A stretch of 64,000 nt of DNA from Phycisphaeraceae bacterium (GTDB lineage Bacteria; Planctomycetota; Phycisphaerae; Phycisphaerales; SM1A02), in the NCBI GenBank assembly GCA_015709595.1, contig CP054178.1:3601205-3665204 (forward strand), in the 5' to 3' direction. Numbering within the stretch: the first letter of the stretch is position 1; each line of letters starts with the position of its first letter. The position numbers were made by a program, and so were the translations under genes. Below are positions 1 to 64,000 of this stretch, one piece after another. The notes beneath the pieces are model-generated. The model ran no database searches, had not been told where the DNA came from, and was given only the letters and a program-made list of their open reading frames with translations.

Positions 1-225
1 GAACAGATCAGCCACCAGCGCGATGCCGTACGGGGCGGCCCATCCGCCGACCTCGACCACCTGCACGCCCTCGCGGCGCACCATCGCCAGCAGCGCGACC
101 GCCATGCCGGTGACCGCGGTCATGGTGGCCGTCGCCAGGGCGGCCTGCAGGCGCGCCCGCCCCCACGCCGTTACGCACAGGGCGGCGGCCAGCATCGGGA
201 GCAGAATGGGCAGCGTCAGCAGCAT
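1..225 (-). CDS. mrpD: Mrp antiporter subunit D, N-terminal fragment cut by window edge
   Basis: The reading frame opens with ATG at 225 on the minus strand, three bases after the mrpC stop, and runs off the left edge after 75 codons. The visible part starts with a hydrophobic segment and contains GGWAAPYGIALVADLF, which matches the conserved start of MrpD/MnhD proteins (GGW..P.GI.LVAD). MrpD is one of the two large NuoL/M/N-like membrane subunits of the multi-subunit Na+/H+ antiporter and is thought to carry a proton or ion channel. The order A-B-C-D on one strand is the usual Mrp order, so E, F and G are expected beyond the edge. Confidence 0.85.
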   Translation of the reverse strand, partial: MLLTLPILLPMLAAALCVTAWGRARLQAALATATMTAVTGMAVALLAMVRREGVQVVEVGGWAAPYGIALVADLF

Positions 226-228
226 TGA

Positions 229-576
229 TCAGCGATCCGTGGTGGTGAACGCCGCCAGGTCGTCGGTGCCCACGTCCTGGTAGGCGCGCTGGATCAGCAC
301 AATGGTGTATCCGACGATCCCGAACCCGATCACGATGGCCGTCAGCACCAGCGCGGCCGGCAGGGGATCGCTGTGCGGCTCGGCGGGCAGCATCATGCCC
401 GCCTCCACCAGCGGGGGCCTGCCCCGCACCGGGCGTGCCGAGGCGTAGATGAGCAGGTTGGCGCCGTGACTGATCAGCGCCAGTCCGATCACGAGTTTCA
501 CCAGACTGCGCCGCAGCAGCATGTACGAGCCGGCGGCGAAGAGGGCCCCCACGCTAAGCGCCAGCAGCAGGTTCAT
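229..576 (-). CDS. mrpC: Mrp antiporter subunit C (NuoK-like)
   Basis: A 115-residue protein with three hydrophobic segments, the normal size and layout for MrpC/MnhC, which is homologous to NuoK. The segment [17 protein letters not shown] is the diagnostic MrpC motif, and NLLIYASAR matches the family in the second helix. The start overlaps the end of mrpB by 23 bases and the stop lies three bases before mrpD, so the genes are probably translationally coupled. It is a membrane part of the Na+(K+)/H+ antiporter used for pH and sodium homeostasis. Confidence 0.9.
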
Positions 577-994
577 GTCGCGACTCCTCCAGTGAAAGCA
601 CCATCAGCAGCGTCCCGCCCAGAACCACCAGGAACACACCCACGTCGAAGAGCAGCGGTGTGCCGGCCTTGAGCGCCTCAGGGAAGCCCGGCGGACGGAA
701 CGACAACCAGAAACCGTGCAGGTACGCCGCCCCGGTCAGCAGACCCGGAACACCGCTGAGCGCCGCCAGCAGCAATCCGGCACCGATCATCCGCTTCGGG
801 TCGAGGCGCAACAGACGGCGCGCCTCCGTCCCGCCGTGAGACAGGGCGTAAAGCGAGTAACCCGCCGCCGCCAGCAGGCCGCCCACGAAGCCGCCTCCAG
901 GTTCGTTGTGCCCCCGAAGCAGCACCACCAGCGACAGCAGCACCATCACGGGCAGCAGCACCTTGGACGCGGTCCTGAAGATCAACGAGTTCAC
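554..994 (-). CDS. mrpB: Mrp antiporter subunit B
   Basis: A 146-residue membrane protein with about four hydrophobic segments. The motif [13 protein letters not shown] near residue 29 is the hallmark of the MnhB domain. It overlaps the end of mrpA by four bases and mrpC by 23 bases. MrpB sits in the membrane arm of the Mrp complex and has no enzyme activity of its own. The length is typical for a stand-alone MrpB. Confidence 0.9.
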
Positions 995-3309
995 GACGCC
1001 CCTCCCTTTCCGTTCGGCGAGCCGGCACGAAGCCGCAGCAGCGTGAATACTCCCACCGCCGCCACGCCGATCACGAAAACCTCGCCCAGCGTGTCAAGCG
1101 CGCGGAAGTCCACCAGGATCACGTTCACCACGTTGCGGCCGTACGCTTCCGGCACGGACCGCTCCACGAAGTAGGTCGAGACGGTCTCCGGCTGCGGTCG
1201 TGACGCCGCCATCAACGTCAGGGCCGCCATCATCGTGCCGACGGAGCCGGCGATCACGCCGTCCACCAGTCGCTCGCCCCGGCTGGTCAGATTGCGGTAC
1301 CTGGGCAGATTGAAGATCACCAGCACGAAGATGATGACAACCAGCGTCTCCACCGCGAATTGCGTCATGGCCACGTCGGGCGCGCCCAGCAGGGCGAAGA
1401 ACAGCGCGATCACGAACCCCACCACCCCGATGACCGCCACCGAGGCCAGCGCGGTTCGCTGCATGGTCGAGGCCGCCGCGGCGCTGACGATCGCCAGCAC
1501 CATGGCTCCGTCAAGCCATGACTCGGGCCAGTGAGCCGCCGAGGCCAGATCAACCGTGAGGTGGCTGCGAATCAGCGCCGCCACGCCGACCCCCAGCGCG
1601 GTCAGGAGCGTCACGCGCAGATAGGCGCGCATGCTGCCGTTCTGCAGCAGTCGAGTCTGCGCCGTCGCCAGCCGGAGCAGCCCCGCGAAGAGACCCTCGT
1701 ACCACCTCGCCGGACCAAGCCGGGCGACCTCGTCCAAGGGAGCACAGGCCCGCGCATAGACGCCCCGGCCCATGAACAAGCCGGCACCCGCCAGCAAGGC
1801 CGCGATGCTCAACCAGGTGGCGGTCGTCGGCGGCCAGAGCAGCCCCACCGCTCCGAGTTTCACCGCCGGGGGAGCGCCGCCCTCGATGGACCCCGCCGTG
1901 GCGCTCACCAGCGGTTCGGCGAAGAGCCCCGGCGCCAGCCCGGCCACCACGCCGCCCACCGCGAGGGCGATGGGGCCGAGCAACTGAAGCCAGTCGGGAT
2001 CGTGTCCAGGCGTTGCGGCCGAGGCGCGGCCCAGGAACGGCATCACGCCCGCCAGCAGCGCCGCCATCACGGTCAATACCGCGCTCAGGACCATGCCGGC
2101 CGTCAGGGGCGCCGCCCACATCACGTGCTCCAGCCCCGCCTTGAGCATCAGTTCCTTCCCGACGAAGCCCATCAGCGGGAACATGCCCGCCATGGACAGC
2201 GCGCCGCCGATCGCCGCGGCGAAGGTCAGCGGCATCGATGTTCGCAGTCCGGCCAGCCGGTGCGGCTCTTTCTCCCCCGTTTCATGCGTGATCGACCCGG
2301 CCACCAGGAACAGGCATCCCTTGAACATGGCGTGGGCCAGCAGGTAGGCCGCCGCCGCCTTGGCCGCCCCCAGTCCGATGAGCATCATCATCGTGCCCAG
2401 CGAACTGACGGTGGAATACGCCAGGATGCGCTTGAACTGGGTCTGGCGTGTGGCGAGGAACGCCGCGGCGAGCATGGTCGCTCCGCCCACGATGACGAGC
2501 GAGTGATCCCACAGGGCCGTACCGCCAAGCACGGGGTGCAGCCGCGCCACCAGGTACACGCCCGCCTTCACCATGGTGGCGGAATGCAGCAGCGCGCTGA
2601 CCGGCGTGGGGGCTTCCATCGCGCTGGGAAGCCAGAAGTGAAAGGGTGCCATGGCGCTCTTGGTGAACGCTCCCAGCAGCACCAGGACCACGATCACCGC
2701 ATAGTGCCCGTGCTCACGAATCGGCGCGTCCAGAACGCGACCGATCTCGAACCCGCCCGCCGACACGCCCAGGAGCACCAGGCCGGCCAGCAGCGCCAGA
2801 CCGCCCAGCCCCGTCACCAGCAGCGCCTGCAGCGCGGCCTTCCGGGCGGCAAGGCGTTCGTGCTCGAAGCCGATCAGCAGAAAGGACGTGATGCTGGTCA
2901 GCTCCCAGAAGATGAAGAGCAGGATCAGGTTGTCCGCGAGCACGAGCCCCAGCATCGCGGCCATGAATCCGATCAGCGTCGCCGCAAATGTGCCCAGCCG
3001 AGGATGCTCCCGCAGGTATGAGGAGGCGTAGAACACCACCGCCCCCCCGATGAAACAGATCAGCAGCGCGAAGAGCAGGGAAAGACCATCCAGTCGAAAA
3101 CTCATGGCCACGCCCAGTTCGGGCAGCCACATCCACGACTCGACCTGCGCCGTTCCCGACGCCACCGCGGGCAGGTGCGCCACGAAGGCGCACCCAAGCA
3201 GCACAATGACCGTCGCCATCGCCGGCAGCGCGAACCGGGGCGACCATCGCCACGCCACGGGGGCGATCACCGCCAGCAGCGTCAGGATGCCGATCGAAGC
3301 CGTCATCAT
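991..3309 (-). CDS. mrpA: Mrp antiporter subunit A (NuoL-like)
   Basis: A 772-residue polytopic membrane protein, close to the usual length of MrpA. The N-terminal two thirds are NuoL-like: [18 protein letters not shown] carries the conserved helix-5 glutamate, and [16 protein letters not shown] plus MVKAGVYL carry the conserved lysines of the proton path. The C-terminal part (about residues 590-772) matches the extra NuoJ-like and MbhE-like segments of MrpA, including [23 protein letters not shown]. It is the first gene of the operon here. Two adjacent ATG codons (3309 and 3306) could start it; a GAGGAAG-like ribosome site lies about 11 bases upstream. Confidence 0.93.
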
Positions 3310-3443
3310 GAAGTCGCTTCCTCACCCGGGACACCTGTCTCGGGCGCTCCTCGAGGCCCGCAGCCGTCACTTCGCCGCGGCATTCCGCGCCGGATGCACC
3401 TGACCACGCACCCGACGACGGACCGCGTGCTAGCGTACGACGC

Positions 3444-3460
3444 TTGGCGTTCCACGCCAA
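3444..3460. repeat. 17-base palindrome, 7-base arms with TCC loop
   Basis: TTGGCGT-TCC-ACGCCAA in the gap between mrpA and moaD. It has the same architecture (7-base GC-rich arms, TCC loop) as the palindromes found inside gspK, gspL, acs and argC. It could also simply be a small hairpin in an intergenic region. Confidence 0.5.
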
Positions 3461-3534
3461 CGCCGCGAGAGCGATCATTGGTCGCGGCGCCGGCCGCCCC
3501 GGTCACCAGGCCGATCCGCGTCGTACGATGACGC

Positions 3535-3780
3535 ATGCGCATCACCGTGCTGCTCTTCGCCCACCTGGCAGACGCCTTCGGTGTGCGCTCGTTGTCGCTG
3601 GACCTGCCCGAGGGAGCGATGGCGGGCGACGTATTGGAGGCGCTGATCCGCCGCGCGCCCCAGGCGGCGCCTTTCCGTGATCGTCTGGCGGTGGCCGTGG
3701 ATGAACGCTACGCGCCAGCCGATCAGCCGCTGCGCGAAGGAGCGGTCGTGGCGGTCATTCCGCCGGTCAGCGGAGGATGA
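3535..3780 (+). CDS. moaD: MoaD/ThiS-family sulfur carrier
   Basis: An 81-residue beta-grasp protein ending in Gly-Gly (IPPVSGG), the C-terminus that is adenylated and thiocarboxylated in MoaD. The opening MRITVLLFAHLADAFG and the late REGAVVAVIPPVSGG are typical of the small subunit of molybdopterin synthase, which passes sulfur to precursor Z in molybdenum cofactor synthesis. No other moa gene is visible here, so it stands alone between mrpA and trpS, both on the other strand. A ThiS or other sulfur-carrier role is possible; the PPVSGG ending favours MoaD. Confidence 0.82.
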   Translation: MRITVLLFAHLADAFGVRSLSLDLPEGAMAGDVLEALIRRAPQAAPFRDRLAVAVDERYAPADQPLREGAVVAVIPPVSGG

Positions 3781-3809
3781 TCGCGCGTTCTCTCAGATCG
3801 CGCGGCGGT

Positions 3810-4907
3810 CTACGCCACCGTGACGCTTCGTTTCCAGAATCCCAGCCCCGCCGCGTCCTTGGCCATCCGCAGCGTCTCCTCCGCCACGCGGTTGGCGCGC
3901 CGCGTGCCTTCGCGCAGCAGGTCGATGACCAGGTCGTCGCGGCCTTCGTACTTCGCCCGTCGTTCCCGCATGGGTTCGAGCAGGGCGTTGATGGCGTCCG
4001 CCACCTCGACCTTGATGTGGCCGTCGCCGATGTTGTCCCCCGCGGCGTATCGTCGCTCCAGTTCCTTCACACGTTCGGGGTCGGGAATGAACGTGCGCAC
4101 ATACTGGAACAGCGCGTTGTTGATGTCACCGGGGTCGGTGGGGTTCATGCGGCCGGTGTAGAGCTTGCCCATCTTCTTCTTCACGTCCTTGGGCGAATCG
4201 GAAATGAAGATGGCGTTGTTGAGGGACTTGGACATCTTGTTGACGCCATCGGTGCCGATCAGCCGCCCCACGGGACCGACATCCGCGCGGGGGATGGGGA
4301 ACACCCCGCCCAGCGACGGGTGGTCGTCATCCTCCGCCTGGTCCGAGACCTTGCAGTAGATCTGGTTGAAACGCCGGGCGACCTCGCGCGTCAGTTCCAG
4401 GTGCGGCACCTGGTCTTCCCCCACCGGCACGCCCACCGGACGGAACGAGAGAATGTCGGCCGTCTGCCCCACCGCGTACAGGGGAAAGCCGAAGGAATAC
4501 GCGTCGCCCAGCCCCTTGAGCTCGATCTCCGTCTTGAGCGTGGGATTGCGCATCACGCGGTTGAAGGGCAGCAGCATGGCGAAGAGAAACGTCAGCTCCG
4601 CGATGGCGGGCACCTCGCTCTGCAGGAAGATCGTGGCCTTCTCCGGGTCGAGTCCCATGGCCAGATAATCGCGCACGATCTCGAGCGTGTCGGCGCGAAT
4701 CTCGCCCGGCTTGTCCACCCGCGTGGTAAAGGCGTGCATGTTGGCGATGATGATGTAGCAGTCGTGGCTGTCCTGCAGTTCGACGCGCCGCCTGACGCTG
4801 CCCACGTAATGCCCCAGGTGGAGCCGCCCGGTGGGCGTATCGCCGGTGAGGATGCGGGGCTTGCCGCCAACGGGGCGTGATGACGTGGAGAGTTCGGTCG
4901 CGGTCAT
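3810..4907 (-). CDS. trpS: Tryptophanyl-tRNA synthetase
   Basis: A 365-residue class I aminoacyl-tRNA synthetase that charges tRNA-Trp. The HIGH-type signature appears as TGRLHLGHYVGSV near residue 26, and the second class I signature as KMSKSLNNAIF in the middle. Segments such as VGQTADILSFRP and VGEDQVPHLELTREVARRFN are characteristic of TrpS. The length is slightly above the usual 330-340. The start at 4907 gives a short N-terminal extension. It converges on moaD with a 29-base gap and is probably transcribed alone. Confidence 0.95.
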   Translation of the reverse strand: MTATELSTSSRPVGGKPRILTGDTPTGRLHLGHYVGSVRRRVELQDSHDCYIIIANMHAFTTRVDKPGEIRADTLEIVRDYLAMGLDPEKATIFLQSEVPAIAELTFLFAMLLPFNRVMRNPTLKTEIELKGLGDAYSFGFPLYAVGQTADILSFRPVGVPVGEDQVPHLELTREVARRFNQIYCKVSDQAEDDDHPSLGGVFPIPRADVGPVGRLIGTDGVNKMSKSLNNAIFISDSPKDVKKKMGKLYTGRMNPTDPGDINNALFQYVRTFIPDPERVKELERRYAAGDNIGDGHIKVEVADAINALLEPMRERRAKYEGRDDLVIDLLREGTRRANRVAEETLRMAKDAAGLGFWKRSVTVA

Positions 4908-5058
4908 GGGGAGGGCAGTGTATCCGCGGATTGGCGGCGATGAAGCGACGGATCAGGCCGCCCTCCGGCACGCAGCATCCTGATGAACCTGGCGGCTGGG
5001 AGAATCATGGCTGCGCGGCGCTACCATCGGAACTCGAACTCACGCCCTGGAGAATCCC

Positions 5059-5565
5059 ATGACCTTTGCTCAGATGACGCTGCCTGAGTTTCAGCACGAG
5101 ATGGCGACCACCCGGAAGCTGCTGGAGCGCCTTCCTGAGGACAAACTCGGGTGGAAGGCCCACCCGCGCTCCAACACCATCGGCTGGAACGCCTGCCACC
5201 TGGCCGAGATCCCCGGCTGGGCGGTCAACATCCTGACCGAGCCGTTCTACGACATGAATCCGACGGGCCGGGAGCCGTACAAGACGCCCAACCTGACCTC
5301 ACGCAAGGCCATTCTCGATCTCTTCGACGCCAATGTGGCGGCGTCGGCGAAGGCCATTGCGGGGTTCAAGGACTCTGCGCTGATGGAGACGTGGCAATTC
5401 AAGGATCACGGCCAGGTGCTGCTTGAAATGCCCCGCGCGGTGGCCTTCCGCACCTGGATCATCAGCCACACCATCCATCACCGCGCCATCCTGAGCGTGT
5501 ACTTCCGGCTGAACGACATCCCGGTGCCGGCCATCTACGGCCCATCGGGCGATGAGCAGGGATGA
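5059..5565 (+). CDS. DinB-like four-helix protein
   Basis: A 168-residue protein resembling the DinB/YfiT-like superfamily, small helical-bundle proteins that often bind a metal through three histidines. Candidate ligands are the His in WNACHLAEIPGW (about residue 50) and the pair in ISHTIHHRAILSVYFR (about residues 137-142). The ending with ipvPAIYGPSGDE is common in this family. Members act in thiol-dependent detoxification or are uncharacterised, so no substrate can be assigned. It is a single-gene unit after trpS, which is divergent. Confidence 0.75.
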   Translation: MTFAQMTLPEFQHEMATTRKLLERLPEDKLGWKAHPRSNTIGWNACHLAEIPGWAVNILTEPFYDMNPTGREPYKTPNLTSRKAILDLFDANVAASAKAIAGFKDSALMETWQFKDHGQVLLEMPRAVAFRTWIISHTIHHRAILSVYFRLNDIPVPAIYGPSGDEQG

Positions 5566-5665
5566 CGGCCGCCGACGGGCGCGCAACCGTCGCTCCGGAG
5601 CGTTGGCCATGACCGGAGTTCGCTGTCGTACGTCCACCTCAGCCCCGACGTGGACGCGAATGAAA

Positions 5666-6262
5666 TCATGGACGACGACCCGCGCTCTGCGAGCCAATCT
5701 GGATGGTATGCACCTCGCGGCGAAGGACCGGCTCGCGTCCGTCGGCTGGCTCGAAGCGGCAGATCAGGTCGGCGGGCATGAGCGGAAACGTGTCGCCGCT
5801 GGTGGTGAGCAGCGACAGGTTGATGGCGTAGGTCAGCCCGTACAGGGTCTGCCCGACCTTGGCGGACTCGAGTTGCTCGCCCCCGATGCGCCATTCACAG
5901 ATGGGAATGGCGCCGGGCCGATCAGACTGGCCGGCGATATACAGCGTAAAGACGAAGGCGCCGTCCTCGTAGATGGGCGTCGGATGCGGCTTGGCGAAGA
6001 GGTACGCGGCGACTTCGATCAGGTCCGGGTATCCATTCCCATTGGTGTCGCGCGGCTTGGGCGCCACCTGAAGCACGACCGCATTGGCCTTGGCGCCGGC
6101 CGGCGCTGGCTCAACGGGGCGCGGCTTGGGCGGCATCGGACCCGACCCCCCGGTGTGCGTGACCTTGACATCCCGCCCGCAACCGCCCGATCCGAGCACG
6201 AAAAGGCCGAACACCAGGGCAAAGGCCGTCAAGGCGATGGAAACCGGATGCAATCGTGACAC
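5666..6262 (-). CDS. Putative exported lipoprotein of unknown function
   Basis: About 198 residues if it starts at the GTG at 6262. This start puts a hydrophobic stretch (ALTAFALVFGLFVLGSGGC) directly at the N-terminus, followed by Cys, a weak lipobox. The frame stays open up to 6448, but that stretch is arginine-rich, overlaps a tandem heptamer repeat and is probably not translated. A Pro-rich linker follows the Cys, then DTNGNGYPDLIEVAAYLF, which resembles a calcium-binding DxNxNGxxD loop. It lies just downstream of the giant secretin gene on the same strand and could be co-transcribed. I do not recognise the family. Confidence 0.5.
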   Translation of the reverse strand: MSRLHPVSIALTAFALVFGLFVLGSGGCGRDVKVTHTGGSGPMPPKPRPVEPAPAGAKANAVVLQVAPKPRDTNGNGYPDLIEVAAYLFAKPHPTPIYEDGAFVFTLYIAGQSDRPGAIPICEWRIGGEQLESAKVGQTLYGLTYAINLSLLTTSGDTFPLMPADLICRFEPADGREPVLRREVHTIQIGSQSAGRRP

Positions 6263-6401
6263 CCGGAACACCGGAAGAATCGCCTTGCCGCTCGGTGAAA
6301 CGCGACGTTTCAGAGCCGCGATCCGAGGCGTGAAGCGGCTTGCCCACCGCGACAATCGACAACCCACCCACGACACGCATGGCGCCGCTGACGAATGTCG
6401 C

Positions 6402-6433
6402 CTGACGGCTGATGGCTGACGGCTGACGGCTGT
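6402..6433. repeat. Tandem heptamer CTGA(C/T)GG
   Basis: Four and a half consecutive copies of the 7-base unit CTGACGG/CTGATGG lie between the secretin stop and the lipoprotein frame. A shorter copy of the same motif (GCTGACGGCTGATG) occurs at 37748-37761 between sufS and sufE. Confidence 0.7.
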
Positions 6434-6444
6434 CATCCACGTTC

Positions 6445-9400
6445 TCACGGCAGGTCCACCCTGTGGCTCTTCGTTGACTTCGTCTCCAGCCCGTCAAGCG
6501 GACGATCGATCCGCTTGCCGCTGGCGTCGTACAGCCCGCCGGTGCCTTCGAGCACGCCGCGTCGGATCTGCTCCTTCACTTCCTCGGGCACGGAGAGGCG
6601 GTCAATCTCATCCTGCGTGGCCTCTTCGACGCTCCGCCGGATGGATCGCGGCATGTCGGTGGGGCTGGTGATGACGTGCGGCGTCAGCACGATCAGCAGT
6701 TCCGTCTTGGCTCGCTGTTCGCTGCGGCTGCGGAAGAGCGCCCCGAGAATGGGCAGATCAGAGATCCACGGCACGGCTTCCTCGCGAATCTCGAAGCGAT
6801 CGGAGATCAGCCCGCCGATGACGATGGTCTGGCCGTCGGCCACGGTGACGGTGGTGTCGGCCCGCCGCTTGGTGATGATGGGGGCCGAGAAGTTCTCGTT
6901 GACCTGCGTGGTCCGGGCGGAGAGGTTGGAGATTTCCGGGTTGATCTCCATGCGCACGTAGCCGTCGGGGTTGATGGTGGGCGTGACGTTGAGAATCACG
7001 CCGATGTCCTGGGCCTCGACGGTGGAGACGACCTGTCCGCTGGTGATCGACTGTCCCGTGGGAACGCGGATGGTCTCGCCGATCTGGATTTCGGCGCGCT
7101 CGTTGTTGGCGGCCATGATGGAGGGGTTGCTGAGCACCTGCAGACGCCCCTGCGACTTGAGGGCGCGGATCAGCAGGTCAAAGTCGGTGCCGGCCACCGA
7201 CAGGTTGGGAACGCCCATGCCGGAGAGGAACGCGGAGGCCAGTCCGAAGCCGCCCCCCACGTTGACGTCGCCGAACTTGCGGCTGGCGTTGAACTTGACG
7301 CCCCACTCGTCGCCGCCGTCGAGGGTGATCTCCGCCAGCAGCACCTGAATGAGCACCTGCGGCGGATCAACGTCGAGCTGCTGGATCATGTCCATGACGC
7401 GCGGCATGTAGCGCGGGCTGGCGGAGACCAGCAGCGTGTTGGATTTGCGGTCGCCGATGATGGTGACCTCGCGCTCCAGCAGACGGGTCGCGGCGCCGAG
7501 CTGGTCCACCGGAATGGTGTCGAGCAGCTTGCGCTGATCGGCGTCCACGAAGTTGGCGACCACGCGGGCGACCTCCTCGGCGACGGCGTTCTTGAGCGGG
7601 TACACCAGCTGGGTGCGCTCGTTGCCCGTCTCGGAATCGAGCTGCTGCACCACCTGCTCCACCAGGTCCAGGTAGCGCGGCGTGCCGGCCACGATGAGCG
7701 AGTTGGTGCGGCTGTCCACCGTGATGGCCAGCTGCTTGCGCTCGTCCGGGACGGTGGTGAGCTGCGTCATCGAGAGGGGCATCACCTCCCCTTCCAGCCC
7801 CGCCGGGGGCTGCTCGGTGACCGGCGTCAGCACCTCGCGGTTGGGCGTGCGGAACAACTCGGCCAGAATCTTGGCCGTCGCGTCCGCGTCGGCGTTCTGC
7901 AGGGTGAAGATGCGCAGATTCTGATTCGACGCGGTGGACTTGTCCCATGAATCAATCAGCTTGCGGATCAGAGTCATGGACTCGCGCGGCGCCGCCACGA
8001 TGACCGAGTTGGTGCGACGATCGGGCGTGAGCGAAATCGTCTCGCGGATGGCGGTCGAGATTTCAATCTCATCCGTCGCATCCTGACGCACCACGCCGTC
8101 CTCCTGCGCCGCCTCGGTGATGAGCTTGAAGATCACCGACTGCTGCGCGTTGCGCCGTCCGGTGGTGCCGGGGCCGCGCAGCACTTCCTCCACCAGCCCG
8201 ACGATCTCCAGCGGGTCGGCGGCGGTGAGCGTGATGGTCTGAATCTCCACGATGGGGAAATTGCCCCGGCCTTCGAGGCGCTCGACGAGGCCCTTGACCG
8301 CCGCCACGTCCTGCTCGCTGGCGCTGACGATCAGGGCGTTGAGCCGGTCGTTGGCGGTCACGCGCACGGTGTTGTCGCCCCGCTTGCGGTTCTGCTCCTG
8401 CACGTACAGCTCGTCCACCACGCGGATCAGGTCGGTGGCGCGGCTGCGGGCGAGGTTGATGACCTCGATCACGCCCGCCGGCGAGTCCTGTTCCGCCTTG
8501 GCCAAGGCGTCGATCAGACCGCGGATGACCTCCAGGTTCTCATCGCTCGCCGCCACGATGAGCGAGTTGCTCGCCGTATCGGCCTGGATGGAGACACGGT
8601 CGGCGTCGGTGCGGGCCGGGCCGAGGGTGGCGATCCGGTCGGCCATCAACTGCTGCAGCTTGGGGGCCAGCTGCTCGGCTCGCTTGTTCTCCACCGGCAC
8701 CACGGTGATGGCGACCGCCGGGTTCATCGGGATGGCCTCGATGTCGGCCACCATGCGTCTGATGGACTCGAAGTCCTCGGGGTTGGCGGCGATGAGCAGC
8801 GAGTTGGTGCGTGGATCGGTGAGCACCAGCGGCTGCTGGGCGTTGCGGATCTCCTGCGGCACGTCGGCATACCGGCGCGTCATCACCTGTCGGACCATCT
8901 CCGCCAGCCGTTCCACGTTGCCCTTGGTCACCGGCAGAACCTGCATCCCGCCGCCCGCCAGTTCGGAAGGCGTGTCAAGCTCCGTCACGAGCCGCTGAAT
9001 GACGCCGAAGGAGTCGTTGCTCGCCGCCACGATGAGCGAGTTGGTGCGGGTGTCTGCGACGATGGTGGCCCGCTCCATCTCGGCGGTTTCGGGCTCGACG
9101 CGGCGGAGCCGCTCCAGCCGCGCGTCCATCAGCTGCTGAATGGCCGTGGCCAGCCGCTGGGCCGCCGCGCTGCGCAGTGGAATGCTGCGGATCTCGGCGA
9201 ACTCGGTGGGAATCTGCGCGTCCAGCTTCTCCAGCAGCGACTCGAGCACCTCGAAGCTGCGCGGGCTGGTGGAGACGATCAGGGCGTTGGTGCGCTCGTC
9301 GGCGGTGACGAAGACCCGATCCTCCTCGCGCACACCCTGCCGCTGCTGCTGCTGGTCGAACAGCCGCGAGATAGTGGTCTGCAACCGCGACGCTGAGGCG

Positions 9401-12400
9401 TGCTTGACCGGGTAGATGCGCACGCGGTTGTCGCGTGAGCGCTGCTCGATGTCGAACATGGCCACCAGTTCCTGGATGGCGTCGAGGTTCGACCGGGTGC
9501 CGACGACGACGAGGGCGTTGAGCTGCTCGTCGGCCCGCACCACCAGCCGCGTCATGGGCACGAAGACATCGGACGCCGCGCCGGGAGCGCCCCCCTGGCC
9601 CTGGGCGGTGCGAATGCGGGCGATCTGGTTCTGCAGCGGCGTGGACTGGGGCAGGTTCTGCGCCCCATCGACGAGAATGGCCTGAATCGTGGCGGCCAGT
9701 TCCGCGGCGTCGGCGTGCTTGAGCGGGATCAGACGCGGCTCCACCCACCCCACCGCCACGTCGGAGTCGAGTCGCTGGCGCATGACCTCGACGAACGCCA
9801 CCGCCTCCTCGCTGCCCGCCACCATGAGCGTGTTCGTGCGACCATCCACGGTCATGGCGATGGGCCCGGCCAGCGCCCGGCCGGTGGTGGTTGAAGGCAC
9901 CCCCTGCACCTGGGCCCCCGGACGCGACCCCAGCGACTTGCCCTGCGTGAACAGGTCATTGACGATGCGCTGGAAGTCCTCCGCCCGGATGTTCTCCAGC
10001 GGAATGATCTGCACCACCACCGCATCCGTGATCGGCAGAGTGTCGAGCGATGCGACGATCTCCACCAGCGCGTTCAGGTTCGCCTCGGTGGAGCTGACGA
10101 TCAACGTGTTCGACACGTCGTTGGGAATCAGCCGGATCGGCTTGGTCAGATCAAGCTGCAGGTCGGGCTGATTGGCCCCGTTGCGCCGCAGCGAGAGCCG
10201 GCGCACCTGCTCCTGAATCGCCCTGGCCAGCGGCGTGTTCGCCTGCTGGTTGGCCGGTTGCAGCATCTGGGTGAGCACCTGGCTCACGGCGGAGGCCTTG
10301 GCGTTGGTCAGCCGCACCATGCGCATCTGCACCTCGGCCATGGCCGGTTCGGAGTCGATGGCCTTGAGAATCGAGACGATGGTGTCCCGATCCGCCGGGT
10401 TGGCGATGACGATGAGCGCATTGCGCCCCTGCATGGCCGAAACGCGGATCGGCTCGGTGACGAGGCGCGACACCGAGTCCGGCGGCTGCGGCTTGTCCAG
10501 CCCGATGGTCTGGATGATGGAGGTGGCCGACGCCGGGTCGACGTTCTGCAGCTCGATGATGAAGATGCCCTGCCCCGCCGCGGGCTGAAGCGAATCGAGC
10601 TGCTTCACGGTCTGCTCAATCTCGGCGAACAGCGCCGCCGTGCAGGCGATGATGAGGGAGTTGCCCGAGGGCTCGGAGCGGATCGAGAGCGGCTGGCGCG
10701 TCTGCTGCGCCTTGGCCTGGAAGGCGTCGCGGATGGCGGCCTCCACGCGGGCCGCCGGGGCGGCCGTCAGCGTCAGGACATGGACGTTCAGCCCCTGCTC
10801 GCCGGCCCGCTGCTGCAGCGCGTCGGAGAGCGCCACGATCTGCTGGAACTCGTCGTCCTCCGCCCGCACAATGAGCGAACTGCTGGCCTCGTTGGCGATG
10901 ATCCGCACCGGCTGACGCCCGACCGGCTGGCCGCGCCCCTGCCGGGACTGCTGAAAGACCTCGGTGAGCGACTGGGCGAACTGCGTCGGGCTGCCCACGG
11001 TGACGGGAATCACACGCGGCGCGGGGCCCTGGGCGAACTCGGCGTTGTCGATCTGTGCGACGATCGCCTCGATCTTGAGCATGTTGTCCCGGTTGGCGGA
11101 CACGATGACGGTGTTGGTCTGCGGCTCGGCGCCGGCCCGCACCCAGTCAGCCGCCTCGACGAGCACGAGCGGCGGCTGATTCTGGTCGCGACGCTCGCCG
11201 TCACCCTGGTTGGATGGAGGCGTGGGACGCCCCTGCGTGCGGGGATCGTTGCCGCGCCCACCCTGCACCTGGGCCTGGAAGGCGTCATTGATCGCCTGCG
11301 CCACGCTCGTGGCGTCCGCCCACTTGAGGGGAATCACGCGCAACTGCAGCGACGGGTCGAACTCCTCGCTGTCGAATTGCTTGATGTAGGTCTGAATGTT
11401 CTCCCACTCCGCCTCGGCCGCAGAAATGAGCAGCGACTTGGGCGGATTGGCGACGATGCGGGTGTTGATCTGGTCGGGCGTCTTGGCATGGATGGCGAAG
11501 GGGCCGTAAAAGAACGAGAGCGCCTCGCGCACGGATTCGGCGCTGGCGTACTCCAGCTTGACGAAGCGCGTCACGGGGCGGGCCTTGGGCAGGTCGATCT
11601 CGGCCAGCAGCGACTCGATCTGCTTGAACTGGTCGGCGGTGGCGGAGATGAAGAGCTGGTTCTCCGGCTCGTTGTAGTCGATGCGCGGCTCGGGCTGGTC
11701 GCTGCTCGCCGGTTGCCGCAGGAACTGCCGCAGCGTCAGCGCCACGTCGAACGCCAGGGCGTTCTTGAGCTTGATGATGCGCCACTCGGTTGGGCTCTTC
11801 ACCGGAACCTCATCCAGCCGCTGGATCAGCATGTCGATCACGGGGAAGGATTCGGGCGTGGCCCGCACGATGAGCGAGTTGCTGCGCCGGTCGGCGATGA
11901 TCTTGCCCTGCACCACCACCGACTCGCCTTCGAGTTCATCCAGCTTCACCGCCACGCCCTGCGTCTCACCCTGTGCGTTGAGATCGAGCGTGTCGGCAAG
12001 CAGTCGCACCGCCTCGGCGGCCTGGGCGCCGGTGAGAGCGTAGATGCGGATGATCATGTTCTCGCTGGGCGGGGGCGAATCGAGCGTGGCGACCATCTCC
12101 TCCGCCGCCGCCAGCGCCTGCTGCGGCGCGTTGAGGATGAGCGAGTTGGTGCGCACGTCCGCCGTGGCCACCACGCCCTGCCCGCCGCGCGTACCGAAGA
12201 CCTGGCCGATGATGCGCGCCACCGCCTGAGCGTCGCCCTTCTTCAGCGCGATGATGCGGATCACCCGCCCGTCGCTGATGGGCTGGTCGATGCGGTCCAG
12301 CAGATCGCGGATGGTCGCCAGGTCCGCCTCGTTGGCGGAGATGAGCAGGTTGCCCGCGCCGCCCGCGCCGGCTTCGCTGGGCACGATGACGGCGGGCGGA

Positions 12401-15400
12401 TCGACGCGGTTGGTCGCCTTGGCGCGTTCCACGAGAAACTGGTTGAGAATGCGCGCCGCGTCCGACGCCCGCGCGAACTCCACGGGCAGCACCGTAAGCG
12501 TCTGCCCCGGGGTTTCACCCGCCTTGTCGAGCAGGTTGATGATCGAAGCGACTTCCTCGTGCTCCCGCGTCGTGCCGGAGACAATGAGCGTGCGGGTCTG
12601 CGCGAAAGGGCGCACGATGATCTGGCCCGGATCGGGCGGATCCCACGGGCGACGGGCGCGGCTGCTTGCGCCCACGCCGACGGTGCGCTCGATCATGTCG
12701 GTGACGACCGCCAGGTCGGCGCTGCGCACCGGGTACAGCCGCACCAGGCGCTCGGAACCCTGGGTAAGCGGAGCGTCAAGGGCGCGGATGATCTCCTCCA
12801 CCACGGTGAACTTGTCGCCCTCGCCGGTGGCGATGATGGCGTTGAGGCGGCTGTCGGAGCGGATGGCCAGCGTCCCCTGCGGCGCACCGCCCCGTCCGCC
12901 GGACCGGCCGCCTCCGCCGAACATCGGTCCCCACGGACCCCAGATCATCGGCCCCTGGTTCCACGTGAGATCCTGCACCAGTTCCTGCACCGTCTGCACG
13001 ATGTCAACCGCTTTGGCGTGCTGCAGCGAGAAGACGCGGAACTGGAGGGTGGGGATGGCGTCCACGGAGTCGAACCGGGAAACCAGGTCGGTGATGACCT
13101 GGTAGTCCTCGTCCGACGCGGCTACCACCAGCGTGTTGCTGACGGCGTCGCCGACGATGGAGACTCGCCGCCCCCCGCGCGACTGCTGTCCGCGACCCTG
13201 ACGGGCCATCTGGGCGCGGTCGTCATAGAGCTGGCGAAGCGTGTCGGCGACCGCTTCAGCGCTGGCCCGCTGGAGCGTGATGGTGCGCACCTCGAAGCCG
13301 CGCGTGGCGTCGCGATCAATCTCGGCCAGCACCGCGTCGATCTCGGTGTTGACCTCCGGCGACGCCCGCACGAGCAGCATGCCGGCGTCGTCCGAAGGCA
13401 GGATCGTGGTGCTGTTGCGGATCTGCTGATCCGATCCGATCACCGCCTGTTCGAGCACCCGCTGGGCCTGGCTGGGGAGAATGTTCTTCACCTCCACCAT
13501 GCGCAGGGGATGGCGCGACTCGCCCAGCTCCACGTCCAGCGACGACAGCAGCGTCTCCACCTCGGTCAGGTGCTCGGGCGACGCGGTGACGAGCAGCATG
13601 TTCGTCCGCGCGTCGATCGAGATGGCCGGCCGAATGGTCGTTCGCTTGAGAGCGGGATCGAGCGCGTCGTAGCGCACATTCAGGATGTCCTGCAGGGGAC
13701 GCTGCACGTCCGCCGCGCGGGCGTGGCGCAGGGGGAACATCTTGAGCGACGCCATCGGCCCCGTGGGGCGCTGGTCGATCAGTTCGATGAACTGATCGAT
13801 GAAGCGGATCGACTCCTCGGCCCCCATCACCAGCACGGAGTTGGTGGCCGGGTCGCTGGTGACGCGGATGAGGGACGGGTCAAAGACGGCGTCGATGGTG
13901 CGTCCCTGCGCCCGAAGCTGCAGTTCCAGGTTGCGGCGCATGCGGTCGGTCTGCTGCCCGCGAGGCCGCTGCACCCCCCCTGCTCCAGCGGGCGAGGCGA
14001 CGCCGATGAGTTCACGCACGCTTTCCGCGGCGCGGTCGGCGGTGATGCGCTCCAGCGGATACACCTTCACCACCACGCGGTCGGTGGCGGCCGGCTGGGT
14101 GAGCGCCAGCAACAAATCGGCCACGGTCTGAAAGTCCACCTCGTTGGCGCTCACAATGAGCGCGTTGTTGACGGTGTCGGCCAGAATCGACACGCGCTGC
14201 TGCGTCGGCTGTCCGCGCCCCGGACCCGGGGAGCCCGGCTGCATCGGCAGGGGCGGCAGCACCTGCTGGAGCGTCTGCGTGACCAGCTGCGCTACCGCCG
14301 AGGCGTCCACCGCGGGCGGCAGGGCGATGTAGCGCACGCGACCCGGCAATTGCGGCATCTCGGCTTGAATCTGACGAGCCAGGTCGCGGATGCGCTCCAC
14401 GGCGCGGGGCGGGCCGAGAACGATGAGTGAGTTGGTCGCCTCATCGACGGCGATGGTGACATCAGCGTCGCCGCTGTCGGCAGGCGGCTGATGGCCCTCG
14501 GTTGCCGGCTTCGGGCTGTTGGCGTCCTGCATCGCCGCGAAAAGCGACAGCACAAGCGCGGAGCGGATGTCAAGCGACGCGGAAGCCGACTGTTCGCCGC
14601 TCGAATCGGGTTGATCGCCGGCGGCGGACGGCGCCTGGGCTTCGGCGGCTGATCCCTCACCCGCCGCTCCCTCGCGCTTCGACTCGGAGGCCCCACCCGA
14701 CCGCGAGCGCATGAGTTCTTCGATGGTAATGACCTCGATCCGCGACCCGCCATTGCCGCCCGCGGCGCCGCGCCGGTCGAGCAGCCGCTTGAGCGTGTCC
14801 GCCACCTCGCGCGCCGTGGCGCGTGAGGGGTCGATGGGCACGGCGCCGATCTCGCGCCGGGCCCCGATGGCGGCGCGATCCACCTGCGACGCCACCGCTT
14901 CGATCATCTCGTGCTGGCGCGGCGTGGCGCGCACGATAAGCGTCTCGCTGGCCGCGTCCACGCGGATCACCGGGGCCGGCTCGCCGGAATCATCGTCGGC
15001 GAAGAGCGTCTCGAGCGTACCCGCCAGCTGCGCCGGGTCGGCATTGTCGATCGTGAGCACTCGCACGGTGCGCGACGGGGCCCGGCCGGTCGGGTCCACG
15101 TCCAGCTGGGTCACCAGCGCCTCGGCCACGTCCAGAACCTGCGCCGAGGCCGAGATGACCACGGCGTTGAGGCGCGTGTCCGCCGCCACGCGGATGGCGG
15201 CGGGCTGCTCCGAGCCCGCCCGCTGGCGGAGGATCTCGGCGCGCATCCAGTTGGGCACCTGCTGCAGGTCGATCTGATCGTCGCTGGCGAGCAGCTGCTC
15301 AACCACGGGCGCCACCGTCTCGGCACGTGCATGCTTGAGGAATACCGCCCGCACCTGGGGCCGGTCCGCGCCGCCCACGCCGCTGTCAAGCGACGCGATG

Positions 15401-18400
15401 ATCGACTCCACCCCGGTCAGCTGCTCCGGGGTGGCGGTGACAATGACCGAGTTGCTCGACGGCTCGGCGGTGATGACCGCCGCCGGTTCGCCGGGGCGCT
15501 GCTTGGCCCGCGCCGCGAGCGACTGCTGAACCGCCGTCGCCACGTCCTGCGCCTTGGCGACCTGCAGGTTGAAGATGCGGATATCGGAGACGCCCGACCC
15601 GCGCGGGGCGTCGAGTTGCGACACCAGCTCGCTGGCCATCGCCAGCAGTTGAGGCGGTGCGCTCACCAGCAGTCGGTTGGATGCCGGGTCCGGCGTCACC
15701 GTCGGCTGGGCCACCGCAATCCCGCGCTCGGAAAGCTCCCTCAGCTCGCGCGGCCAGCGCGCTGGATCGCGCAGCATGGGCGTCACGGCGCCGGCGAGCA
15801 CGGCGGCGTCGCTGTGCTGCAGCGGGATGATCTTGAGGTCCATGGCCGGGGCGGACAGCGAGTCCGCATCCCACTTGGCGAGCAACTCCGTCGCCTGCTC
15901 CGTCTCCGCCTGGGTGCCGATGATGACGATGGCGCCGCTGTTGGGCTCGGCGATGAGTTCGAGCGTGGAGCGCCGGCCCGTGGGGCGCGTGGACTCCATC
16001 ACCCGGCGCACCGTGTCGATCAGCGTCTGCGGCTTGGCGTTGCCCGGGGTGAAGGTGGCGTACGTGCGATCACTGGCGTCGTCGGCCTTGTCCAGCTCCT
16101 TCACCAGCGTGCGAGCCAGCTCCACCGTCTGGCGCGTGCCCGAGACGATGACGCTGTTGGTGCGGGCGTCCGCCTCGACCTGGATCTCCGGCGTCAGGTC
16201 AAGCTGACCGCGCGACGTGCGCAGACGCTGCGCCACGATGCGAGGATCGGTCTTCTGCTGGTTCGTCAACAGCCGCTGCAGGATGGGCGCGATGGTGGCG
16301 GCGTTGGCGTACGTGAGCGAGATGGATTCCGCATCCATCGACTCGGTATCCTGTTGCTTGTCCAGCCCGGCGATGAGCTCCTCTACCTGCGGCAGATCGC
16401 CTTCCAGCCCCACCAGGATGATGGCGTTGGCCCCTCCGGAGGGTATCAGGCGCACGTCCACCGGGTCGCCGGTCTGCTTGCTGATGAGGTTGGGCAGCGC
16501 TTGCGAGAGCGCCCCGGTCACCTCCGCCGCGTTGGCGAAGGTGAGCGGTCTCACCCGCACCACCGGGTCGATGGCCGCGGAGCCGCCCTGATCGAGCTGC
16601 TGAATCAACAACTCCGCCATGGGCATAACGGCCTCGGGGGCGGAGAGAATGATGGTGTTGGTCTTGCGGTCGGCGGTGACGTTGAGCAGCGCCTCGGCGC
16701 TGGCGCCCGAGGCCGCGCCGGGCACGTCGGTCGCCACGCGGGCCACCAGAATGTCGCGCAGCATGGGCGCGACCGTCTCCGCCCGCGCGGATGTGAGCCG
16801 GAAGAAGCGCATGGTCGTGGTCGGCCCGGCCGGACGCACGTCAAGCGCCTGCAGCACCTTCTCCAGTTTCGGATAGATTTCAGGAGGTCCGGCGACCACC
16901 AGCGTCTGCGACACCGGCTCGGTGGTGATGGTGATGGCGGCGCGTCGATCGCCCGCGGCGCCGAAGGCCCCCGCGTCCTTGAGCTGCCGCATCGACGCCG
17001 CCAGGGCGTCGAGGTTGGCATGCACCACGGGATAGGTGCGGATCTCTGACTCATCGTTCAGCTGCTGCCGGTCAAGCTGCTCCACGAGTTGCTCGAACCC
17101 GGCCATGCGCTGCGACTGGGCGTCCACGATGAGCGAGTTGGTCTGGGCGTCGGCCCGCACCACGACTTCGCGGGGCTGCTTCGAACCGGGAATCACCCGT
17201 CCCCGCGCGTCGTAGAGCGGCTCGGGTTCGGGGTACATCTCGTCAAGCACACGGGCCAGTTCCTCGGCACGGGCCACCTTGAGCGGGAAGATGCGGATCT
17301 CGCGTCCGTCCTGCCCTACGCGGTTCATGTCGTTGAGATCATTCACCACCGCCTGAATCTCAGGCAGCAGATCGGGATGCGCCGCGACCATGAGCGAGTT
17401 GGTGTTGGGGTCGGCGGCGATGCTCACGGGTCGATCACGCCGCTCGTCGGCCGATCGCTGGTTGTACTGCGTCATGAGCGCGGCGGCGAAGTTCTGCGCG
17501 TCCGCCGTGCGCAGCTGCAGGATGCGCAGGGGGGGCATGTCCTGGGCCTCCTGCTTATCCAGCGAATCCACCACCGCCTTGATGATGTTGTGCTGATCGG
17601 GCCGCGCCGCCACCAGCACGGCGTTGAGCCGATCCATGGCGAAGTACGTGGGCTGTTTGCCCGCCCCCTCTCCGAAGCGCACGATCTCGTTGCTCGTCAG
17701 CTCCTCGAGGAACTGCACGACTCCGCTGGGCTTGGCGTACTGCAGCGTGAGCAGCCGCACGTCCGCCGGTGGACCGATCGAGGCCTGCAACTGATTGATC
17801 ACGGCGAGGAATCGCACCATCGCCGTGGGCTCCGCCACCGCGACGATGGAGCCGTGATCGGCGTCCACTTCCACCTCGACTTCGCTGGCGGCGGGATCGT
17901 CCCGTGTCAGATCCTGGTAGACCGCCAGGGCGCGCTGGGCCAGGTCGGCAGGGTCGGTGCGCGTCACCTCGATCACGCGCATCTCGCGCGGCACGGCGAC
18001 GGCGGAGAGATCCTTGAGCACCTGCTCCACCTTGCGGAACGTGACCTCGTCGCCGGCCACGATGAGCGTGCGGCTCTGCGGCTCGCCCTCGATGGTCACC
18101 TGCACGGGGTTGGAGCCGTCCTCGGGCCGCTTGACAAGCTGGTCGCGGATGCGGTTGAGGGTCTCGACGATCTTGTTCAGGTCGCCGCGCTCCACGCGAT
18201 AGGTGCGCAGCTCCGCCTGCGGAGGCAGCTGCACGCGGTCAAGCTGCTCCACCAGCGTGACGAACGACTGCATGCGCTCGGCCGGGGCCTCGACGATCAG
18301 CGTGTTGGTGTTGGCGTCGGCGGAGACAAAGACCTCCTTGGGTTCGCGCAGGTGCGGCAGGGGCCGGCCGCGCGAATCCAGCGGCATGGGCGGCTCGGGG

Positions 18401-20964
18401 TAGAGCTTCTCCAGCGCGCTGGCCACGTCCGCCGCCCGCGCCAGCTTGAGCGGGAAGAGCCGCGTCTCGCGCTCGGCGCGGGTGGCGCCGGCGTCATTGA
18501 CGGTGTCCACGAAGTTGCTGATCTCCTCGTAGAGATCGTTGTGCGCCGTCACGATGAGCGTGTTGGTGGCGGCGTCGGCGTCGATCGTCACCGGGTGCTC
18601 GCGCCGCTGCTCCGCGGGTCGCGCATCATATCGCTGCCTGAGCATGGCGGCGATCTGAACCGCGTCCGCGGCGCGCACCTGCATGAGCCGCAGGGGCGGA
18701 AGATCGGACGGCTCGATGGTGTCGAGTTCGGCCACGAAACGCCCGATCATGGCGTGCTGCGGCTCCTCGGCGAGCACGTACAGCGAGTTGGTCCGCTCGA
18801 TGACCTTGATCTCCGGCGCCGGCACCGGGCGCGGACCTTCCGGCGTCGCCGTCTCGATCAGCTCCATCAGCGGAGCGACTACGTCCGCCGCTCTGGCGTT
18901 GCGGATGGGAATCATGCGGCCGTCGCGGAGGGGCGGCAGCAGACGGCGCGCCTCGTTCAGCGCCTGTTCGTAGAGCGACACCGAGCCGGTGCGGCCTGAA
19001 ACCAGCACGCTGCCGGTCAGCTCATCGAACTCAACATCGGGCGCCGGGGTCTCGTCGGGCGGTCGGTTGGCGATGAGCCGCTCGTAGACGAATCCGGCGC
19101 GCTCAAGCAGCGCGTTCACGTCGGCTACGCCCGCCACGGAGATCACGCGGAACTGGTGGTCCCCCGGCTGGGGACGATCGAGCGTGGCGACCAGGTTCTC
19201 CAGCACGGCGAAATGCGCTGGCGACGCGGTGACGAGCAGCAGATCAAGCGCATCAACCGGCTCGATCTGCGGCTCAACGTATGGCGTACCGTCCGGCGGC
19301 TGCAGCAGTTGCCGCGCCATGGCCACCAGCGGCGCTGCAATGGCGGAGGGTTCAGCGCTGGTGACCTGGAACTGACGACGCTCGCGTTCGACAACCGCGT
19401 TGGTTTCGACCAGCCGGAGGGCCTCGGCGAAGCGGTCCAGCGCGGGGCGAGCGCCCACCAGCGTCGCGGTGCGCGTCTCGACATCCAGCTCAACGGCCAC
19501 GCTGGTCGTCGGGTCCGCGGCGTCGGCCCGCTTCTCATAGAGGGCGCGGGCTTTGTCCAGCGCCGCCTGCGGGTCGACGGCCGCGATGCGAATCATCCGC
19601 ACGTCGCGATCCACCTTGGCCGGTGTATCCAGGATGGGCAGCAGCGACTTCACCATGTCCACGTCGCGCGTCAGCCCACTGATGATGAGCGACCGGCCGT
19701 CGGCGCCGGGGATCAGCTTGGTCGTCGCCGCCTGGCGCGGATTGAGGAGCGATTGGACCACGCCGGCGGCCGCCTCGGGCGTGGCGTGCTCCAGCGGCGC
19801 GATGACGATCGCCCGTTCGATCGAGACGTCGTCCCGCGGTTCGCCGCCTCCGTCAATCTCGCGAAGCAGGGCGGCGCTCTGGGCGATGTCGGTCTCGGAG
19901 CCGATCACCACGACGCGGTTGGTGTCCGCCAGCGGCAGCATGGTGGGCCGCTCCTGACGAGGCGTGCCCTCGAAAAGCACGCCCAGTTTCTGGATCGCAT
20001 CCGCCGGCGTGAGGACCAGCAGCGCGAACGTGCGGATGAGCCGCTGCTCGCCCGCCCCCGGCACGTCCAGCAGCGCGATGGCCTGCTCCAGCTGATCGAT
20101 CTTGGCCTGCATGCCCTTGGCGACGATCGAGTTGGTGCGATCATCGTGCGAAATGGTCAGGCCGCGGATGTTCTCCTCCTCGATCTTCTGCTGCTGACCC
20201 TGCTGGTTGATGACGAACTTCTGCACTTTTTCGGCCAGCAGCGCGCGCAGAGGCGTCATCAGCGCGCTGGCGCGGGCGTGACGGATCTTGAAGATGCGGA
20301 TCACGCCCTCCGGATCAGCCCGGTCGAGATTGGAGACGATCTGGAGCAGCTGCCGGATCTTGCCGGCGGTCTCGACGATCACCAGCGAGTTCTGCGCTTC
20401 CATCACCGTGACCGACCCGTATGCTCCCACCATTGCGGCGAGCGACGCCCCGAGCGGCTTGGCCATGGCGTTCTGCAGCGGCACCACGCACACGACGATC
20501 TGGTCATCCGTGACCGAGTCGGGCACCTCGCCCTGGTAGGTCGGCAGCGTCTCCTTCACCATCGCGTCAAGCTTCTGCAGATACAGCTTCGCCTTGTCGA
20601 CGCGCAGCATCACGCCCTGCGTCTGCAGCAGGATGTTCAGCACCCGCAGCGCCTCGGCCATCTCGTAGGCCTCCGGCGCGTGATACGTGAACGTCGCCTT
20701 GGGAACATCCGTCTCGCGCACCACGGGCAGGCCCGTCTCGCGCGAAAAGAACTCCACCACCTGCTCCAGCGTGGCGCCGTTGAAACTGAAGCGGATCTTC
20801 TTCGCCTGGGCGTCGGCGGGCGGAGCCGACGGCGGCGACTCCTGCATCGCCAGGCCCGGCCACCCGACGAACATCGCGAGAAGCATCGTCATCAACGCCG
20901 GCAGAAGCGCCCTCTGGCGGCGCGCGTCGGAAATGGTTCCGTTCATGTCACGATCCTTCATCAT
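6445..20964 (-). CDS. gspD: Giant type II secretion secretin with about 52 N-type repeats
   Basis: About 4,839 residues, six to seven times longer than ordinary GspD. A signal peptide (hydrophobic core LLPALMTMLLAMFVGW) is followed by an N0/STN-like domain at about residues 45-145. By eye I count about 52 tandem N1/N2-type secretin domains at about residues 147-4530, each 68-170 residues long. Each has an opening beta strand (such as RIFPLKVARAEE), a helix, a second strand with the signature D.RTNSLIV.A, and a helix ending LV..LD. A normal secretin channel domain fills about 4531-4780, with VTVADGQTIVIGGL and VPWISDLPILGALF, then a helical tail of about 60 residues. It is last in the gsp operon. 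The start at 20964 is chosen from a purine-rich ribosome site; 20991, 20961 and 20946 are alternatives. No frameshift is seen over 14.5 kb. Confidence 0.93.
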   Translation of the reverse strand: MMKDRDMNGTISDARRQRALLPALMTMLLAMFVGWPGLAMQESPPSAPPADAQAKKIRFSFNGATLEQVVEFFSRETGLPVVRETDVPKATFTYHAPEAYEMAEALRVLNILLQTQGVMLRVDKAKLYLQKLDAMVKETLPTYQGEVPDSVTDDQIVVCVVPLQNAMAKPLGASLAAMVGAYGSVTVMEAQNSLVIVETAGKIRQLLQIVSNLDRADPEGVIRIFKIRHARASALMTPLRALLAEKVQKFVINQQGQQQKIEEENIRGLTISHDDRTNSIVAKGMQAKIDQLEQAIALLDVPGAGEQRLIRTFALLVLTPADAIQKLGVLFEGTPRQERPTMLPLADTNRVVVIGSETDIAQSAALLREIDGGGEPRDDVSIERAIVIAPLEHATPEAAAGVVQSLLNPRQAATTKLIPGADGRSLIISGLTRDVDMVKSLLPILDTPAKVDRDVRMIRIAAVDPQAALDKARALYEKRADAADPTTSVAVELDVETRTATLVGARPALDRFAEALRLVETNAVVERERRQFQVTSAEPSAIAAPLVAMARQLLQPPDGTPYVEPQIEPVDALDLLLVTASPAHFAVLENLVATLDRPQPGDHQFRVISVAGVADVNALLERAGFVYERLIANRPPDETPAPDVEFDELTGSVLVSGRTGSVSLYEQALNEARRLLPPLRDGRMIPIRNARAADVVAPLMELIETATPEGPRPVPAPEIKVIERTNSLYVLAEEPQHAMIGRFVAELDTIEPSDLPPLRLMQVRAADAVQIAAMLRQRYDARPAEQRREHPVTIDADAATNTLIVTAHNDLYEEISNFVDTVNDAGATRAERETRLFPLKLARAADVASALEKLYPEPPMPLDSRGRPLPHLREPKEVFVSADANTNTLIVEAPAERMQSFVTLVEQLDRVQLPPQAELRTYRVERGDLNKIVETLNRIRDQLVKRPEDGSNPVQVTIEGEPQSRTLIVAGDEVTFRKVEQVLKDLSAVAVPREMRVIEVTRTDPADLAQRALAVYQDLTRDDPAASEVEVEVDADHGSIVAVAEPTAMVRFLAVINQLQASIGPPADVRLLTLQYAKPSGVVQFLEELTSNEIVRFGEGAGKQPTYFAMDRLNAVLVAARPDQHNIIKAVVDSLDKQEAQDMPPLRILQLRTADAQNFAAALMTQYNQRSADERRDRPVSIAADPNTNSLMVAAHPDLLPEIQAVVNDLNDMNRVGQDGREIRIFPLKVARAEELARVLDEMYPEPEPLYDARGRVIPGSKQPREVVVRADAQTNSLIVDAQSQRMAGFEQLVEQLDRQQLNDESEIRTYPVVHANLDALAASMRQLKDAGAFGAAGDRRAAITITTEPVSQTLVVAGPPEIYPKLEKVLQALDVRPAGPTTTMRFFRLTSARAETVAPMLRDILVARVATDVPGAASGASAEALLNVTADRKTNTIILSAPEAVMPMAELLIQQLDQGGSAAIDPVVRVRPLTFANAAEVTGALSQALPNLISKQTGDPVDVRLIPSGGANAIILVGLEGDLPQVEELIAGLDKQQDTESMDAESISLTYANAATIAPILQRLLTNQQKTDPRIVAQRLRTSRGQLDLTPEIQVEADARTNSVIVSGTRQTVELARTLVKELDKADDASDRTYATFTPGNAKPQTLIDTVRRVMESTRPTGRRSTLELIAEPNSGAIVIIGTQAETEQATELLAKWDADSLSAPAMDLKIIPLQHSDAAVLAGAVTPMLRDPARWPRELRELSERGIAVAQPTVTPDPASNRLLVSAPPQLLAMASELVSQLDAPRGSGVSDIRIFNLQVAKAQDVATAVQQSLAARAKQRPGEPAAVITAEPSSNSVIVTATPEQLTGVESIIASLDSGVGGADRPQVRAVFLKHARAETVAPVVEQLLASDDQIDLQQVPNWMRAEILRQRAGSEQPAAIRVAADTRLNAVVISASAQVLDVAEALVTQLDVDPTGRAPSRTVRVLTIDNADPAQLAGTLETLFADDDSGEPAPVIRVDAASETLIVRATPRQHEMIEAVASQVDRAAIGARREIGAVPIDPSRATAREVADTLKRLLDRRGAAGGNGGSRIEVITIEELMRSRSGGASESKREGAAGEGSAAEAQAPSAAGDQPDSSGEQSASASLDIRSALVLSLFAAMQDANSPKPATEGHQPPADSGDADVTIAVDEATNSLIVLGPPRAVERIRDLARQIQAEMPQLPGRVRYIALPPAVDASAVAQLVTQTLQQVLPPLPMQPGSPGPGRGQPTQQRVSILADTVNNALIVSANEVDFQTVADLLLALTQPAATDRVVVKVYPLERITADRAAESVRELIGVASPAGAGGVQRPRGQQTDRMRRNLELQLRAQGRTIDAVFDPSLIRVTSDPATNSVLVMGAEESIRFIDQFIELIDQRPTGPMASLKMFPLRHARAADVQRPLQDILNVRYDALDPALKRTTIRPAISIDARTNMLLVTASPEHLTEVETLLSSLDVELGESRHPLRMVEVKNILPSQAQRVLEQAVIGSDQQIRNSTTILPSDDAGMLLVRASPEVNTEIDAVLAEIDRDATRGFEVRTITLQRASAEAVADTLRQLYDDRAQMARQGRGQQSRGGRRVSIVGDAVSNTLVVAASDEDYQVITDLVSRFDSVDAIPTLQFRVFSLQHAKAVDIVQTVQELVQDLTWNQGPMIWGPWGPMFGGGGRSGGRGGAPQGTLAIRSDSRLNAIIATGEGDKFTVVEEIIRALDAPLTQGSERLVRLYPVRSADLAVVTDMIERTVGVGASSRARRPWDPPDPGQIIVRPFAQTRTLIVSGTTREHEEVASIINLLDKAGETPGQTLTVLPVEFARASDAARILNQFLVERAKATNRVDPPAVIVPSEAGAGGAGNLLISANEADLATIRDLLDRIDQPISDGRVIRIIALKKGDAQAVARIIGQVFGTRGGQGVVATADVRTNSLILNAPQQALAAAEEMVATLDSPPPSENMIIRIYALTGAQAAEAVRLLADTLDLNAQGETQGVAVKLDELEGESVVVQGKIIADRRSNSLIVRATPESFPVIDMLIQRLDEVPVKSPTEWRIIKLKNALAFDVALTLRQFLRQPASSDQPEPRIDYNEPENQLFISATADQFKQIESLLAEIDLPKARPVTRFVKLEYASAESVREALSFFYGPFAIHAKTPDQINTRIVANPPKSLLISAAEAEWENIQTYIKQFDSEEFDPSLQLRVIPLKWADATSVAQAINDAFQAQVQGGRGNDPRTQGRPTPPSNQGDGERRDQNQPPLVLVEAADWVRAGAEPQTNTVIVSANRDNMLKIEAIVAQIDNAEFAQGPAPRVIPVTVGSPTQFAQSLTEVFQQSRQGRGQPVGRQPVRIIANEASSSLIVRAEDDEFQQIVALSDALQQRAGEQGLNVHVLTLTAAPAARVEAAIRDAFQAKAQQTRQPLSIRSEPSGNSLIIACTAALFAEIEQTVKQLDSLQPAAGQGIFIIELQNVDPASATSIIQTIGLDKPQPPDSVSRLVTEPIRVSAMQGRNALIVIANPADRDTIVSILKAIDSEPAMAEVQMRMVRLTNAKASAVSQVLTQMLQPANQQANTPLARAIQEQVRRLSLRRNGANQPDLQLDLTKPIRLIPNDVSNTLIVSSTEANLNALVEIVASLDTLPITDAVVVQIIPLENIRAEDFQRIVNDLFTQGKSLGSRPGAQVQGVPSTTTGRALAGPIAMTVDGRTNTLMVAGSEEAVAFVEVMRQRLDSDVAVGWVEPRLIPLKHADAAELAATIQAILVDGAQNLPQSTPLQNQIARIRTAQGQGGAPGAASDVFVPMTRLVVRADEQLNALVVVGTRSNLDAIQELVAMFDIEQRSRDNRVRIYPVKHASASRLQTTISRLFDQQQQRQGVREEDRVFVTADERTNALIVSTSPRSFEVLESLLEKLDAQIPTEFAEIRSIPLRSAAAQRLATAIQQLMDARLERLRRVEPETAEMERATIVADTRTNSLIVAASNDSFGVIQRLVTELDTPSELAGGGMQVLPVTKGNVERLAEMVRQVMTRRYADVPQEIRNAQQPLVLTDPRTNSLLIAANPEDFESIRRMVADIEAIPMNPAVAITVVPVENKRAEQLAPKLQQLMADRIATLGPARTDADRVSIQADTASNSLIVAASDENLEVIRGLIDALAKAEQDSPAGVIEVINLARSRATDLIRVVDELYVQEQNRKRGDNTVRVTANDRLNALIVSASEQDVAAVKGLVERLEGRGNFPIVEIQTITLTAADPLEIVGLVEEVLRGPGTTGRRNAQQSVIFKLITEAAQEDGVVRQDATDEIEISTAIRETISLTPDRRTNSVIVAAPRESMTLIRKLIDSWDKSTASNQNLRIFTLQNADADATAKILAELFRTPNREVLTPVTEQPPAGLEGEVMPLSMTQLTTVPDERKQLAITVDSRTNSLIVAGTPRYLDLVEQVVQQLDSETGNERTQLVYPLKNAVAEEVARVVANFVDADQRKLLDTIPVDQLGAATRLLEREVTIIGDRKSNTLLVSASPRYMPRVMDMIQQLDVDPPQVLIQVLLAEITLDGGDEWGVKFNASRKFGDVNVGGGFGLASAFLSGMGVPNLSVAGTDFDLLIRALKSQGRLQVLSNPSIMAANNERAEIQIGETIRVPTGQSITSGQVVSTVEAQDIGVILNVTPTINPDGYVRMEINPEISNLSARTTQVNENFSAPIITKRRADTTVTVADGQTIVIGGLISDRFEIREEAVPWISDLPILGALFRSRSEQRAKTELLIVLTPHVITSPTDMPRSIRRSVEEATQDEIDRLSVPEEVKEQIRRGVLEGTGGLYDASGKRIDRPLDGLETKSTKSHRVDLP
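7373..20525 (-). repeat. Array of about 52 secretin N-domain coding repeats
   Basis: The repeats average about 84 codons. The most conserved part is the (D/E)xRTNS-(L/V)-IV-xA strand, visible in almost every unit. Units differ a lot in sequence, so the array is old, but some neighbours are clearly closer relatives (see the block at 16825-18710). Two units carry long loops. One near 14460-14770 holds about 90 residues rich in Ala, Ser, Gly and Glu. One near 12885-12960 holds a Gly/Trp/Pro-rich loop, WGPWGPMFGGGG. Confidence 0.85.
16825..18710 (-). repeat. Duplicated multi-domain block inside the giant secretin
   Basis: Three consecutive N-domains coded at about 18710-17990 match three consecutive ones at about 17550-16825 in the same order. 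Paired landmarks are PPLRLMQVRAADA with PPLRILQLRTADA, FPLKLARAADVASALEKLYPEP with FPLKVARAEELARVLDEMYPEP, and ELRTYRVERGDLN with EIRTYPVVHANLD. The period is therefore about five domains (roughly 1.16 kb), showing growth by copying blocks rather than single domains. Confidence 0.7.
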
Positions 20965-21015
20965 CGCTCTCTTCTTCACGGACAAGATCATTCGACTCCG
21001 TTCATGGCCGCCTCG

Positions 21016-21993
21016 TCATCGCCCGACGGGCTGACGATCGCGCAGCGTGGTTCCGACGGCGATCAGAAACCGGCTCTCTCCGATGCGAAACTCCGCCTGG
21101 TCCCCGCGAACGGCCAGCAGCTCCGCCTCATTCAGCTTTCCCCCCAGCGCCAGCGTCACGCTCTCGCCGGACTCGCGATTGAGCAGCCAGGCCTCCGGCC
21201 CGCGACTGCTTTCCGTGACTGCGGTCAGGGCCCATTTGCCGTAGGGGAACGGCGGGGGCTTGACCTCCGCGGGCGGCGTCGGCGGGGGCGGCGGAGGCGT
21301 CGCCTCCGTCACGCGCACGGGGGGCGGGGGCACCTGGAACGGCTGCATCGCCGCGAACCGCGCGTAGCGGTCGAACGATGCCGCGTCGTATGACGCCAGC
21401 ACCGCCGACCCCGCGTTCGGCGAGGGCTGGCGACCCGGCAGGAACATCGTCGTCAGGCGCACCGACACCTTGACGCGCGAACCATCCGCGCTCGGGTTGA
21501 GCGACACGGAGTTGACGCGCTTGTGCCAGGGCTCGGCTTCGATGCGATGCACCAGCCGCAGCGCCTGCTCCAGCGAGCCGTCTCCCGTCACGGTTCCGTC
21601 CATTTCGAGGAAGTCGGCGGTCCCCCTGGCGGGGTTACGACCCATGCGCCGCGCCGCGGGCGACCCCCTGGTGACCGGCTGGCCGGTGGTGACGCTGGTC
21701 GAAGCGAGACCAATCTCCTCAACGATGCGGTTGAGTCGTTCGCGCAGCGCCGCGTCCACCACTTCCGCTGAGCCGCCCAGGGAGCCATCGGCGATCTCCT
21801 GCAGACGGGCGCGCATGGCGCGCAGGTCGCGTCGCTCCCTGGAAAACTGCTCCAGCACGCGCTCACGCTGCTGAATCTGCGTCAACAGATCGGTTCGCTC
21901 GTTGAAGTAGAGCGAGTTGGCCGCGGTGCGCGCCAGCAGCCCCACCGCGACGGCGGCGACAGCGCCCTTGATGATCAACGCGCGCACGCTCAC
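21016..21993 (-). CDS. GspM-like inner-membrane protein with GspC/PilP-like C-terminal domain
   Basis: 325 residues starting from the GTG at 21993, which overlaps the gspL stop as GTGA; the frame stays open upstream but that part is antisense-like. One N-terminal membrane helix (ALIIKGAVAAVAVGLLA) is followed by a coiled coil (about residues 30-70), a GspM/PilO-like ferredoxin-type region (about 80-190), a Pro-rich linker, and a C-terminal beta domain (about 255-320). That last domain, with WLLNRESGESVTLALGGKLNEAELLAV, resembles the HR domain of GspC or PilP, which contacts the secretin N0 domain. If so, M and C functions are fused next to the giant secretin. The family assignment is structural inference from sequence pattern. 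Confidence 0.6.
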   Translation of the reverse strand: MSVRALIIKGAVAAVAVGLLARTAANSLYFNERTDLLTQIQQRERVLEQFSRERRDLRAMRARLQEIADGSLGGSAEVVDAALRERLNRIVEEIGLASTSVTTGQPVTRGSPAARRMGRNPARGTADFLEMDGTVTGDGSLEQALRLVHRIEAEPWHKRVNSVSLNPSADGSRVKVSVRLTTMFLPGRQPSPNAGSAVLASYDAASFDRYARFAAMQPFQVPPPPVRVTEATPPPPPPTPPAEVKPPPFPYGKWALTAVTESSRGPEAWLLNRESGESVTLALGGKLNEAELLAVRGDQAEFRIGESRFLIAVGTTLRDRQPVGR

Positions 21994-23666
21994 AGCGACT
22001 CTCCTCGTTCGCCGCCGTTCCGCCGCCGGGCCGTCGCGCCCCCGCTTTCCGCGCTGCCCGTCGGTGCGCCGTCGGCCTCTCCCGCCGACGGATCGCCCAC
22101 GCTGGTCCGCAGCGTGAGCTTGAAGGGAAACGGATAGCGCTTCCCTCCCGAGGTGTCCGGACCCGCCGGACGGGCCTGGTATTCCTGGGTCTGGACAAAT
22201 TGCTGACGGAACCGATCGACGACCGCCTGCGAGGCGGCCTCTCCCTCCAGCGAAATGATGATCTCGCGCGGCACGCTCCATCGCTTGGCGGCGTCCGTCG
22301 CCCGATCGTTGTACTGCACGCCGTTGAACCGCTGCGATCCGGCCCAGCCGTCGAGCACCAGCTGGCTTCGATCGGGCAGGCGTCCCTCGAGCTGCAGCAG
22401 GTGCTCCAGCCAGTTGACGCGGGCCTCGCCCCAGCGGTCCAAGTGCTGCAGACGCCAGTACTCACGCTCGTACTCGTAGTGTCCGGGCGTTTCCGCGCGG
22501 ATCTGCTCGGAAAGCCCGGCCAGCCGGGAGCGCATGTCACTCAGCCCCCGATGCGCCAGTCCGTAGGCGCCCACCGCCAGCAGCAGCAGCGCCCCGGACG
22601 CCGCCAGGGCGTACTGACGAACACGGGCGTTCCGATCCGGCGCCCGGCGCGGGTTGAGGAAGTCGAACGAAGGCGCGCCGACGATCGGCTCCAGCAGCAG
22701 ACCGGCCAGCGACCACGCACCGGCGAGTTCGTGTTCGCCCGCGATGATGCGCGGATGCGTCGTCAGCACCTCCGTCCTGACGTTCATCAGGTCGCCGATC
22801 TGCTCATGCGTCAGCCGGGTGACCGTCGAGTCGCCCACCACGAAGGCGCCGCTGATCTCCGGCGCGTCCTCCACCACCCGGTAACTCATCCAGGATCGTC
22901 GCGTTTCGGTCACCACCGCGTCGGCGAACTGACGCGCGTCCTCCGCGTGGGGCACCTCCGCCGCGCGGGAGAACCGCACACTGCCATTGGAGAGCACCAT
23001 CAGCTCCACGCCGTCGCCGGTTACGTCAATGCCCAGCCAGGCGGTCTGATTGTCGTCTGTGGTTTCGTTGAGCGTGCGAACGACCGTCGCCAGCCCCATG
23101 CAACGGAGCGACAAGCGCTCGATCCGGAGTCCGGCGGCCCTGGCCACTTCCCGCACGTGTTCGATCGTCCGGCGCTGAATGGCCGCGACCAGCACCACCG
23201 TGCCTCCACCGGCGGGCACGGCGACGCCATTGATCGCAGGCGGGACGCCTGCACCACTGACAGCCGCGCCGCTGACGCCCGAGTTGCCGGCGCCGACTTC
23301 CATGACGGGCACGAAGTCAATCACCGCTTCCGAGGGATCGAAGGGCAGATCCCGCTGCATGGTCAGACGGACCATGTCGGGCAGCTCATATCGGTCGGTG
23401 GTCGGCAACGTCAGCCGCTTCAGCGACACCTGGTCACGTGGGATGGCGAAGACCGCTTTGCCGCGCGGGAATCCGGCCTTGCGCAGCAGATCCCCGGCCC
23501 ATTCGCCAAGCGACACCGGGTCATCCGGCTGCACCGAGACGGGAATGTCCGCCATGAGCACGCGGCGGACCCGCAGCAGATCCCCTGAACGGGATACCTG
23601 CACGGCGCGGAAGCGCCGCTTCGAGTAATCCACCGCGAGATGACCGCTGCCCGCCATACCGATCAT
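21990..23666 (-). CDS. gspL: GspL/PilM-type platform protein with PilN-like C-terminus
   Basis: 558 residues from the ATG at 23666, which overlaps the gspK stop as ATGA. The N-terminal half is an actin-like PilM/GspL cytoplasmic domain: it opens HLAVDYSKRRFRAVQVSRSG and contains AIPRDQVSLKRLTLP, close to PilM. A membrane helix (YALAASGALLLLAVGAYGLA, about residue 345) is followed by a coiled coil and a periplasmic PilN/GspL-like domain. GspL links the GspE ATPase to the inner-membrane platform. A 17-base palindrome codes SGAGVPPAING near residue 140, probably an inserted loop. Confidence 0.8.
   Translation of the reverse strand: MIGMAGSGHLAVDYSKRRFRAVQVSRSGDLLRVRRVLMADIPVSVQPDDPVSLGEWAGDLLRKAGFPRGKAVFAIPRDQVSLKRLTLPTTDRYELPDMVRLTMQRDLPFDPSEAVIDFVPVMEVGAGNSGVSGAAVSGAGVPPAINGVAVPAGGGTVVLVAAIQRRTIEHVREVARAAGLRIERLSLRCMGLATVVRTLNETTDDNQTAWLGIDVTGDGVELMVLSNGSVRFSRAAEVPHAEDARQFADAVVTETRRSWMSYRVVEDAPEISGAFVVGDSTVTRLTHEQIGDLMNVRTEVLTTHPRIIAGEHELAGAWSLAGLLLEPIVGAPSFDFLNPRRAPDRNARVRQYALAASGALLLLAVGAYGLAHRGLSDMRSRLAGLSEQIRAETPGHYEYEREYWRLQHLDRWGEARVNWLEHLLQLEGRLPDRSQLVLDGWAGSQRFNGVQYNDRATDAAKRWSVPREIIISLEGEAASQAVVDRFRQQFVQTQEYQARPAGPDTSGGKRYPFPFKLTLRTSVGDPSAGEADGAPTGSAESGGATARRRNGGERGESL
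23236..23252. repeat. 17-base palindrome inside gspL
   Basis: GCAGGCG-GGA-CGCCTGC, perfect 7-base arms. Read on the coding strand the loop is TCC and the frame gives Gly-Val-Pro-Pro-Ala. It is the best-preserved member of the palindrome family also seen in gspK, acs and argC. Confidence 0.75.
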
Positions 23667-25348
23667 GCTCCTGATCCACTCCCCACGCCGCCTCCTCCCG
23701 ACTTCCATCGCCCGATGCGCGGCGGGGCTCCACCCGGCTTCGGGGGCTGCCCACCGCCCGCCGCCCCCCCGCCACCCATCGCCCCGCCTGATGAACTCCG
23801 ATCGCTCCCGCCCATTGCGGTCGATCCACCCAGGTCAAGCTCCGTGTCGAGATCGAGATCATCGAGTCCGACACCCTCGTTATCGGCCGTTTTCAGGCCC
23901 TCCTTTTCGATTCCTTCGTCCTCTTCCGAATCGTCGGTCTGCCCCCCCTGGGGAACCGCACCGGCGATCTCAACCACCGTGGGCACCATGGTCACATCCC
24001 GCATGTAGGCCACGCGAGCACGCGGGCTGGCCAGATCGATGACGACCTCGTAGATGACGGGATCGCGCAGAGGGGCATCCGGCTCGATCGCGTCCACTGT
24101 GCCCGCCGCCAGCCGAAGGCGATAGGTGAAGGACCGGGTCGTCACCCGGCCCACAATCTTCTCGAACTGTTCAGGCGTGAGAATCTCGCGCATGGCGGGC
24201 CAGGCCACGGTGGCCCGCTCCTCGGCGGAGAGGTCCGCCTGGGCGCGGGCGATCTCCGCCGCCTGATCCGGCGTCAGCCCCTCAAGTCCCAGCAGGGCTT
24301 CGTACGACGCGGTGTTCAGATCCAGTCGCCCGCGCCGATAGTCGGATTCCTCGGTCGAGAAGACATCCAGCGCCTCGCGCCAATCGCGCGGCGGCACATT
24401 GAAGAACCGCAGAATCTGCACGATCTTGGCGTCGCTCTCGAAAGTCGTCCCCTGGTCGAAGATTGACTTCACCGCGTTGGCGATGCCCTCGCCGAACCGA
24501 TCCGTCAGCCGTCGTCGCAGTTCATCCGACCACGGCGTGTTCAGGTTGATGCGTTTGCGCCCGTTGAGTTGCAGCGATGGCTCAACCGCGAAGACGGTGA
24601 CGACATCCGCCAGGCTGCGCGCGGTTCCCTCGGCGCCGATGACCGCCGATCCGGCTCCGGCGGAATCGAGCGCCATTGAACCGCCCTCGACCGACGCGCC
24701 GTCGATGAACGGTTCCGCTCCGGAGGCGCTGAAGGCGCCCAGTCCCGCGCCGTAGAGCACCTGGGGCGTCATGCCCGGCACGTCCAGCAGCTCCGCCACG
24801 GACTGGAAGGGCCGGCGCAGCGTCGAATCGCGATGCGCAATGATCGCGGCGGCCAGCGCGGGGTCGATGAGCAGCGTCCGTTCGAGCGCCGCGGCATCCA
24901 CCACGTTCAGGTCGAGCTTGCCCGCCTCCGGCTCCAGCAGGTCGCCGCGGGGACCGACCGGCAGCAGGCGGACCACACCCAGGAACTCGCCATCCTCGTA
25001 GATGGTGTACTGCGCTTCGAGTCGCGGCAGGTCGCCGGAGAGAATGCCGCGGCGCTGTTCATCCAGGTCAGCCATGACCGCCTGGAGGCCGGACCACGCC
25101 AATCCGCGCGACTGTTCGCCATGCACGGACGCGCCCGCTCCCGCCGCCTCGGCGCGAACCAGGTGGATGAGCGAACCCGCCAGCAGCAACGCCGCGCCGA
25201 TGAGGATCATGACCGCGAGCAGGACGAAGCCGCGCTCCCCTGCGGGGCGGCGTGACGTTCCCCGGTGGCGCGACGCTCCGCGTCGCGCAGCCATCGCGGG
25301 CAGGACGCCCTCGCCGTCAAGACAGCGGATGTTCCTGGCTCGCCTCAC
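23663..25348 (-). CDS. gspK: Type II secretion minor pseudopilin GspK
   Basis: 561 residues from a GTG at 25348 that overlaps the gspJ stop. After a long basic leader comes RG-FVLLAVMILIGAALLLAG, a prepilin cleavage site whose mature residue 5 is Ala instead of Glu, the known hallmark of GspK. The body has the two helix-hairpin-type segments of GspK: KLDLNVVDAAALERTL with SVAELLDVPGM, and RINLNTPWSDELRRRL. It is longer than most GspK (about 330), with an extra C-terminal region rich in Asp/Glu and then Gly/Pro. GspK caps the pseudopilus with GspI and GspJ. The leader contains copies of the dispersed palindrome. Confidence 0.85.
   Translation of the reverse strand: MRRARNIRCLDGEGVLPAMAARRGASRHRGTSRRPAGERGFVLLAVMILIGAALLLAGSLIHLVRAEAAGAGASVHGEQSRGLAWSGLQAVMADLDEQRRGILSGDLPRLEAQYTIYEDGEFLGVVRLLPVGPRGDLLEPEAGKLDLNVVDAAALERTLLIDPALAAAIIAHRDSTLRRPFQSVAELLDVPGMTPQVLYGAGLGAFSASGAEPFIDGASVEGGSMALDSAGAGSAVIGAEGTARSLADVVTVFAVEPSLQLNGRKRINLNTPWSDELRRRLTDRFGEGIANAVKSIFDQGTTFESDAKIVQILRFFNVPPRDWREALDVFSTEESDYRRGRLDLNTASYEALLGLEGLTPDQAAEIARAQADLSAEERATVAWPAMREILTPEQFEKIVGRVTTRSFTYRLRLAAGTVDAIEPDAPLRDPVIYEVVIDLASPRARVAYMRDVTMVPTVVEIAGAVPQGGQTDDSEEDEGIEKEGLKTADNEGVGLDDLDLDTELDLGGSTAMGGSDRSSSGGAMGGGGAAGGGQPPKPGGAPPRIGRWKSGGGGVGSGSGA
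25270..25315. repeat. Two palindromes in the gspK leader
   Basis: A perfect GCGACGC-TCC-GCGTCGC lies at 25270-25286, and an imperfect copy of the other palindrome type at about 25297-25315 codes Glu-Gly-Val-Leu-Pro-Ala. The first is identical to acs 33757-33773 except for one base. Confidence 0.65.
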
Positions 25349-26136
25349 TGTTCGCCCCCTTGCTCGGGCATCGACAGTTCCACGCCCGACGAGTCGTCCT
25401 CGCCCGCCCGGGCGTCTGGAATTGCGATGATGCGCACGCGGTCAGGTGGTGGAATCGACTCGTCAAACCGCAGCCGTGCGTCCGGCTCCAGCGGGGGGGC
25501 ATCTTCCGCGGCGTCGTCCGCGATCGGCGCCATCAGGTCGGCGTCATCCGTCGCCTCGGCCTGGGCGTCCGCCAGATCACTCGGCCACGGATCGAACCAG
25601 ATCGCCACCTCCACCGCCACGGGCAGGCGACCGGCCTGCAGCGAATCGAATGCGTCGCGCCACGACTGGCCATCGTGATAGCGGAATCGAACCTTGGCCA
25701 CCCGTCCCACGGGCCAGAACGGCTCGGAGCCGCTCGCGCCTCCCGCGCTTCCGCCCCGCACCGCGACTTTGCGGCCCTCGATCATCCCGGCTCCGGAAAC
25801 CCGGAACTCCGTCCGTTGCAGGTCGCCCAGCACGCGCGAGTCGCCCAGCCCCGCTTCCGCCAGGTGCGACGCCACCGACCGGCTCAGCACGCGGATGGAG
25901 CGGTTGTCGCCCGAGACGCCCGCGCCGAACGCCGCGTCTCCCACCAGGCACGTCACAAGATCCTGCTCCAGCCGGTCGATGACCAGCGAACAGGCCCGCT
26001 CGCGTTCGGCGTACGCGGCGGCGCGCTGGCGCGCCTCCAGCAGATTGCCGAAGAAGCCGAATGCCGAGCCGAGGAACGCGCCGATCAGCGCGATCGCGAC
26101 GAGAACTTCGATCAGCGAAAAGGCGCGCCGCCTCAT
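25345..26136 (-). CDS. gspJ: Type II secretion minor pseudopilin GspJ
   Basis: 263 residues from the ATG at 26136, which overlaps the gspI stop as ATGA. The leader MRRRA precedes FSLIEVLVAIALIGAFLG, a type IV pilin-like helix with Glu at mature residue 5. The residue before the cut is Ala rather than the usual Gly. The body pattern RACSLVIDRLEQDL and later FRYHDGQSWRD matches GspJ. It forms the pseudopilus tip with GspI and GspK. The C-terminus has an acidic stretch. Confidence 0.82.
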   Translation of the reverse strand: MRRRAFSLIEVLVAIALIGAFLGSAFGFFGNLLEARQRAAAYAERERACSLVIDRLEQDLVTCLVGDAAFGAGVSGDNRSIRVLSRSVASHLAEAGLGDSRVLGDLQRTEFRVSGAGMIEGRKVAVRGGSAGGASGSEPFWPVGRVAKVRFRYHDGQSWRDAFDSLQAGRLPVAVEVAIWFDPWPSDLADAQAEATDDADLMAPIADDAAEDAPPLEPDARLRFDESIPPPDRVRIIAIPDARAGEDDSSGVELSMPEQGGEQ

Positions 26137-26642
26137 CGTCGCCCTCCCCCGCCGCTTCCGCGGCCCGCGCCGGTCGGTGACGGAGCCGGGAGCCCCTCGA
26201 TCATCTCGTCTTCCCGATACTCCTCGACCAGCGCGTCGCGCAGGCGAACCAGTCGCCGCAGCGTGGCGGCGGGCGCGGTCGCCTCGCTGCTGGTGTAGAT
26301 GCGAATCTCGACGAGCGTCAGCCCGCGCCAGGGCGCGACCTCGGTCGAGGCCTCCACGCGCCACGACCCCAGCCCGCTCACCGGCGGACCGGCGTTGAAG
26401 TCGTACAGGTCGATCGAACCGATCGACTCGAGCGGGGCATCCAGCAGGTCGTTGATGTTGATCAGCCCGGCCTCGAGTTCCGCCATCTTGGACCGCGCCG
26501 CGTCCATCGCCAGCTGACGATCGTGCAGCCGCCCCAGCGCTGCAACCGAGTTGCCCACGACCGAGAGCGTCAGCGCCGCCGCGCCGGCGAAGATGGCCAG
26601 CGCCACCAGCAGTTCAAACAGGATCGCGCCACGGCGTGTCAT
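26133..26642 (-). CDS. gspI: Type II secretion minor pseudopilin GspI
   Basis: 169 residues from the ATG at 26642, overlapping the gspH stop as ATGA. MTRRG-AILFELLVALAIFAGAAALTL is a class III prepilin leader with Glu at mature position 5. The following RQLAMDAARSKMAELEAG is the typical GspI helix, where E. coli-type proteins read A..A...a...ll. A Gly/Arg-rich tail follows the beta region. It is part of the minor pseudopilin cluster H-I-J-K. Confidence 0.8.
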   Translation of the reverse strand: MTRRGAILFELLVALAIFAGAAALTLSVVGNSVAALGRLHDRQLAMDAARSKMAELEAGLININDLLDAPLESIGSIDLYDFNAGPPVSGLGSWRVEASTEVAPWRGLTLVEIRIYTSSEATAPAATLRRLVRLRDALVEEYREDEMIEGLPAPSPTGAGRGSGGGGRR

Positions 26643-27370
26643 GGCGACGTTCTCCCGGGCGAGCCGTCGCGCGATGACGGCGATCCACCCATGCCCGCCA
26701 GCACCGGGTCGCTTTCCGGTTCGATCGCAGGCACGTATCGGTCGAAGCGTGTGAGTCCCGTCCACGGGTTGACGATCAGGCGGACCGCCCGGCCGTCGGC
26801 GTCGGTGAACCACAGGTCACGTCCCGCCAGCACCGACCCGTCGCTCAGAAACACCGCCACGCGCAGGGATCGCACCAGGGCCGCATCGGTCAACTCCGCG
26901 AATCTCGAATCCGTGCCCGCCGGCTCGCCGGGCGGCTCATCGCGGAAGGCGACGCCGGAAGGCAGGTCAAGGCGGGACCATGACGACGTCGCGGGATCCG
27001 CCCCGGGGTCGAAGTCGAACTCCGCCGCACGGTCCTCGTTGGAGCCGCCTGTCAGGCGTCGTCCCCCCGCACTGCGGATTGACTGGCCGGGCGCATCCGG
27101 GCCCTCCTCCGCGAGCAATCGATGGCGTGGATCGAAGGGCATGATGACAAGCCGCCCGGGATCGGGCAGAAAGCGAACCTCGCGCGGGGCGCCCGTGGTC
27201 ATGGCTTCGGCCCTGGCGAGGGCGAGATGCGCCTGCACTTCCGCCTGCGCGGCCTCGAAGGACCGCTCGGCGAAACGCTCCGCGAGCGGAGGGGTCACCA
27301 GCGCCAGGATCGCCGCCAGCAAGGCCAGCGCGATCAGCATCTCGATCAGCGACACTCCGCGCCAAGGCAT
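26639..27370 (-). CDS. gspH: Type II secretion pseudopilin GspH
   Basis: 243 residues from the ATG at 27370, which leaves a five-residue leader MPWRG before VSLIEMLIALALLAAILALV, a prepilin helix with Glu at position 5. A GTG at 27469 overlaps the gspG stop as GTGA and would add 33 residues; the operon pattern supports it, the short leader argues against. The C-terminal half with VAVFLSDGSVLAGRDLWFTDADGRAVRLIVNPWTG fits the GspH/FimT beta fold. Confidence 0.78.
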   Translation of the reverse strand: MPWRGVSLIEMLIALALLAAILALVTPPLAERFAERSFEAAQAEVQAHLALARAEAMTTGAPREVRFLPDPGRLVIMPFDPRHRLLAEEGPDAPGQSIRSAGGRRLTGGSNEDRAAEFDFDPGADPATSSWSRLDLPSGVAFRDEPPGEPAGTDSRFAELTDAALVRSLRVAVFLSDGSVLAGRDLWFTDADGRAVRLIVNPWTGLTRFDRYVPAIEPESDPVLAGMGGSPSSRDGSPGRTSP

Positions 27371-27465
27371 GCGCAGTTTCTCCCGACACGAGTCAGCACG
27401 ACCCGACGAGGCGTCGCCGTGCCCGCCGACCGGAACAGGGCCAAAGGACGGACGAGCCGCCGCGC

Positions 27466-27963
27466 TCACCCATCGACGCTGAAGTCGTCCATGGACTCAA
27501 ACTCGCCGTCGGCGTTCTTGCGGTGCGTGGTGATGTCGTCGTCAGTGTCCTCCTCGCGATCCGGGCCAAGCGAAATCAGGTCGTAGGGCTTGCCATTCAC
27601 CAGTTCGCTGGGCGCGCGATACACCAGTTCGCTGCCCCACTTGTCGCGCTCGATCTTCTCCTTCAGGTACGGACCCTTCCATCGGGCCTCATCCTCTTCG
27701 TTCTCCAGGAGCGTCTTGTCCCAGAGCGCGGCCAGTCCCTCGTCGGTCGTGGGGTAGCGGCCCACGTCGAGCTTGAAGAGCTCGAGTCCCTGCTCCTCGA
27801 TCATGCGCAGCTGCACGCGCTGCAGGTCCACCTCGGCCTGCTCGCCCCGGCTCATCAGCGTGCCGGCCACGATGCCGAACAGCGCCAGCAGAATCACGAT
27901 CACGATCAGCAGTTCGATCAGGGTGAAGCCGCGTCGAATGATGCGGCGGGTTGCGATGGACAT
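27466..27963 (-). CDS. gspG: Type II secretion major pseudopilin GspG
   Basis: 165 residues from the ATG at 27963, with GAAGGAG nine bases upstream. The leader ends RRG, then FTLIELLIVIVILLALFGIVAG with Glu5. The middle LDVGRYPTTDEGLAAL and the end DLISLGPDREEDTDDDI are diagnostic of GspG, where the acidic loop binds the calcium ion that stabilises the pseudopilus. GspG is the main building block of the pseudopilus that pushes cargo through the secretin. Confidence 0.93.
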   Translation of the reverse strand: MSIATRRIIRRGFTLIELLIVIVILLALFGIVAGTLMSRGEQAEVDLQRVQLRMIEEQGLELFKLDVGRYPTTDEGLAALWDKTLLENEEDEARWKGPYLKEKIERDKWGSELVYRAPSELVNGKPYDLISLGPDREEDTDDDITTHRKNADGEFESMDDFSVDG

Positions 27964-28033
27964 GTCTGGCTCCTTCCGACTGAGAGGCGCGCGGCCTCGA
28001 ACTTCTCGAACGGGCGACACGGGCCGCCCGGGG

Positions 28034-29224
28034 TTACTGACCGATGGAACTGCTCAACTGCATCATGGGCATGAACAGCGCCATGAAGATGAACACGACC
28101 ACGCCCGCCAGCAGCATGAGCAGAATCGGCTCCATGAGGCGCAGCATGGTGGAAAGAATGCGGTCGATGCGTTTCTCGATGGTGTCCGCGATGGTCGTGA
28201 GCACATCCGGCAGGTTGTTGGCGGCCTCCCCCACCGCGATCATCTCGATCACGTCGTCGCCCAGCATGCCCGACTGGCCCAGCGGCGCAGTCAGCGATTC
28301 GCCCTGGCGCACGGACTCGGTCGCCTCGTCGATCGCCTCCGCCAGCACCAGATGCCCGGCGGCGTCGCGGCTGATCTTCATCGCCGCCAGCATGGGAATG
28401 CCGTTGCCCAGCATGGTGCCGAGGATGCGGGTGAAGCGCGCCACCGAAAGGGCGCTGATGAACGCGCCCAGCCCCGGCGTCCGCAGTTGCCACTGCGCCA
28501 GGCGCCGGCCCATGCCCGGACGCCTGAGCGTCCACGCCGCACCGAACGCCGCCGCGGTCAATCCGACCAGCACCCAGGCCCAGTGATCCGTCAGCGCCGC
28601 CGAGGCGCCAAGCAGCAGCTGCGTGCTCAGCGGCAACTCGATGCGCTCAAACATCGGTCGGAACTTGGGGACGAAGAACACCAGCGCGCCCACCACCACC
28701 AGAACCGCCATCGACAGCAGGATGACCGGGTAGATCAGATTGCCCGTCACCTTGGCTTTCATGTCGGCCTGATGCTCGAGGAAGTCGCCCAGACGGGCCA
28801 GCACCTGCTCGAGGAAGCCGCCCATCTCGCCCGCCCGCACCATGGCGATATGCACCGCGGGGAAGACGTCGGCCCGCGCCTCCATCGCATCCGCCAGTCG
28901 CGCACCGTCCGCCACCGCGTCCGCGATTTCATTCATGACCTTGGAGAGATGCGGCGTGGCCTTACTGCGACCCAGCAGCCGCAGCGCCCGCAGCAGCGGC
29001 ACCCCGGCGCGCAACAGATCAGCCAACTGTCGATAGACCCCCGCCAGCCGGCGCGTCGAGACGCCTCGTCGCAGGGATCGTCGTTCGCGCACTTCACGCA
29101 CCGCGATCGGCGCCAGCGCGCGGGCCGACAACTCGGCCAGCACCACCTGTTCACTGGCGCCGACCAGCCGGCCCGTGATTCGCTGCCCGGCGGCATCACG
29201 TGCTGTGTAGGTGAATAGACCCAT
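28034..29224 (-). CDS. gspF: Type II secretion inner-membrane platform protein GspF
   Basis: 396 residues from the ATG at 29224, starting MGLFTYTARDAAGQRITG as GspF/PilC proteins do, with CAGGAGAG about 13 bases upstream. Two repeated GspF domains are visible: VYRQLADLLRAGVPLLRALRLLG in the first, RFTRILGTMLGNGIPMLAAMKI in the second. Membrane segments lie around residues 170-190, 220-235 and 365-390. GspF organises the pseudopilus assembly platform together with GspE, GspL and GspM. It is the first gene of the operon; a gap of 70 bases separates it from gspG. Confidence 0.93.
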   Translation of the reverse strand: MGLFTYTARDAAGQRITGRLVGASEQVVLAELSARALAPIAVREVRERRSLRRGVSTRRLAGVYRQLADLLRAGVPLLRALRLLGRSKATPHLSKVMNEIADAVADGARLADAMEARADVFPAVHIAMVRAGEMGGFLEQVLARLGDFLEHQADMKAKVTGNLIYPVILLSMAVLVVVGALVFFVPKFRPMFERIELPLSTQLLLGASAALTDHWAWVLVGLTAAAFGAAWTLRRPGMGRRLAQWQLRTPGLGAFISALSVARFTRILGTMLGNGIPMLAAMKISRDAAGHLVLAEAIDEATESVRQGESLTAPLGQSGMLGDDVIEMIAVGEAANNLPDVLTTIADTIEKRIDRILSTMLRLMEPILLMLLAGVVVFIFMALFMPMMQLSSSIGQ

Positions 29225-29702
29225 GCAACCGGTCGCTCTCTCCTGAAACCGGACGATGACGCTCCGTGTCACGCTCAAGTCCAGTCTTATCAATCCCTTA
29301 CGAACATCAGGCGCGCGGTCACCGCACTCGCCTCAAGGTCTTGGACACCAAGCAGAGGACTTCATTCCCACATTTCCTCCCACGTGCTTTCCGCATGGGC
29401 GGCGTCCAACCCGTCCGACTTGCCCTTGCATCGGCCTTCCAAGAGTGAATCCTCGATGGAACCTCTGGGAACCGGGAACTTTGGTCGGTTGCAGGCAGGG
29501 TTGCTCGCCCCTCGCATCAGCTTCGAACCGTGGACCTGCCCATTCACTCCAGCCACGGTCAACCGGGAAAACTGGGAAAACAAGGATGCCGCGGCCCTTC
29601 CCCCCTTGCCAGCGATGGCGTCCCCGCTCACAATGCCGCCCACGTGAACAGGGAGTGTTCACCACCGCACCCGGCAGGGTGCGACGTCACGGAGGCACGA
29701 AC
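29225..29702. other. 478-base gap upstream of the gsp operon
   Basis: The region between gspF (minus) and the small sigma-like gene (plus) should hold promoters for both directions. I see no clear promoter pair, no tRNA and no riboswitch I can name. Several short frames here overlap each other on both strands and none has family features. Confidence 0.5.
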
Positions 29703-29921
29703 ATGCAGGGCAAGGATGCCACGTTCGTTCGGCGTTTCGCCGGCACGCTGACCCGGTTTGAGCGACTCGTCTTGGCGCTCCACTACGTGGATGAGTTATC
29801 CATCCACGAGGTTGGCGCTGTGCTCAACGCGCCCACCCACGAGGTGGAGGAGACCTTGCGCATCTTGCGGGAGCGAACCGCTCAGGCCGCCGCCCAATGG
29901 CAGGCCGTCCCGAGCGTCTGA
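29703..29921 (+). CDS. Stand-alone sigma-70 region-4-like DNA-binding protein
   Basis: 72 residues from the ATG at 29703, preceded by GGAGG at the right distance. FERLVLALHYVDELSIHEVGAVLNAPTHEVEETLRILRER follows the sigma-70 region 4 pattern (R..L.L.Y.e.lS..EIa..L..s...V...l...), the helix-turn-helix that reads the -35 box. There is no region 2, so it cannot act as an ordinary sigma factor alone; it might be an anti-sigma partner, a transcription regulator or a remnant. It sits in front of the sulfotransferase gene and points away from the gsp operon. Confidence 0.65.
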   Translation: MQGKDATFVRRFAGTLTRFERLVLALHYVDELSIHEVGAVLNAPTHEVEETLRILRERTAQAAAQWQAVPSV

Positions 29922-29978
29922 CCCGGTTCTTCGTTTCAACGCATCACGCGCCAGTCATCCGGCCGGTATCCTGCCGCC

Positions 29979-30704
29979 ATGTCGATGCGCCTCGCCATGT
30001 GGTCCGGACCGCGCAACATTTCCACCGCCATGATGCGCGCCTGGGGGAACCGACCGGACACCGTGGTCTGCGACGAACCGCTGTACGCCCATTACCTGAA
30101 GATCACCGGGCTCCCCCACCCCGGCGCGGTGGAAGTCATCGCCCACCACGAGACGGACTGGCGAAAGGTGGTCGCGTGGCTCACCGGCCCGGTCCCCGAC
30201 GGCCGCGCCATCTTCTATCAGAAGCACATGACGCACCACCTGCTGCCGACCATCGACCGGGAATGGCTGGATGAGTTGACGCACACATTTCTCATCCGCG
30301 ACCCGCGCGAGATGCTCACGTCGTACATCCGCACCATCCCCGACCCGCGGCTGGAAGACACCGGCCTGCCTCAGCAGGTTGAAATCTTCGATCGCGTGAA
30401 GCAGCGAATGGGGCGCACACCCCCGGTCATCGACGCACGGGACGTGCTGGAGAATCCCCGCCGCACGCTCGGGCTGCTGTGCGACGCCCTCGGAGTGCCG
30501 TTCGCTGACGCCATGCTCCACTGGCCGCCCGGGCCGCGCGATACCGATGGCGTCTGGGCGAAGCACTGGTATCACAACGTGGAACGATCCACCGGCTTCG
30601 AGCCGTATCGGCCGAAGTCGGAGGATGTGCCGGATGCGTTGCATCCCCTGCTGGAGCAGTGCATGGCGTTGTATCAACGACTCCATCGAGACCGGCTGAC
30701 CTGA
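29979..30704 (+). CDS. Sulfotransferase-like protein
   Basis: 241 residues. The N-terminal LAMWSGPRNISTAMMRAWGNR is the 5'-phosphosulfate-binding loop of PAPS-dependent sulfotransferase-like proteins. FLIRDPREMLTSYIR matches the 3'-phosphate-binding region, where Arg and Ser contact PAPS. It is shorter than classic sulfotransferases and belongs to a bacterial group of unknown substrate. The next gene on the same strand, an aminotransferase, begins 79 bases later, so they may share a transcript. Confidence 0.78.
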   Translation: MSMRLAMWSGPRNISTAMMRAWGNRPDTVVCDEPLYAHYLKITGLPHPGAVEVIAHHETDWRKVVAWLTGPVPDGRAIFYQKHMTHHLLPTIDREWLDELTHTFLIRDPREMLTSYIRTIPDPRLEDTGLPQQVEIFDRVKQRMGRTPPVIDARDVLENPRRTLGLLCDALGVPFADAMLHWPPGPRDTDGVWAKHWYHNVERSTGFEPYRPKSEDVPDALHPLLEQCMALYQRLHRDRLT

Positions 30705-30783
30705 GCATACCGACTGCGGCGCCCCCGCGCCCACTATCATCGGTGCGTCGCAATGGCTCGCCGCGCCGATTCGATCCACACCC

Positions 30784-31683
30784 ATGCTGCAGACCTTCAA
30801 CGACAAGAACCGCGACATCGTCTACAACGTGAACGGGCGGCTGATCCCCCGCGACCAGCCGGGGATCAGCCCATTCGACTCCGCCGTGCAGGGCGGCGAC
30901 GCGGTGTGGGAAGGGCTGCGACTCTACAACGGACGCATCTTCAAACTGGTCGAGCACCTGGACCGACTTCGCTCCAGCGCCAAGGCCCTGGCGTTCGCGT
31001 CGATTCCGAGCCATGAGGCGATCATCAACGAGATCCGCCGCACGCTTGAGGCCAACCGCATGACCGACGGCGTCCACATCCGCCTGACGCTCACGCGCGG
31101 CATCAAGATCACCAGCGGCATGGACCCGCGGCTCAACCAGTCCGGCCCCACGCTCATCGTGCTGGCGGAGCACAAACCGCCCGTCTACAGCAAGGGCGGG
31201 CTGACGCTGGTGACGGCCTCCATCCGCCGCTTCGCGCCGGACATGCTGGACCCCAAGATCCACCACTGCAATCTCATTCAGTCGATCCTCGCCAAGATCG
31301 AAGCCAACACCGCCGGGGCGGATGATGCGCTCATGCTCGACCGCGACGGCTTCATCGCCGAGACCAACGCGACCCATGTGTTCATCGTCCAACGTGGCAC
31401 GGTGCTCACCTCGCACGAGGACGCCTGCCCGGAGGGCATCACGCGGGCCACGGTGATCGAACTCTGTCGGACGCATGCCATCCCACTCATCGAGAAGCGG
31501 CTCTCGCTCACCGAGGTCTACCGCGCCGATGAGTGCTTCTGCACCGGCACCATGGGCGAACTGGCGGGTGTGGTGAAGGTGGACGGACGCACGGTCGGCG
31601 ATGGCAAGGTCGGCCCGGTGACGCGGCGGCTGAGCGAACTGTACGCGGGATTGACGGCGCGCGAAGGCATGCCTGTCGTGTAA
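30784..31683 (+). CDS. ilvE: Class IV aminotransferase, probably branched-chain
   Basis: 299 residues of the PLP-dependent fold type IV family. FDSAVQGGDAVWEGLRLYNGRIFKLVEHLDRL is the N-terminal signature. DPKIHHCNLIQSILAKIEA carries the expected PLP lysine, and DGFIAETNATHVFIVQRG is the conserved E..(A/S)..N.F strand. EGITRATVIEL matches the phosphate-binding loop. Branched-chain aminotransferase is the likeliest role, making Leu, Ile and Val from their keto acids. D-amino-acid transaminase or 4-amino-4-deoxychorismate lyase are alternatives I cannot exclude without alignment. Confidence 0.8.
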   Translation: MLQTFNDKNRDIVYNVNGRLIPRDQPGISPFDSAVQGGDAVWEGLRLYNGRIFKLVEHLDRLRSSAKALAFASIPSHEAIINEIRRTLEANRMTDGVHIRLTLTRGIKITSGMDPRLNQSGPTLIVLAEHKPPVYSKGGLTLVTASIRRFAPDMLDPKIHHCNLIQSILAKIEANTAGADDALMLDRDGFIAETNATHVFIVQRGTVLTSHEDACPEGITRATVIELCRTHAIPLIEKRLSLTEVYRADECFCTGTMGELAGVVKVDGRTVGDGKVGPVTRRLSELYAGLTAREGMPVV

Positions 31684-31710
31684 GCCGCAACACGTCTCGA
31701 AGGAACCCCC

Positions 31711-32526
31711 ATGTCCCCCCTTCTCCAACTGTTCCTCGCCGTCGCCCTCGGGCTGCTCGCGCTGGCTGGTGTGCTGCATTTCATCGGATGGCTGGGCGCC
31801 TCCGGCGGACTGTTTCGGCGCGTGAGCGACGTCCTCTGCCGCGCTCCGCTGGTGGATGTGGTGCTGTTCGCCTTCACCGCCGTGCCGTGGATCGTTGGCG
31901 CCATCACCCACGGCTGGCTGGGCGTCGCGATGAGCGTTGGCGCGCAGGTCGGCGCCCTGTGGGCGTGGATCATTCTGCACGAGATCACGCACCCCGCGGC
32001 CCGCAAAGGCCCGCGCATCTACCGCACGCTGGATGGCATCGTGGGCCGCTTTCGCAACCACTTCGGCATGTGGTGGACGGCGTGGGTGGTGCCCGTCTTC
32101 TGGGGCGTGCGATTCGGCCAGTACTTCGTCTACCCCGTCATCACGTGGACCACGCGCCTGCCGAAGTACCGCCAGGGCGACTGGGTCAACATGTCGAGGC
32201 AGAAGTTCAGCGGGCTGGTCGGCTACGACCTCATCTGGTGCCTCTACTGCGACTGGATGACCGGCGTCTGGTCGCTCGGCTCGGAGATGCTGCGCAACGT
32301 CGAGTCGTTCTGGTGCCCGATCCGCTTTTACAGCGAGAAGAAGTGCGAGAACTGCAAGGTGGACTTTCCCGACGTGGCGGGCGGCTGGGTGGCGGCGGAT
32401 GGAACCATGCAGGATGTGACAAAGGTGCTTCAGGAGCAGTACGGCACGATCGGCCCCGTGAAGCCGTGGTTTGGCCACCCGGCGCGGCTGACGATCGATG
32501 GGGCCGACCCCGCACCACGACGATGA
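31711..32526 (+). CDS. Membrane protein of unknown function with cysteine pairs
   Basis: 271 residues beginning 27 bases after the aminotransferase. Three or four hydrophobic segments occupy about residues 5-25, 45-100 and 120-150, then a soluble tail. The soluble part has two cysteine pairs, LIWCLYCDWMTG and KKCENCKVDF, that could bind a metal, and an isolated Cys in SFWCPIRFY. HEITHPAARKG after the second helix looks like a membrane-edge loop. I do not recognise the family. The position suggests co-transcription with ilvE. Confidence 0.6.
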   Translation: MSPLLQLFLAVALGLLALAGVLHFIGWLGASGGLFRRVSDVLCRAPLVDVVLFAFTAVPWIVGAITHGWLGVAMSVGAQVGALWAWIILHEITHPAARKGPRIYRTLDGIVGRFRNHFGMWWTAWVVPVFWGVRFGQYFVYPVITWTTRLPKYRQGDWVNMSRQKFSGLVGYDLIWCLYCDWMTGVWSLGSEMLRNVESFWCPIRFYSEKKCENCKVDFPDVAGGWVAADGTMQDVTKVLQEQYGTIGPVKPWFGHPARLTIDGADPAPRR

Positions 32527-32564
32527 GGGCATGTGTCGAACCGACCCGTCGAATGAAGAGATGC

Positions 32565-32770
32565 AACCACAGAGACACGGAGCCACAGAGTGCGGAAGTG
32601 CCAGAAGTCAACAAGCCAGTGCGCGATTCGAGACCCCTTGGAACCACGCATGAACACCGAGGAACACAGATCCGAGCGATGCGCTTTTCACCGACTCGAC
32701 TTCATCGTCATCAGTGCTCATCCGTGTTCATCCGTGGTTCCGACCTGATTGGCTCTGTGACTCTGCGGTT
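32565..32770. repeat. Nested inverted-repeat element, copy A
   Basis: Outer arms: AACCACAGAGACACGG... at 32565-32590 and its imperfect complement ...GGCTCTGTGACTCTGCGGTT at 32751-32770. Inner arms: GAACCACGCATGAACACC... at 32641-32671 and its complement around GTGTTCATCCGTGGTTC at 32714-32740. The same nested arrangement occurs at 41461-41682. The right side overlaps the 3' end of the zinc-ribbon gene. Confidence 0.75.
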
Positions 32771-33237
32771 GCCTTCTCATTCACCGCCGGGCCAGTCGCC
32801 GTGGGCAGCTTGTCCGCCGCGCCCGGCTCGGAGAGGTCGTTTCCGATGAACGCGGCGAGCGTGTGCCGCCCGCACTCCGGGCAGCGGATCTCGCCGTGCA
32901 CGATGGGCAGGCCCTTGAGCGGGTAGCCGCACTGGTAGCACACGTCGATGGGCCTCGCGGGGTCGATCGGCTCCAGCCGCGCCCGCTCCACGCCATCGAC
33001 GCGCACCGTGACGCGGTACTTGCCCAGCCCCAGTTTGGAGACATCGATCCACTGCACTTCGACGTGCCGCGCCCGTCCCTGCTCATCGGTGACATCGAAG
33101 AAGTGCGACCCGCGCGTCCACCCCGCCAACGGACGGTAGGAGATGACCCGTCCGTTGAGCAGCACGGTCTCACCGCCCAGCGGCCCGCGCCGGGCTTCGA
33201 TCAAATGGCCGTGAACCTGGGTGCGGTAGACGAGCAT
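32728..33237 (-). CDS. Zinc-ribbon protein of unknown function
   Basis: 169 residues. The N-terminal two thirds form a beta-rich region (LLNGRVISYRP, HVEVQWIDVSKLGLGKYRVTVRVDG). A zinc ribbon follows, CYQCGYPLKGLP...RCPECGR, with four cysteines at about residues 99-122. The last 15 or so residues (rich in Ser, Gln and Glu) and the stop codon are encoded by the inverted-repeat element, so the original C-terminus was probably shorter or different. It begins 15 bases after acs on the same strand. I do not recognise the family. Confidence 0.6.
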   Translation of the reverse strand: MLVYRTQVHGHLIEARRGPLGGETVLLNGRVISYRPLAGWTRGSHFFDVTDEQGRARHVEVQWIDVSKLGLGKYRVTVRVDGVERARLEPIDPARPIDVCYQCGYPLKGLPIVHGEIRCPECGRHTLAAFIGNDLSEPGAADKLPTATGPAVNEKATAESQSQSGRNHG

Positions 33238-33252
33238 GAAGATCGTGCGTGT

Positions 33253-35343
33253 TCACCCCTCCTCCTGCTCCCTCAGTTTCGCCAGCACAGAGAAATCCTC
33301 CAGCGTGGTCGTATCCTGCGTCAGTTTCTCCTCGCCGGCGGCGATGGAGCGCAGCAGACGCCGCATGATCTTGCCGCTGCGGGTCTTGGGCAGGGCGTCG
33401 GTGAAGCGGATCATGTCCGGCTTGGCGATGGCCCCGATCTCCTTCGCCACGTGGTCGCAGAGCCGCTTCTTGAGATCCTCGCTGGGCTTGAAGTTGGGGT
33501 CGAGCGTGCAGAAGGCCGCGATGCCCGTGCCCTTGATCTCGTGCGGCATGCCCACCACCGCCGCCTCGACGACCGCGTCGTGGCTGACCAGGGCGCTTTC
33601 GACCTCCATCGTCCCCAGCCGGTGGCCGGAGACGTTGATGACATCATCGACGCGGCCCATGATCCAGAAGTAGCCGCGAGGGTCGCGGCGGGCGCCGTCG
33701 CCGGTGAAATAGTAAGGAACCGCAGGCGTCACGCCCGCGCCACCGACCTGCGGGGCGCGACGCTCCGCATCGCGCGGGTCCGGCCCCTTGACGCGCGTGA
33801 AATACGTATCGATGAACCGCTGCCGGTCGCCGTAGATGCCCCGCAGCATGCCGGGCCACGGGCGGCGGATGACCAGCAGCCCGCCGGTGTTGGGCGGCTG
33901 CTCCTCGCCGCGCTCGTTGACGACCGCCGCATCCACGCCGAAGAAGGGCAGCGTGCAGCTGCCGGGGGTGGTCGGCGTGCAGCCGGGCAGCGGCGTGATC
34001 ATGTGTCCGCCCGTCTCGGTCTGCCACCAGGTATCGACGATGGGACAGCGCGAGCCGCCGATGGTTTCGCGGTACCACATCCACGCCTCGGGGTTGATCG
34101 GCTCACCCACGCTCCCCAGCACCTGCAGCGAGGAGAGATCGTGCTTCTTCGGATGCTCATCGCCCCACTTCATGAACGCGCGGATCGCCGTGGGCGCGGT
34201 GTAGAACTGCGTGACCTTGTGCCGCTCGACGATGCTCCAGAAGCGATCCGGCTGGGGGAAGTTGGGCGCGCCCTCGTACATCAGCGTCGGCACACGGTTG
34301 GGAAGGACGCCGTACAGGATGTACGAGTGTCCCGTGACCCAGCCGATGTCGGCGGTGCACCAGTAGACCTGCTCGTGATCGGGCCGCAGATTGAAGACGT
34401 ACCTGGCGGTGAGGTACGTATGCACCATGTACCCGCCGGTGGTGTGCAGAATGCCCTTGGGCTTGCCGGTTGAGCCGCTGGTGTAGAGAAGGAAGAGCAT
34501 GGCCTCCGAGTCCATCGGCTCGCAGGGACATTCCGTGGGCGCGGCCAGCGTGAGATCGTGCCACCAGTGATCGCGCCCGCCGTGCCAGGCGAGTTCGTTG
34601 CCGCACCGGCGCAGCACGACGACGGCGCCGACCGCGTCCTTTCCGCCCGCCAGCTGCGCGCAGGCGGCGTCGACGTTCTCCTTGAGCGGGACGACATGGC
34701 CGCGCCGCCACGCGCCGTCGCAGGTGATGATGATCCTGCTGCCGGCGTCATGCACGCGGTCCACGATGGCCTGCGCGCTGAATCCGCCGAAGATCACGCT
34801 GTGGGCCGCTCCGATGCGGGCGCAGGCGAGCATGGCGATCGCCAGCTCGGGCACCATGCCCATGTAGATCGTGACCACGTCGCCCTTCTTCACGCCCAGC
34901 GACTTGAGCGCATTGGCGAAGCGGCAGACCTCGTCCTTAAGGTCGTTGTACGTGAGCCGCCGAATCTCCGGCACGCCGTCGGGCATCGGCTCCCCTTCCC
35001 AGATGATCGCCACCTGATCGCCCAGCCCCGCCTTGATCTGCCTGTCGATGCAGTTGTGGCAGATGTTGGTCGTTCCGCCCACGAACCACTTCGCGTCCGG
35101 CGGATTCCACTCCAGCACCTTGCCGGGCGTCCAGGGATCGAACCAGTCCAGTTCGCGCGCCGCCTCGCCCCAGAAGCCCTCGGGATCATCCAGCGAGCGG
35201 CGGTGCATCGCTCGATACTCGTCCATCGAGTTGACGTACAACCCGCCCAGACGCTGCGCCAGGTCCGCGGGCGGCGGAAACAGCCGCTCCTCGTGCAGGA
35301 CGGACTCGATGCTGGCGGATTCGGATCGCGCGATCGTGCTCAT
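33253..35343 (-). CDS. acs: Acetyl-CoA synthetase (AMP-forming)
   Basis: 696 residues from the ATG at 35343, longer than the usual 650. It converts acetate, ATP and CoA to acetyl-CoA. [19 protein letters not shown] is the AMP-binding motif. WWQTETGG and [10 protein letters not shown] are core adenylation motifs. [14 protein letters not shown] carries the catalytic Lys that is acetylated in regulated Acs. About 20 residues ([20 protein letters not shown], about 521-541) interrupt the conserved strand before YYFTGDGA; they coincide with two dispersed palindromes. The gene follows the suf operon after a gap of about 100 bases. Confidence 0.95.
33722..33773. repeat. Two palindromes inside acs
   Basis: GCAGGCGTCACGCCCGC at 33722-33738 (one arm mismatch) and GCGACGCTCCGCATCGC at 33757-33773 (one arm mismatch). 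Together they encode the extra residues of acetyl-CoA synthetase. The pair has the same two palindrome types as the gspK leader, in the other order. Confidence 0.65.
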
Positions 35344-35444
35344 GGCGGATTCCCTCGTCTGGCGACGTTCGTGCATGATACCGTTCGGCGACCGGTCGCG
35401 CCGGGGCCGAACGGCTCGCAGCATCAGCGTCCGCGCCGTGCCCG

Positions 35445-35870
35445 CTAACGCGGTGGCCGCTCCGTGCGCCCGAAGGTGATGGGGGTGATCTTCCTCGCCG
35501 CCGAGGCGCTCCCGTGCGGGTCTTTCCAGGAAATGCCCATCATGTCGAGCGCCAGCCGCGCATCCTCGGTCATGCGCTCGCCCGTCCAGGGCGGCTCCCA
35601 GGTCAGCGTCACGATCGCGTCGCGCACGTCCTCCACCCCCTCCACTGCCTCGCGCACCTTCCCGGGCATCGACTCAGCCACCGGGCAGTTGGGCGTGGTG
35701 AGGGTCATGGTGACGCGCACGTCGCCGGTGGGGTCGATGTCGAGCGCGTAGATCAGCCCCAGATCGTAGAGATTGACGGGAATCTCGGGGTCGTAGACGG
35801 TGCGCAGCGACTCGATGATGCGGCGGCGGAGATCATCCACGTCGAAGGCGGGCGGGTTCGCGTCGCTCAT
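35445..35870 (-). CDS. sufT: SufT/MIP18-family Fe-S assembly factor
   Basis: 141 residues of the DUF59/MIP18 family. [28 protein letters not shown] and [24 protein letters not shown] are the two conserved blocks, with the single conserved Cys in TPNCP. SufT helps Fe-S cluster maturation of target proteins. It is the last suf gene, four bases after sufU, and ends in a basic tail not needed by the family. Confidence 0.88.
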
Positions 35871-35874
35871 GCGG

Positions 35875-36363
35875 TCACTCCGTTGAGACGGGCGTGCGTT
35901 CGATGCCGGCCGGCGCCGCGGCGTCGCCTGAATCGAGCGCGGCGAGCAGCGTGTGCCACGGCAGGGTGGCGCACTTCACGCGCATGGGAAACTTGCGGAC
36001 GCCGGCGAGGGCAAGGAGCGGGCTGTCGGCGAGCGCCTCCTCACCGCCCCCTCCGCCTACCAGCATCCGCCGGAAGTCCTCGGCCGTGCGGCGGGTCTCG
36101 CACGTGCTCAGTCCCTTGACGTGCTCAGTCATCATCGAGGCGGAGGCGAGGCAGATGGCGCACGCCGCGCCGGTAAAGGCGATGTCGTCGATGGTTGCTC
36201 CACCATTCTTTCCGCGCAGGATCAGTTCCACGTGAACACGGTCGCCGCAGAGGGGGTTGGAGCCCTCGGCATGGTGAGAGGCGCCGGGCAGCGCGTAGAA
36301 GTTGCGCGGCGAGCGGCCGTGATCGAGGATGACTTCCTGGTAAAGGTCGTCGAGATCGGACAT
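35875..36363 (-). CDS. sufU: SufU sulfur-relay protein
   Basis: 162 residues from the ATG at 36363, which shares a base with the sufS stop (TGATG); the GTG three bases upstream is also possible. LYQEVILDHGRSPRNFY is the family start. The zinc/sulfur-acceptor cysteines are in NPLCGDRV, AACAICLASASMM and MRVKCATLPW. SufU accepts persulfide sulfur from SufS by zinc-ligand exchange in Bacillus-type SUF. Having it beside sufE is unusual. Confidence 0.87.
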   Translation of the reverse strand: MSDLDDLYQEVILDHGRSPRNFYALPGASHHAEGSNPLCGDRVHVELILRGKNGGATIDDIAFTGAACAICLASASMMTEHVKGLSTCETRRTAEDFRRMLVGGGGGEEALADSPLLALAGVRKFPMRVKCATLPWHTLLAALDSGDAAAPAGIERTPVSTE

Positions 36364-37631
36364 CACGCGAACACCTCGATCACCTTCCGCAGCCCCGCCG
36401 CCAACGCGTCAATCTCCTGCCGCGTGGTGTAGACGCCGAAGGAGGCCCGTGCGGTGGCGGGCACGCCGAAGCGCTGCATGAGCGGCTGCGTGCAGTGGTG
36501 GCCGGTGCGGATGGCGATGCCCTCGTTGTCGAGAATGGTGCCGATGTCGTGCGGATGAACGCCTTCGAGCGTGAAGGACACGACGCCCGCCCGGTGGGGC
36601 GGCCTGACGGCGCCGATGAAGCGCAGACCGGGAACGTCGGCGAGCGCGGAGGCGGCGTGCGTCACCAGATCGTGCTCGTGGACGGCGATGGCGTCGAGCG
36701 TGAGGGAATCGAGATAGTCCGCCGCAGCGGCCAGACCGATGGCGCCGGCGATGTTGGGCGTGCCCGCCTCGTACTTGTCGGGCAGGTCGGCGTAAGTGGT
36801 CCTCTCGAAAGTGACGGAGCGAATCATGGAGCCGCCGCCGTGCCACGGGGGCATGGCTTCGAGCAGGGCGCGCCGACCGTAGAGAAGACCGATGCCGGTG
36901 GGGCCGTACATCTTGTGCCCGGCGACGGCGTAGAAGTCGGCGTCGAGGTCGCGCACATCCACGCGCAGGTGCGGTGCGCCTTGCGCTCCATCGACCACGA
37001 CGACCGCGTGCGGTGCGTTCCTGCGGGCGGCGGCGATGAGGGCCTTGAGCGGGTGAACCGTGCCCAGCGTGTTCGAGACGTGCTGGATGGCGATGAGCTT
37101 CACGCGCTCTTCGAGCAGGTGCTGGTATGCGGCGACGTCGAGTTCGCCCGCGTCCGTGACGGGAATCACGCGGATCTCAGCCCCGGTCCACTCGCGCACC
37201 ATCTGCCACGGCACGATGTTGGAGTGGTGCTCGCTCTGGCCGATGAGGATGATGTCGCCGGGCTTCAGACGCGGCCGGGCCCAGCACTGGGCCACGAGGT
37301 TGATGGCTTCGGTGGCGCCGCGGGTGAAGATGATCTCGCGGACCTCGGCGGCGTTGATGAAGCGCTGCAGCCGCGCGCGGGCTTGCTCGAAGGCGTCGGT
37401 GGCCTCGATGCTGAGGGTGTGGACGCCGCGGTGGACGTTGGCGTTGCAGGTGGTCCAGAAGCGGTCGACGGCGTCGATGACGGCGCGCGGCCGCTGGGCC
37501 GTGGCCGCGGTGTCGAGGTACACGAGCGGCTTGCCGTGAATCCGGCGTGCGAGGATGGGAAAGTCGCGCCGGACGGCTTCCACGTCGTACGCGCGAGGCC
37601 TCGCGTCGGACTGATGGGGTGCGATGGTCAT
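36363..37631 (-). CDS. sufS: Cysteine desulfurase SufS
   Basis: 422 residues, group II cysteine desulfurase. It takes sulfur from cysteine as a persulfide for Fe-S clusters. SEHHSNIVPWQ and VDGAQGAPHL are PLP-site motifs; VAGHKMYGPTGIGLLYGR contains the PLP lysine; RTGHHCTQPLMQRFG contains the catalytic cysteine loop. Length and start (YDVEAVRRDFPILARRIHGKPLVYLDTAATAQRP) are standard. The stop overlaps the sufU start. A gap of 143 bases separates it from the following upstream gene sufE. Confidence 0.95.
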   Translation of the reverse strand: MTIAPHQSDARPRAYDVEAVRRDFPILARRIHGKPLVYLDTAATAQRPRAVIDAVDRFWTTCNANVHRGVHTLSIEATDAFEQARARLQRFINAAEVREIIFTRGATEAINLVAQCWARPRLKPGDIILIGQSEHHSNIVPWQMVREWTGAEIRVIPVTDAGELDVAAYQHLLEERVKLIAIQHVSNTLGTVHPLKALIAAARRNAPHAVVVVDGAQGAPHLRVDVRDLDADFYAVAGHKMYGPTGIGLLYGRRALLEAMPPWHGGGSMIRSVTFERTTYADLPDKYEAGTPNIAGAIGLAAAADYLDSLTLDAIAVHEHDLVTHAASALADVPGLRFIGAVRPPHRAGVVSFTLEGVHPHDIGTILDNEGIAIRTGHHCTQPLMQRFGVPATARASFGVYTTRQEIDALAAGLRKVIEVFA

Positions 37632-37774
37632 CGGACGACCAATCGTAGGAGCGAGCGGCCCGCGGTGCGATTCAATTCGCGCGATCCATGCGCAGCCGCA
37701 TGCGGCGGATTGACCGCTCCCTCACAGTCGCGGCTCACTCATCATTCGCTGACGGCTGATGTCTTCCTGGCGCC

Positions 37775-38191
37775 TCATCCCACCGCCACCTCACGCTTGA
37801 TCCGAGCGAGCACCGCAGCCAGCCCAACCGCCCGGTTCATGCGCAGCAGGTCGGCCAGCCCGAGCCGATCGACCAGATCATTGGGCGTCGCAGCCACCTC
37901 GGCGGGCGTCGCGCCATCGAGCCCCTGCACGAGAATGGAGACGAACCCCTTCACGGTCGGGGCCTCGTCCGCCACGTCGGCGTGAAGGTGAACCCGGCCA
38001 TTCCCACGCTCGATGAAGAGGAACACCGGCGTCATGCACTCGTGGACGCGGTTGAGTCCCGCATCCCGCGCGGCCCGGTGCTCGGGCGGAAGCGGCGGCA
38101 GTTTCTTCGAGAAATCCAGCAGCAGTTCCAGGCGCGTGTCGCGATCGACGCTCTGGAACGTGTCGATGATGTCATCCAGCGCGGCGGGCAT
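37775..38191 (-). CDS. sufE: SufE sulfur acceptor
   Basis: 138 residues from the ATG at 38191 (MPAALDDIIDTFQSVDRDTRLELLLDFSKKLPPLP), typical of SufE. The Cys in NRVHECMTPVFLF (about residue 54) is the position that accepts persulfide sulfur from SufS. DEAPTVKGFVSILVQGLDGATPAEV is the other conserved block. It precedes sufS in the transcript. Both SufE and SufU are encoded in this operon. Confidence 0.88.
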   Translation of the reverse strand: MPAALDDIIDTFQSVDRDTRLELLLDFSKKLPPLPPEHRAARDAGLNRVHECMTPVFLFIERGNGRVHLHADVADEAPTVKGFVSILVQGLDGATPAEVAATPNDLVDRLGLADLLRMNRAVGLAAVLARIKREVAVG

Positions 38192-38251
38192 GAAGCATCG
38201 TACGCGATGATGACCAGATGGTGCGTACAACCGCTCCCTCACGGCGGCGGT

Positions 38252-39118
38252 TCACTTCGGCACGTGCGTCTTTTCGATCGGCAGCCCGACGCTGTTGCCC
38301 CATTCGGTCCAGGAGCCGTCGTAATTGCGGACCTTCTGGAAGCCGAGCAGGTACGTGAGCACGAACCACGTGTGGCTGGAGCGCTCGCCGATGCGGCAGT
38401 AGGCGACCACATCATCGGTGGGCTTGAGTTCGATCTCGCGCAGGTAGATGGCTTCGAGGTCCTCGCGCTTCTTGAAGGTTCCGTCCTCGGCCACGGCGCG
38501 GGCCCAGGGGACGTTCTTCGCACCTGGAATGTGGCCGCCGCGCAGCACGCCTTCCTGCGGGTACTCCGCCATGTGGGTGCGCTCGCCGGAGAACTCCTGC
38601 GGGCTGCGCACATCCACCATGGGCTTCCTGGCCTTCATGTGGGCCAGCACCTCGTCGCGGAAGGCGCGGATGGAGTAGTCCGGTTTGGCCGGCGGCGTGT
38701 AGGACGCCCTGGGGTACGAGGGCGTCGTGGTGGACATGGGGCGCCTTTCGGCCTCCCACTTCTTGCGCCCGCCGTCCATCACCATGCACTTGGGGTGCCC
38801 CATCAGTTTGAACACCCAGAAGGCGTAGCACGCCCACCAGTTGTTCTTGTCGCCGTAGAACACGACGGTGGTATCGTTGGAGATGCCGTGCCTGGCGCAC
38901 AGCGCGGCGAAGCGAGCGGGATCGATGTAGTCGCGCACCACGGGGTCGTTGAGGTCATTGATCCAGTCGATCTTGATGGCCTCGGGAACGTGGCCCGTGG
39001 CGTAGAGCAGCACATCCTCATCGCTTTCGACGATGCGGATGTTCTTCGTGTCTGAACGGTGCTTCTCTACCCAGTCGGTGGAGACCAGGACTTCGGGATG
39101 CGCGTAGGCGGCGGACAT
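38252..39118 (-). CDS. Thiosulfate/mercaptopyruvate sulfurtransferase (two rhodanese domains)
   Basis: 288 residues with two rhodanese domains. The first (about 10-130) is inactive-like, with [17 protein letters not shown]. The second (about 160-285) has [12 protein letters not shown] and the active-site loop [15 protein letters not shown] with the catalytic Cys. It transfers a sulfane sulfur to an acceptor. The ribosome site GAAAGGAG is seven bases upstream. Its place between sufD and sufE suggests an alternative sulfur donor for the SUF scaffold; that role is inference. Confidence 0.87.
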
Positions 39119-39212
39119 GGCGTTCTCCTTTCGGGCCCTGAACTGTCACGCAGGGGTTGGCGGTCATTCCCCCGGCAATTGCGCGAAGGGTCGAGAGCGT
39201 GCCGACCAGACT

Positions 39213-40574
39213 TCAGCCCACCGTCTCATGCAGGTTGCCGCTGTCCGGCAGCCGGTCGATGACCAGGTGCGTGACAGCGCGGCGGAGGGCGTCGTGCTCG
39301 ATGCGGCCAAGCATTTCGCCCGCGAAGGCGTAGACCAGCAGCGCGTTGGCGTCGACGCGGCTGACGCCCCGCGAAAGCAGGTAGAACAGGGCGTCCTCAT
39401 CGAGCCGGCCGATGGTCGCGCCGTGCGTGCATTTCACGTCGTCGGCGTAGATCTCCAGTTGCGGGCGCGTCTGGGCCTGGGCGGCGTCGGAGAGCAGCAG
39501 GTTCTGGCTGCTCTGCACGGCGTCGGTCTTCTGCGCGCCGGGAGAGACGATGATCCGCCCGGTGAACACCCCGTGCGACTGGTCCGCCAGAATGCCGCGG
39601 TAGTACTGGCGGCTGTCGCAGTGCGGCTTGCGGTGCTCGACGCGCATGTGGTTGTCCAGGTGCTGCGCGCCGCGTCCGACGTACAGCCCATTGAGCAGGC
39701 CGTGGCCGTTCTCTCCATCGAGAATGGGGTTGACGTTGTTGCGCACGATCGCCCCGCCCAGAAGCATGGAGTGCGAGGCGAAGCGGCTGTTACGCCCCTG
39801 CACGGCGGTGAGCGTGGAGATGTCGAACGCCGCGCCGTTCTCCCGCGCCAGGTAGCAGTGCGAGATGTCAGCATCCGGGCCGACGTTGACCTCGGTGACG
39901 GCGTTGGTCAGGTGCGGTCCGTCGCCGAGCGAAACCTGATCCTCGATCACGAGTCCGCGACTGGACTCCTCGGCGACGATGAGCAGGCGCGGGTGTGTGA
40001 CGAAGCCGGCTCCTTCCGCCACGGAGGAGACGTTGAGCAGCGTGATCGGCTCGCTGGCGATCACGTCGCGGGCGAAATGGATGACCGTAGCGTCGTCGAA
40101 CAGCGCCGTGTTGAGCGCCGAAAAGGCGTCCTGCTCGAAGGCGTTGTGCCGCGCGAGATGCTTCGTGACCAGTTCAGGCGCGCGCTGCAGGGCTTCGGCG
40201 AGCGTCATCACGCTCACGCCCGGTTCGAGCCGCTCGACGGTCGAAAGGTCGCGTCGAAGGCGCCCATTGATGAAGACGAGTCGCACGCCGCACACGTCGG
40301 GCAGCGCGAAGCGGCGGATGTCCTGTTCGGTGACGGACTTCGCCTCGGGGGCGCGCAACGACAGACCGGCCTTCAGGAGCGGTTTGAGGGAGGTGTACTT
40401 CCAGTTCTCATCGCGCGTCGTGGGGATGCCCAGCCGGTTGAACGCCTCCATCGCCTGCCGGCGGATGGACGTGAGCATCGCGGGTCCGGCGGGGAGCAGC
40501 GAAGCGTCAAGCCCCGCATCGTCCAGCACGGCGGAGGTTCTGGTCGGGGCGTTCATGGTGGCGGCGGTCGTCAT
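39213..40574 (-). CDS. sufD: SufD Fe-S scaffold subunit
   Basis: 453 residues from the ATG at 40574; the frame is open further upstream but lacks SufD features there. DENWKYTSLKPL near the N-terminus and the beta-helix core up to DVKCTHGATIGRLDEDALFYLLSRGVSR are classic SufD, including the conserved His in CTHGAT. SufD joins SufB and the SufC ATPase in the SufBC2D scaffold that builds Fe-S clusters and is linked to iron entry. Confidence 0.9.
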   Translation of the reverse strand: MTTAATMNAPTRTSAVLDDAGLDASLLPAGPAMLTSIRRQAMEAFNRLGIPTTRDENWKYTSLKPLLKAGLSLRAPEAKSVTEQDIRRFALPDVCGVRLVFINGRLRRDLSTVERLEPGVSVMTLAEALQRAPELVTKHLARHNAFEQDAFSALNTALFDDATVIHFARDVIASEPITLLNVSSVAEGAGFVTHPRLLIVAEESSRGLVIEDQVSLGDGPHLTNAVTEVNVGPDADISHCYLARENGAAFDISTLTAVQGRNSRFASHSMLLGGAIVRNNVNPILDGENGHGLLNGLYVGRGAQHLDNHMRVEHRKPHCDSRQYYRGILADQSHGVFTGRIIVSPGAQKTDAVQSSQNLLLSDAAQAQTRPQLEIYADDVKCTHGATIGRLDEDALFYLLSRGVSRVDANALLVYAFAGEMLGRIEHDALRRAVTHLVIDRLPDSGNLHETVG

Positions 40575-40669
40575 GGAAGGCACCAGGCAGTTCGTGAGAA
40601 TCGGACCATGTGAGCGGCGGGTGTCGCGGACTCGGCCCACCCCATGCCCGAAGGAATGCGACGGCAGAG

Positions 40670-41431
40670 TCAGGCGGCGGCTGGCTCCTTCTCCAGCCAC
40701 GTGTATCCCTTCTCCTCCAGTTCGTAGGCGAGTTCCTTGCCGCCCGAGTGGACGATGCGGCCCTCCACCAGCACGTGGACGAAGTCGGGCACGATGAAGT
40801 TGAGCAACCGCTGGTAGTGCGTGATGACGAGGAAGCCGCGATCCTTGCTCCGCATGGCGTTGACGCCGTCGGCCACCACGCGCAGGGCGTCGATATCCAG
40901 GCCGGAGTCGGTCTCGTCCAGCACGCACAGAGCGGGCTCGAGCACGGCCATCTGGAAGATCTCCGCCCGCTTCTTCTCGCCGCCCGAGAAGCCCTCGTTG
41001 ACGTTGCGCTTGAGCAGGTCGTCGTCGATGTGAATGAGCTTCATCTTCTCACGGAAGAGCTTGAGCATCTGCATGGCGTCCAGTTCAGGCAGTCCGCGGT
41101 GCTTGCGCGTGGCGTTGACCGCCGCTTTGAGGAACTGGGTGGTCTTGACGCCCGGAATTTCCACGGGGTACTGGAAGGCCATGAAGACGCCTTCGCGGGC
41201 GCGCTCGTCCGGCTCCATCTCAAGCAGATCCCTGCCGCGGAAGAGGATGGTCCCCTCCGTCACTTCGTACGCCTCGTGCCCGGCGATGACGCGGGCGAGC
41301 GTGGACTTGCCCGAGCCGTTCGGGCCCATGATGGAGTGAACTTCGCCGGGATTGATGGTCAGGTCCAGCCCGCGCAGGATTGGCTGGCCTTCGACGGAGA
41401 CATGCAGGTTAGTGATCTCAAGCAGCGACAT
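40670..41431 (-). CDS. sufC: SufC ATPase of the Fe-S scaffold
   Basis: 253 residues from the ATG at 41431 ([19 protein letters not shown]); an ATG 30 bases upstream is less likely. Walker A is GPNGSGKST (36-44), the ABC signature [14 protein letters not shown], Walker [13 protein letters not shown], and the switch His follows in ITHYQRLL. It is a soluble ABC-type ATPase that drives SufB-SufD movement. It is separated from sufB by 265 bases that hold an inverted-repeat element. Confidence 0.95.
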
Positions 41432-41460
41432 TCGTGTTTCCTGTCCGTTCTGAGAAGACA

Positions 41461-41682
41461 AACCACAGAGGCACAGAGGGCACAGAGAATGAAGAGGTCA
41501 GAGATCAGAGGTCAGAAGCATCAGAACCGGAAACCAGAATCTTGAACCACGGATGCATACGGATGAACACAGATTCGATCCCGGCACTTCTCTGTCCTGG
41601 TCAGTCAGTGTCATCCGTGTTGATCCGAGTTCATCGGTGGTTTCATCGTGTTTTCCCTCCGTGTCCTCTGTGTCTCTGTGGT
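41461..41682. repeat. Nested inverted-repeat element, copy B, between sufB and sufC
   Basis: Outer arms at 41461-41489 (AACCACAGAGGCACAGAG...) and 41655-41682 (...GTGTCTCTGTGGT). Inner arms at 41544-41575 (GAACCACGGATGCATACGG...) and 41609-41643 (...TCATCCGTGTTGATCC...). The loop region also has GGTCAGAGATCAGAGGTCAGA-like direct repeats. In RNA it would fold into a long imperfect hairpin inside the suf transcript. Confidence 0.78.
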
Positions 41683-41696
41683 GAACTGAATCGAGT

Positions 41697-43142
<1,446 letters not shown>

Positions 43143-43461
43143 CTTCACGTCCCAGAACGTGCGGGGCGATTGAAACTCAGTTGCATCTTTGAATCATTCT
43201 AGGAACATGGGAACCATCAGACCAATCCCATGACCCGCAACCCCCGCGAACTCGTGGCGCATCACCCACGGTTCCATGCGCCGTTTTCCTGTTGGCCTCA
43301 CGCTGCGTCCGGCGGACTGTCCGCTATCCGGAGTGAGAGTTTGCCTCTCCGGCGCAGCCCATCGTCTCGGTTTCCCGGGTGACGCCTGGGGTGAATCCTG
43401 CCCACCGGGCGTTCGATCCATCCACCTGCCCCCAGTTACGGACGGGCGAAGGAGCGGGCGG
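43143..43461. other. Gap upstream of sufB
   Basis: About 320 bases between sufB (minus) and a small possible gene (plus). It must hold the suf promoter. A small hairpin (CCGGAG...CTCTCCGG) lies near 43335. I see no repeat, tRNA or clear operator. Confidence 0.4.
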
Positions 43462-43716
43462 ATGGCGATGATTGGACGATTGGCGGTCTGTGTCGGGTTC
43501 GCGGCCGGCGTGGTCGCCAGCCACGGGATGGGCGTGGAATACACGGAGCCGGTTCCGGTCGGCTTCCCCCCCGCGGCGGAACGAATCGCGTTTGACCGAC
43601 TGAGTCACGAAACAACGGCTATCGAGTCAGACCGCGTTTCGCGGACGCCCTGCGTCACACAGAAAGATGAGGCGGAACACCCCTGCCCCCGCCCCTGCCC
43701 CGCCACACCCGATTGA
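43462..43716 (+). CDS. Possible small exported protein
   Basis: 84 residues if started at the ATG at 43462, which has AAGGAG seven bases upstream. The N-terminus MAMIGRLAVCVGFAAGVVASHGMG looks like a signal peptide. The rest is polar and ends in a Cys/Pro-rich tail (EHPCPRPCPATPD). The frame stays open further upstream without features. No family is recognised; it could be a chance frame in GC-rich DNA, but the ribosome site plus signal-like start argue for a gene. Confidence 0.35.
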   Translation: MAMIGRLAVCVGFAAGVVASHGMGVEYTEPVPVGFPPAAERIAFDRLSHETTAIESDRVSRTPCVTQKDEAEHPCPRPCPATPD

Positions 43717-43738
43717 TGCTCCCAACAGGTGAACCATG

Positions 43739-43783
43739 AAAAAGCCCGCTCGAACCACCCGGTGCTTGGGGGTGCGAGCGGGC
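43739..43783 (-). terminator. Rho-independent terminator after the tricorn-like gene
   Basis: On the minus strand GCCCGCTCG pairs with CGAGCGGGC (43744-43752 with 43775-43783), extended by an inner CACCC/GGGTG pairing, followed by TTTTT (43739-43743). It starts 25 bases after the stop codon of the gene at 43809-47522. Confidence 0.85.
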
Positions 43784-43808
43784 CAGGTCCGGCTGTCCGA
43801 GAGCGGGC

Positions 43809-46800
43809 TTATTTGTCCTGTTCGGTGATGCCCATGCCGCTGCGGTCCGGATAGGCCGGACGGGCGGGCTTCACGTACTTCCTGGTCTTGAGTTCTTCGA
43901 GCATGTGGGCGATCGCGGCGTCCAGTTGCGGGTCGGCCCCGTTGAGCATGCGTGACGGGTCATCGATGACCTCGATGTCCGGATCGACGCCGTGACCTTC
44001 GACGCCCCAGGTGCCGTCCGTCTCGTAGAAGGCGAACGTGGGCGCGGTGACGCCGCCTCCATCCACCAGCCCGGGCGTGCCGGAGATGCCGACCAGTCCG
44101 CCCCACGTGCGGCGGCCGATGAGCTTGCCCAGCCCCGCCTGGCGGAAGTAGTAGGGAAAGGCGTCGCCGCCCGAGCCGGACGGGCCGTTGATGAGCATGC
44201 ACTTGGGGCCCTGATGCGAGTCCGGCGGCCACATCCAGTCGCCCTGATCGCGCCGCGCCCAGTAGTTGGTCACTGGCCGGTTGAGCATTTCGATGAACCG
44301 CGTGGGGATCTGTCCGCCGCCGTTCCAGCGCTCATCGATGATGAGGGCTTCCTTGGCCCGCTGGCCGAGGAACTGGCGCACCAGGTTGGTCTGGCCGTTG
44401 ATGCCGGTGTCGGGCACGTGGATGTAGCCGACGCGGCCGCCTGTCTTCTCCTCCACGTAGGCGCGGTTCTGCTCCACCCAGGCGCGGTAGCGCAAGCCGG
44501 CCTCGCTGGAGGTGGTCGTCACCAGCACGTCGCGGGCCGATTCGTCCTTCGTCGGCTTCTCGCTGATCGTGAGCAGCACGGTGCGATTGGCCTTGCCGAC
44601 GAACGGCGCCCACGGATCCCTCGATATGTCCATGGGCACGCCGTCCACGGCGAGCAGGTAGTCGCCCACCTTCACGTTGACGCCGTGCTGGCTGAGCGGA
44701 CCGCGGGCATCGCTGTCCCACGGACCGCCCTGATGAATGCGGGTGATGCGGTACGCGCCGTTCTCCAGCGCGAAGTCGCAGCCGAGCATGCCCACGTTCT
44801 CGCTGGGCTGACTCTCCACATCGCCGCCGGAGTAGTAGGCGTGCCCGACGTTGAGTTCCGAGATCATCTCGCTGATCACGTAGGCCACGTCCTCGCGGTT
44901 CACGCAGTCGGCCAGCATGGCCTCGTACTGCCTGCGGATCGCCGGCCAGTCCACGCCGTGCATCGTGGGGTCATAGAAGTAGATGCGCTCGAGCCGCCAG
45001 GCGTCGGCGAGGATCTGCGCCCACTCGGCCCGGGGATCAATCTCCGCCTTGAGGGCTGAGAGGTTGACCGGCTTGCCCGCCGCCCCGGCGGCGGCGTTGT
45101 GGACGGTCAAATTGCCGCCGCGCCCGACGAGAATCTTCTTGCCGTCGGCGGAAAGGTCGAACCCGAAACCGGGGGCGACGGTCTTCTCGCTCTTGTCGTC
45201 GGCGTGGATATCGATGATCTTGATCTCCGCGCCGCCGCCACCCGGACCGCCACCGCCCGAGCCCGTGCGCACGTAGAGCAGTTGGTTCTTGTCGTTGACC
45301 GCCAGGTTTGAGAACCCGCCCGGCGCCACCTGAATCTGGATGGCCCGCTGCTCGAACCCTTCAAGGTCGATCTTCAGTTCCCTGGAATCATCCTTCTTCG
45401 CCTCGGTCCTGGGCTCCTCGCCCGAGTCCTGCGCTCCGCCGCCTGCCGGCGCGGTGCGCGAGCCGGTCATGGTGGCGGAGAAGCCCTCAGCGGAGAGGGA
45501 TGCCTCAATGGAGCCGTTCTTGATGGTTCCGGCGATTGTGGCGGTCTGTCCCTGATCGGTTGTCACCGTCCCGGAGAACGAACCAGTGGCCTTGTCGAGC
45601 TTGCCCGATAGCGTGGCCGTGCCCATCGGAGAGGTCATCGACCCCGACATCGACCCGTCCGCCGCCACCGTGAGCGAGAGCGTGACGGAAACCGGCGCTC
45701 CGCCCATCTGCGGGCTGGTCAGCGTGCAACTCCACGAGCCGGAGACGCCGTCATCCGCCGCGATCGCCGCAGGCGCCGCTCCGTTGGACGGCTTGGCGTC
45801 GCCGCCTTCCCTGGCCTCGGGCTTTGCGTTGTCGGCCTTGAACGACTCCTCATCATTCTTCGGCGCCCACGGGTTCTTCACGTCGGCGCGCAACGGCACG
45901 GCCAGCAGCACCCGCGAGTTGTGGTAGATCCACGTGGTGTCGAGGTCGCTGTACGTTGCGGCGAAGTTGCGCGAACTGGTGAAATACAGCCACTCGCCCT
46001 TGCGGTCGAAGGTGGGAAAGGAATCGATGAACATCCCGCTCGTCACCTGGTGCAGTTCACCGGTCGGCACATGGTAGAGATGCACCGCGCTGGTGCGGCC
46101 CTCCGTGGACAGCGCGAAGGCGATCCACCGGCTGTCGTGGCTCCATGATGTGCGGTTGCTGGAGAAGTCGAAGGCGAAGGGGTCGGTGGCGATGATCTTC
46201 CGTTCACCCGTCTCGACGGTGACAAGGTGCAGGTTGCCCGCCTTGTCGCCGATCAGCACGTGCTTCGAGTCCGGCGACCAGTGCATCGACGTGTAGAACG
46301 TCGTGGAGCCGGTGGTCAGCTGCTTCGTTTCTCCCTGTCCATCGGACTGGGTGACGTACAACTCGTACTCATCCGACTTGTCTGAAAAGTACGCGATCCA
46401 GCGTCCATCCGGGCTCCAGGCGGGGGAGCGTTCGAACACGCCGCTCGTCCCGGAGAGATTTCGCGTGATGCCGTTCTCGGCGGGGACCGAGAACACCTCG
46501 CCCCGCGCCCCCACCGCCACGCGCTTGCCGGTGGGTGAGATGCCCGCCGACTGCACCTGGCCGCTCACATCCACGAGTCTCGGGCGCAGTGTGGGACGAT
46601 CGCCGGGGATGATCACGTTGACCTGTCGTGACTGCTCATCCCCCAGGTCGAGCAGCCGCAACTGCGAACCGTACTGGTAGACGATCTCGCCACGGTTGTT
46701 GCGGCCCGGTCCGATGGAAGGAAACTTCACGTCGAAGTCGGCGTGGCGCGTGACCTGCTTGCGCTGCCCGCTGTCGATGTCGTACACCCAGATGTTCTGG

Positions 46801-47522
46801 CGATGCTCCGGTCCGTTGTCGCTCAGGTAGTAGACCTTCCGCCCGTGCCACATGGGGATGGTGTCGGTGCCCTCCCAGTCGGTGATCTGCCTGGCCGTGT
46901 TGTTCTGCAGGTTGAAGAGCCAGATGTCCGACGCCCAGCCGCCGCGGTAGCGCTTCCAGGTGCGGAAGTCGGTGTTGAAGGGCGTGTACGCAAGGAAGAC
47001 GCCATCCGGGCTGATCGCCCCCGCCGAGCCGTACGGAATGGGCAGCCGCGTCGGCATGCCGCCCGAGGCGGATACGGTGAAGATCTCCGCGTTGCGCTGA
47101 TTGCCCGCCAGCCCGTTGCTGGCGAAGAGAATCCTGCCATCGGGCGTCCAGTCTGGCCAGGCCTCGCCAGCCGGGTGATAGGTCACCCGTGTCGGCACGC
47201 CGCCCGTGACGGGAATGGTGTACAGGTCGCGCCCCCCGTCGTAGTTGCCCACAAAGACGATGGTCTTTCCATCCGGTGAGAACTTGGGGAACATCTCCGG
47301 CCCCGGCGGGCTGGCGAGCGGCGTCGCCATGCCGCCATCGCGCGACACGACCCACAGGTCGTTGGCGTAGACGAAGACGATGTGATCCCCGCTCACATCC
47401 GGGTGCCGCAGCATGCCCGCATGGGGCTGAACCTGCCCCAGCGTGGCCGGAGCGGCGAACAGGCCAAGCACCCACGCGGCGGCAACGCAGCCGGTGGAAC
47501 GACGTCGGACAGCCATCTTCAT
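43809..47522 (-). CDS. Tricorn-type protease with inserted beta module
   Basis: 1,237 residues with a signal peptide (VAAAWVLGLFAAPATLGQ). Residues about 35-560 form six- and seven-bladed propeller repeats (FPKFSPDGKTIVFVG, RSPAWSPDGRWIAYFSD). A C-terminal serine-protease part follows: ELNVGHAYYSGGD with the catalytic His (about 895), a PDZ domain (about 925-995), PSGSGGDAF with the nucleophile Ser (about 1115) and VEGHGVDPDIEV with the charge-relay Glu. Tricorn cuts peptides released by other proteases. Between the propellers lies an extra domain (about 590-690, GSWSCTLTS...ATMTGSRT) absent from classic tricorn but repeated three times in the protein at 58361-63013. The signal peptide implies a periplasmic or outside location. 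Confidence 0.9.
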   Translation of the reverse strand: MKMAVRRRSTGCVAAAWVLGLFAAPATLGQVQPHAGMLRHPDVSGDHIVFVYANDLWVVSRDGGMATPLASPPGPEMFPKFSPDGKTIVFVGNYDGGRDLYTIPVTGGVPTRVTYHPAGEAWPDWTPDGRILFASNGLAGNQRNAEIFTVSASGGMPTRLPIPYGSAGAISPDGVFLAYTPFNTDFRTWKRYRGGWASDIWLFNLQNNTARQITDWEGTDTIPMWHGRKVYYLSDNGPEHRQNIWVYDIDSGQRKQVTRHADFDVKFPSIGPGRNNRGEIVYQYGSQLRLLDLGDEQSRQVNVIIPGDRPTLRPRLVDVSGQVQSAGISPTGKRVAVGARGEVFSVPAENGITRNLSGTSGVFERSPAWSPDGRWIAYFSDKSDEYELYVTQSDGQGETKQLTTGSTTFYTSMHWSPDSKHVLIGDKAGNLHLVTVETGERKIIATDPFAFDFSSNRTSWSHDSRWIAFALSTEGRTSAVHLYHVPTGELHQVTSGMFIDSFPTFDRKGEWLYFTSSRNFAATYSDLDTTWIYHNSRVLLAVPLRADVKNPWAPKNDEESFKADNAKPEAREGGDAKPSNGAAPAAIAADDGVSGSWSCTLTSPQMGGAPVSVTLSLTVAADGSMSGSMTSPMGTATLSGKLDKATGSFSGTVTTDQGQTATIAGTIKNGSIEASLSAEGFSATMTGSRTAPAGGGAQDSGEEPRTEAKKDDSRELKIDLEGFEQRAIQIQVAPGGFSNLAVNDKNQLLYVRTGSGGGGPGGGGAEIKIIDIHADDKSEKTVAPGFGFDLSADGKKILVGRGGNLTVHNAAAGAAGKPVNLSALKAEIDPRAEWAQILADAWRLERIYFYDPTMHGVDWPAIRRQYEAMLADCVNREDVAYVISEMISELNVGHAYYSGGDVESQPSENVGMLGCDFALENGAYRITRIHQGGPWDSDARGPLSQHGVNVKVGDYLLAVDGVPMDISRDPWAPFVGKANRTVLLTISEKPTKDESARDVLVTTTSSEAGLRYRAWVEQNRAYVEEKTGGRVGYIHVPDTGINGQTNLVRQFLGQRAKEALIIDERWNGGGQIPTRFIEMLNRPVTNYWARRDQGDWMWPPDSHQGPKCMLINGPSGSGGDAFPYYFRQAGLGKLIGRRTWGGLVGISGTPGLVDGGGVTAPTFAFYETDGTWGVEGHGVDPDIEVIDDPSRMLNGADPQLDAAIAHMLEELKTRKYVKPARPAYPDRSGMGITEQDK

Positions 47523-47583
47523 TCGAGGTCTCTCCAGGGAACAGGGATCACCCCGTTCGGACAGCGTCCGGGCGGGGAGACAG

Positions 47584-47613
47584 GTTATACCGGCTCGCCC
47601 TACGCGGTTTTCA
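47584..47613 (-). promoter_or_regulatory. Possible sigma-70 promoter for the tricorn-like gene
   Basis: On the minus strand TGAAAA (47608-47613) and TATAAC (47584-47589) are separated by 18 bases, about 60 bases before the start codon at 47522. The -10 box is good, the -35 box weak. Confidence 0.4.
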
Positions 47614-47645
47614 GGGGATGTGGATGATCGCCGAACCGCCCGCGA

Positions 47646-48662
47646 TTACAGAATCCCCGCGAACTCATCAAACCCGCACGCCAGGTTCATGTTCTGGATC
47701 GCCTGCGTCGCCGCTCCCTTGAGCAGGTTGTCGATGGTCGCCACCACCACCGCGTCGCGGCCGCTTTCGCTCACCGTCAGCCCGCCGATCTCCACGTGGT
47801 GATGCCCGGCGATGTCGCGCACCAGGGGGATGTCGGTGACGAACCGCACCAGCGGCTCGCCGTCGTACGCCGCGTGGTAGCGGGCGGCGAGCGACTCAAA
47901 CGTCTGCGGCGACACAAGGCGCATCGACACCGTCAGCGTGATGCCGCGGAAGAACGGCGCCACGTGCGGGTGGAAGATCACCGGGCGGCCGAGGTGTCTC
48001 GTGACTTCCTTCTCGTGCGTGTGGCCGCTCAGCGAGTAGGGCATCAGGTTGTCGCGCAGCCGCTCCGGGTCGTTGCGCGGCGAGGGTGTGGTGCCCGCAC
48101 CGGAATACCCCGACACGCCGAATACGTGGGGCGGGCCGTCCAGCAGGTCGATCACGGGCCGCAGGGCCATTTGCATGCCCGTGGCGTAGCAGCCGGGGTT
48201 GGCGATGCGTTTCGCGCCGCGGATGCGATCACGAAAGTGCTCGGGCAGCCCGTACACCCAGCGGCCTGTCTCATCGAACCGCCAGTCGGCGGAGAGATCG
48301 ACGATGACGGGGTCCGGTGGCACAGGCGTCAGTGGCACAGGCGTCTCGCCCGTGATCCTTTGCGCGGCGTCAATTGCCTCCACATACGGCCCCGATTTGC
48401 CATTGGGCAGCGCCAGCACGACCACATCAAAACCGCCCGCCGCGATCTGCTGGGGCGAGGCGTCGCCGAACACCAGGTCGCCGACGAAGCCGGGCACGTG
48501 GTCCGCCACGCGCCGGCCCAGCAGTTCGCGCGACGTCGCGGCAGCCAAAGAAAAGTGCGGGTGCCCGGCGATGAGGCGAATGAGTTCCGCGCCGGTGTGG
48601 CCGCGCGCGCCCACGAGGGCGACGGTGCGGGTGGCGGCGGCGGTCGTCGAACGGGTGAGCAT
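47646..48662 (-). CDS. argC: N-acetyl-gamma-glutamyl-phosphate reductase
   Basis: 338 residues from the ATG at 48662. It reduces N-acetylglutamyl phosphate to the semialdehyde with NADPH in arginine synthesis. VALVGARGHTGAELIRLIAGHP is the NADP-binding loop, IANPGCYATGMQMAL holds the catalytic Cys, and HPHVAPFFRGI the conserved His region. A stretch TGETPVPLTPVPP (about residues 103-115) sits between conserved strands and is encoded by two tandem copies of a dispersed repeat. No other arg gene is nearby. The frame open upstream of 48662 is antisense to the GNAT gene. Confidence 0.93.
   Translation of the reverse strand: MLTRSTTAAATRTVALVGARGHTGAELIRLIAGHPHFSLAAATSRELLGRRVADHVPGFVGDLVFGDASPQQIAAGGFDVVVLALPNGKSGPYVEAIDAAQRITGETPVPLTPVPPDPVIVDLSADWRFDETGRWVYGLPEHFRDRIRGAKRIANPGCYATGMQMALRPVIDLLDGPPHVFGVSGYSGAGTTPSPRNDPERLRDNLMPYSLSGHTHEKEVTRHLGRPVIFHPHVAPFFRGITLTVSMRLVSPQTFESLAARYHAAYDGEPLVRFVTDIPLVRDIAGHHHVEIGGLTVSESGRDAVVVATIDNLLKGAATQAIQNMNLACGFDEFAGIL
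48317..48354. repeat. Palindrome and direct repeat inside argC
   Basis: GTGGCACAGGCGTC occurs twice, at 48317-48330 and 48332-48345. The second leads into CACAGGCG-TCT-CGCCCGTG (48336-48354), a palindrome with one arm mismatch. Translated it gives the Thr/Pro/Val-rich insertion in ArgC. Confidence 0.65.
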
Positions 48663-48702
48663 GGCGGTTGATCGTATGTCGCCGGGTAGGATCATCCTCC
48701 GC

Positions 48703-49320
48703 ATGCTCCGACTCGCCCCCATCACCCTCGAATCCCACCAAGTCCGCCTCGAACCCCTCTCGCACGGCCACGCGGACGGTCTGCGCGCCGCCGCGTTCGA
48801 CGGGCGGCTGTGGGAACTGCGATTCACCTGGGTGCCCGAGCCGGAAAACGTGGAGCAGTACATCGACGCCGCGCTCGAAGGCCAGCGGCTCGCCCTGTCC
48901 GGCCACACAACCGGCGGCATGCTGCCGTGGGCCGTGCGCGAACTCACCACCGGCGACATCATCGGCTCCACGCGCTACCACGACATCATCCCCGCGGCGC
49001 GGCGGGTGGAGATCGGCTACACCTGGTACGCCAGGCGCTGGCAGCGCACGCATGTCAACACCTCGTGCAAACTGCTGCTCCTCACCCACGCGTTCGACAC
49101 CCTCGGCTGCGGTGTGGTCGGGCTGCGGACCGACATCCTCAACACCACCAGCCAGCGGGCCATCGAGCGGCTGGGCGCGAAGAAGGACGGCGTCATCCGC
49201 CACCACGCCGCCCGCAAGGACGGCACCATCCGCGACACCGTGATGTACAGTGTGCTGGCGTCGGAATGGCCGCAGGTGTGTGAGCGGTTGGAGGCGAGAA
49301 TCGCTCGGCCAGCGGTGTAA
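48703..49320 (+). CDS. GNAT-family acetyltransferase (RimJ/RimL type)
   Basis: 205 residues from the ATG at 48703, divergent from argC with a 40-base gap; an ATG at 48676 would add nine residues. ITLESHQVRLEPLSHGHADGL is the typical RimJ/RimL start. VEIGYTWYARRWQRTHVNTSCKLLLLTHAFDTLGCGVVGLRTDILNTTSQRAIERLGAKKDGVIRHH covers the acetyl-CoA-binding and C-terminal strands. It probably acetylates an N-terminal or side-chain amine; the target is unknown. Confidence 0.85.
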   Translation: MLRLAPITLESHQVRLEPLSHGHADGLRAAAFDGRLWELRFTWVPEPENVEQYIDAALEGQRLALSGHTTGGMLPWAVRELTTGDIIGSTRYHDIIPAARRVEIGYTWYARRWQRTHVNTSCKLLLLTHAFDTLGCGVVGLRTDILNTTSQRAIERLGAKKDGVIRHHAARKDGTIRDTVMYSVLASEWPQVCERLEARIARPAV

Positions 49321-49366
49321 AGCGGGCTGATTCCGCGAGCCGAACCGCGCGCTGGCGTGCCGGGAG

Positions 49367-49397
49367 TGTTCCGGGGGTGTTCCGGGGGTGTTCCGGG
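49367..49397. repeat. 11-base tandem repeat TGTTCCGGGGG
   Basis: Nearly three consecutive copies between the GNAT gene end and the carboxypeptidase stop. Too short to call a mobile element. Confidence 0.7.
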
Positions 49398-49415
49398 TTC
49401 CGAGAGCCGACAACG

Positions 49416-51977
49416 CTACCGCACCACAAACCGCACGTGATCGACCCAGGTGTCGAACGTGAAGGCGAACACCGGCACCACCACGATGTGGCGGATCTGC
49501 AGGCGCACGCGGCCGTCGCTGGTCCGCACGTACTTCGCCGCGTCCAGCCCGTTCACGTTGGTGATGACATCCGTCTGACCCACGGCGTAGCTGCCCACCT
49601 GCTCGAACAGGCTGGTGTTCCAGTTCTGCAGCATCACCCGCCCGATCCCCGTCTGGTGGCTGATGCGGGTCTCGATGCGCACATCCACCGTGGTGGGGTT
49701 CACCGCACTGGTCTGCCCTTCCACGCGCAGGAACATGCTGTGCAGATCGGTGAAGGTCTGCCCGAAGCCGCTCTTCACCCGCATGGCCGCATCATCCGAG
49801 GCGTGCAGATCCTCGAACGAGCCGGAGATCAGCGTGCCCCGCGACACCACCGCGTTGATGACCGTGGTGTTGGCGCAGGCGAAGGTCTCCACGGTCACGG
49901 CGTCGATGGCCGCCTCCGTCACCGAGTCGTTGGGGTTGTCGGTGGCGCTGAAGCGGATTCGCATCTGGCTGGTGGGCGAAAGGAAGTCCTGCACCCGGAA
50001 GCGGTGCGCCTGCCAGCCGTCGAAGTGGCCCACGCTGTCGATGAGCGTCCAGGTCTGGCCGTCATCGTTGGACAGGTGCGTGTCCAGCCGGTCGATGTCG
50101 CGGTCATCGTTGGTGAACCAGCGGGCGTAGGAGATGAAGTGGTCGCCCTCGCCCGAGAGGTCGAAGCGCGGCGAGATGAGCCGCGTGGGCCCGCCATCCA
50201 CGTCGCTGTTGCCGGCCCGGTTGCCGGTGAGGTAGCAGGCGCCGGAGCCGTCGAAGTCGGAGACCGGGTCGCCGCGGCTGCCGTCGCCGGCGGGCACGCC
50301 GCGCTCCCAGGCGCCGTCGGTCAGGTTCTCGTTGACCACGGTCCAGCCCTGGTCGGTCTGGAAGTCGTCGCTGAAGACCAGCCCCACCACGGCCCAGGCG
50401 TCGGCGGAGAAGAAGGAGCCGGGGGCGTTGAGGGGCGCGAAGTCGAAATCGCCCGCCACGGTGCGCCCGCGGAAGTAGTACTCCACCCTCTGGCCGCAGG
50501 GGACGGGCGGCAGAACGGCCTCGAAGCGGTCGCCGCCCAGGTGGGTCATCTGCGTGGACTGGAACTCGCCGCTCCCGATGCGCGAGAAGACGCGCACCCG
50601 CGCCGGGTCAAGAACGGCCCCGTTGACGGCCTTGACCTCCACCTCGATGGGCGTGGGCGTGTCGGAGGCGATGATGTCGGGAAGCCCGTTGGGATACGTA
50701 AACTCGATTCGGCGCGCCAGCCGCTCGGCAAGCACATCAATGGCGGGCACGATCTCCTCGCCGTTGGGGATGATCTGGTCGGGTGGGAGCACGAAGCCAA
50801 ACTGCCCGGTGTCACGCAGCTCGAAGGTGAAGCCGATGATGCCGCGCTCGCCGTAGGCGTAGTCGGGCGCGATGCCGGACGCGATGTACAGCGTGCTGGC
50901 GGCGGGACCGTGGACGTACGTCCGTCCATGCACGGCCCGGATGGCCTCCTGCATCTGCGCCCCGAGTTGCTGGAACAGGGCGTGATCGGGCGGCAGCTCG
51001 GTCTTGTACCCCCACGGCGCCAGCAGGAGCTGGCTGTAGGAGTGGATGTCGAGGTGGGTCTTGAGATGGGGGTTGGCCAGGATGAAATCACGCATCGCGG
51101 TGGATTCCGGCTCGGAGAAGGGCGCCGGGCCGCGGTAGGTGTCGCTGCCGGGGTTGCCGGAGGAACCATCATTCCCGCCCCAGCCGAAGCTCCAGTTGCG
51201 GTTCAGGTCCACGCCGAACGTCCCGCCCCCGTTGTCGCGACGGTTCTTGCGCCACATGCGGTTGGTGGTCCAGGTGTAGACGTAGCCGTCCGGGTTGACG
51301 ATGGGCACGATGACGAACTCGACCCGATCGACGAGTCGTTGCACGACGGCGTCGGTCTGATAGGTGCGGATGAGCCGGTCGGCGAGGTACATGGGCACCA
51401 TCACCGCGATCCACTCGCGGGCGTGCTGGCAGCCCTGGATCAGGAAGCCGGGCTTGTTCTGCCCGGCGCCCGCGATGCGGAGGCCGCGAATGGGCCGACC
51501 CTCAAGCGAGGTGCCGACCTGAAAGGTCTGCGCGATACCCGGTTCGAGAGCCGCCAGTTCATCGAGGTAGGCGTTCACCTCGTCGTAGGTCTTGTAGGCG
51601 GTGAACCAGCCGCCATCGGGGTTGAGAGGGTTGGCCCCCCCGCCCCCTCTGTTCCCCCCGAGGCCGCCTCGCTCCAGGTCGATGAGAACCTGTACGTCAT
51701 CAATGAGAATCTGGTAGGGGATGCCGCTGCGCTGGAGGTCATCCATCCGCTCGGGCGGGATACGGAAGTCCACCGTGCCCAGCCCGATGGCTTCGCTCCA
51801 CACGTCCGGGCTGATCTCGAGCATGCGGTCGAGTTGGCGGCGACTGGTGAGCGTGGTGCGGACGACCTTGTGCCCGTCGAAACGCTGCGGCTCATCCTGG
51901 GCGAATGCCGGCGCCGGAGCGCCTGCTGACACAACCAGCAGCACGAAAGCGGCAAGACAGCCGATCAGACGGTTCAT
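49416..51977 (-). CDS. Secreted zinc carboxypeptidase (M14) with accessory C-terminal half
   Basis: 853 residues from the ATG at 51977, which places a signal peptide (LIGCLAAFVLLVVSAGAPAPAFAQ) at the N-terminus. The M14 catalytic domain (about 110-410) has QGCQHAREW with the first zinc His and Glu, LKTHLDIHSYSQLLLAPWGY with the third ligand, and GFTFELRDTG with the catalytic Glu. The rest (about 420-853) is a fibronectin-like segment, a jelly-roll-like region (VFSDDFQTDQGWTV...) and a terminal domain ending HIVVVPVFAFTFDTWVDHVRFVV. That half is nearly the same as in the divergent protease at 52299-55385. Confidence 0.92.
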   Translation of the reverse strand: MNRLIGCLAAFVLLVVSAGAPAPAFAQDEPQRFDGHKVVRTTLTSRRQLDRMLEISPDVWSEAIGLGTVDFRIPPERMDDLQRSGIPYQILIDDVQVLIDLERGGLGGNRGGGGANPLNPDGGWFTAYKTYDEVNAYLDELAALEPGIAQTFQVGTSLEGRPIRGLRIAGAGQNKPGFLIQGCQHAREWIAVMVPMYLADRLIRTYQTDAVVQRLVDRVEFVIVPIVNPDGYVYTWTTNRMWRKNRRDNGGGTFGVDLNRNWSFGWGGNDGSSGNPGSDTYRGPAPFSEPESTAMRDFILANPHLKTHLDIHSYSQLLLAPWGYKTELPPDHALFQQLGAQMQEAIRAVHGRTYVHGPAASTLYIASGIAPDYAYGERGIIGFTFELRDTGQFGFVLPPDQIIPNGEEIVPAIDVLAERLARRIEFTYPNGLPDIIASDTPTPIEVEVKAVNGAVLDPARVRVFSRIGSGEFQSTQMTHLGGDRFEAVLPPVPCGQRVEYYFRGRTVAGDFDFAPLNAPGSFFSADAWAVVGLVFSDDFQTDQGWTVVNENLTDGAWERGVPAGDGSRGDPVSDFDGSGACYLTGNRAGNSDVDGGPTRLISPRFDLSGEGDHFISYARWFTNDDRDIDRLDTHLSNDDGQTWTLIDSVGHFDGWQAHRFRVQDFLSPTSQMRIRFSATDNPNDSVTEAAIDAVTVETFACANTTVINAVVSRGTLISGSFEDLHASDDAAMRVKSGFGQTFTDLHSMFLRVEGQTSAVNPTTVDVRIETRISHQTGIGRVMLQNWNTSLFEQVGSYAVGQTDVITNVNGLDAAKYVRTSDGRVRLQIRHIVVVPVFAFTFDTWVDHVRFVVR

Positions 51978-52298
51978 GGAGTGCTCCACGCAATGGGATG
52001 GCGCGCAGGTGACGCGGCTTGCCCAGTGTACCTCAAGTCCACGGAATCGTGCGTGGTGAATTGGAAGAGGCCGAATCACGACCCGCCCTGTGAAGACGGG
52101 CAAGATGGCCGGATGTTCTGTAACCAATCCCGCAAAGCGCGCAAAGAAGGGGGCGCACCGGGTGCGGATTCCGAGTATGGTGTCGTGGAGGGACGCGGGG
52201 TTGTGGGTGGGGCGTTGGGACAGGGGCGTGCGGGGGTCGGGGGCGGGGGAGCGGTTCATTCCTGGCCCACCAGATGAGAGAGAGACCGGAGGCGTTTC
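51978..52298. other. Intergenic region between two divergent protease genes
   Basis: 321 bases that must carry both promoters. The right part (52197-52250) is a run of G-tracts on the plus strand (GGGG TT GTGGG T GGGG ... GGGGG TC GGGGG C GGGGG), able to form a G-quadruplex about 50 bases before the start codon at 52299. A GGAGG ribosome site for that gene lies at about 52286. No clear -35/-10 pair is visible. Confidence 0.5.
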
Positions 52299-55200
52299 AT
52301 GCATCGACGACGATCCCTGACCGTCGCGGCGACCCTGCTGGCGATGGTTCCCGCGTTCACCTTCTCCGCCCAGATGATCGGCTCGGACTCCCGTCTGACC
52401 GACCTGATGAACGAGGCCCCGGGGGTGCGGTTCTATCACCACGAGGACGGCAAGCTCGGCCTGGTGTACGGGGTGCCTCTCGCAACCGGACGGAACCCGC
52501 TGGAAAGCGCTGATCGCTTCGTGGCGCGGCATGGCGCCCTGCCTGGCTTTGACATCGGTGATCTCGTCATGGCGCCGAAGGCGGATGGGATCGACCCCAT
52601 TCAACCGGTCATGTTCGAGCATGATCGCGGCACGTTCAAGTTCACCGCGATCAACTACGGCCAGTTTCGACGGGGGATTCCCGTCTTCCGCAGCGGGCTG
52701 GTCGTACTGGTTCGCAACGAGGCCGACTACCCGGTCGTCATGGGCAACTATGGTCTGCGCGATCTGCGCGGATTCGACCCAGGCAATCAGGTCGGCGGCA
52801 TGGCCGGTGACGAAGGCAACGGCCAGGTCAACGCGCAGCGCGTGACGCAGCGGATGCTCCGCAACGCCAGGCGCGTGCTGGGCTTCGAGGGTCAGGTCGT
52901 GGGCGCGCCTCAGACGGTCATCTGGGCGGGACTGGACGGCATGGTGGTGGAGCCCGCGGTCGCGGTGGTGTTCTCACTGGAGTTCGACAGCGGCGACCCC
53001 GCGACCTACCGCAAGCGGCTCTTTGTGGCCCACGCGGGAACGGGCGAGATCCTCTACTCCGAGAGCGAGGTCCACGAAGTGACCGATATCGTGGGCAGCG
53101 TGCAGGGCAACGCCACGCAGGGCAACGGGGCGGACATCTGCGGGCCGGAAGTGCCCATGGGCATGCCCTACGCCCGGGTGGTGCTGAACGGCCAGAACTA
53201 CTTCGCCGACGTGAACGGCGACTTCGTCATTCCTCACTCGGGTACAACCGAAGTCACGCTGACGACGGAAGTGCGAGGACGGTGGTTCCGGGTCTTCAAC
53301 CCCAACAACGCTCCGCCCGAGCAGTTGAGCATGAACGTCGTGCCTCCGGGACCGGCGAACTTCCTGTTCAACGCCGCCAACGCCACCGAGCAGTTGCGCT
53401 CCGAGGTCAACACCTACCTGCACTCCAACATCGTGCGCGACTGGGTGGTCTTCTACAACCCGCAGTACCCGACGATCCCCACTCAGCAGGAGTTCCGGAT
53501 CAACGTCAACATCACCCAGAACTGCAACGCGTTCTACAACGGCAGCTCCATCAACTTCTACACCTCCGGCGGCAGCTGCGCCAACACCGGCTTCTCCAGC
53601 GTCGTCTACCACGAGTACGGTCACCACATCGTCAATCGCTCCGGCAGCGGACAGGGGGCGTACGGCGAGGGACAGTCCGACGTGGTGGCCGCCCTGCTGA
53701 CGCGCGATCCCCGGCTGGGCATCGGTTTTCAGAACAACTGCAACAGCGGCATCCGGAACGCCGCCAACAACTGCCAGTACCAGACCAGCGGATGCTCATC
53801 CTGCGGCAGCGCGATCCACTCCTGCGGCCAGCTGATCTCCGGTTGCGTGTGGAGCACACGCGCCTATCTCCAGCAGACCAATCCCCAGACCTATCACGAC
53901 ATCATCAGCAACCTGGCGCTCAACTCGACGTTGCTGCGCACCCCCGGCGACACCACCATCCGCCCTGACATCACCATTCACTACCTCACGCTGGACGACG
54001 ACGACAGCAACCTCAACAACGGCACCCCCCACTACGACGAGATCAACCAGGGCTTCAGCGATCACAACATGCCGGGGCCGCCCCTGCCTCACCTGGTGTT
54101 TGAGTACCCGGACGGCCGCCCGGCGCTGATCGACCCCTCGCAGGGGGCCACCATCCGCGTGCGCGTTCTGCCGCTCCGCAGCCAGCCGCAGCCGGGCACG
54201 GGCCTGCTGCATGTGGACACGGGCGGCGGCTTCCAGACCGTGCCCATGCAGGAGATCGGCAACCACGAGTATGAGGCGATCATCCCCGGGGGAACCTGCG
54301 GGCAGCGCATCCGCTACTACTTCACCGCGGAAACCACCACCAGCCAGGTGGTGTCCGACCCGCTCGACGCGCCGGCCACCTTCTTCGTCGCACGGGTCGG
54401 CTCGGCGCTGGAAGTCGTCTTCTCCGACAACTTCCAGACCAACCAGGGCTGGACGGTGACCAATGAAAACCTGACCGACGGCGCGTGGGAGCGCGGGGTG
54501 CCGGTGGGCGACGGTTCACGAGGAGATCCACGCTTCGACTTCGACGGCTCCGGCGCCTGCTACCTCACCGCCAACCGCACGGGCAACAGCGACGTGGACG
54601 GCGGACCAACGCGGCTCATCTCGCCCATCATCGACATGTCCCAGCACTGCAGCTACCGCGTGTCCTACGCCCGCTGGTTCTACAGCCAGAACGGCGTGAC
54701 CGACCGGTTCACCGTGCAGGTGTCCAATGACGGCGGCTCCACCTGGACCACCATGGAGGACGTTCCCCACCAGGGCACTTCCTGGATTCATCGCGAGTTC
54801 TGGATGCACGAGATCCTTCCGCTCACCAACCAGATGCGCTTCCGCTTCAACGCGGTGGACAACCCCAACGACTCGGTGACCGAGGCGGCGGTGGACGCCT
54901 TCCTGGTCGAGGCGGTCATCATCAACGAGCCGGTGGCGGAACTGACCGGCTTCCAGGTGCTCGTCGGGTCGCTCACCTCCGGCACGCTGGCCGACCTGGT
55001 GAACTCCGATGACCAGCGCGTGCGCACCCGATCCGGCTTCGGCTCCACCTTCACCGACCTGCACAACATGACCATGCGGGTGGACGCCAACAGCGGCGTG
55101 CCCTCGCCCAGTTCCATCGACCTGACCATCGAGTCGCGCATCAGCCACACCTCCGGCACGGCCCAGGTGCGGTTGTGGAACTGGAACGCCAGCCAGTACA

Positions 55201-55385
55201 ACATGGTCGGCTCGTACGCCATCGGTCAGACCGAGACGCCGGTGACGATCGAGAGCATTCCCGCCGGAAACTTCATCAATGGCTCGGGCGACATCCGGCT
55301 CACCATCAAGCACATCGTGGTGGTGCCGGTGTTCGCCTTCCAGTTCGATTCGTTCTTCGACCAGGTGAAACTGGTGGTCGACTGA
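52299..55385 (+). CDS. Secreted metalloprotease of the thermolysin/fungalysin type
   Basis: 1,028 residues with a signal peptide (LTVAATLLAMVPAFTFSAQ). A propeptide-like part (about 30-270) precedes the catalytic domain. VVYHEYGHHIVN (about residue 437) is the HExxH zinc motif, and GEGQSDVVAALL about 20 residues later supplies the third ligand region of gluzincins. Cys-rich loops (QTSGCSSCGSAIHSCGQLISGCVW) follow. From about residue 600 on it has the same fibronectin-like, jelly-roll-like and terminal domains as the divergent carboxypeptidase, ending HIVVVPVFAFQFDSFFDQVKLVV. It resembles M36/M4-type enzymes, exact family uncertain. Confidence 0.85.
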   Translation: MHRRRSLTVAATLLAMVPAFTFSAQMIGSDSRLTDLMNEAPGVRFYHHEDGKLGLVYGVPLATGRNPLESADRFVARHGALPGFDIGDLVMAPKADGIDPIQPVMFEHDRGTFKFTAINYGQFRRGIPVFRSGLVVLVRNEADYPVVMGNYGLRDLRGFDPGNQVGGMAGDEGNGQVNAQRVTQRMLRNARRVLGFEGQVVGAPQTVIWAGLDGMVVEPAVAVVFSLEFDSGDPATYRKRLFVAHAGTGEILYSESEVHEVTDIVGSVQGNATQGNGADICGPEVPMGMPYARVVLNGQNYFADVNGDFVIPHSGTTEVTLTTEVRGRWFRVFNPNNAPPEQLSMNVVPPGPANFLFNAANATEQLRSEVNTYLHSNIVRDWVVFYNPQYPTIPTQQEFRINVNITQNCNAFYNGSSINFYTSGGSCANTGFSSVVYHEYGHHIVNRSGSGQGAYGEGQSDVVAALLTRDPRLGIGFQNNCNSGIRNAANNCQYQTSGCSSCGSAIHSCGQLISGCVWSTRAYLQQTNPQTYHDIISNLALNSTLLRTPGDTTIRPDITIHYLTLDDDDSNLNNGTPHYDEINQGFSDHNMPGPPLPHLVFEYPDGRPALIDPSQGATIRVRVLPLRSQPQPGTGLLHVDTGGGFQTVPMQEIGNHEYEAIIPGGTCGQRIRYYFTAETTTSQVVSDPLDAPATFFVARVGSALEVVFSDNFQTNQGWTVTNENLTDGAWERGVPVGDGSRGDPRFDFDGSGACYLTANRTGNSDVDGGPTRLISPIIDMSQHCSYRVSYARWFYSQNGVTDRFTVQVSNDGGSTWTTMEDVPHQGTSWIHREFWMHEILPLTNQMRFRFNAVDNPNDSVTEAAVDAFLVEAVIINEPVAELTGFQVLVGSLTSGTLADLVNSDDQRVRTRSGFGSTFTDLHNMTMRVDANSGVPSPSSIDLTIESRISHTSGTAQVRLWNWNASQYNMVGSYAIGQTETPVTIESIPAGNFINGSGDIRLTIKHIVVVPVFAFQFDSFFDQVKLVVD

Positions 55386-55438
55386 CCACGCTTCACCGGT
55401 GACGAACTACTCCGGCACTGGAGAGAGGCCGGAAACAC

Positions 55439-55470
55439 ACAAGCCCACGGACGATTGTCCGTGGGCTTGT
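55439..55470. terminator. Perfect 14-base hairpin between a protease gene and tRNA-Leu
   Basis: ACAAGCCCACGGAC at 55439-55452 pairs with GTCCGTGGGCTTGT at 55457-55470 around a GATT loop. It follows the plus-strand protease stop by about 55 bases and lies just beyond the 3' end of the minus-strand tRNA, so it may end both transcripts. The T-runs on each side are short (CTTT and GTGTGTTT). Confidence 0.7.
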
Positions 55471-55481
55471 CTTTCGGCCAG

Positions 55482-55567
55482 TGCCCAGGAGAGGACTCGA
55501 ACCTCCAAGGGATTTTACTCCCACCAGCACCTCAAGCTGGCGCGTCTGCCAATTTCGCCACCTGGGC
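55482..55567 (-). tRNA. tRNA-Leu, anticodon GAG
   Basis: The minus strand reads GCCCAGG as the 5' acceptor arm and CCTGGGC as the 3' arm, with discriminator A. The anticodon stem CCAGC/GCTGG encloses loop TTGAGGT, so the anticodon is GAG (complement of 55531-55533). There is a long variable arm (GGGAGTAAAATCCC), as required for tRNA-Leu, and a standard T arm GAGGTTCGAGTCCTC. The CCA end is not encoded. Confidence 0.96.
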
Positions 55568-55647
55568 GTGCGGCGAAGTATACGCCCGGACGATGGGGTG
55601 TCGAGCGGGCCAGAACATCGCGCAAGCGGTGAGCCGTCCCGACTACG

Positions 55648-56331
55648 ATGCCCCGCATGCACTGGTGCATCGAACGTGTCGAAACGACGTCGAAAGTGCC
55701 CGGGACGAATCCGTGGACGCTGATCGTGACCCTTGAAAGCGGTGCTTCGGCCGCGTTGGCATGGCATGGCAACCCGGTGACCACCCCCCCGCCGCCCGCT
55801 CCGCCCGGCTTGCCTCACGCACCCGTGGTCCGCTGGTCGGGCACGCTCGCACCGACGCTCTTCGAAGGCGACCCGCGCAACTGGATGGCGCCGGGACGCA
55901 AGGCGCTGCACGACGTTCTGACGCGGCTTGCGTCGGTCGATCACGCCAGCGGCATCCTGCTGCGCCCGCACGCCCGCCACCTGCTCAGCGACATCCCATC
56001 CTGCGCAACGCTGCTGCGCGAGCACGCCGATGCGGTCGGGCTGGCGTTTGCGCCGATGTCACTGCTCGAAACGCCGATGCTGACGGATCTGGCCGACCAC
56101 CTGTCGCGATCGTTCGAGGTGCTCGGCCCGTCGGCGAGCATGGTCTTCCTGCACGACGTGTCGCCGCCGACCGACCCGGACGAGCCGCTCGTCCCGCGGC
56201 CGCTGGGAACCGGCGTCATGCCGCGCGGACTGCTGCGCGGACTGATCCGTGACCACGTGCGCCCAGGCACGCCCATCGTGCTGCCGGACGGGGACGTGGA
56301 GAAACAGCTGGCGTGGCTAGGCGAAGGGTGA
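55648..56331 (+). CDS. Conserved-looking soluble protein of unknown function
   Basis: 227 residues from the ATG at 55648 (the ATG at 55657 is also possible). The protein has no signal peptide. It opens with a beta strand region (WCIERVETTSKVPGTNPWTLIVTLESG). It then runs through alternating helices and strands such as GILLRPHARHLLSDIPSCATLLREHADAVGLAFAPMSLLETPM, which resembles part of a TIM-barrel sugar isomerase/epimerase-like fold. No catalytic motif is clear. It is transcribed toward nuoC, with about 248 bases between. Confidence 0.6.
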   Translation: MPRMHWCIERVETTSKVPGTNPWTLIVTLESGASAALAWHGNPVTTPPPPAPPGLPHAPVVRWSGTLAPTLFEGDPRNWMAPGRKALHDVLTRLASVDHASGILLRPHARHLLSDIPSCATLLREHADAVGLAFAPMSLLETPMLTDLADHLSRSFEVLGPSASMVFLHDVSPPTDPDEPLVPRPLGTGVMPRGLLRGLIRDHVRPGTPIVLPDGDVEKQLAWLGEG

Positions 56332-56579
56332 CGGGCCGGGGACGGGCTGGCGCGGAAGCACCAGATCGCGGAGGGGTCGGGGTGAAGCGACTGGCGCCGG
56401 GGCTGCATGTCGTGCGGCGGGCCGGGTCTGCAAGCCCCGGTGGAGCGCTGAAGAGGCCTGACCGAGAGTTGATGACTCCGTTCCGCAACACAGCACCGAC
56501 TACCGAGAACCGACGGATGCCGACCACTTCCGCCTTCCGCCCGTCTACACTTCCCCGCTCTCCTTGACGGAACTGCCGC

Positions 56580-57140
56580 ATGACCACCAAGACGCCAACG
56601 CTCGACCATCCCGCCCTGCCGCGAGTGAAGCAGGCGTTCCCTCAGGCGAAACTCCGGGCGACGGAGTTTCGCGGCCAGACCACGCTCATTGTCGAACCGA
56701 GGGACGCCCACGCCATCCTGCGCTTCCTGCGCGATGACCCGGCGTGCGACTTCAACATGCTCACGGACGTGACCGCGGTGGACTACCTCGGCTACCCGGC
56801 GAAGACCATTGGCCGCTTCGCGGTTGTGTGGCTCTTGAACAGCCACAGGCACGATCAGCGGCTGACTGTCAAGACGTTTCTCGACCCGTCCATCGACACC
56901 ACGGGCATCGAGCCGGACCCCGCGCTCATCGTCGACTCCGTCTGCGACCTGTGGCCCGGCGCGGAGTGGCGCGAGCGAGAAGCGTACGACATGTTCGGCA
57001 TCCGCTTCCGCAACCACCCGGACCTGCGCCGGATTCTGATGTGGAAGGACTTCCCCGCCCACCCTCTGCGTAAGGACTACCCGCTGCGCGGCCGGGGCGA
57101 GCGAGAGTCATACAACATCATCGGGCGCGATGCCTCGTGA
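56580..57140 (+). CDS. nuoC: NADH-quinone oxidoreductase subunit C, isolated
   Basis: 186 residues. WREREAYDMFGIRFRNHPDLRRILMWKDFPAHPLRKDYPLRGRGERE is the NuoC signature block. The N-terminal half with DFNMLTDVTAVDYLGYP is also typical. NuoC is a peripheral-arm subunit of complex I that helps hold NuoD and the Fe-S relay. Neither nuoB nor nuoD is beside it: a minus-strand RHS remnant overlaps its last 23 bases. It may be a second copy or belong to a rearranged nuo locus. Confidence 0.92.
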   Translation: MTTKTPTLDHPALPRVKQAFPQAKLRATEFRGQTTLIVEPRDAHAILRFLRDDPACDFNMLTDVTAVDYLGYPAKTIGRFAVVWLLNSHRHDQRLTVKTFLDPSIDTTGIEPDPALIVDSVCDLWPGAEWREREAYDMFGIRFRNHPDLRRILMWKDFPAHPLRKDYPLRGRGERESYNIIGRDAS

Positions 57141-57651
57141 GAGGCGCCCGTCCCCTCAGTGGCCACCTGCCTCCCACGCCCCGCAGCGTCTGGTCCGTCG
57201 AGTCCACCTCGCCGTCCCGGTCGATGTCCATCTCGGCGCGGTACTTCGCGTTCGTGATCGGCACGCTGCCGCCCCCGGAAACGATCAGGTCATCCAGCGC
57301 CTCCGCATCGTCCTGGTCGAAGTCACCATCCCCATCGAAGTCGTGCTTGGGGTGGTGCCGCGGCTCGCCCCAGGCGTCATACGACACCCGCTCGATCACC
57401 GCGCCCGACAGATCCAGGATCGCCACGGTGCTGAACTGCGGGTCGGTCAGGTGGTACCAGGTCGAGTCGAACGAGTCGTTGTAGTCCCCGTCGACGTTGC
57501 CATCCTCGCGGTGGAGGATGATGTCATCGATGTACCCCCGGACCGCCCCCCCCCACACGTGCTGGACGTGGCGGTCCACGGTCCCCCCGGAAGGCGACCA
57601 GTCATCATCAATCCGCTCCTCCAGCACCTGCCACGCCGTACTATGTTCCAT
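57118..57651 (-). pseudogene. Remnant of an RHS/YD-repeat protein with dockerin-like tail
   Basis: The visible part, WQVLEERIDDDW...HVQHVWGGAVRGYIDDIILHREDGN, then LDLSGAVIERVSYDAWGEPRHH, matches the RHS-repeat-associated core. After it come two Asp-rich loops, DFDGDGDFDQDDAEALDD and DIDRDGEVDSTDQTL, resembling a type I dockerin pair. The large YD-repeat body expected upstream is missing; upstream of about 57651 the frame runs into the thioredoxin-like gene on the other strand. It is therefore a 3' fragment, perhaps left by rearrangement. Confidence 0.75.
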
Positions 57652-57725
57652 GTTCGTGAGCCACGGCTGCTTTGCAGCGGGCGGCCACGGAAGATCACGA
57701 CGCTGGAGAGCCGGAGAACTGCCAT

Positions 57726-58310
<585 letters not shown>

Positions 58311-58360
58311 CCGGCGTGTGCCCTGGCCGCGTGGTGTTCACGAGTCCATTCATCGTTCGG

Positions 58361-61300
58361 TCAGTGGTGGATGACCTCCCGCTGCTCGGCGAACTCGCCC
58401 TCGCCGCGCAGCTCGCGCCGGAAGGCGTTCCACGCCTCCTCGAACTGTTCCTGCGAGCGGATGGCTCGGAACACGTCCGGGTAGTCCGGATCGCCGACTA
58501 CGTTGAGTTCCTGCGTGAGGCGGTTGCCATCGACAGTGAGGACGACGCGGTATCGTCCGGGCGGGAGCGCTGCACCGGCCCCACCGCCACCGCCGCCACC
58601 ACCGCCTCGCCCGGCGCCGCCGCCCGCTCCGCCGGGGCCGCCCTGCGGCTGCTGGGGGGCGCGGCGGAAATCCCAGAGGACTCGGTAGAGCCCCGGCTCC
58701 GTCGCCGCTGACAGTTCACGCAGTACGCGACCATCGAGCTCCTCGATGGTGAGCGAGATCGACTGCGGCCGCTTGGTGAGCGAGTAATAGATGGGGACGC
58801 CCGTGGGCGGGTTCTCGCCGATGAAGCGCCGCGTTCCGCTGGCGCCGCGGGCCGGCTCGCTGCGCCACATGATCGCGGTGGTGGGACGATACAGGTGGGC
58901 GGCCGCGGCGCGGGCCTCCTGGGTCATCTGGCGGATGGGGGTCACGTCGGCGATCCACAGACTGCGCCCGTGCGTACCGGCCACGATCTCGCCCGAGGTC
59001 GGATGCTGGGCGAACTCATGCACCGCCACGGTGGGCAGGTTGTTGTTGATCCTGGTCCAGGTGGCGCCGCGATCGACCGAGGCGAACGCCGAGAACTCGG
59101 TGCCAAGGTACAGGACATCAGGATTCTGGATGTCCTCGCGGATGACGCGCGTCGATCCGCGCGGCAGACCCTGGCGGATCGGCTTCCACGTGCGCCCGTA
59201 GTCCTCGCTCACGAAGACCCACGCCTCATCGTTGTCCGAGCGATGGCCGTCGAACGTGACATAGACGCGGCCGTCCACGTATCGCGAGGGCTCGATGGCG
59301 CTGACGCACATGCGCTTGGGGAGCAGTTTGTCGATGGAGGCCGGGCCGTCGGGCGGCGCGGGCTGTGCGGCGGGCGCGGGACGGGGAGCCGGCGCGGCTG
59401 GAGCCGCGGCCGCGGGGGGCGTTGAAGGCGCCGCGGGCGCGGTTCGCGCGGCTTCCACGGGAATGGTGAACTGTCCCCCGCCCGCGGTCAGTGTGCCGGT
59501 GAACTTGCCATCGGCGATCTTGCCTTCGATCGTGCCCTCGCCGCGCCCGGTGGAGAAGGCGATCTTGAGATCCCCGGTTTCGGCGTTGAATGAGCCGGAC
59601 TCGATGGCGTTGTCGCCGAATCGCGAGGTGTACGTGCCGGTCACCTTGCCGCCCTCGCCCAGCGCGAGCTTCATGGTGAACGCGCCGGCGTCGGGCGGCA
59701 TGTCATCGGAGACGAAGCGGCCCGTCCACTCGCCTGACACCACGTCGTCGAACGCCAGCGACAGCGGTTCGCTGGAAATCGGCTGGAGCAGCAGGGCCGG
59801 CTCGCCCGACTTCCTGGCCTTGAAGCCGGCGGTGAACGCGCCATCGCCGATGGACACGTCGCCGGTCATCGCGCCATCCTTGATCGTGCCGGTGAGCACG
59901 ATGTCGGCGTCGCCGGTGGCGATGACGGCGCGCACCATGCCTCGCGCCGCATCGAAGGAACCCTCGCGGATCGTGCCGTCACCCTGGGACGAAGAAACGG
60001 TGCCCGTGACGCGGTTGCCGCTCTCCAGTTTCAGTTTCATGGTGAAGGCGCCGGCGCCGGGGGGAATCTGATCGCTCACCAGTTCCGCATCCCACGTGCC
60101 GCTCACCGGATCAGCCGGGGGCGCGGGGGGCGGGGTGGGAGGCGTTGGCGGCGCGGCGGGAGGCGGCGTCGTCGCAGGCGGTGCGGTCGCCGCACCGCTT
60201 CCGGTGCGTCCGCCGCCACCACGCGACGCAGTGGAGGCGGCCGGCGCCTCCGCTCCGCCTTCCTTGCGGCCTTCGAAGCGGATCTGCAGCAGACCGCTGG
60301 CGACATCCATGCTGCCGCTGATGACGCCGTTGCGAATGGCGCCGGTGAGCTTCACGGCGCCGCGATCGAGATTGAACGTCATGGTCAGGGCGCCGCTGGA
60401 GCGGTCGAATGTTCCCTCGGTGGAATCACCCTTCATGGTGGGCGACTCGAAGCGGCCCTTGACGGAGTTGTCCGCCGCGAGCGTCAGGGTGAGCGTGAAC
60501 TCACTGGCCTCGGCGGGGATGCCTGCGCCGACCAGGCGCGACTTCCACGTGCCCGTGACCGGATCGCCGGAGGCCGGCGCGGCCGGCTGGTCGCCTCCAC
60601 CGGCCAGGGCGGCGAGTTCCGAGTCGTCGATCACGCCGTCCTTGTTGGCGTCCACGCGGTCGAAGAGGGCCCGCATCTGCTGCGGCACTTCGTCCCGTTG
60701 CAGCTTGCCGTCGTTGTTGGCGTCCATGCGCCCGATCATCTGGCGCAGCATGGCGGCCTCTCGGCTTCCCGGCGTGCCGGCGGCGCCCCCGCCGGTTCCC
60801 GTGGCGGGCGGGGCAGCGCCGGTCCCGGCTGGGGCCGCTGGCGTCGCGGCTTGGCCGGACGTGGCCTTGGTCTCGCCCGAGAACAGGTCGGTCCAGGTGA
60901 CGCCCCCGTCACGCGTCATCCACAGCGCGCCGCAGTCGGTGCCCACGTAGAGCACGTCAGGATCGCGCGGCGATTCCCCGAACGCCGTGGCGCTGCCCTG
61001 CTGCGTGCGCGTGATCTCCGGCGAGATCACCCGCAGGTTGTCGCCCCGGTCGAGCGACTTGAAGACATAGTTGCCCGCCACGTAGTAGATTCGGCTGTTG
61101 TGGCTGGACAGCATGTACGGCGTGTTCCAGTTGAAGCGATACGTCTGTCCCCGCTGCGCCCGCGGACGAATGAAGCCGCGCTCACCCGTGCCGAGGTGGA
61201 TGCGCCCCATGCCGCCGTTCTGGCTTTCAAAGTAGATCTGCTTGGGATCATTGGGATCGACGCGGCAGACGAAGCCGTCGCCGCCGCCGATGGAAATCCA

Positions 61301-63013
61301 GTCGGTGTTGACGGGGCCGGTGCTGGTGCGGGTTCGGTTGGGTCCGCCCCACGAGCCGTTGTCCTGAAGCCCGCCATAGACGTTGTAGAAGGGCGTGGGA
61401 TCGACCGCGACGTGGTAGAACTGGCCGATGGCGACATGGTTGTGGTGATCCCAGTTCTCCATGCGGTCGTGGGTGACGTACACCCCGCCGTCGTTGCCCA
61501 GGATCATGTGGCGGCCGTCCTTCGGGTTGATCCACAGGGCGTGATGGTCAACATGGACGCCGCCGCGGGCGCCGTCGCCGGTGAAGGTCTTGCCCCCGTC
61601 ACGGGAGCGGTAGAGCGAGGTGCCGAGCACGTAGACATAGTTGTCGTCGCTGGGGTCTACGCGCAGTTCGCTGTAGTACATGGGGCGCGGGTTGAGCGAG
61701 TTGATGCGTTTCCAGGTCTCTCCGCCGTCCTCGGAGCGATAGATGCCCCCCATCTCGTGCCCATCGCGACCCTGATCGTCCTGCACGTTTTCGCGCTGCC
61801 CGCCCAGCCCGCCGGAGAAGGCCTGCTCGGTGAGCGCCCCCTCGCGCTTCGTGAAGGTCACTTCCGCCTTGCCGAACTGGCGGTCACGAACGTACTCGAA
61901 GGTGACGGTGTCGCCGGCGCGCTGCTGCCGGATGGCGCGGGTCAGGTCGGCGTACGAGCCGATCCGCTCATCGTTCATGGCGATGATGATGTCGCCGGTC
62001 TTCAGTCCCGCCTTGTCCGAAGGGCCGTTGGCGGTGATGGAGGTAAGCCGGGCGCCGACTTCGGCGTTCTCGCCTGACATGCCCATGAAGGCGGTGTCGG
62101 GCGGGAGCTGGGTGATGCGCTCGCTTTCGACCACGGCATAGAGCACGTCGGGGTTCTTGCGATACACGTCGACGCCGACGCGTCCGATCTGCACGGTGGG
62201 CAATCCCTGCGTGAGCCGCTTCCAGGTCTTGCCGCCGTCGGTGGTCTTCCAGATGCCGCCCCCCGGCCCCCACTTCTTCGAGGGGTCGTTGGTGTCGTAG
62301 AGGTCGCGTTCGCGCTCGTAGGTGGCGGCCCAGAGCGTCTGCGGATCGGTGGGATGCATGTCCACGTCCACCACGCCGGTCTTGTCGTCCACGTAGAGGA
62401 TGCGTTCCCACGACTTGCCGCCATCCGTGGTCTTGTAGAGCCCGCGCTCCTCGTTGGGTCCGTAGAGACGGCCCAGCGCGCCCACGTAGACGATGTTCGG
62501 GTCGGTCGGATGGATGATGACCTTGCCGATCTGGAAGGAGTCCCTCAGCCCCATGTTGGTCCAGGTCTTGCCGCCATCGGTGGACTTGTAGACGCCGTCG
62601 CCGTACGACACGCTGTTGCGGGGCCGCTTCTCGCCGGTGCCGACCCAGACGATGCTGGGGTCGGACGCGGCCACCGCCACGTCGCCGATCGACACCGTGG
62701 TCTCACGATCGAACTGATGCTCATAAGTCGTGCCGGCGTTGGTGGTCTTGAGCAGACCGCCCGAGGCCGTTCCGACCCAGTAGGTCATGGGATCCGCCTC
62801 GTAGACGGCCAACGCGCCGATGCGACCGGACATGTTGGCCGGACCGATCGAGCGCCAGCGAATCGCGCTCGCCCAGGCGGGCGGCAGCGCCGGTTCGGCG
62901 ATCGCCGCCGCGATCTGGTTATCGGCGGCCAGCACCAAGCCGGGAGCATGAACCACCTGCAGGACGAACAGGGCGCCAAGAACGGCGCACGCAAGGTTCC
63001 GATGAAGACGCAT
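58361..63013 (-). CDS. Large exported BNR/sortilin-like propeller protein with PDZ, EF-hand and beta modules
   Basis: 1,550 residues from the ATG at 63013 (signal peptide LACAVLGALFVLQVVHAPGLVLA). At least eight Asp-box motifs (STDGGKTW, TTDGGKSW, SEDGGETW, SEDYGRTW) mark a sortilin/VPS10- or sialidase-like beta-propeller. It is interrupted by a PDZ domain (about 315-390, NGPSDKAGLKTGDIIIAMNDE) and, later, by a block with two EF-hand loops (DANNDGKLQRDEV and DANKDGVIDDSEL, about 755-805). Three modules of about 100 residues follow (about 814-920, 968-1070, 1090-1190), the same type as in the tricorn-like protease. A Gly-rich run precedes the C-terminal domain. Function is unknown; it is probably a periplasmic or surface binding protein. 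Confidence 0.85.
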   Translation of the reverse strand: MRLHRNLACAVLGALFVLQVVHAPGLVLAADNQIAAAIAEPALPPAWASAIRWRSIGPANMSGRIGALAVYEADPMTYWVGTASGGLLKTTNAGTTYEHQFDRETTVSIGDVAVAASDPSIVWVGTGEKRPRNSVSYGDGVYKSTDGGKTWTNMGLRDSFQIGKVIIHPTDPNIVYVGALGRLYGPNEERGLYKTTDGGKSWERILYVDDKTGVVDVDMHPTDPQTLWAATYERERDLYDTNDPSKKWGPGGGIWKTTDGGKTWKRLTQGLPTVQIGRVGVDVYRKNPDVLYAVVESERITQLPPDTAFMGMSGENAEVGARLTSITANGPSDKAGLKTGDIIIAMNDERIGSYADLTRAIRQQRAGDTVTFEYVRDRQFGKAEVTFTKREGALTEQAFSGGLGGQRENVQDDQGRDGHEMGGIYRSEDGGETWKRINSLNPRPMYYSELRVDPSDDNYVYVLGTSLYRSRDGGKTFTGDGARGGVHVDHHALWINPKDGRHMILGNDGGVYVTHDRMENWDHHNHVAIGQFYHVAVDPTPFYNVYGGLQDNGSWGGPNRTRTSTGPVNTDWISIGGGDGFVCRVDPNDPKQIYFESQNGGMGRIHLGTGERGFIRPRAQRGQTYRFNWNTPYMLSSHNSRIYYVAGNYVFKSLDRGDNLRVISPEITRTQQGSATAFGESPRDPDVLYVGTDCGALWMTRDGGVTWTDLFSGETKATSGQAATPAAPAGTGAAPPATGTGGGAAGTPGSREAAMLRQMIGRMDANNDGKLQRDEVPQQMRALFDRVDANKDGVIDDSELAALAGGGDQPAAPASGDPVTGTWKSRLVGAGIPAEASEFTLTLTLAADNSVKGRFESPTMKGDSTEGTFDRSSGALTMTFNLDRGAVKLTGAIRNGVISGSMDVASGLLQIRFEGRKEGGAEAPAASTASRGGGGRTGSGAATAPPATTPPPAAPPTPPTPPPAPPADPVSGTWDAELVSDQIPPGAGAFTMKLKLESGNRVTGTVSSSQGDGTIREGSFDAARGMVRAVIATGDADIVLTGTIKDGAMTGDVSIGDGAFTAGFKARKSGEPALLLQPISSEPLSLAFDDVVSGEWTGRFVSDDMPPDAGAFTMKLALGEGGKVTGTYTSRFGDNAIESGSFNAETGDLKIAFSTGRGEGTIEGKIADGKFTGTLTAGGGQFTIPVEAARTAPAAPSTPPAAAAPAAPAPRPAPAAQPAPPDGPASIDKLLPKRMCVSAIEPSRYVDGRVYVTFDGHRSDNDEAWVFVSEDYGRTWKPIRQGLPRGSTRVIREDIQNPDVLYLGTEFSAFASVDRGATWTRINNNLPTVAVHEFAQHPTSGEIVAGTHGRSLWIADVTPIRQMTQEARAAAAHLYRPTTAIMWRSEPARGASGTRRFIGENPPTGVPIYYSLTKRPQSISLTIEELDGRVLRELSAATEPGLYRVLWDFRRAPQQPQGGPGGAGGGAGRGGGGGGGGGAGAALPPGRYRVVLTVDGNRLTQELNVVGDPDYPDVFRAIRSQEQFEEAWNAFRRELRGEGEFAEQREVIHH

Positions 63014-63209
63014 GATCGGACGGGCTCCCGGTGGGCGATTCCGGTGACAAGTCGGCGCGAAGTCGGGGCTTGGCCGTGCCGATCCCACCAATCGCGGCAC
63101 GGGCAGTGGAATACCACGACTCTTTTGCCGACGTTGCATCCATCGTTACGCGCCCGGCATAGAAATGCAGGCGGCTCGGCGAGCGCCCGGGACGGAAACG
63201 AGTCGGCGC

Positions 63210-63238
63210 TTGACAACGTATCACATCGCCCCTGTCTC
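63210..63238 (+). promoter_or_regulatory. Possible promoter upstream of the second propeller gene
   Basis: A perfect TTGACA (63210-63215) is followed 17 bases later by TGTCTC (63233-63238), a poor -10. It lies 65 bases before the start codon at 63281. If active, the transcript would begin close to or within the hairpin at 63228-63250. Confidence 0.3.
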
Positions 63239-63250
63239 GGGGGCATTTTT
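63228..63250 (+). terminator. Hairpin plus T-run in the leader of the second propeller gene
   Basis: GCCCC (63228-63232) pairs with GGGGC (63240-63244), then ATTTTT. It lies just before the start codon at 63281 on the same strand, so it could be an attenuator, or a terminator for transcripts coming from the left. Confidence 0.4.
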
Positions 63251-63280
63251 CCGCGTAGACCGGGGTGAGAAGGTGATCTG

Positions 63281-64000
63281 ATGACGCTGCGACGAATCGC
63301 TCTTGCCCATTTCCACCGCACGATTGCCCTGTTTGCCTCCGCCGCCGTGCTTGCCACGGGCCTGGGCGCTGGCGCTCAGTCGCTGCCCGACAACGTGCTC
63401 AAGGATTTCGCCTTCCGCGAGATCGGTCCCACGGTGTTCGGCGGGCGCATCACCGATCTGTCGCTGGTGGAGGGTCGCCCCCACACCATCTTCGTCGCCG
63501 CGGCCTCGGGCGGGCTCTTCCGCACCACGAACAACGGCACCACGTGGGAATGCATCTTCCAGCACGAGGGCACCATCTCGATCGGCGACATCGCCGTCGA
63601 TCAGAAGAACCCCGACACCATCTGGGTCGGCACGGGCGAGGCCAACAATCAGCGCTCCTCCTACTGGGGCGATGGGGTCTACAAGACCACCGACGGCGGC
63701 AAGACGTGGACCAACGTGGGCCTGCGCGACAGCCACCACATCGCGCGCATCGCCATTGACCCCTCCAACTCCGACGTGGTGTACGTCGCCGCCATGGGGC
63801 GCCTCTATTCCGACAACGAAGAACGCGGATTGTTCAAGACCGCCGACGGCGGCAAGACCTGGCAGCGGGTGCTGTGGGTGAGCGAACGCGTCGGCGCCAC
63901 TGAAGTCGCCATTGATCCGCGGAATCCGAGCACGGTGTACGCGGCGACCTACGAGCGCATCCGCCGCCCCTGGCACCTGATCGAGTCCGGCCCCGGCAGC
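63281..64000 (+). CDS. Second BNR/sortilin-like propeller protein, N-terminal part
   Basis: 240 codons visible before the window ends. The signal peptide (IALFASAAVLATGLGAGAQ) is followed by a propeller start nearly parallel to the protein at 58361-63013. Examples are SGGLFRTTNNGTTWE against SGGLLKTTNAGTTYE, and YWGDGVYKTTDGGKTWTNVGLRDSHHIARI against SYGDGVYKSTDGGKTWTNMGLRDSFQIGKV. The two genes are divergent paralogs 267 bases apart. A GAGAAGGTG ribosome site lies just upstream. Confidence 0.88.
   Translation, partial: MTLRRIALAHFHRTIALFASAAVLATGLGAGAQSLPDNVLKDFAFREIGPTVFGGRITDLSLVEGRPHTIFVAAASGGLFRTTNNGTTWECIFQHEGTISIGDIAVDQKNPDTIWVGTGEANNQRSSYWGDGVYKTTDGGKTWTNVGLRDSHHIARIAIDPSNSDVVYVAAMGRLYSDNEERGLFKTADGGKTWQRVLWVSERVGATEVAIDPRNPSTVYAATYERIRRPWHLIESGPGS

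Follow-up and report, generated by a model that had tools for sequence, protein, structure and literature searches.

In the stretch of DNA analysed here (64,000 nucleotides, hereafter the window), the last gene of a T2SS-type operon encodes a secretin of giant size, in which the N0 domain is followed by 52 N-type domains and then by one channel domain. With a probability that we put at roughly 0.6, this protein would form a T2SS outer-membrane channel, whose vestibule of about 53 stacked rings would bridge a wide or folded periplasm. Below, we describe the gene, its domains and its operon, we trace the array through related genomes, and we weigh the proposed channel against other readings.

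Results

A single open frame under purifying selection

An earlier note on this DNA had reported an uninterrupted frame of about 4,840 residues between positions 6445 and 20964, and had left its strand unstated. The frame is indeed uninterrupted: it lies on the minus strand, with no internal stop (Table 1), and stops break the frame when 6445-20991 is read on the plus strand. Position 6445 stands as one end. Position 20964 proved to be the second in-frame ATG, at codon 10, and the first ATG places the start at 20991. Third-position GC amounts to 84-92% in each block of 400 codons. No tandem repeat was found inside the gene at the DNA level, and the domains of the array share on average 27% identity in pairwise comparisons. 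Using two close pairs, dN/dS was 0.06-0.18 along the array, except in the first block, which takes in sequence 5' of the likely start codon. Purifying selection on the giant secretin is fairly even along the whole array.

Domain composition

The signal peptide, the N0-like domain, the 52 or so N domains counted by eye and the single normal channel domain of the earlier description were all recovered. The strongest hydropathy window of the protein starts the list, at aa 28 in the signal peptide region. The N0 domain aligned by hhalign with the N0 of ordinary GspD (99%, E 8.7e-18); the Pfam N0 model alone gave 14.9 bits, below its cut-off, and the N0-N1-N2 structure 3ezj of the PDB matches aa 118-309. 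At the other end of the protein, the secretin domain matches GspD 5wq7 in the PDB (E 1e-41).

For the array itself, the scan with Secretin_N and Secretin models that had been suggested yielded 44 separately significant Secretin_N stretches (1384.9 bits) and one Secretin domain. An HMM iterated on the repeats gave 53 tandem matches, from aa 169 to aa 4540. Matches 25 and 26 are most simply read as one domain split by the low-complexity insert, and the count of domains after N0 is thus 52. A second and independent HMM was built solely on five ordinary GspD proteins, which supplied 15 domains. It found 52 matches at E≤1 in the giant secretin, 40 of them at E≤0.01, and none in 50 shuffled sequences, which rules out chance repeats. 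Since this model comes from ordinary short GspD only, the identification of the domains is not circular. The linkers that join the domains are short and of uniform length (median 9.5 aa), and loops of very different length are found inside many of the domains.

The NCBIfam GspD equivalog model TIGR02517 scored 1288.9 against a cut-off of 351.35, a total inflated by the repeated domains; its best single stretch, aa 4322-4780, corresponds to positions 127-596 of the 600 in the profile. The PilQ (TIGR02515) and SctC (TIGR02516) models were likewise above their cut-offs, probably from the repeated domains, so that the assignment to GspD is decided by the operon context. A search of the giant protein for an AMIN domain, a feature of PilQ, gave no Pfam match. 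Ordinary GspD has four N domains (N0-N3), as against N0 plus 52 here. As the number of extra N domains varies among secretins (PMC8563730), the 52 domains mark a variant rather than an exclusion from GspD, and the giant protein is almost certainly a T2SS secretin.

Table 1. Features of the giant secretin and of its operon, in window positions
Feature	Positions	Strand	Residues	Remarks
Giant GspD-type secretin gene	6445..20991	minus	4848 aa from first ATG	precursor ~525 kDa
Signal peptide region	20845..20913	minus	aa ~27-49	RRQR, then hydrophobic stretch; cleavage site by eye
N0 domain	20494..20808	minus	aa 62-166	profile-profile match to ordinary GspD N0
First array domain, putative equivalent of ancestral N1	20323..20487	minus	aa 169-223	
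50 further N-type domains	7636..20301	minus	aa 231-4452	linkers about 9-11 aa
Ser/Gly/Glu-rich insert within domain 25	14569..14727	minus	aa ~2089-2141	
Last array domain, positional equivalent of ancestral N3	7372..7605	minus	aa 4463-4540	
Single secretin channel domain	6670..7164	minus	aa 4610-4774	Pfam PF00263, E 4.9e-52, above curated cut-off
GspM/GspC-like inner-membrane protein	21016..22281	minus		directly upstream of secretin; conserved beside giant secretins in families f1, f2, f4
GspL/PilM-like protein	21990..23708	minus		weak PilM_2 match; conserved in operon
GspK-like minor pseudopilin with HHH_3	23663..25348	minus		domain match and conserved operon position
GspJ-like pseudopilin	25345..26364	minus		N_methyl, weak T2SSJ
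GspI-like pseudopilin	26133..26813	minus		position and N-terminal sequence; no Pfam match
GspH-like pseudopilin	26639..27469	minus		weak N_methyl and GspH matches
GspG major pseudopilin	27466..28020	minus		T2SSG, E 3.2e-24
GspF inner-membrane platform protein, first operon gene	28034..29293	minus		T2SSF, E 1e-54

Predicted fold of the array domains

An AlphaFold2 monomer model was made for domains 46-49 only, from an alignment of non-overlapping tiles of the window protein and three Phycisphaerales relatives. In this model (mean pLDDT 88.8), the succession strand-helix-strand-strand-helix occurs four times, and this is the motif described for secretin N domains (PMC5745081). All 23 Foldseek matches to the PDB at E≤0.001 were secretins, as were all 28 entries listed by VIA-align with Z≥8. 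VIA-align gave Z 10.9 for XcpQ 5mp2 (rmsd 4.2 over 132 residues) and Z 10.3 for GspD 3oss (rmsd 1.4 over 63 residues). Agreement with these structures is found for single domains: taken whole, the four-domain monomer could not be superposed on a GspD stack, and the rmsd is high once several domains are aligned together. The N-domain nature of the repeats, for which a structural check had been proposed, was thus borne out by the model, and the array repeats are predicted to fold as secretin N domains (KH-like). A model of the C-terminal part, with a pLDDT of 55.6 from a four-sequence alignment, was left out of the analysis.

Operon and genome context

The giant secretin gene closes a T2SS operon with the order F-G-H-I-J-K-L-M/C-D, and gene order and domain content identify its product as the predicted GspD of this operon. 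The protein encoded directly upstream has one TM segment, a coiled region and a C-terminal domain that resembles, by eye, the GspC HR domain. It has no Pfam or PDB match, and we infer its GspM/GspC name; the true start of its gene is probably downstream of the frame start. The genes of this operon, mostly in its order, are also found beside the giant secretins of seven loci in families f1, f2 and f4 (L085, L087, L088, L090, L091, L096, L097).

No gspE was found within the 64-kb window. The best candidate in the genome is G000:C1:1342224-1343372 (L077), which comes nearest to gspE as found in the T2SS loci of several relatives. Clustered T2SSE-family ATPases of this genome lie outside the operon, beside a different F protein, and the operon holds no retraction ATPase. 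Three other secretins, of ordinary size, are encoded in the genome.

Other frames of the window, all on the minus strand, encode an M14 zinc carboxypeptidase of 1068 aa, which is a candidate exported enzyme (49416-52622), a Tricorn-like protease of 1237 aa with PD40, Tricorn_C1, PDZ and S41 domains (43809-47522), a protein of 1592 aa with Sortilin/Vps10-type BNR propeller repeats, PDZ and EF hand (58361-63139), and an Mrp/NADH-quinone-oxidoreductase-type antiporter subunit fused to MbhD and MbhE domains (991-3309).

Distribution among relatives

The planctomycete setting supposed in the earlier note agrees with the nearest named relatives of the giant secretin, which are Phycisphaerales MAGs. 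A hunt for long GspD homologs in planctomycete genomes had also been suggested, and our survey of occurrence, made within Planctomycetota, found secretin frames of at least 3000 aa in at least 34 genomes of the order, with a maximum of 5088 aa. They belong to five families (among the rows listed, 20 genomes in f1, 7 in f2, 5 in f4, and 1 each in f5 and f6). The giant loci that were fetched have 24 to 54 domains each, a few of them being cut by contig ends. Other families of the order and class have an ordinary 3-domain GspD of 691-809 aa, and homologous F and G genes, with gspE, surround four of the five ordinary loci examined.

In family f1, the GspK-like gene is present in 27 of 37 genomes. 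A secretin frame of at least 1840 aa was found in 25 of these 27 genomes and in none of the ten without GspK, a co-occurrence with a Fisher probability of about 2e-7 (computed by hand, on genomes that are related to each other). The two GspK-positive genomes lacking a long secretin frame are fragmented, and 72 and 80% complete.

At one locus of family f4 (L100, G051:C1:2222900-2242800), the giant secretin is spread over three frames in a row, which contain 24, 18 and 13 N domains, owing either to frame errors of the assembly or to decay of the gene. Secretins of 1200-2330 aa are common in the planctomycete families f26, f54, f57, f63 and f66, so that lengthening may be a trend of the whole phylum. 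One of them, of 2221 aa, is encoded in an f66 genome consisting of one contig of 8,999,201 bases (G304; L057, G304:C1:920500-932500). Those examined in f26, f63 and f66 have extra Secretin_N domains, as the giant has (5-10 detected), but at 1490-2304 aa they are far shorter, and the f66 arrays are collinear with the window array in the last three domains only.

Evolution of the array

Arrays were compared with domains as units, by reciprocal best matches between the window protein and its relatives. The window array is collinear with those of L040 and L037 over 51 of 51 domains each, and with that of L052, from another family, over 42 of 42, where a shuffled order would give about 10. Such near-perfect collinearity shows that the array was already present in a common ancestor, and that blocks have been lost or gained since. 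Domain number varies about twofold among the relatives, by whole blocks, and one duplication of neighbouring domains is traceable, from 9-11 onto 14-16.

The giants of families f5 and f6 (L056 and L054 between them, hereafter type B) have mutually collinear arrays (24 of 25), which are largely non-collinear with the window-type array. In the tree of channel domains they pair together (99/97), apart from the window type. Both observations suggest that giant arrays probably arose at least twice. Some residual order extends past the last three domains, and type B and the window type possibly share a shorter ancestor. At the type B locus L103, gspE adjoins gspF as well.

In most giants, the domain that best matches the N1 of ordinary GspD is the first of the array; in nearly all, N3 finds its best match in the last. 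In the window protein, N3 scores higher against the eighth-last domain (85.8) than against the last one (73.6), so that its N3 assignment rests on the relatives. With a first domain akin to the ancestral N1 and a last one akin to N3, the array has expanded between these two. N0 and N3 are common to all secretins and the number of domains between them differs (PMC8563730); the part that varies among secretins is thus the same that has grown in the giant. Related genomes with an ordinary 3-domain GspD have a homologous operon.

Discussion

Solved secretins are 12- to 15-fold rings with stacked N domains. In those that we cite, N0 is accompanied by one to five further N domains. The PulD channel is 20 nm long, with four N rings (N0-N3) of which N1-N3 are tightly packed (PMC6882859), and Thermus PilQ reaches 35 nm with six rings (N0-N5), spanning most of a wide periplasm (PMC5745081). 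With the T2SS secretins GspD/PulD (6hcg, 5wq7, 5wq8), the giant has in common a signal peptide, N0, N domains, one secretin domain and a T2SS operon, as well as conserved first (N0, N1) and last (N3) domains; they differ in having three N domains after N0 in about 650-800 aa, instead of about 52 in 4848 aa. Thermus thermophilus PilQ resembles it by a number of N rings above the usual and by the wide periplasm that PilQ spans (PMC5745081). However, PilQ has six rings in 757 aa and serves a type IV pilus and DNA uptake, whereas about 53 rings are predicted for the giant, from a T2SS operon; PilQ adjoins pilus genes, and the operon of the giant is of the pseudopilin type. Very long single frames are also known as planctomycete 'giant genes' (PMC5177795, PMC8882080), which were described as mostly surface proteins and PKS/NRPS (PMC5177795), and neither of these two papers mentions secretins. 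In the literature searched (chiefly open-access journal papers), no secretin carrying N domains by the tens turned out to be described, in agreement with the earlier note. The scale of the giant secretin is far outside that of the described members we found.

We propose the following scheme. The ancestral N0-N1-N2-N3 has become N0-N1-[about 50 N2/N3-like domains]-N3. About 15 subunits, as in solved GspD, would assemble by their C-terminal barrel in the outer membrane, each N domain forming a ring stacked on the next, so as to make a hollow, continuous tube about 53 rings long. Adding 2-3 nm per ring to the 20 nm of an ordinary channel, the tube would be 120-170 nm long, and 15 subunits of 525 kDa would give a complex of about 7.9 MDa. 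The N0 end would stand near the inner-membrane platform, keeping both membranes connected across a wide or folded periplasm, and a pseudopilus working inside the tube would deliver folded enzymes to the outside, none being lost to the periplasm. We infer the stacking of the rings, the length of the tube, the way in which transport runs and the match with periplasm width. Uniform short linkers are expected for packed rings and not for flexible spacers, and the array fits the former; its conserved ends and positional conservation are likewise compatible with a stacked tube. As domain number varies about twofold between relatives, any match in length would have to vary too. Among the planctomycetes, the periplasm of Fuerstia marisgermanicae was called unusually enlarged (PMC5177795). 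Connections between membranes were described at crateriform pits only where the membranes are close together (Boedeker et al., PMC5394234), and cultured Phycisphaeraceae were reported without crateriform structures (PMC8882080); these reports weigh against the long tube.

A stronger form of this proposal is that two planctomycete lineages separately built a continuous tube of 40-55 rings, well over 100 nm long, which would be the longest trans-envelope channel known and tuned to an enlarged periplasm. We give this stronger form somewhat less than an even chance.

The array could instead act as a tether that is flexible, or ordered in part. Rings would then be formed by the domains near N3 alone, and perhaps by N0-N1, the middle running as an extended or coiled string, with no closed wall, from the pore to the inner-membrane platform. 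Disorder is frequent in the N-proximal domains of solved secretins (PMC8563730), the AlphaFold monomer lacks a GspD-like stack, array length varies between relatives and loop lengths differ widely within domains. Set against this, the short and uniform linkers, the secretin N fold kept along with fairly even purifying selection, which fits repeated defined contacts, make such a tether unlikely, at about one chance in five by our reckoning.

A long channel serving a pilus or uptake, for capture and import of macromolecules over a large periplasm rather than for export of enzymes, is less probable again, even if its parts are of T2SS type. Planctomycetes do import polymers, which enter an enlarged periplasm, and their pits carry fibres (PMC5394234; PMC8882080), and the T2SS and the type IV pilus have most major parts in common. 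But the operon has a T2SSG-type major pseudopilin with GspH/I/J/K-like minor ones, it contains no gene for a retraction ATPase, and the clustered T2SSE-family ATPases are elsewhere, by a different F protein.

Neutral tandem duplication might also have raised domain number, length itself bringing no benefit. The loss or gain of whole blocks between relatives and the duplication traced in the array would be expected from it, yet 40 to 50 domains were attained in two lineages whose arrays are for the most part dissimilar, and domains are conserved by position across families under low dN/dS, so that we consider it very improbable. Finally, although the locus of one relative (G051) is broken into three frames, an assembly artefact, a collapsed tandem repeat or a pseudogene can be set aside, because arrays of this kind are found in dozens of genomes (open frames of at least 3000 aa in at least 34) with positional orthology and collinearity, diverged domains, no DNA tandem repeat and constant third-position GC.

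Returning to the stacked channel, the giant proteins make up a conserved secretin family of 30 to 55 N domains, probably with two origins, in which channel length would differ between close relatives. Domain number would then predict channel length, which bears on how the membranes are connected for secretion in the wide, folded periplasm of planctomycetes. Such proteins may also serve nanopore and protein-tube work as natural rulers, each with a defined ring number.
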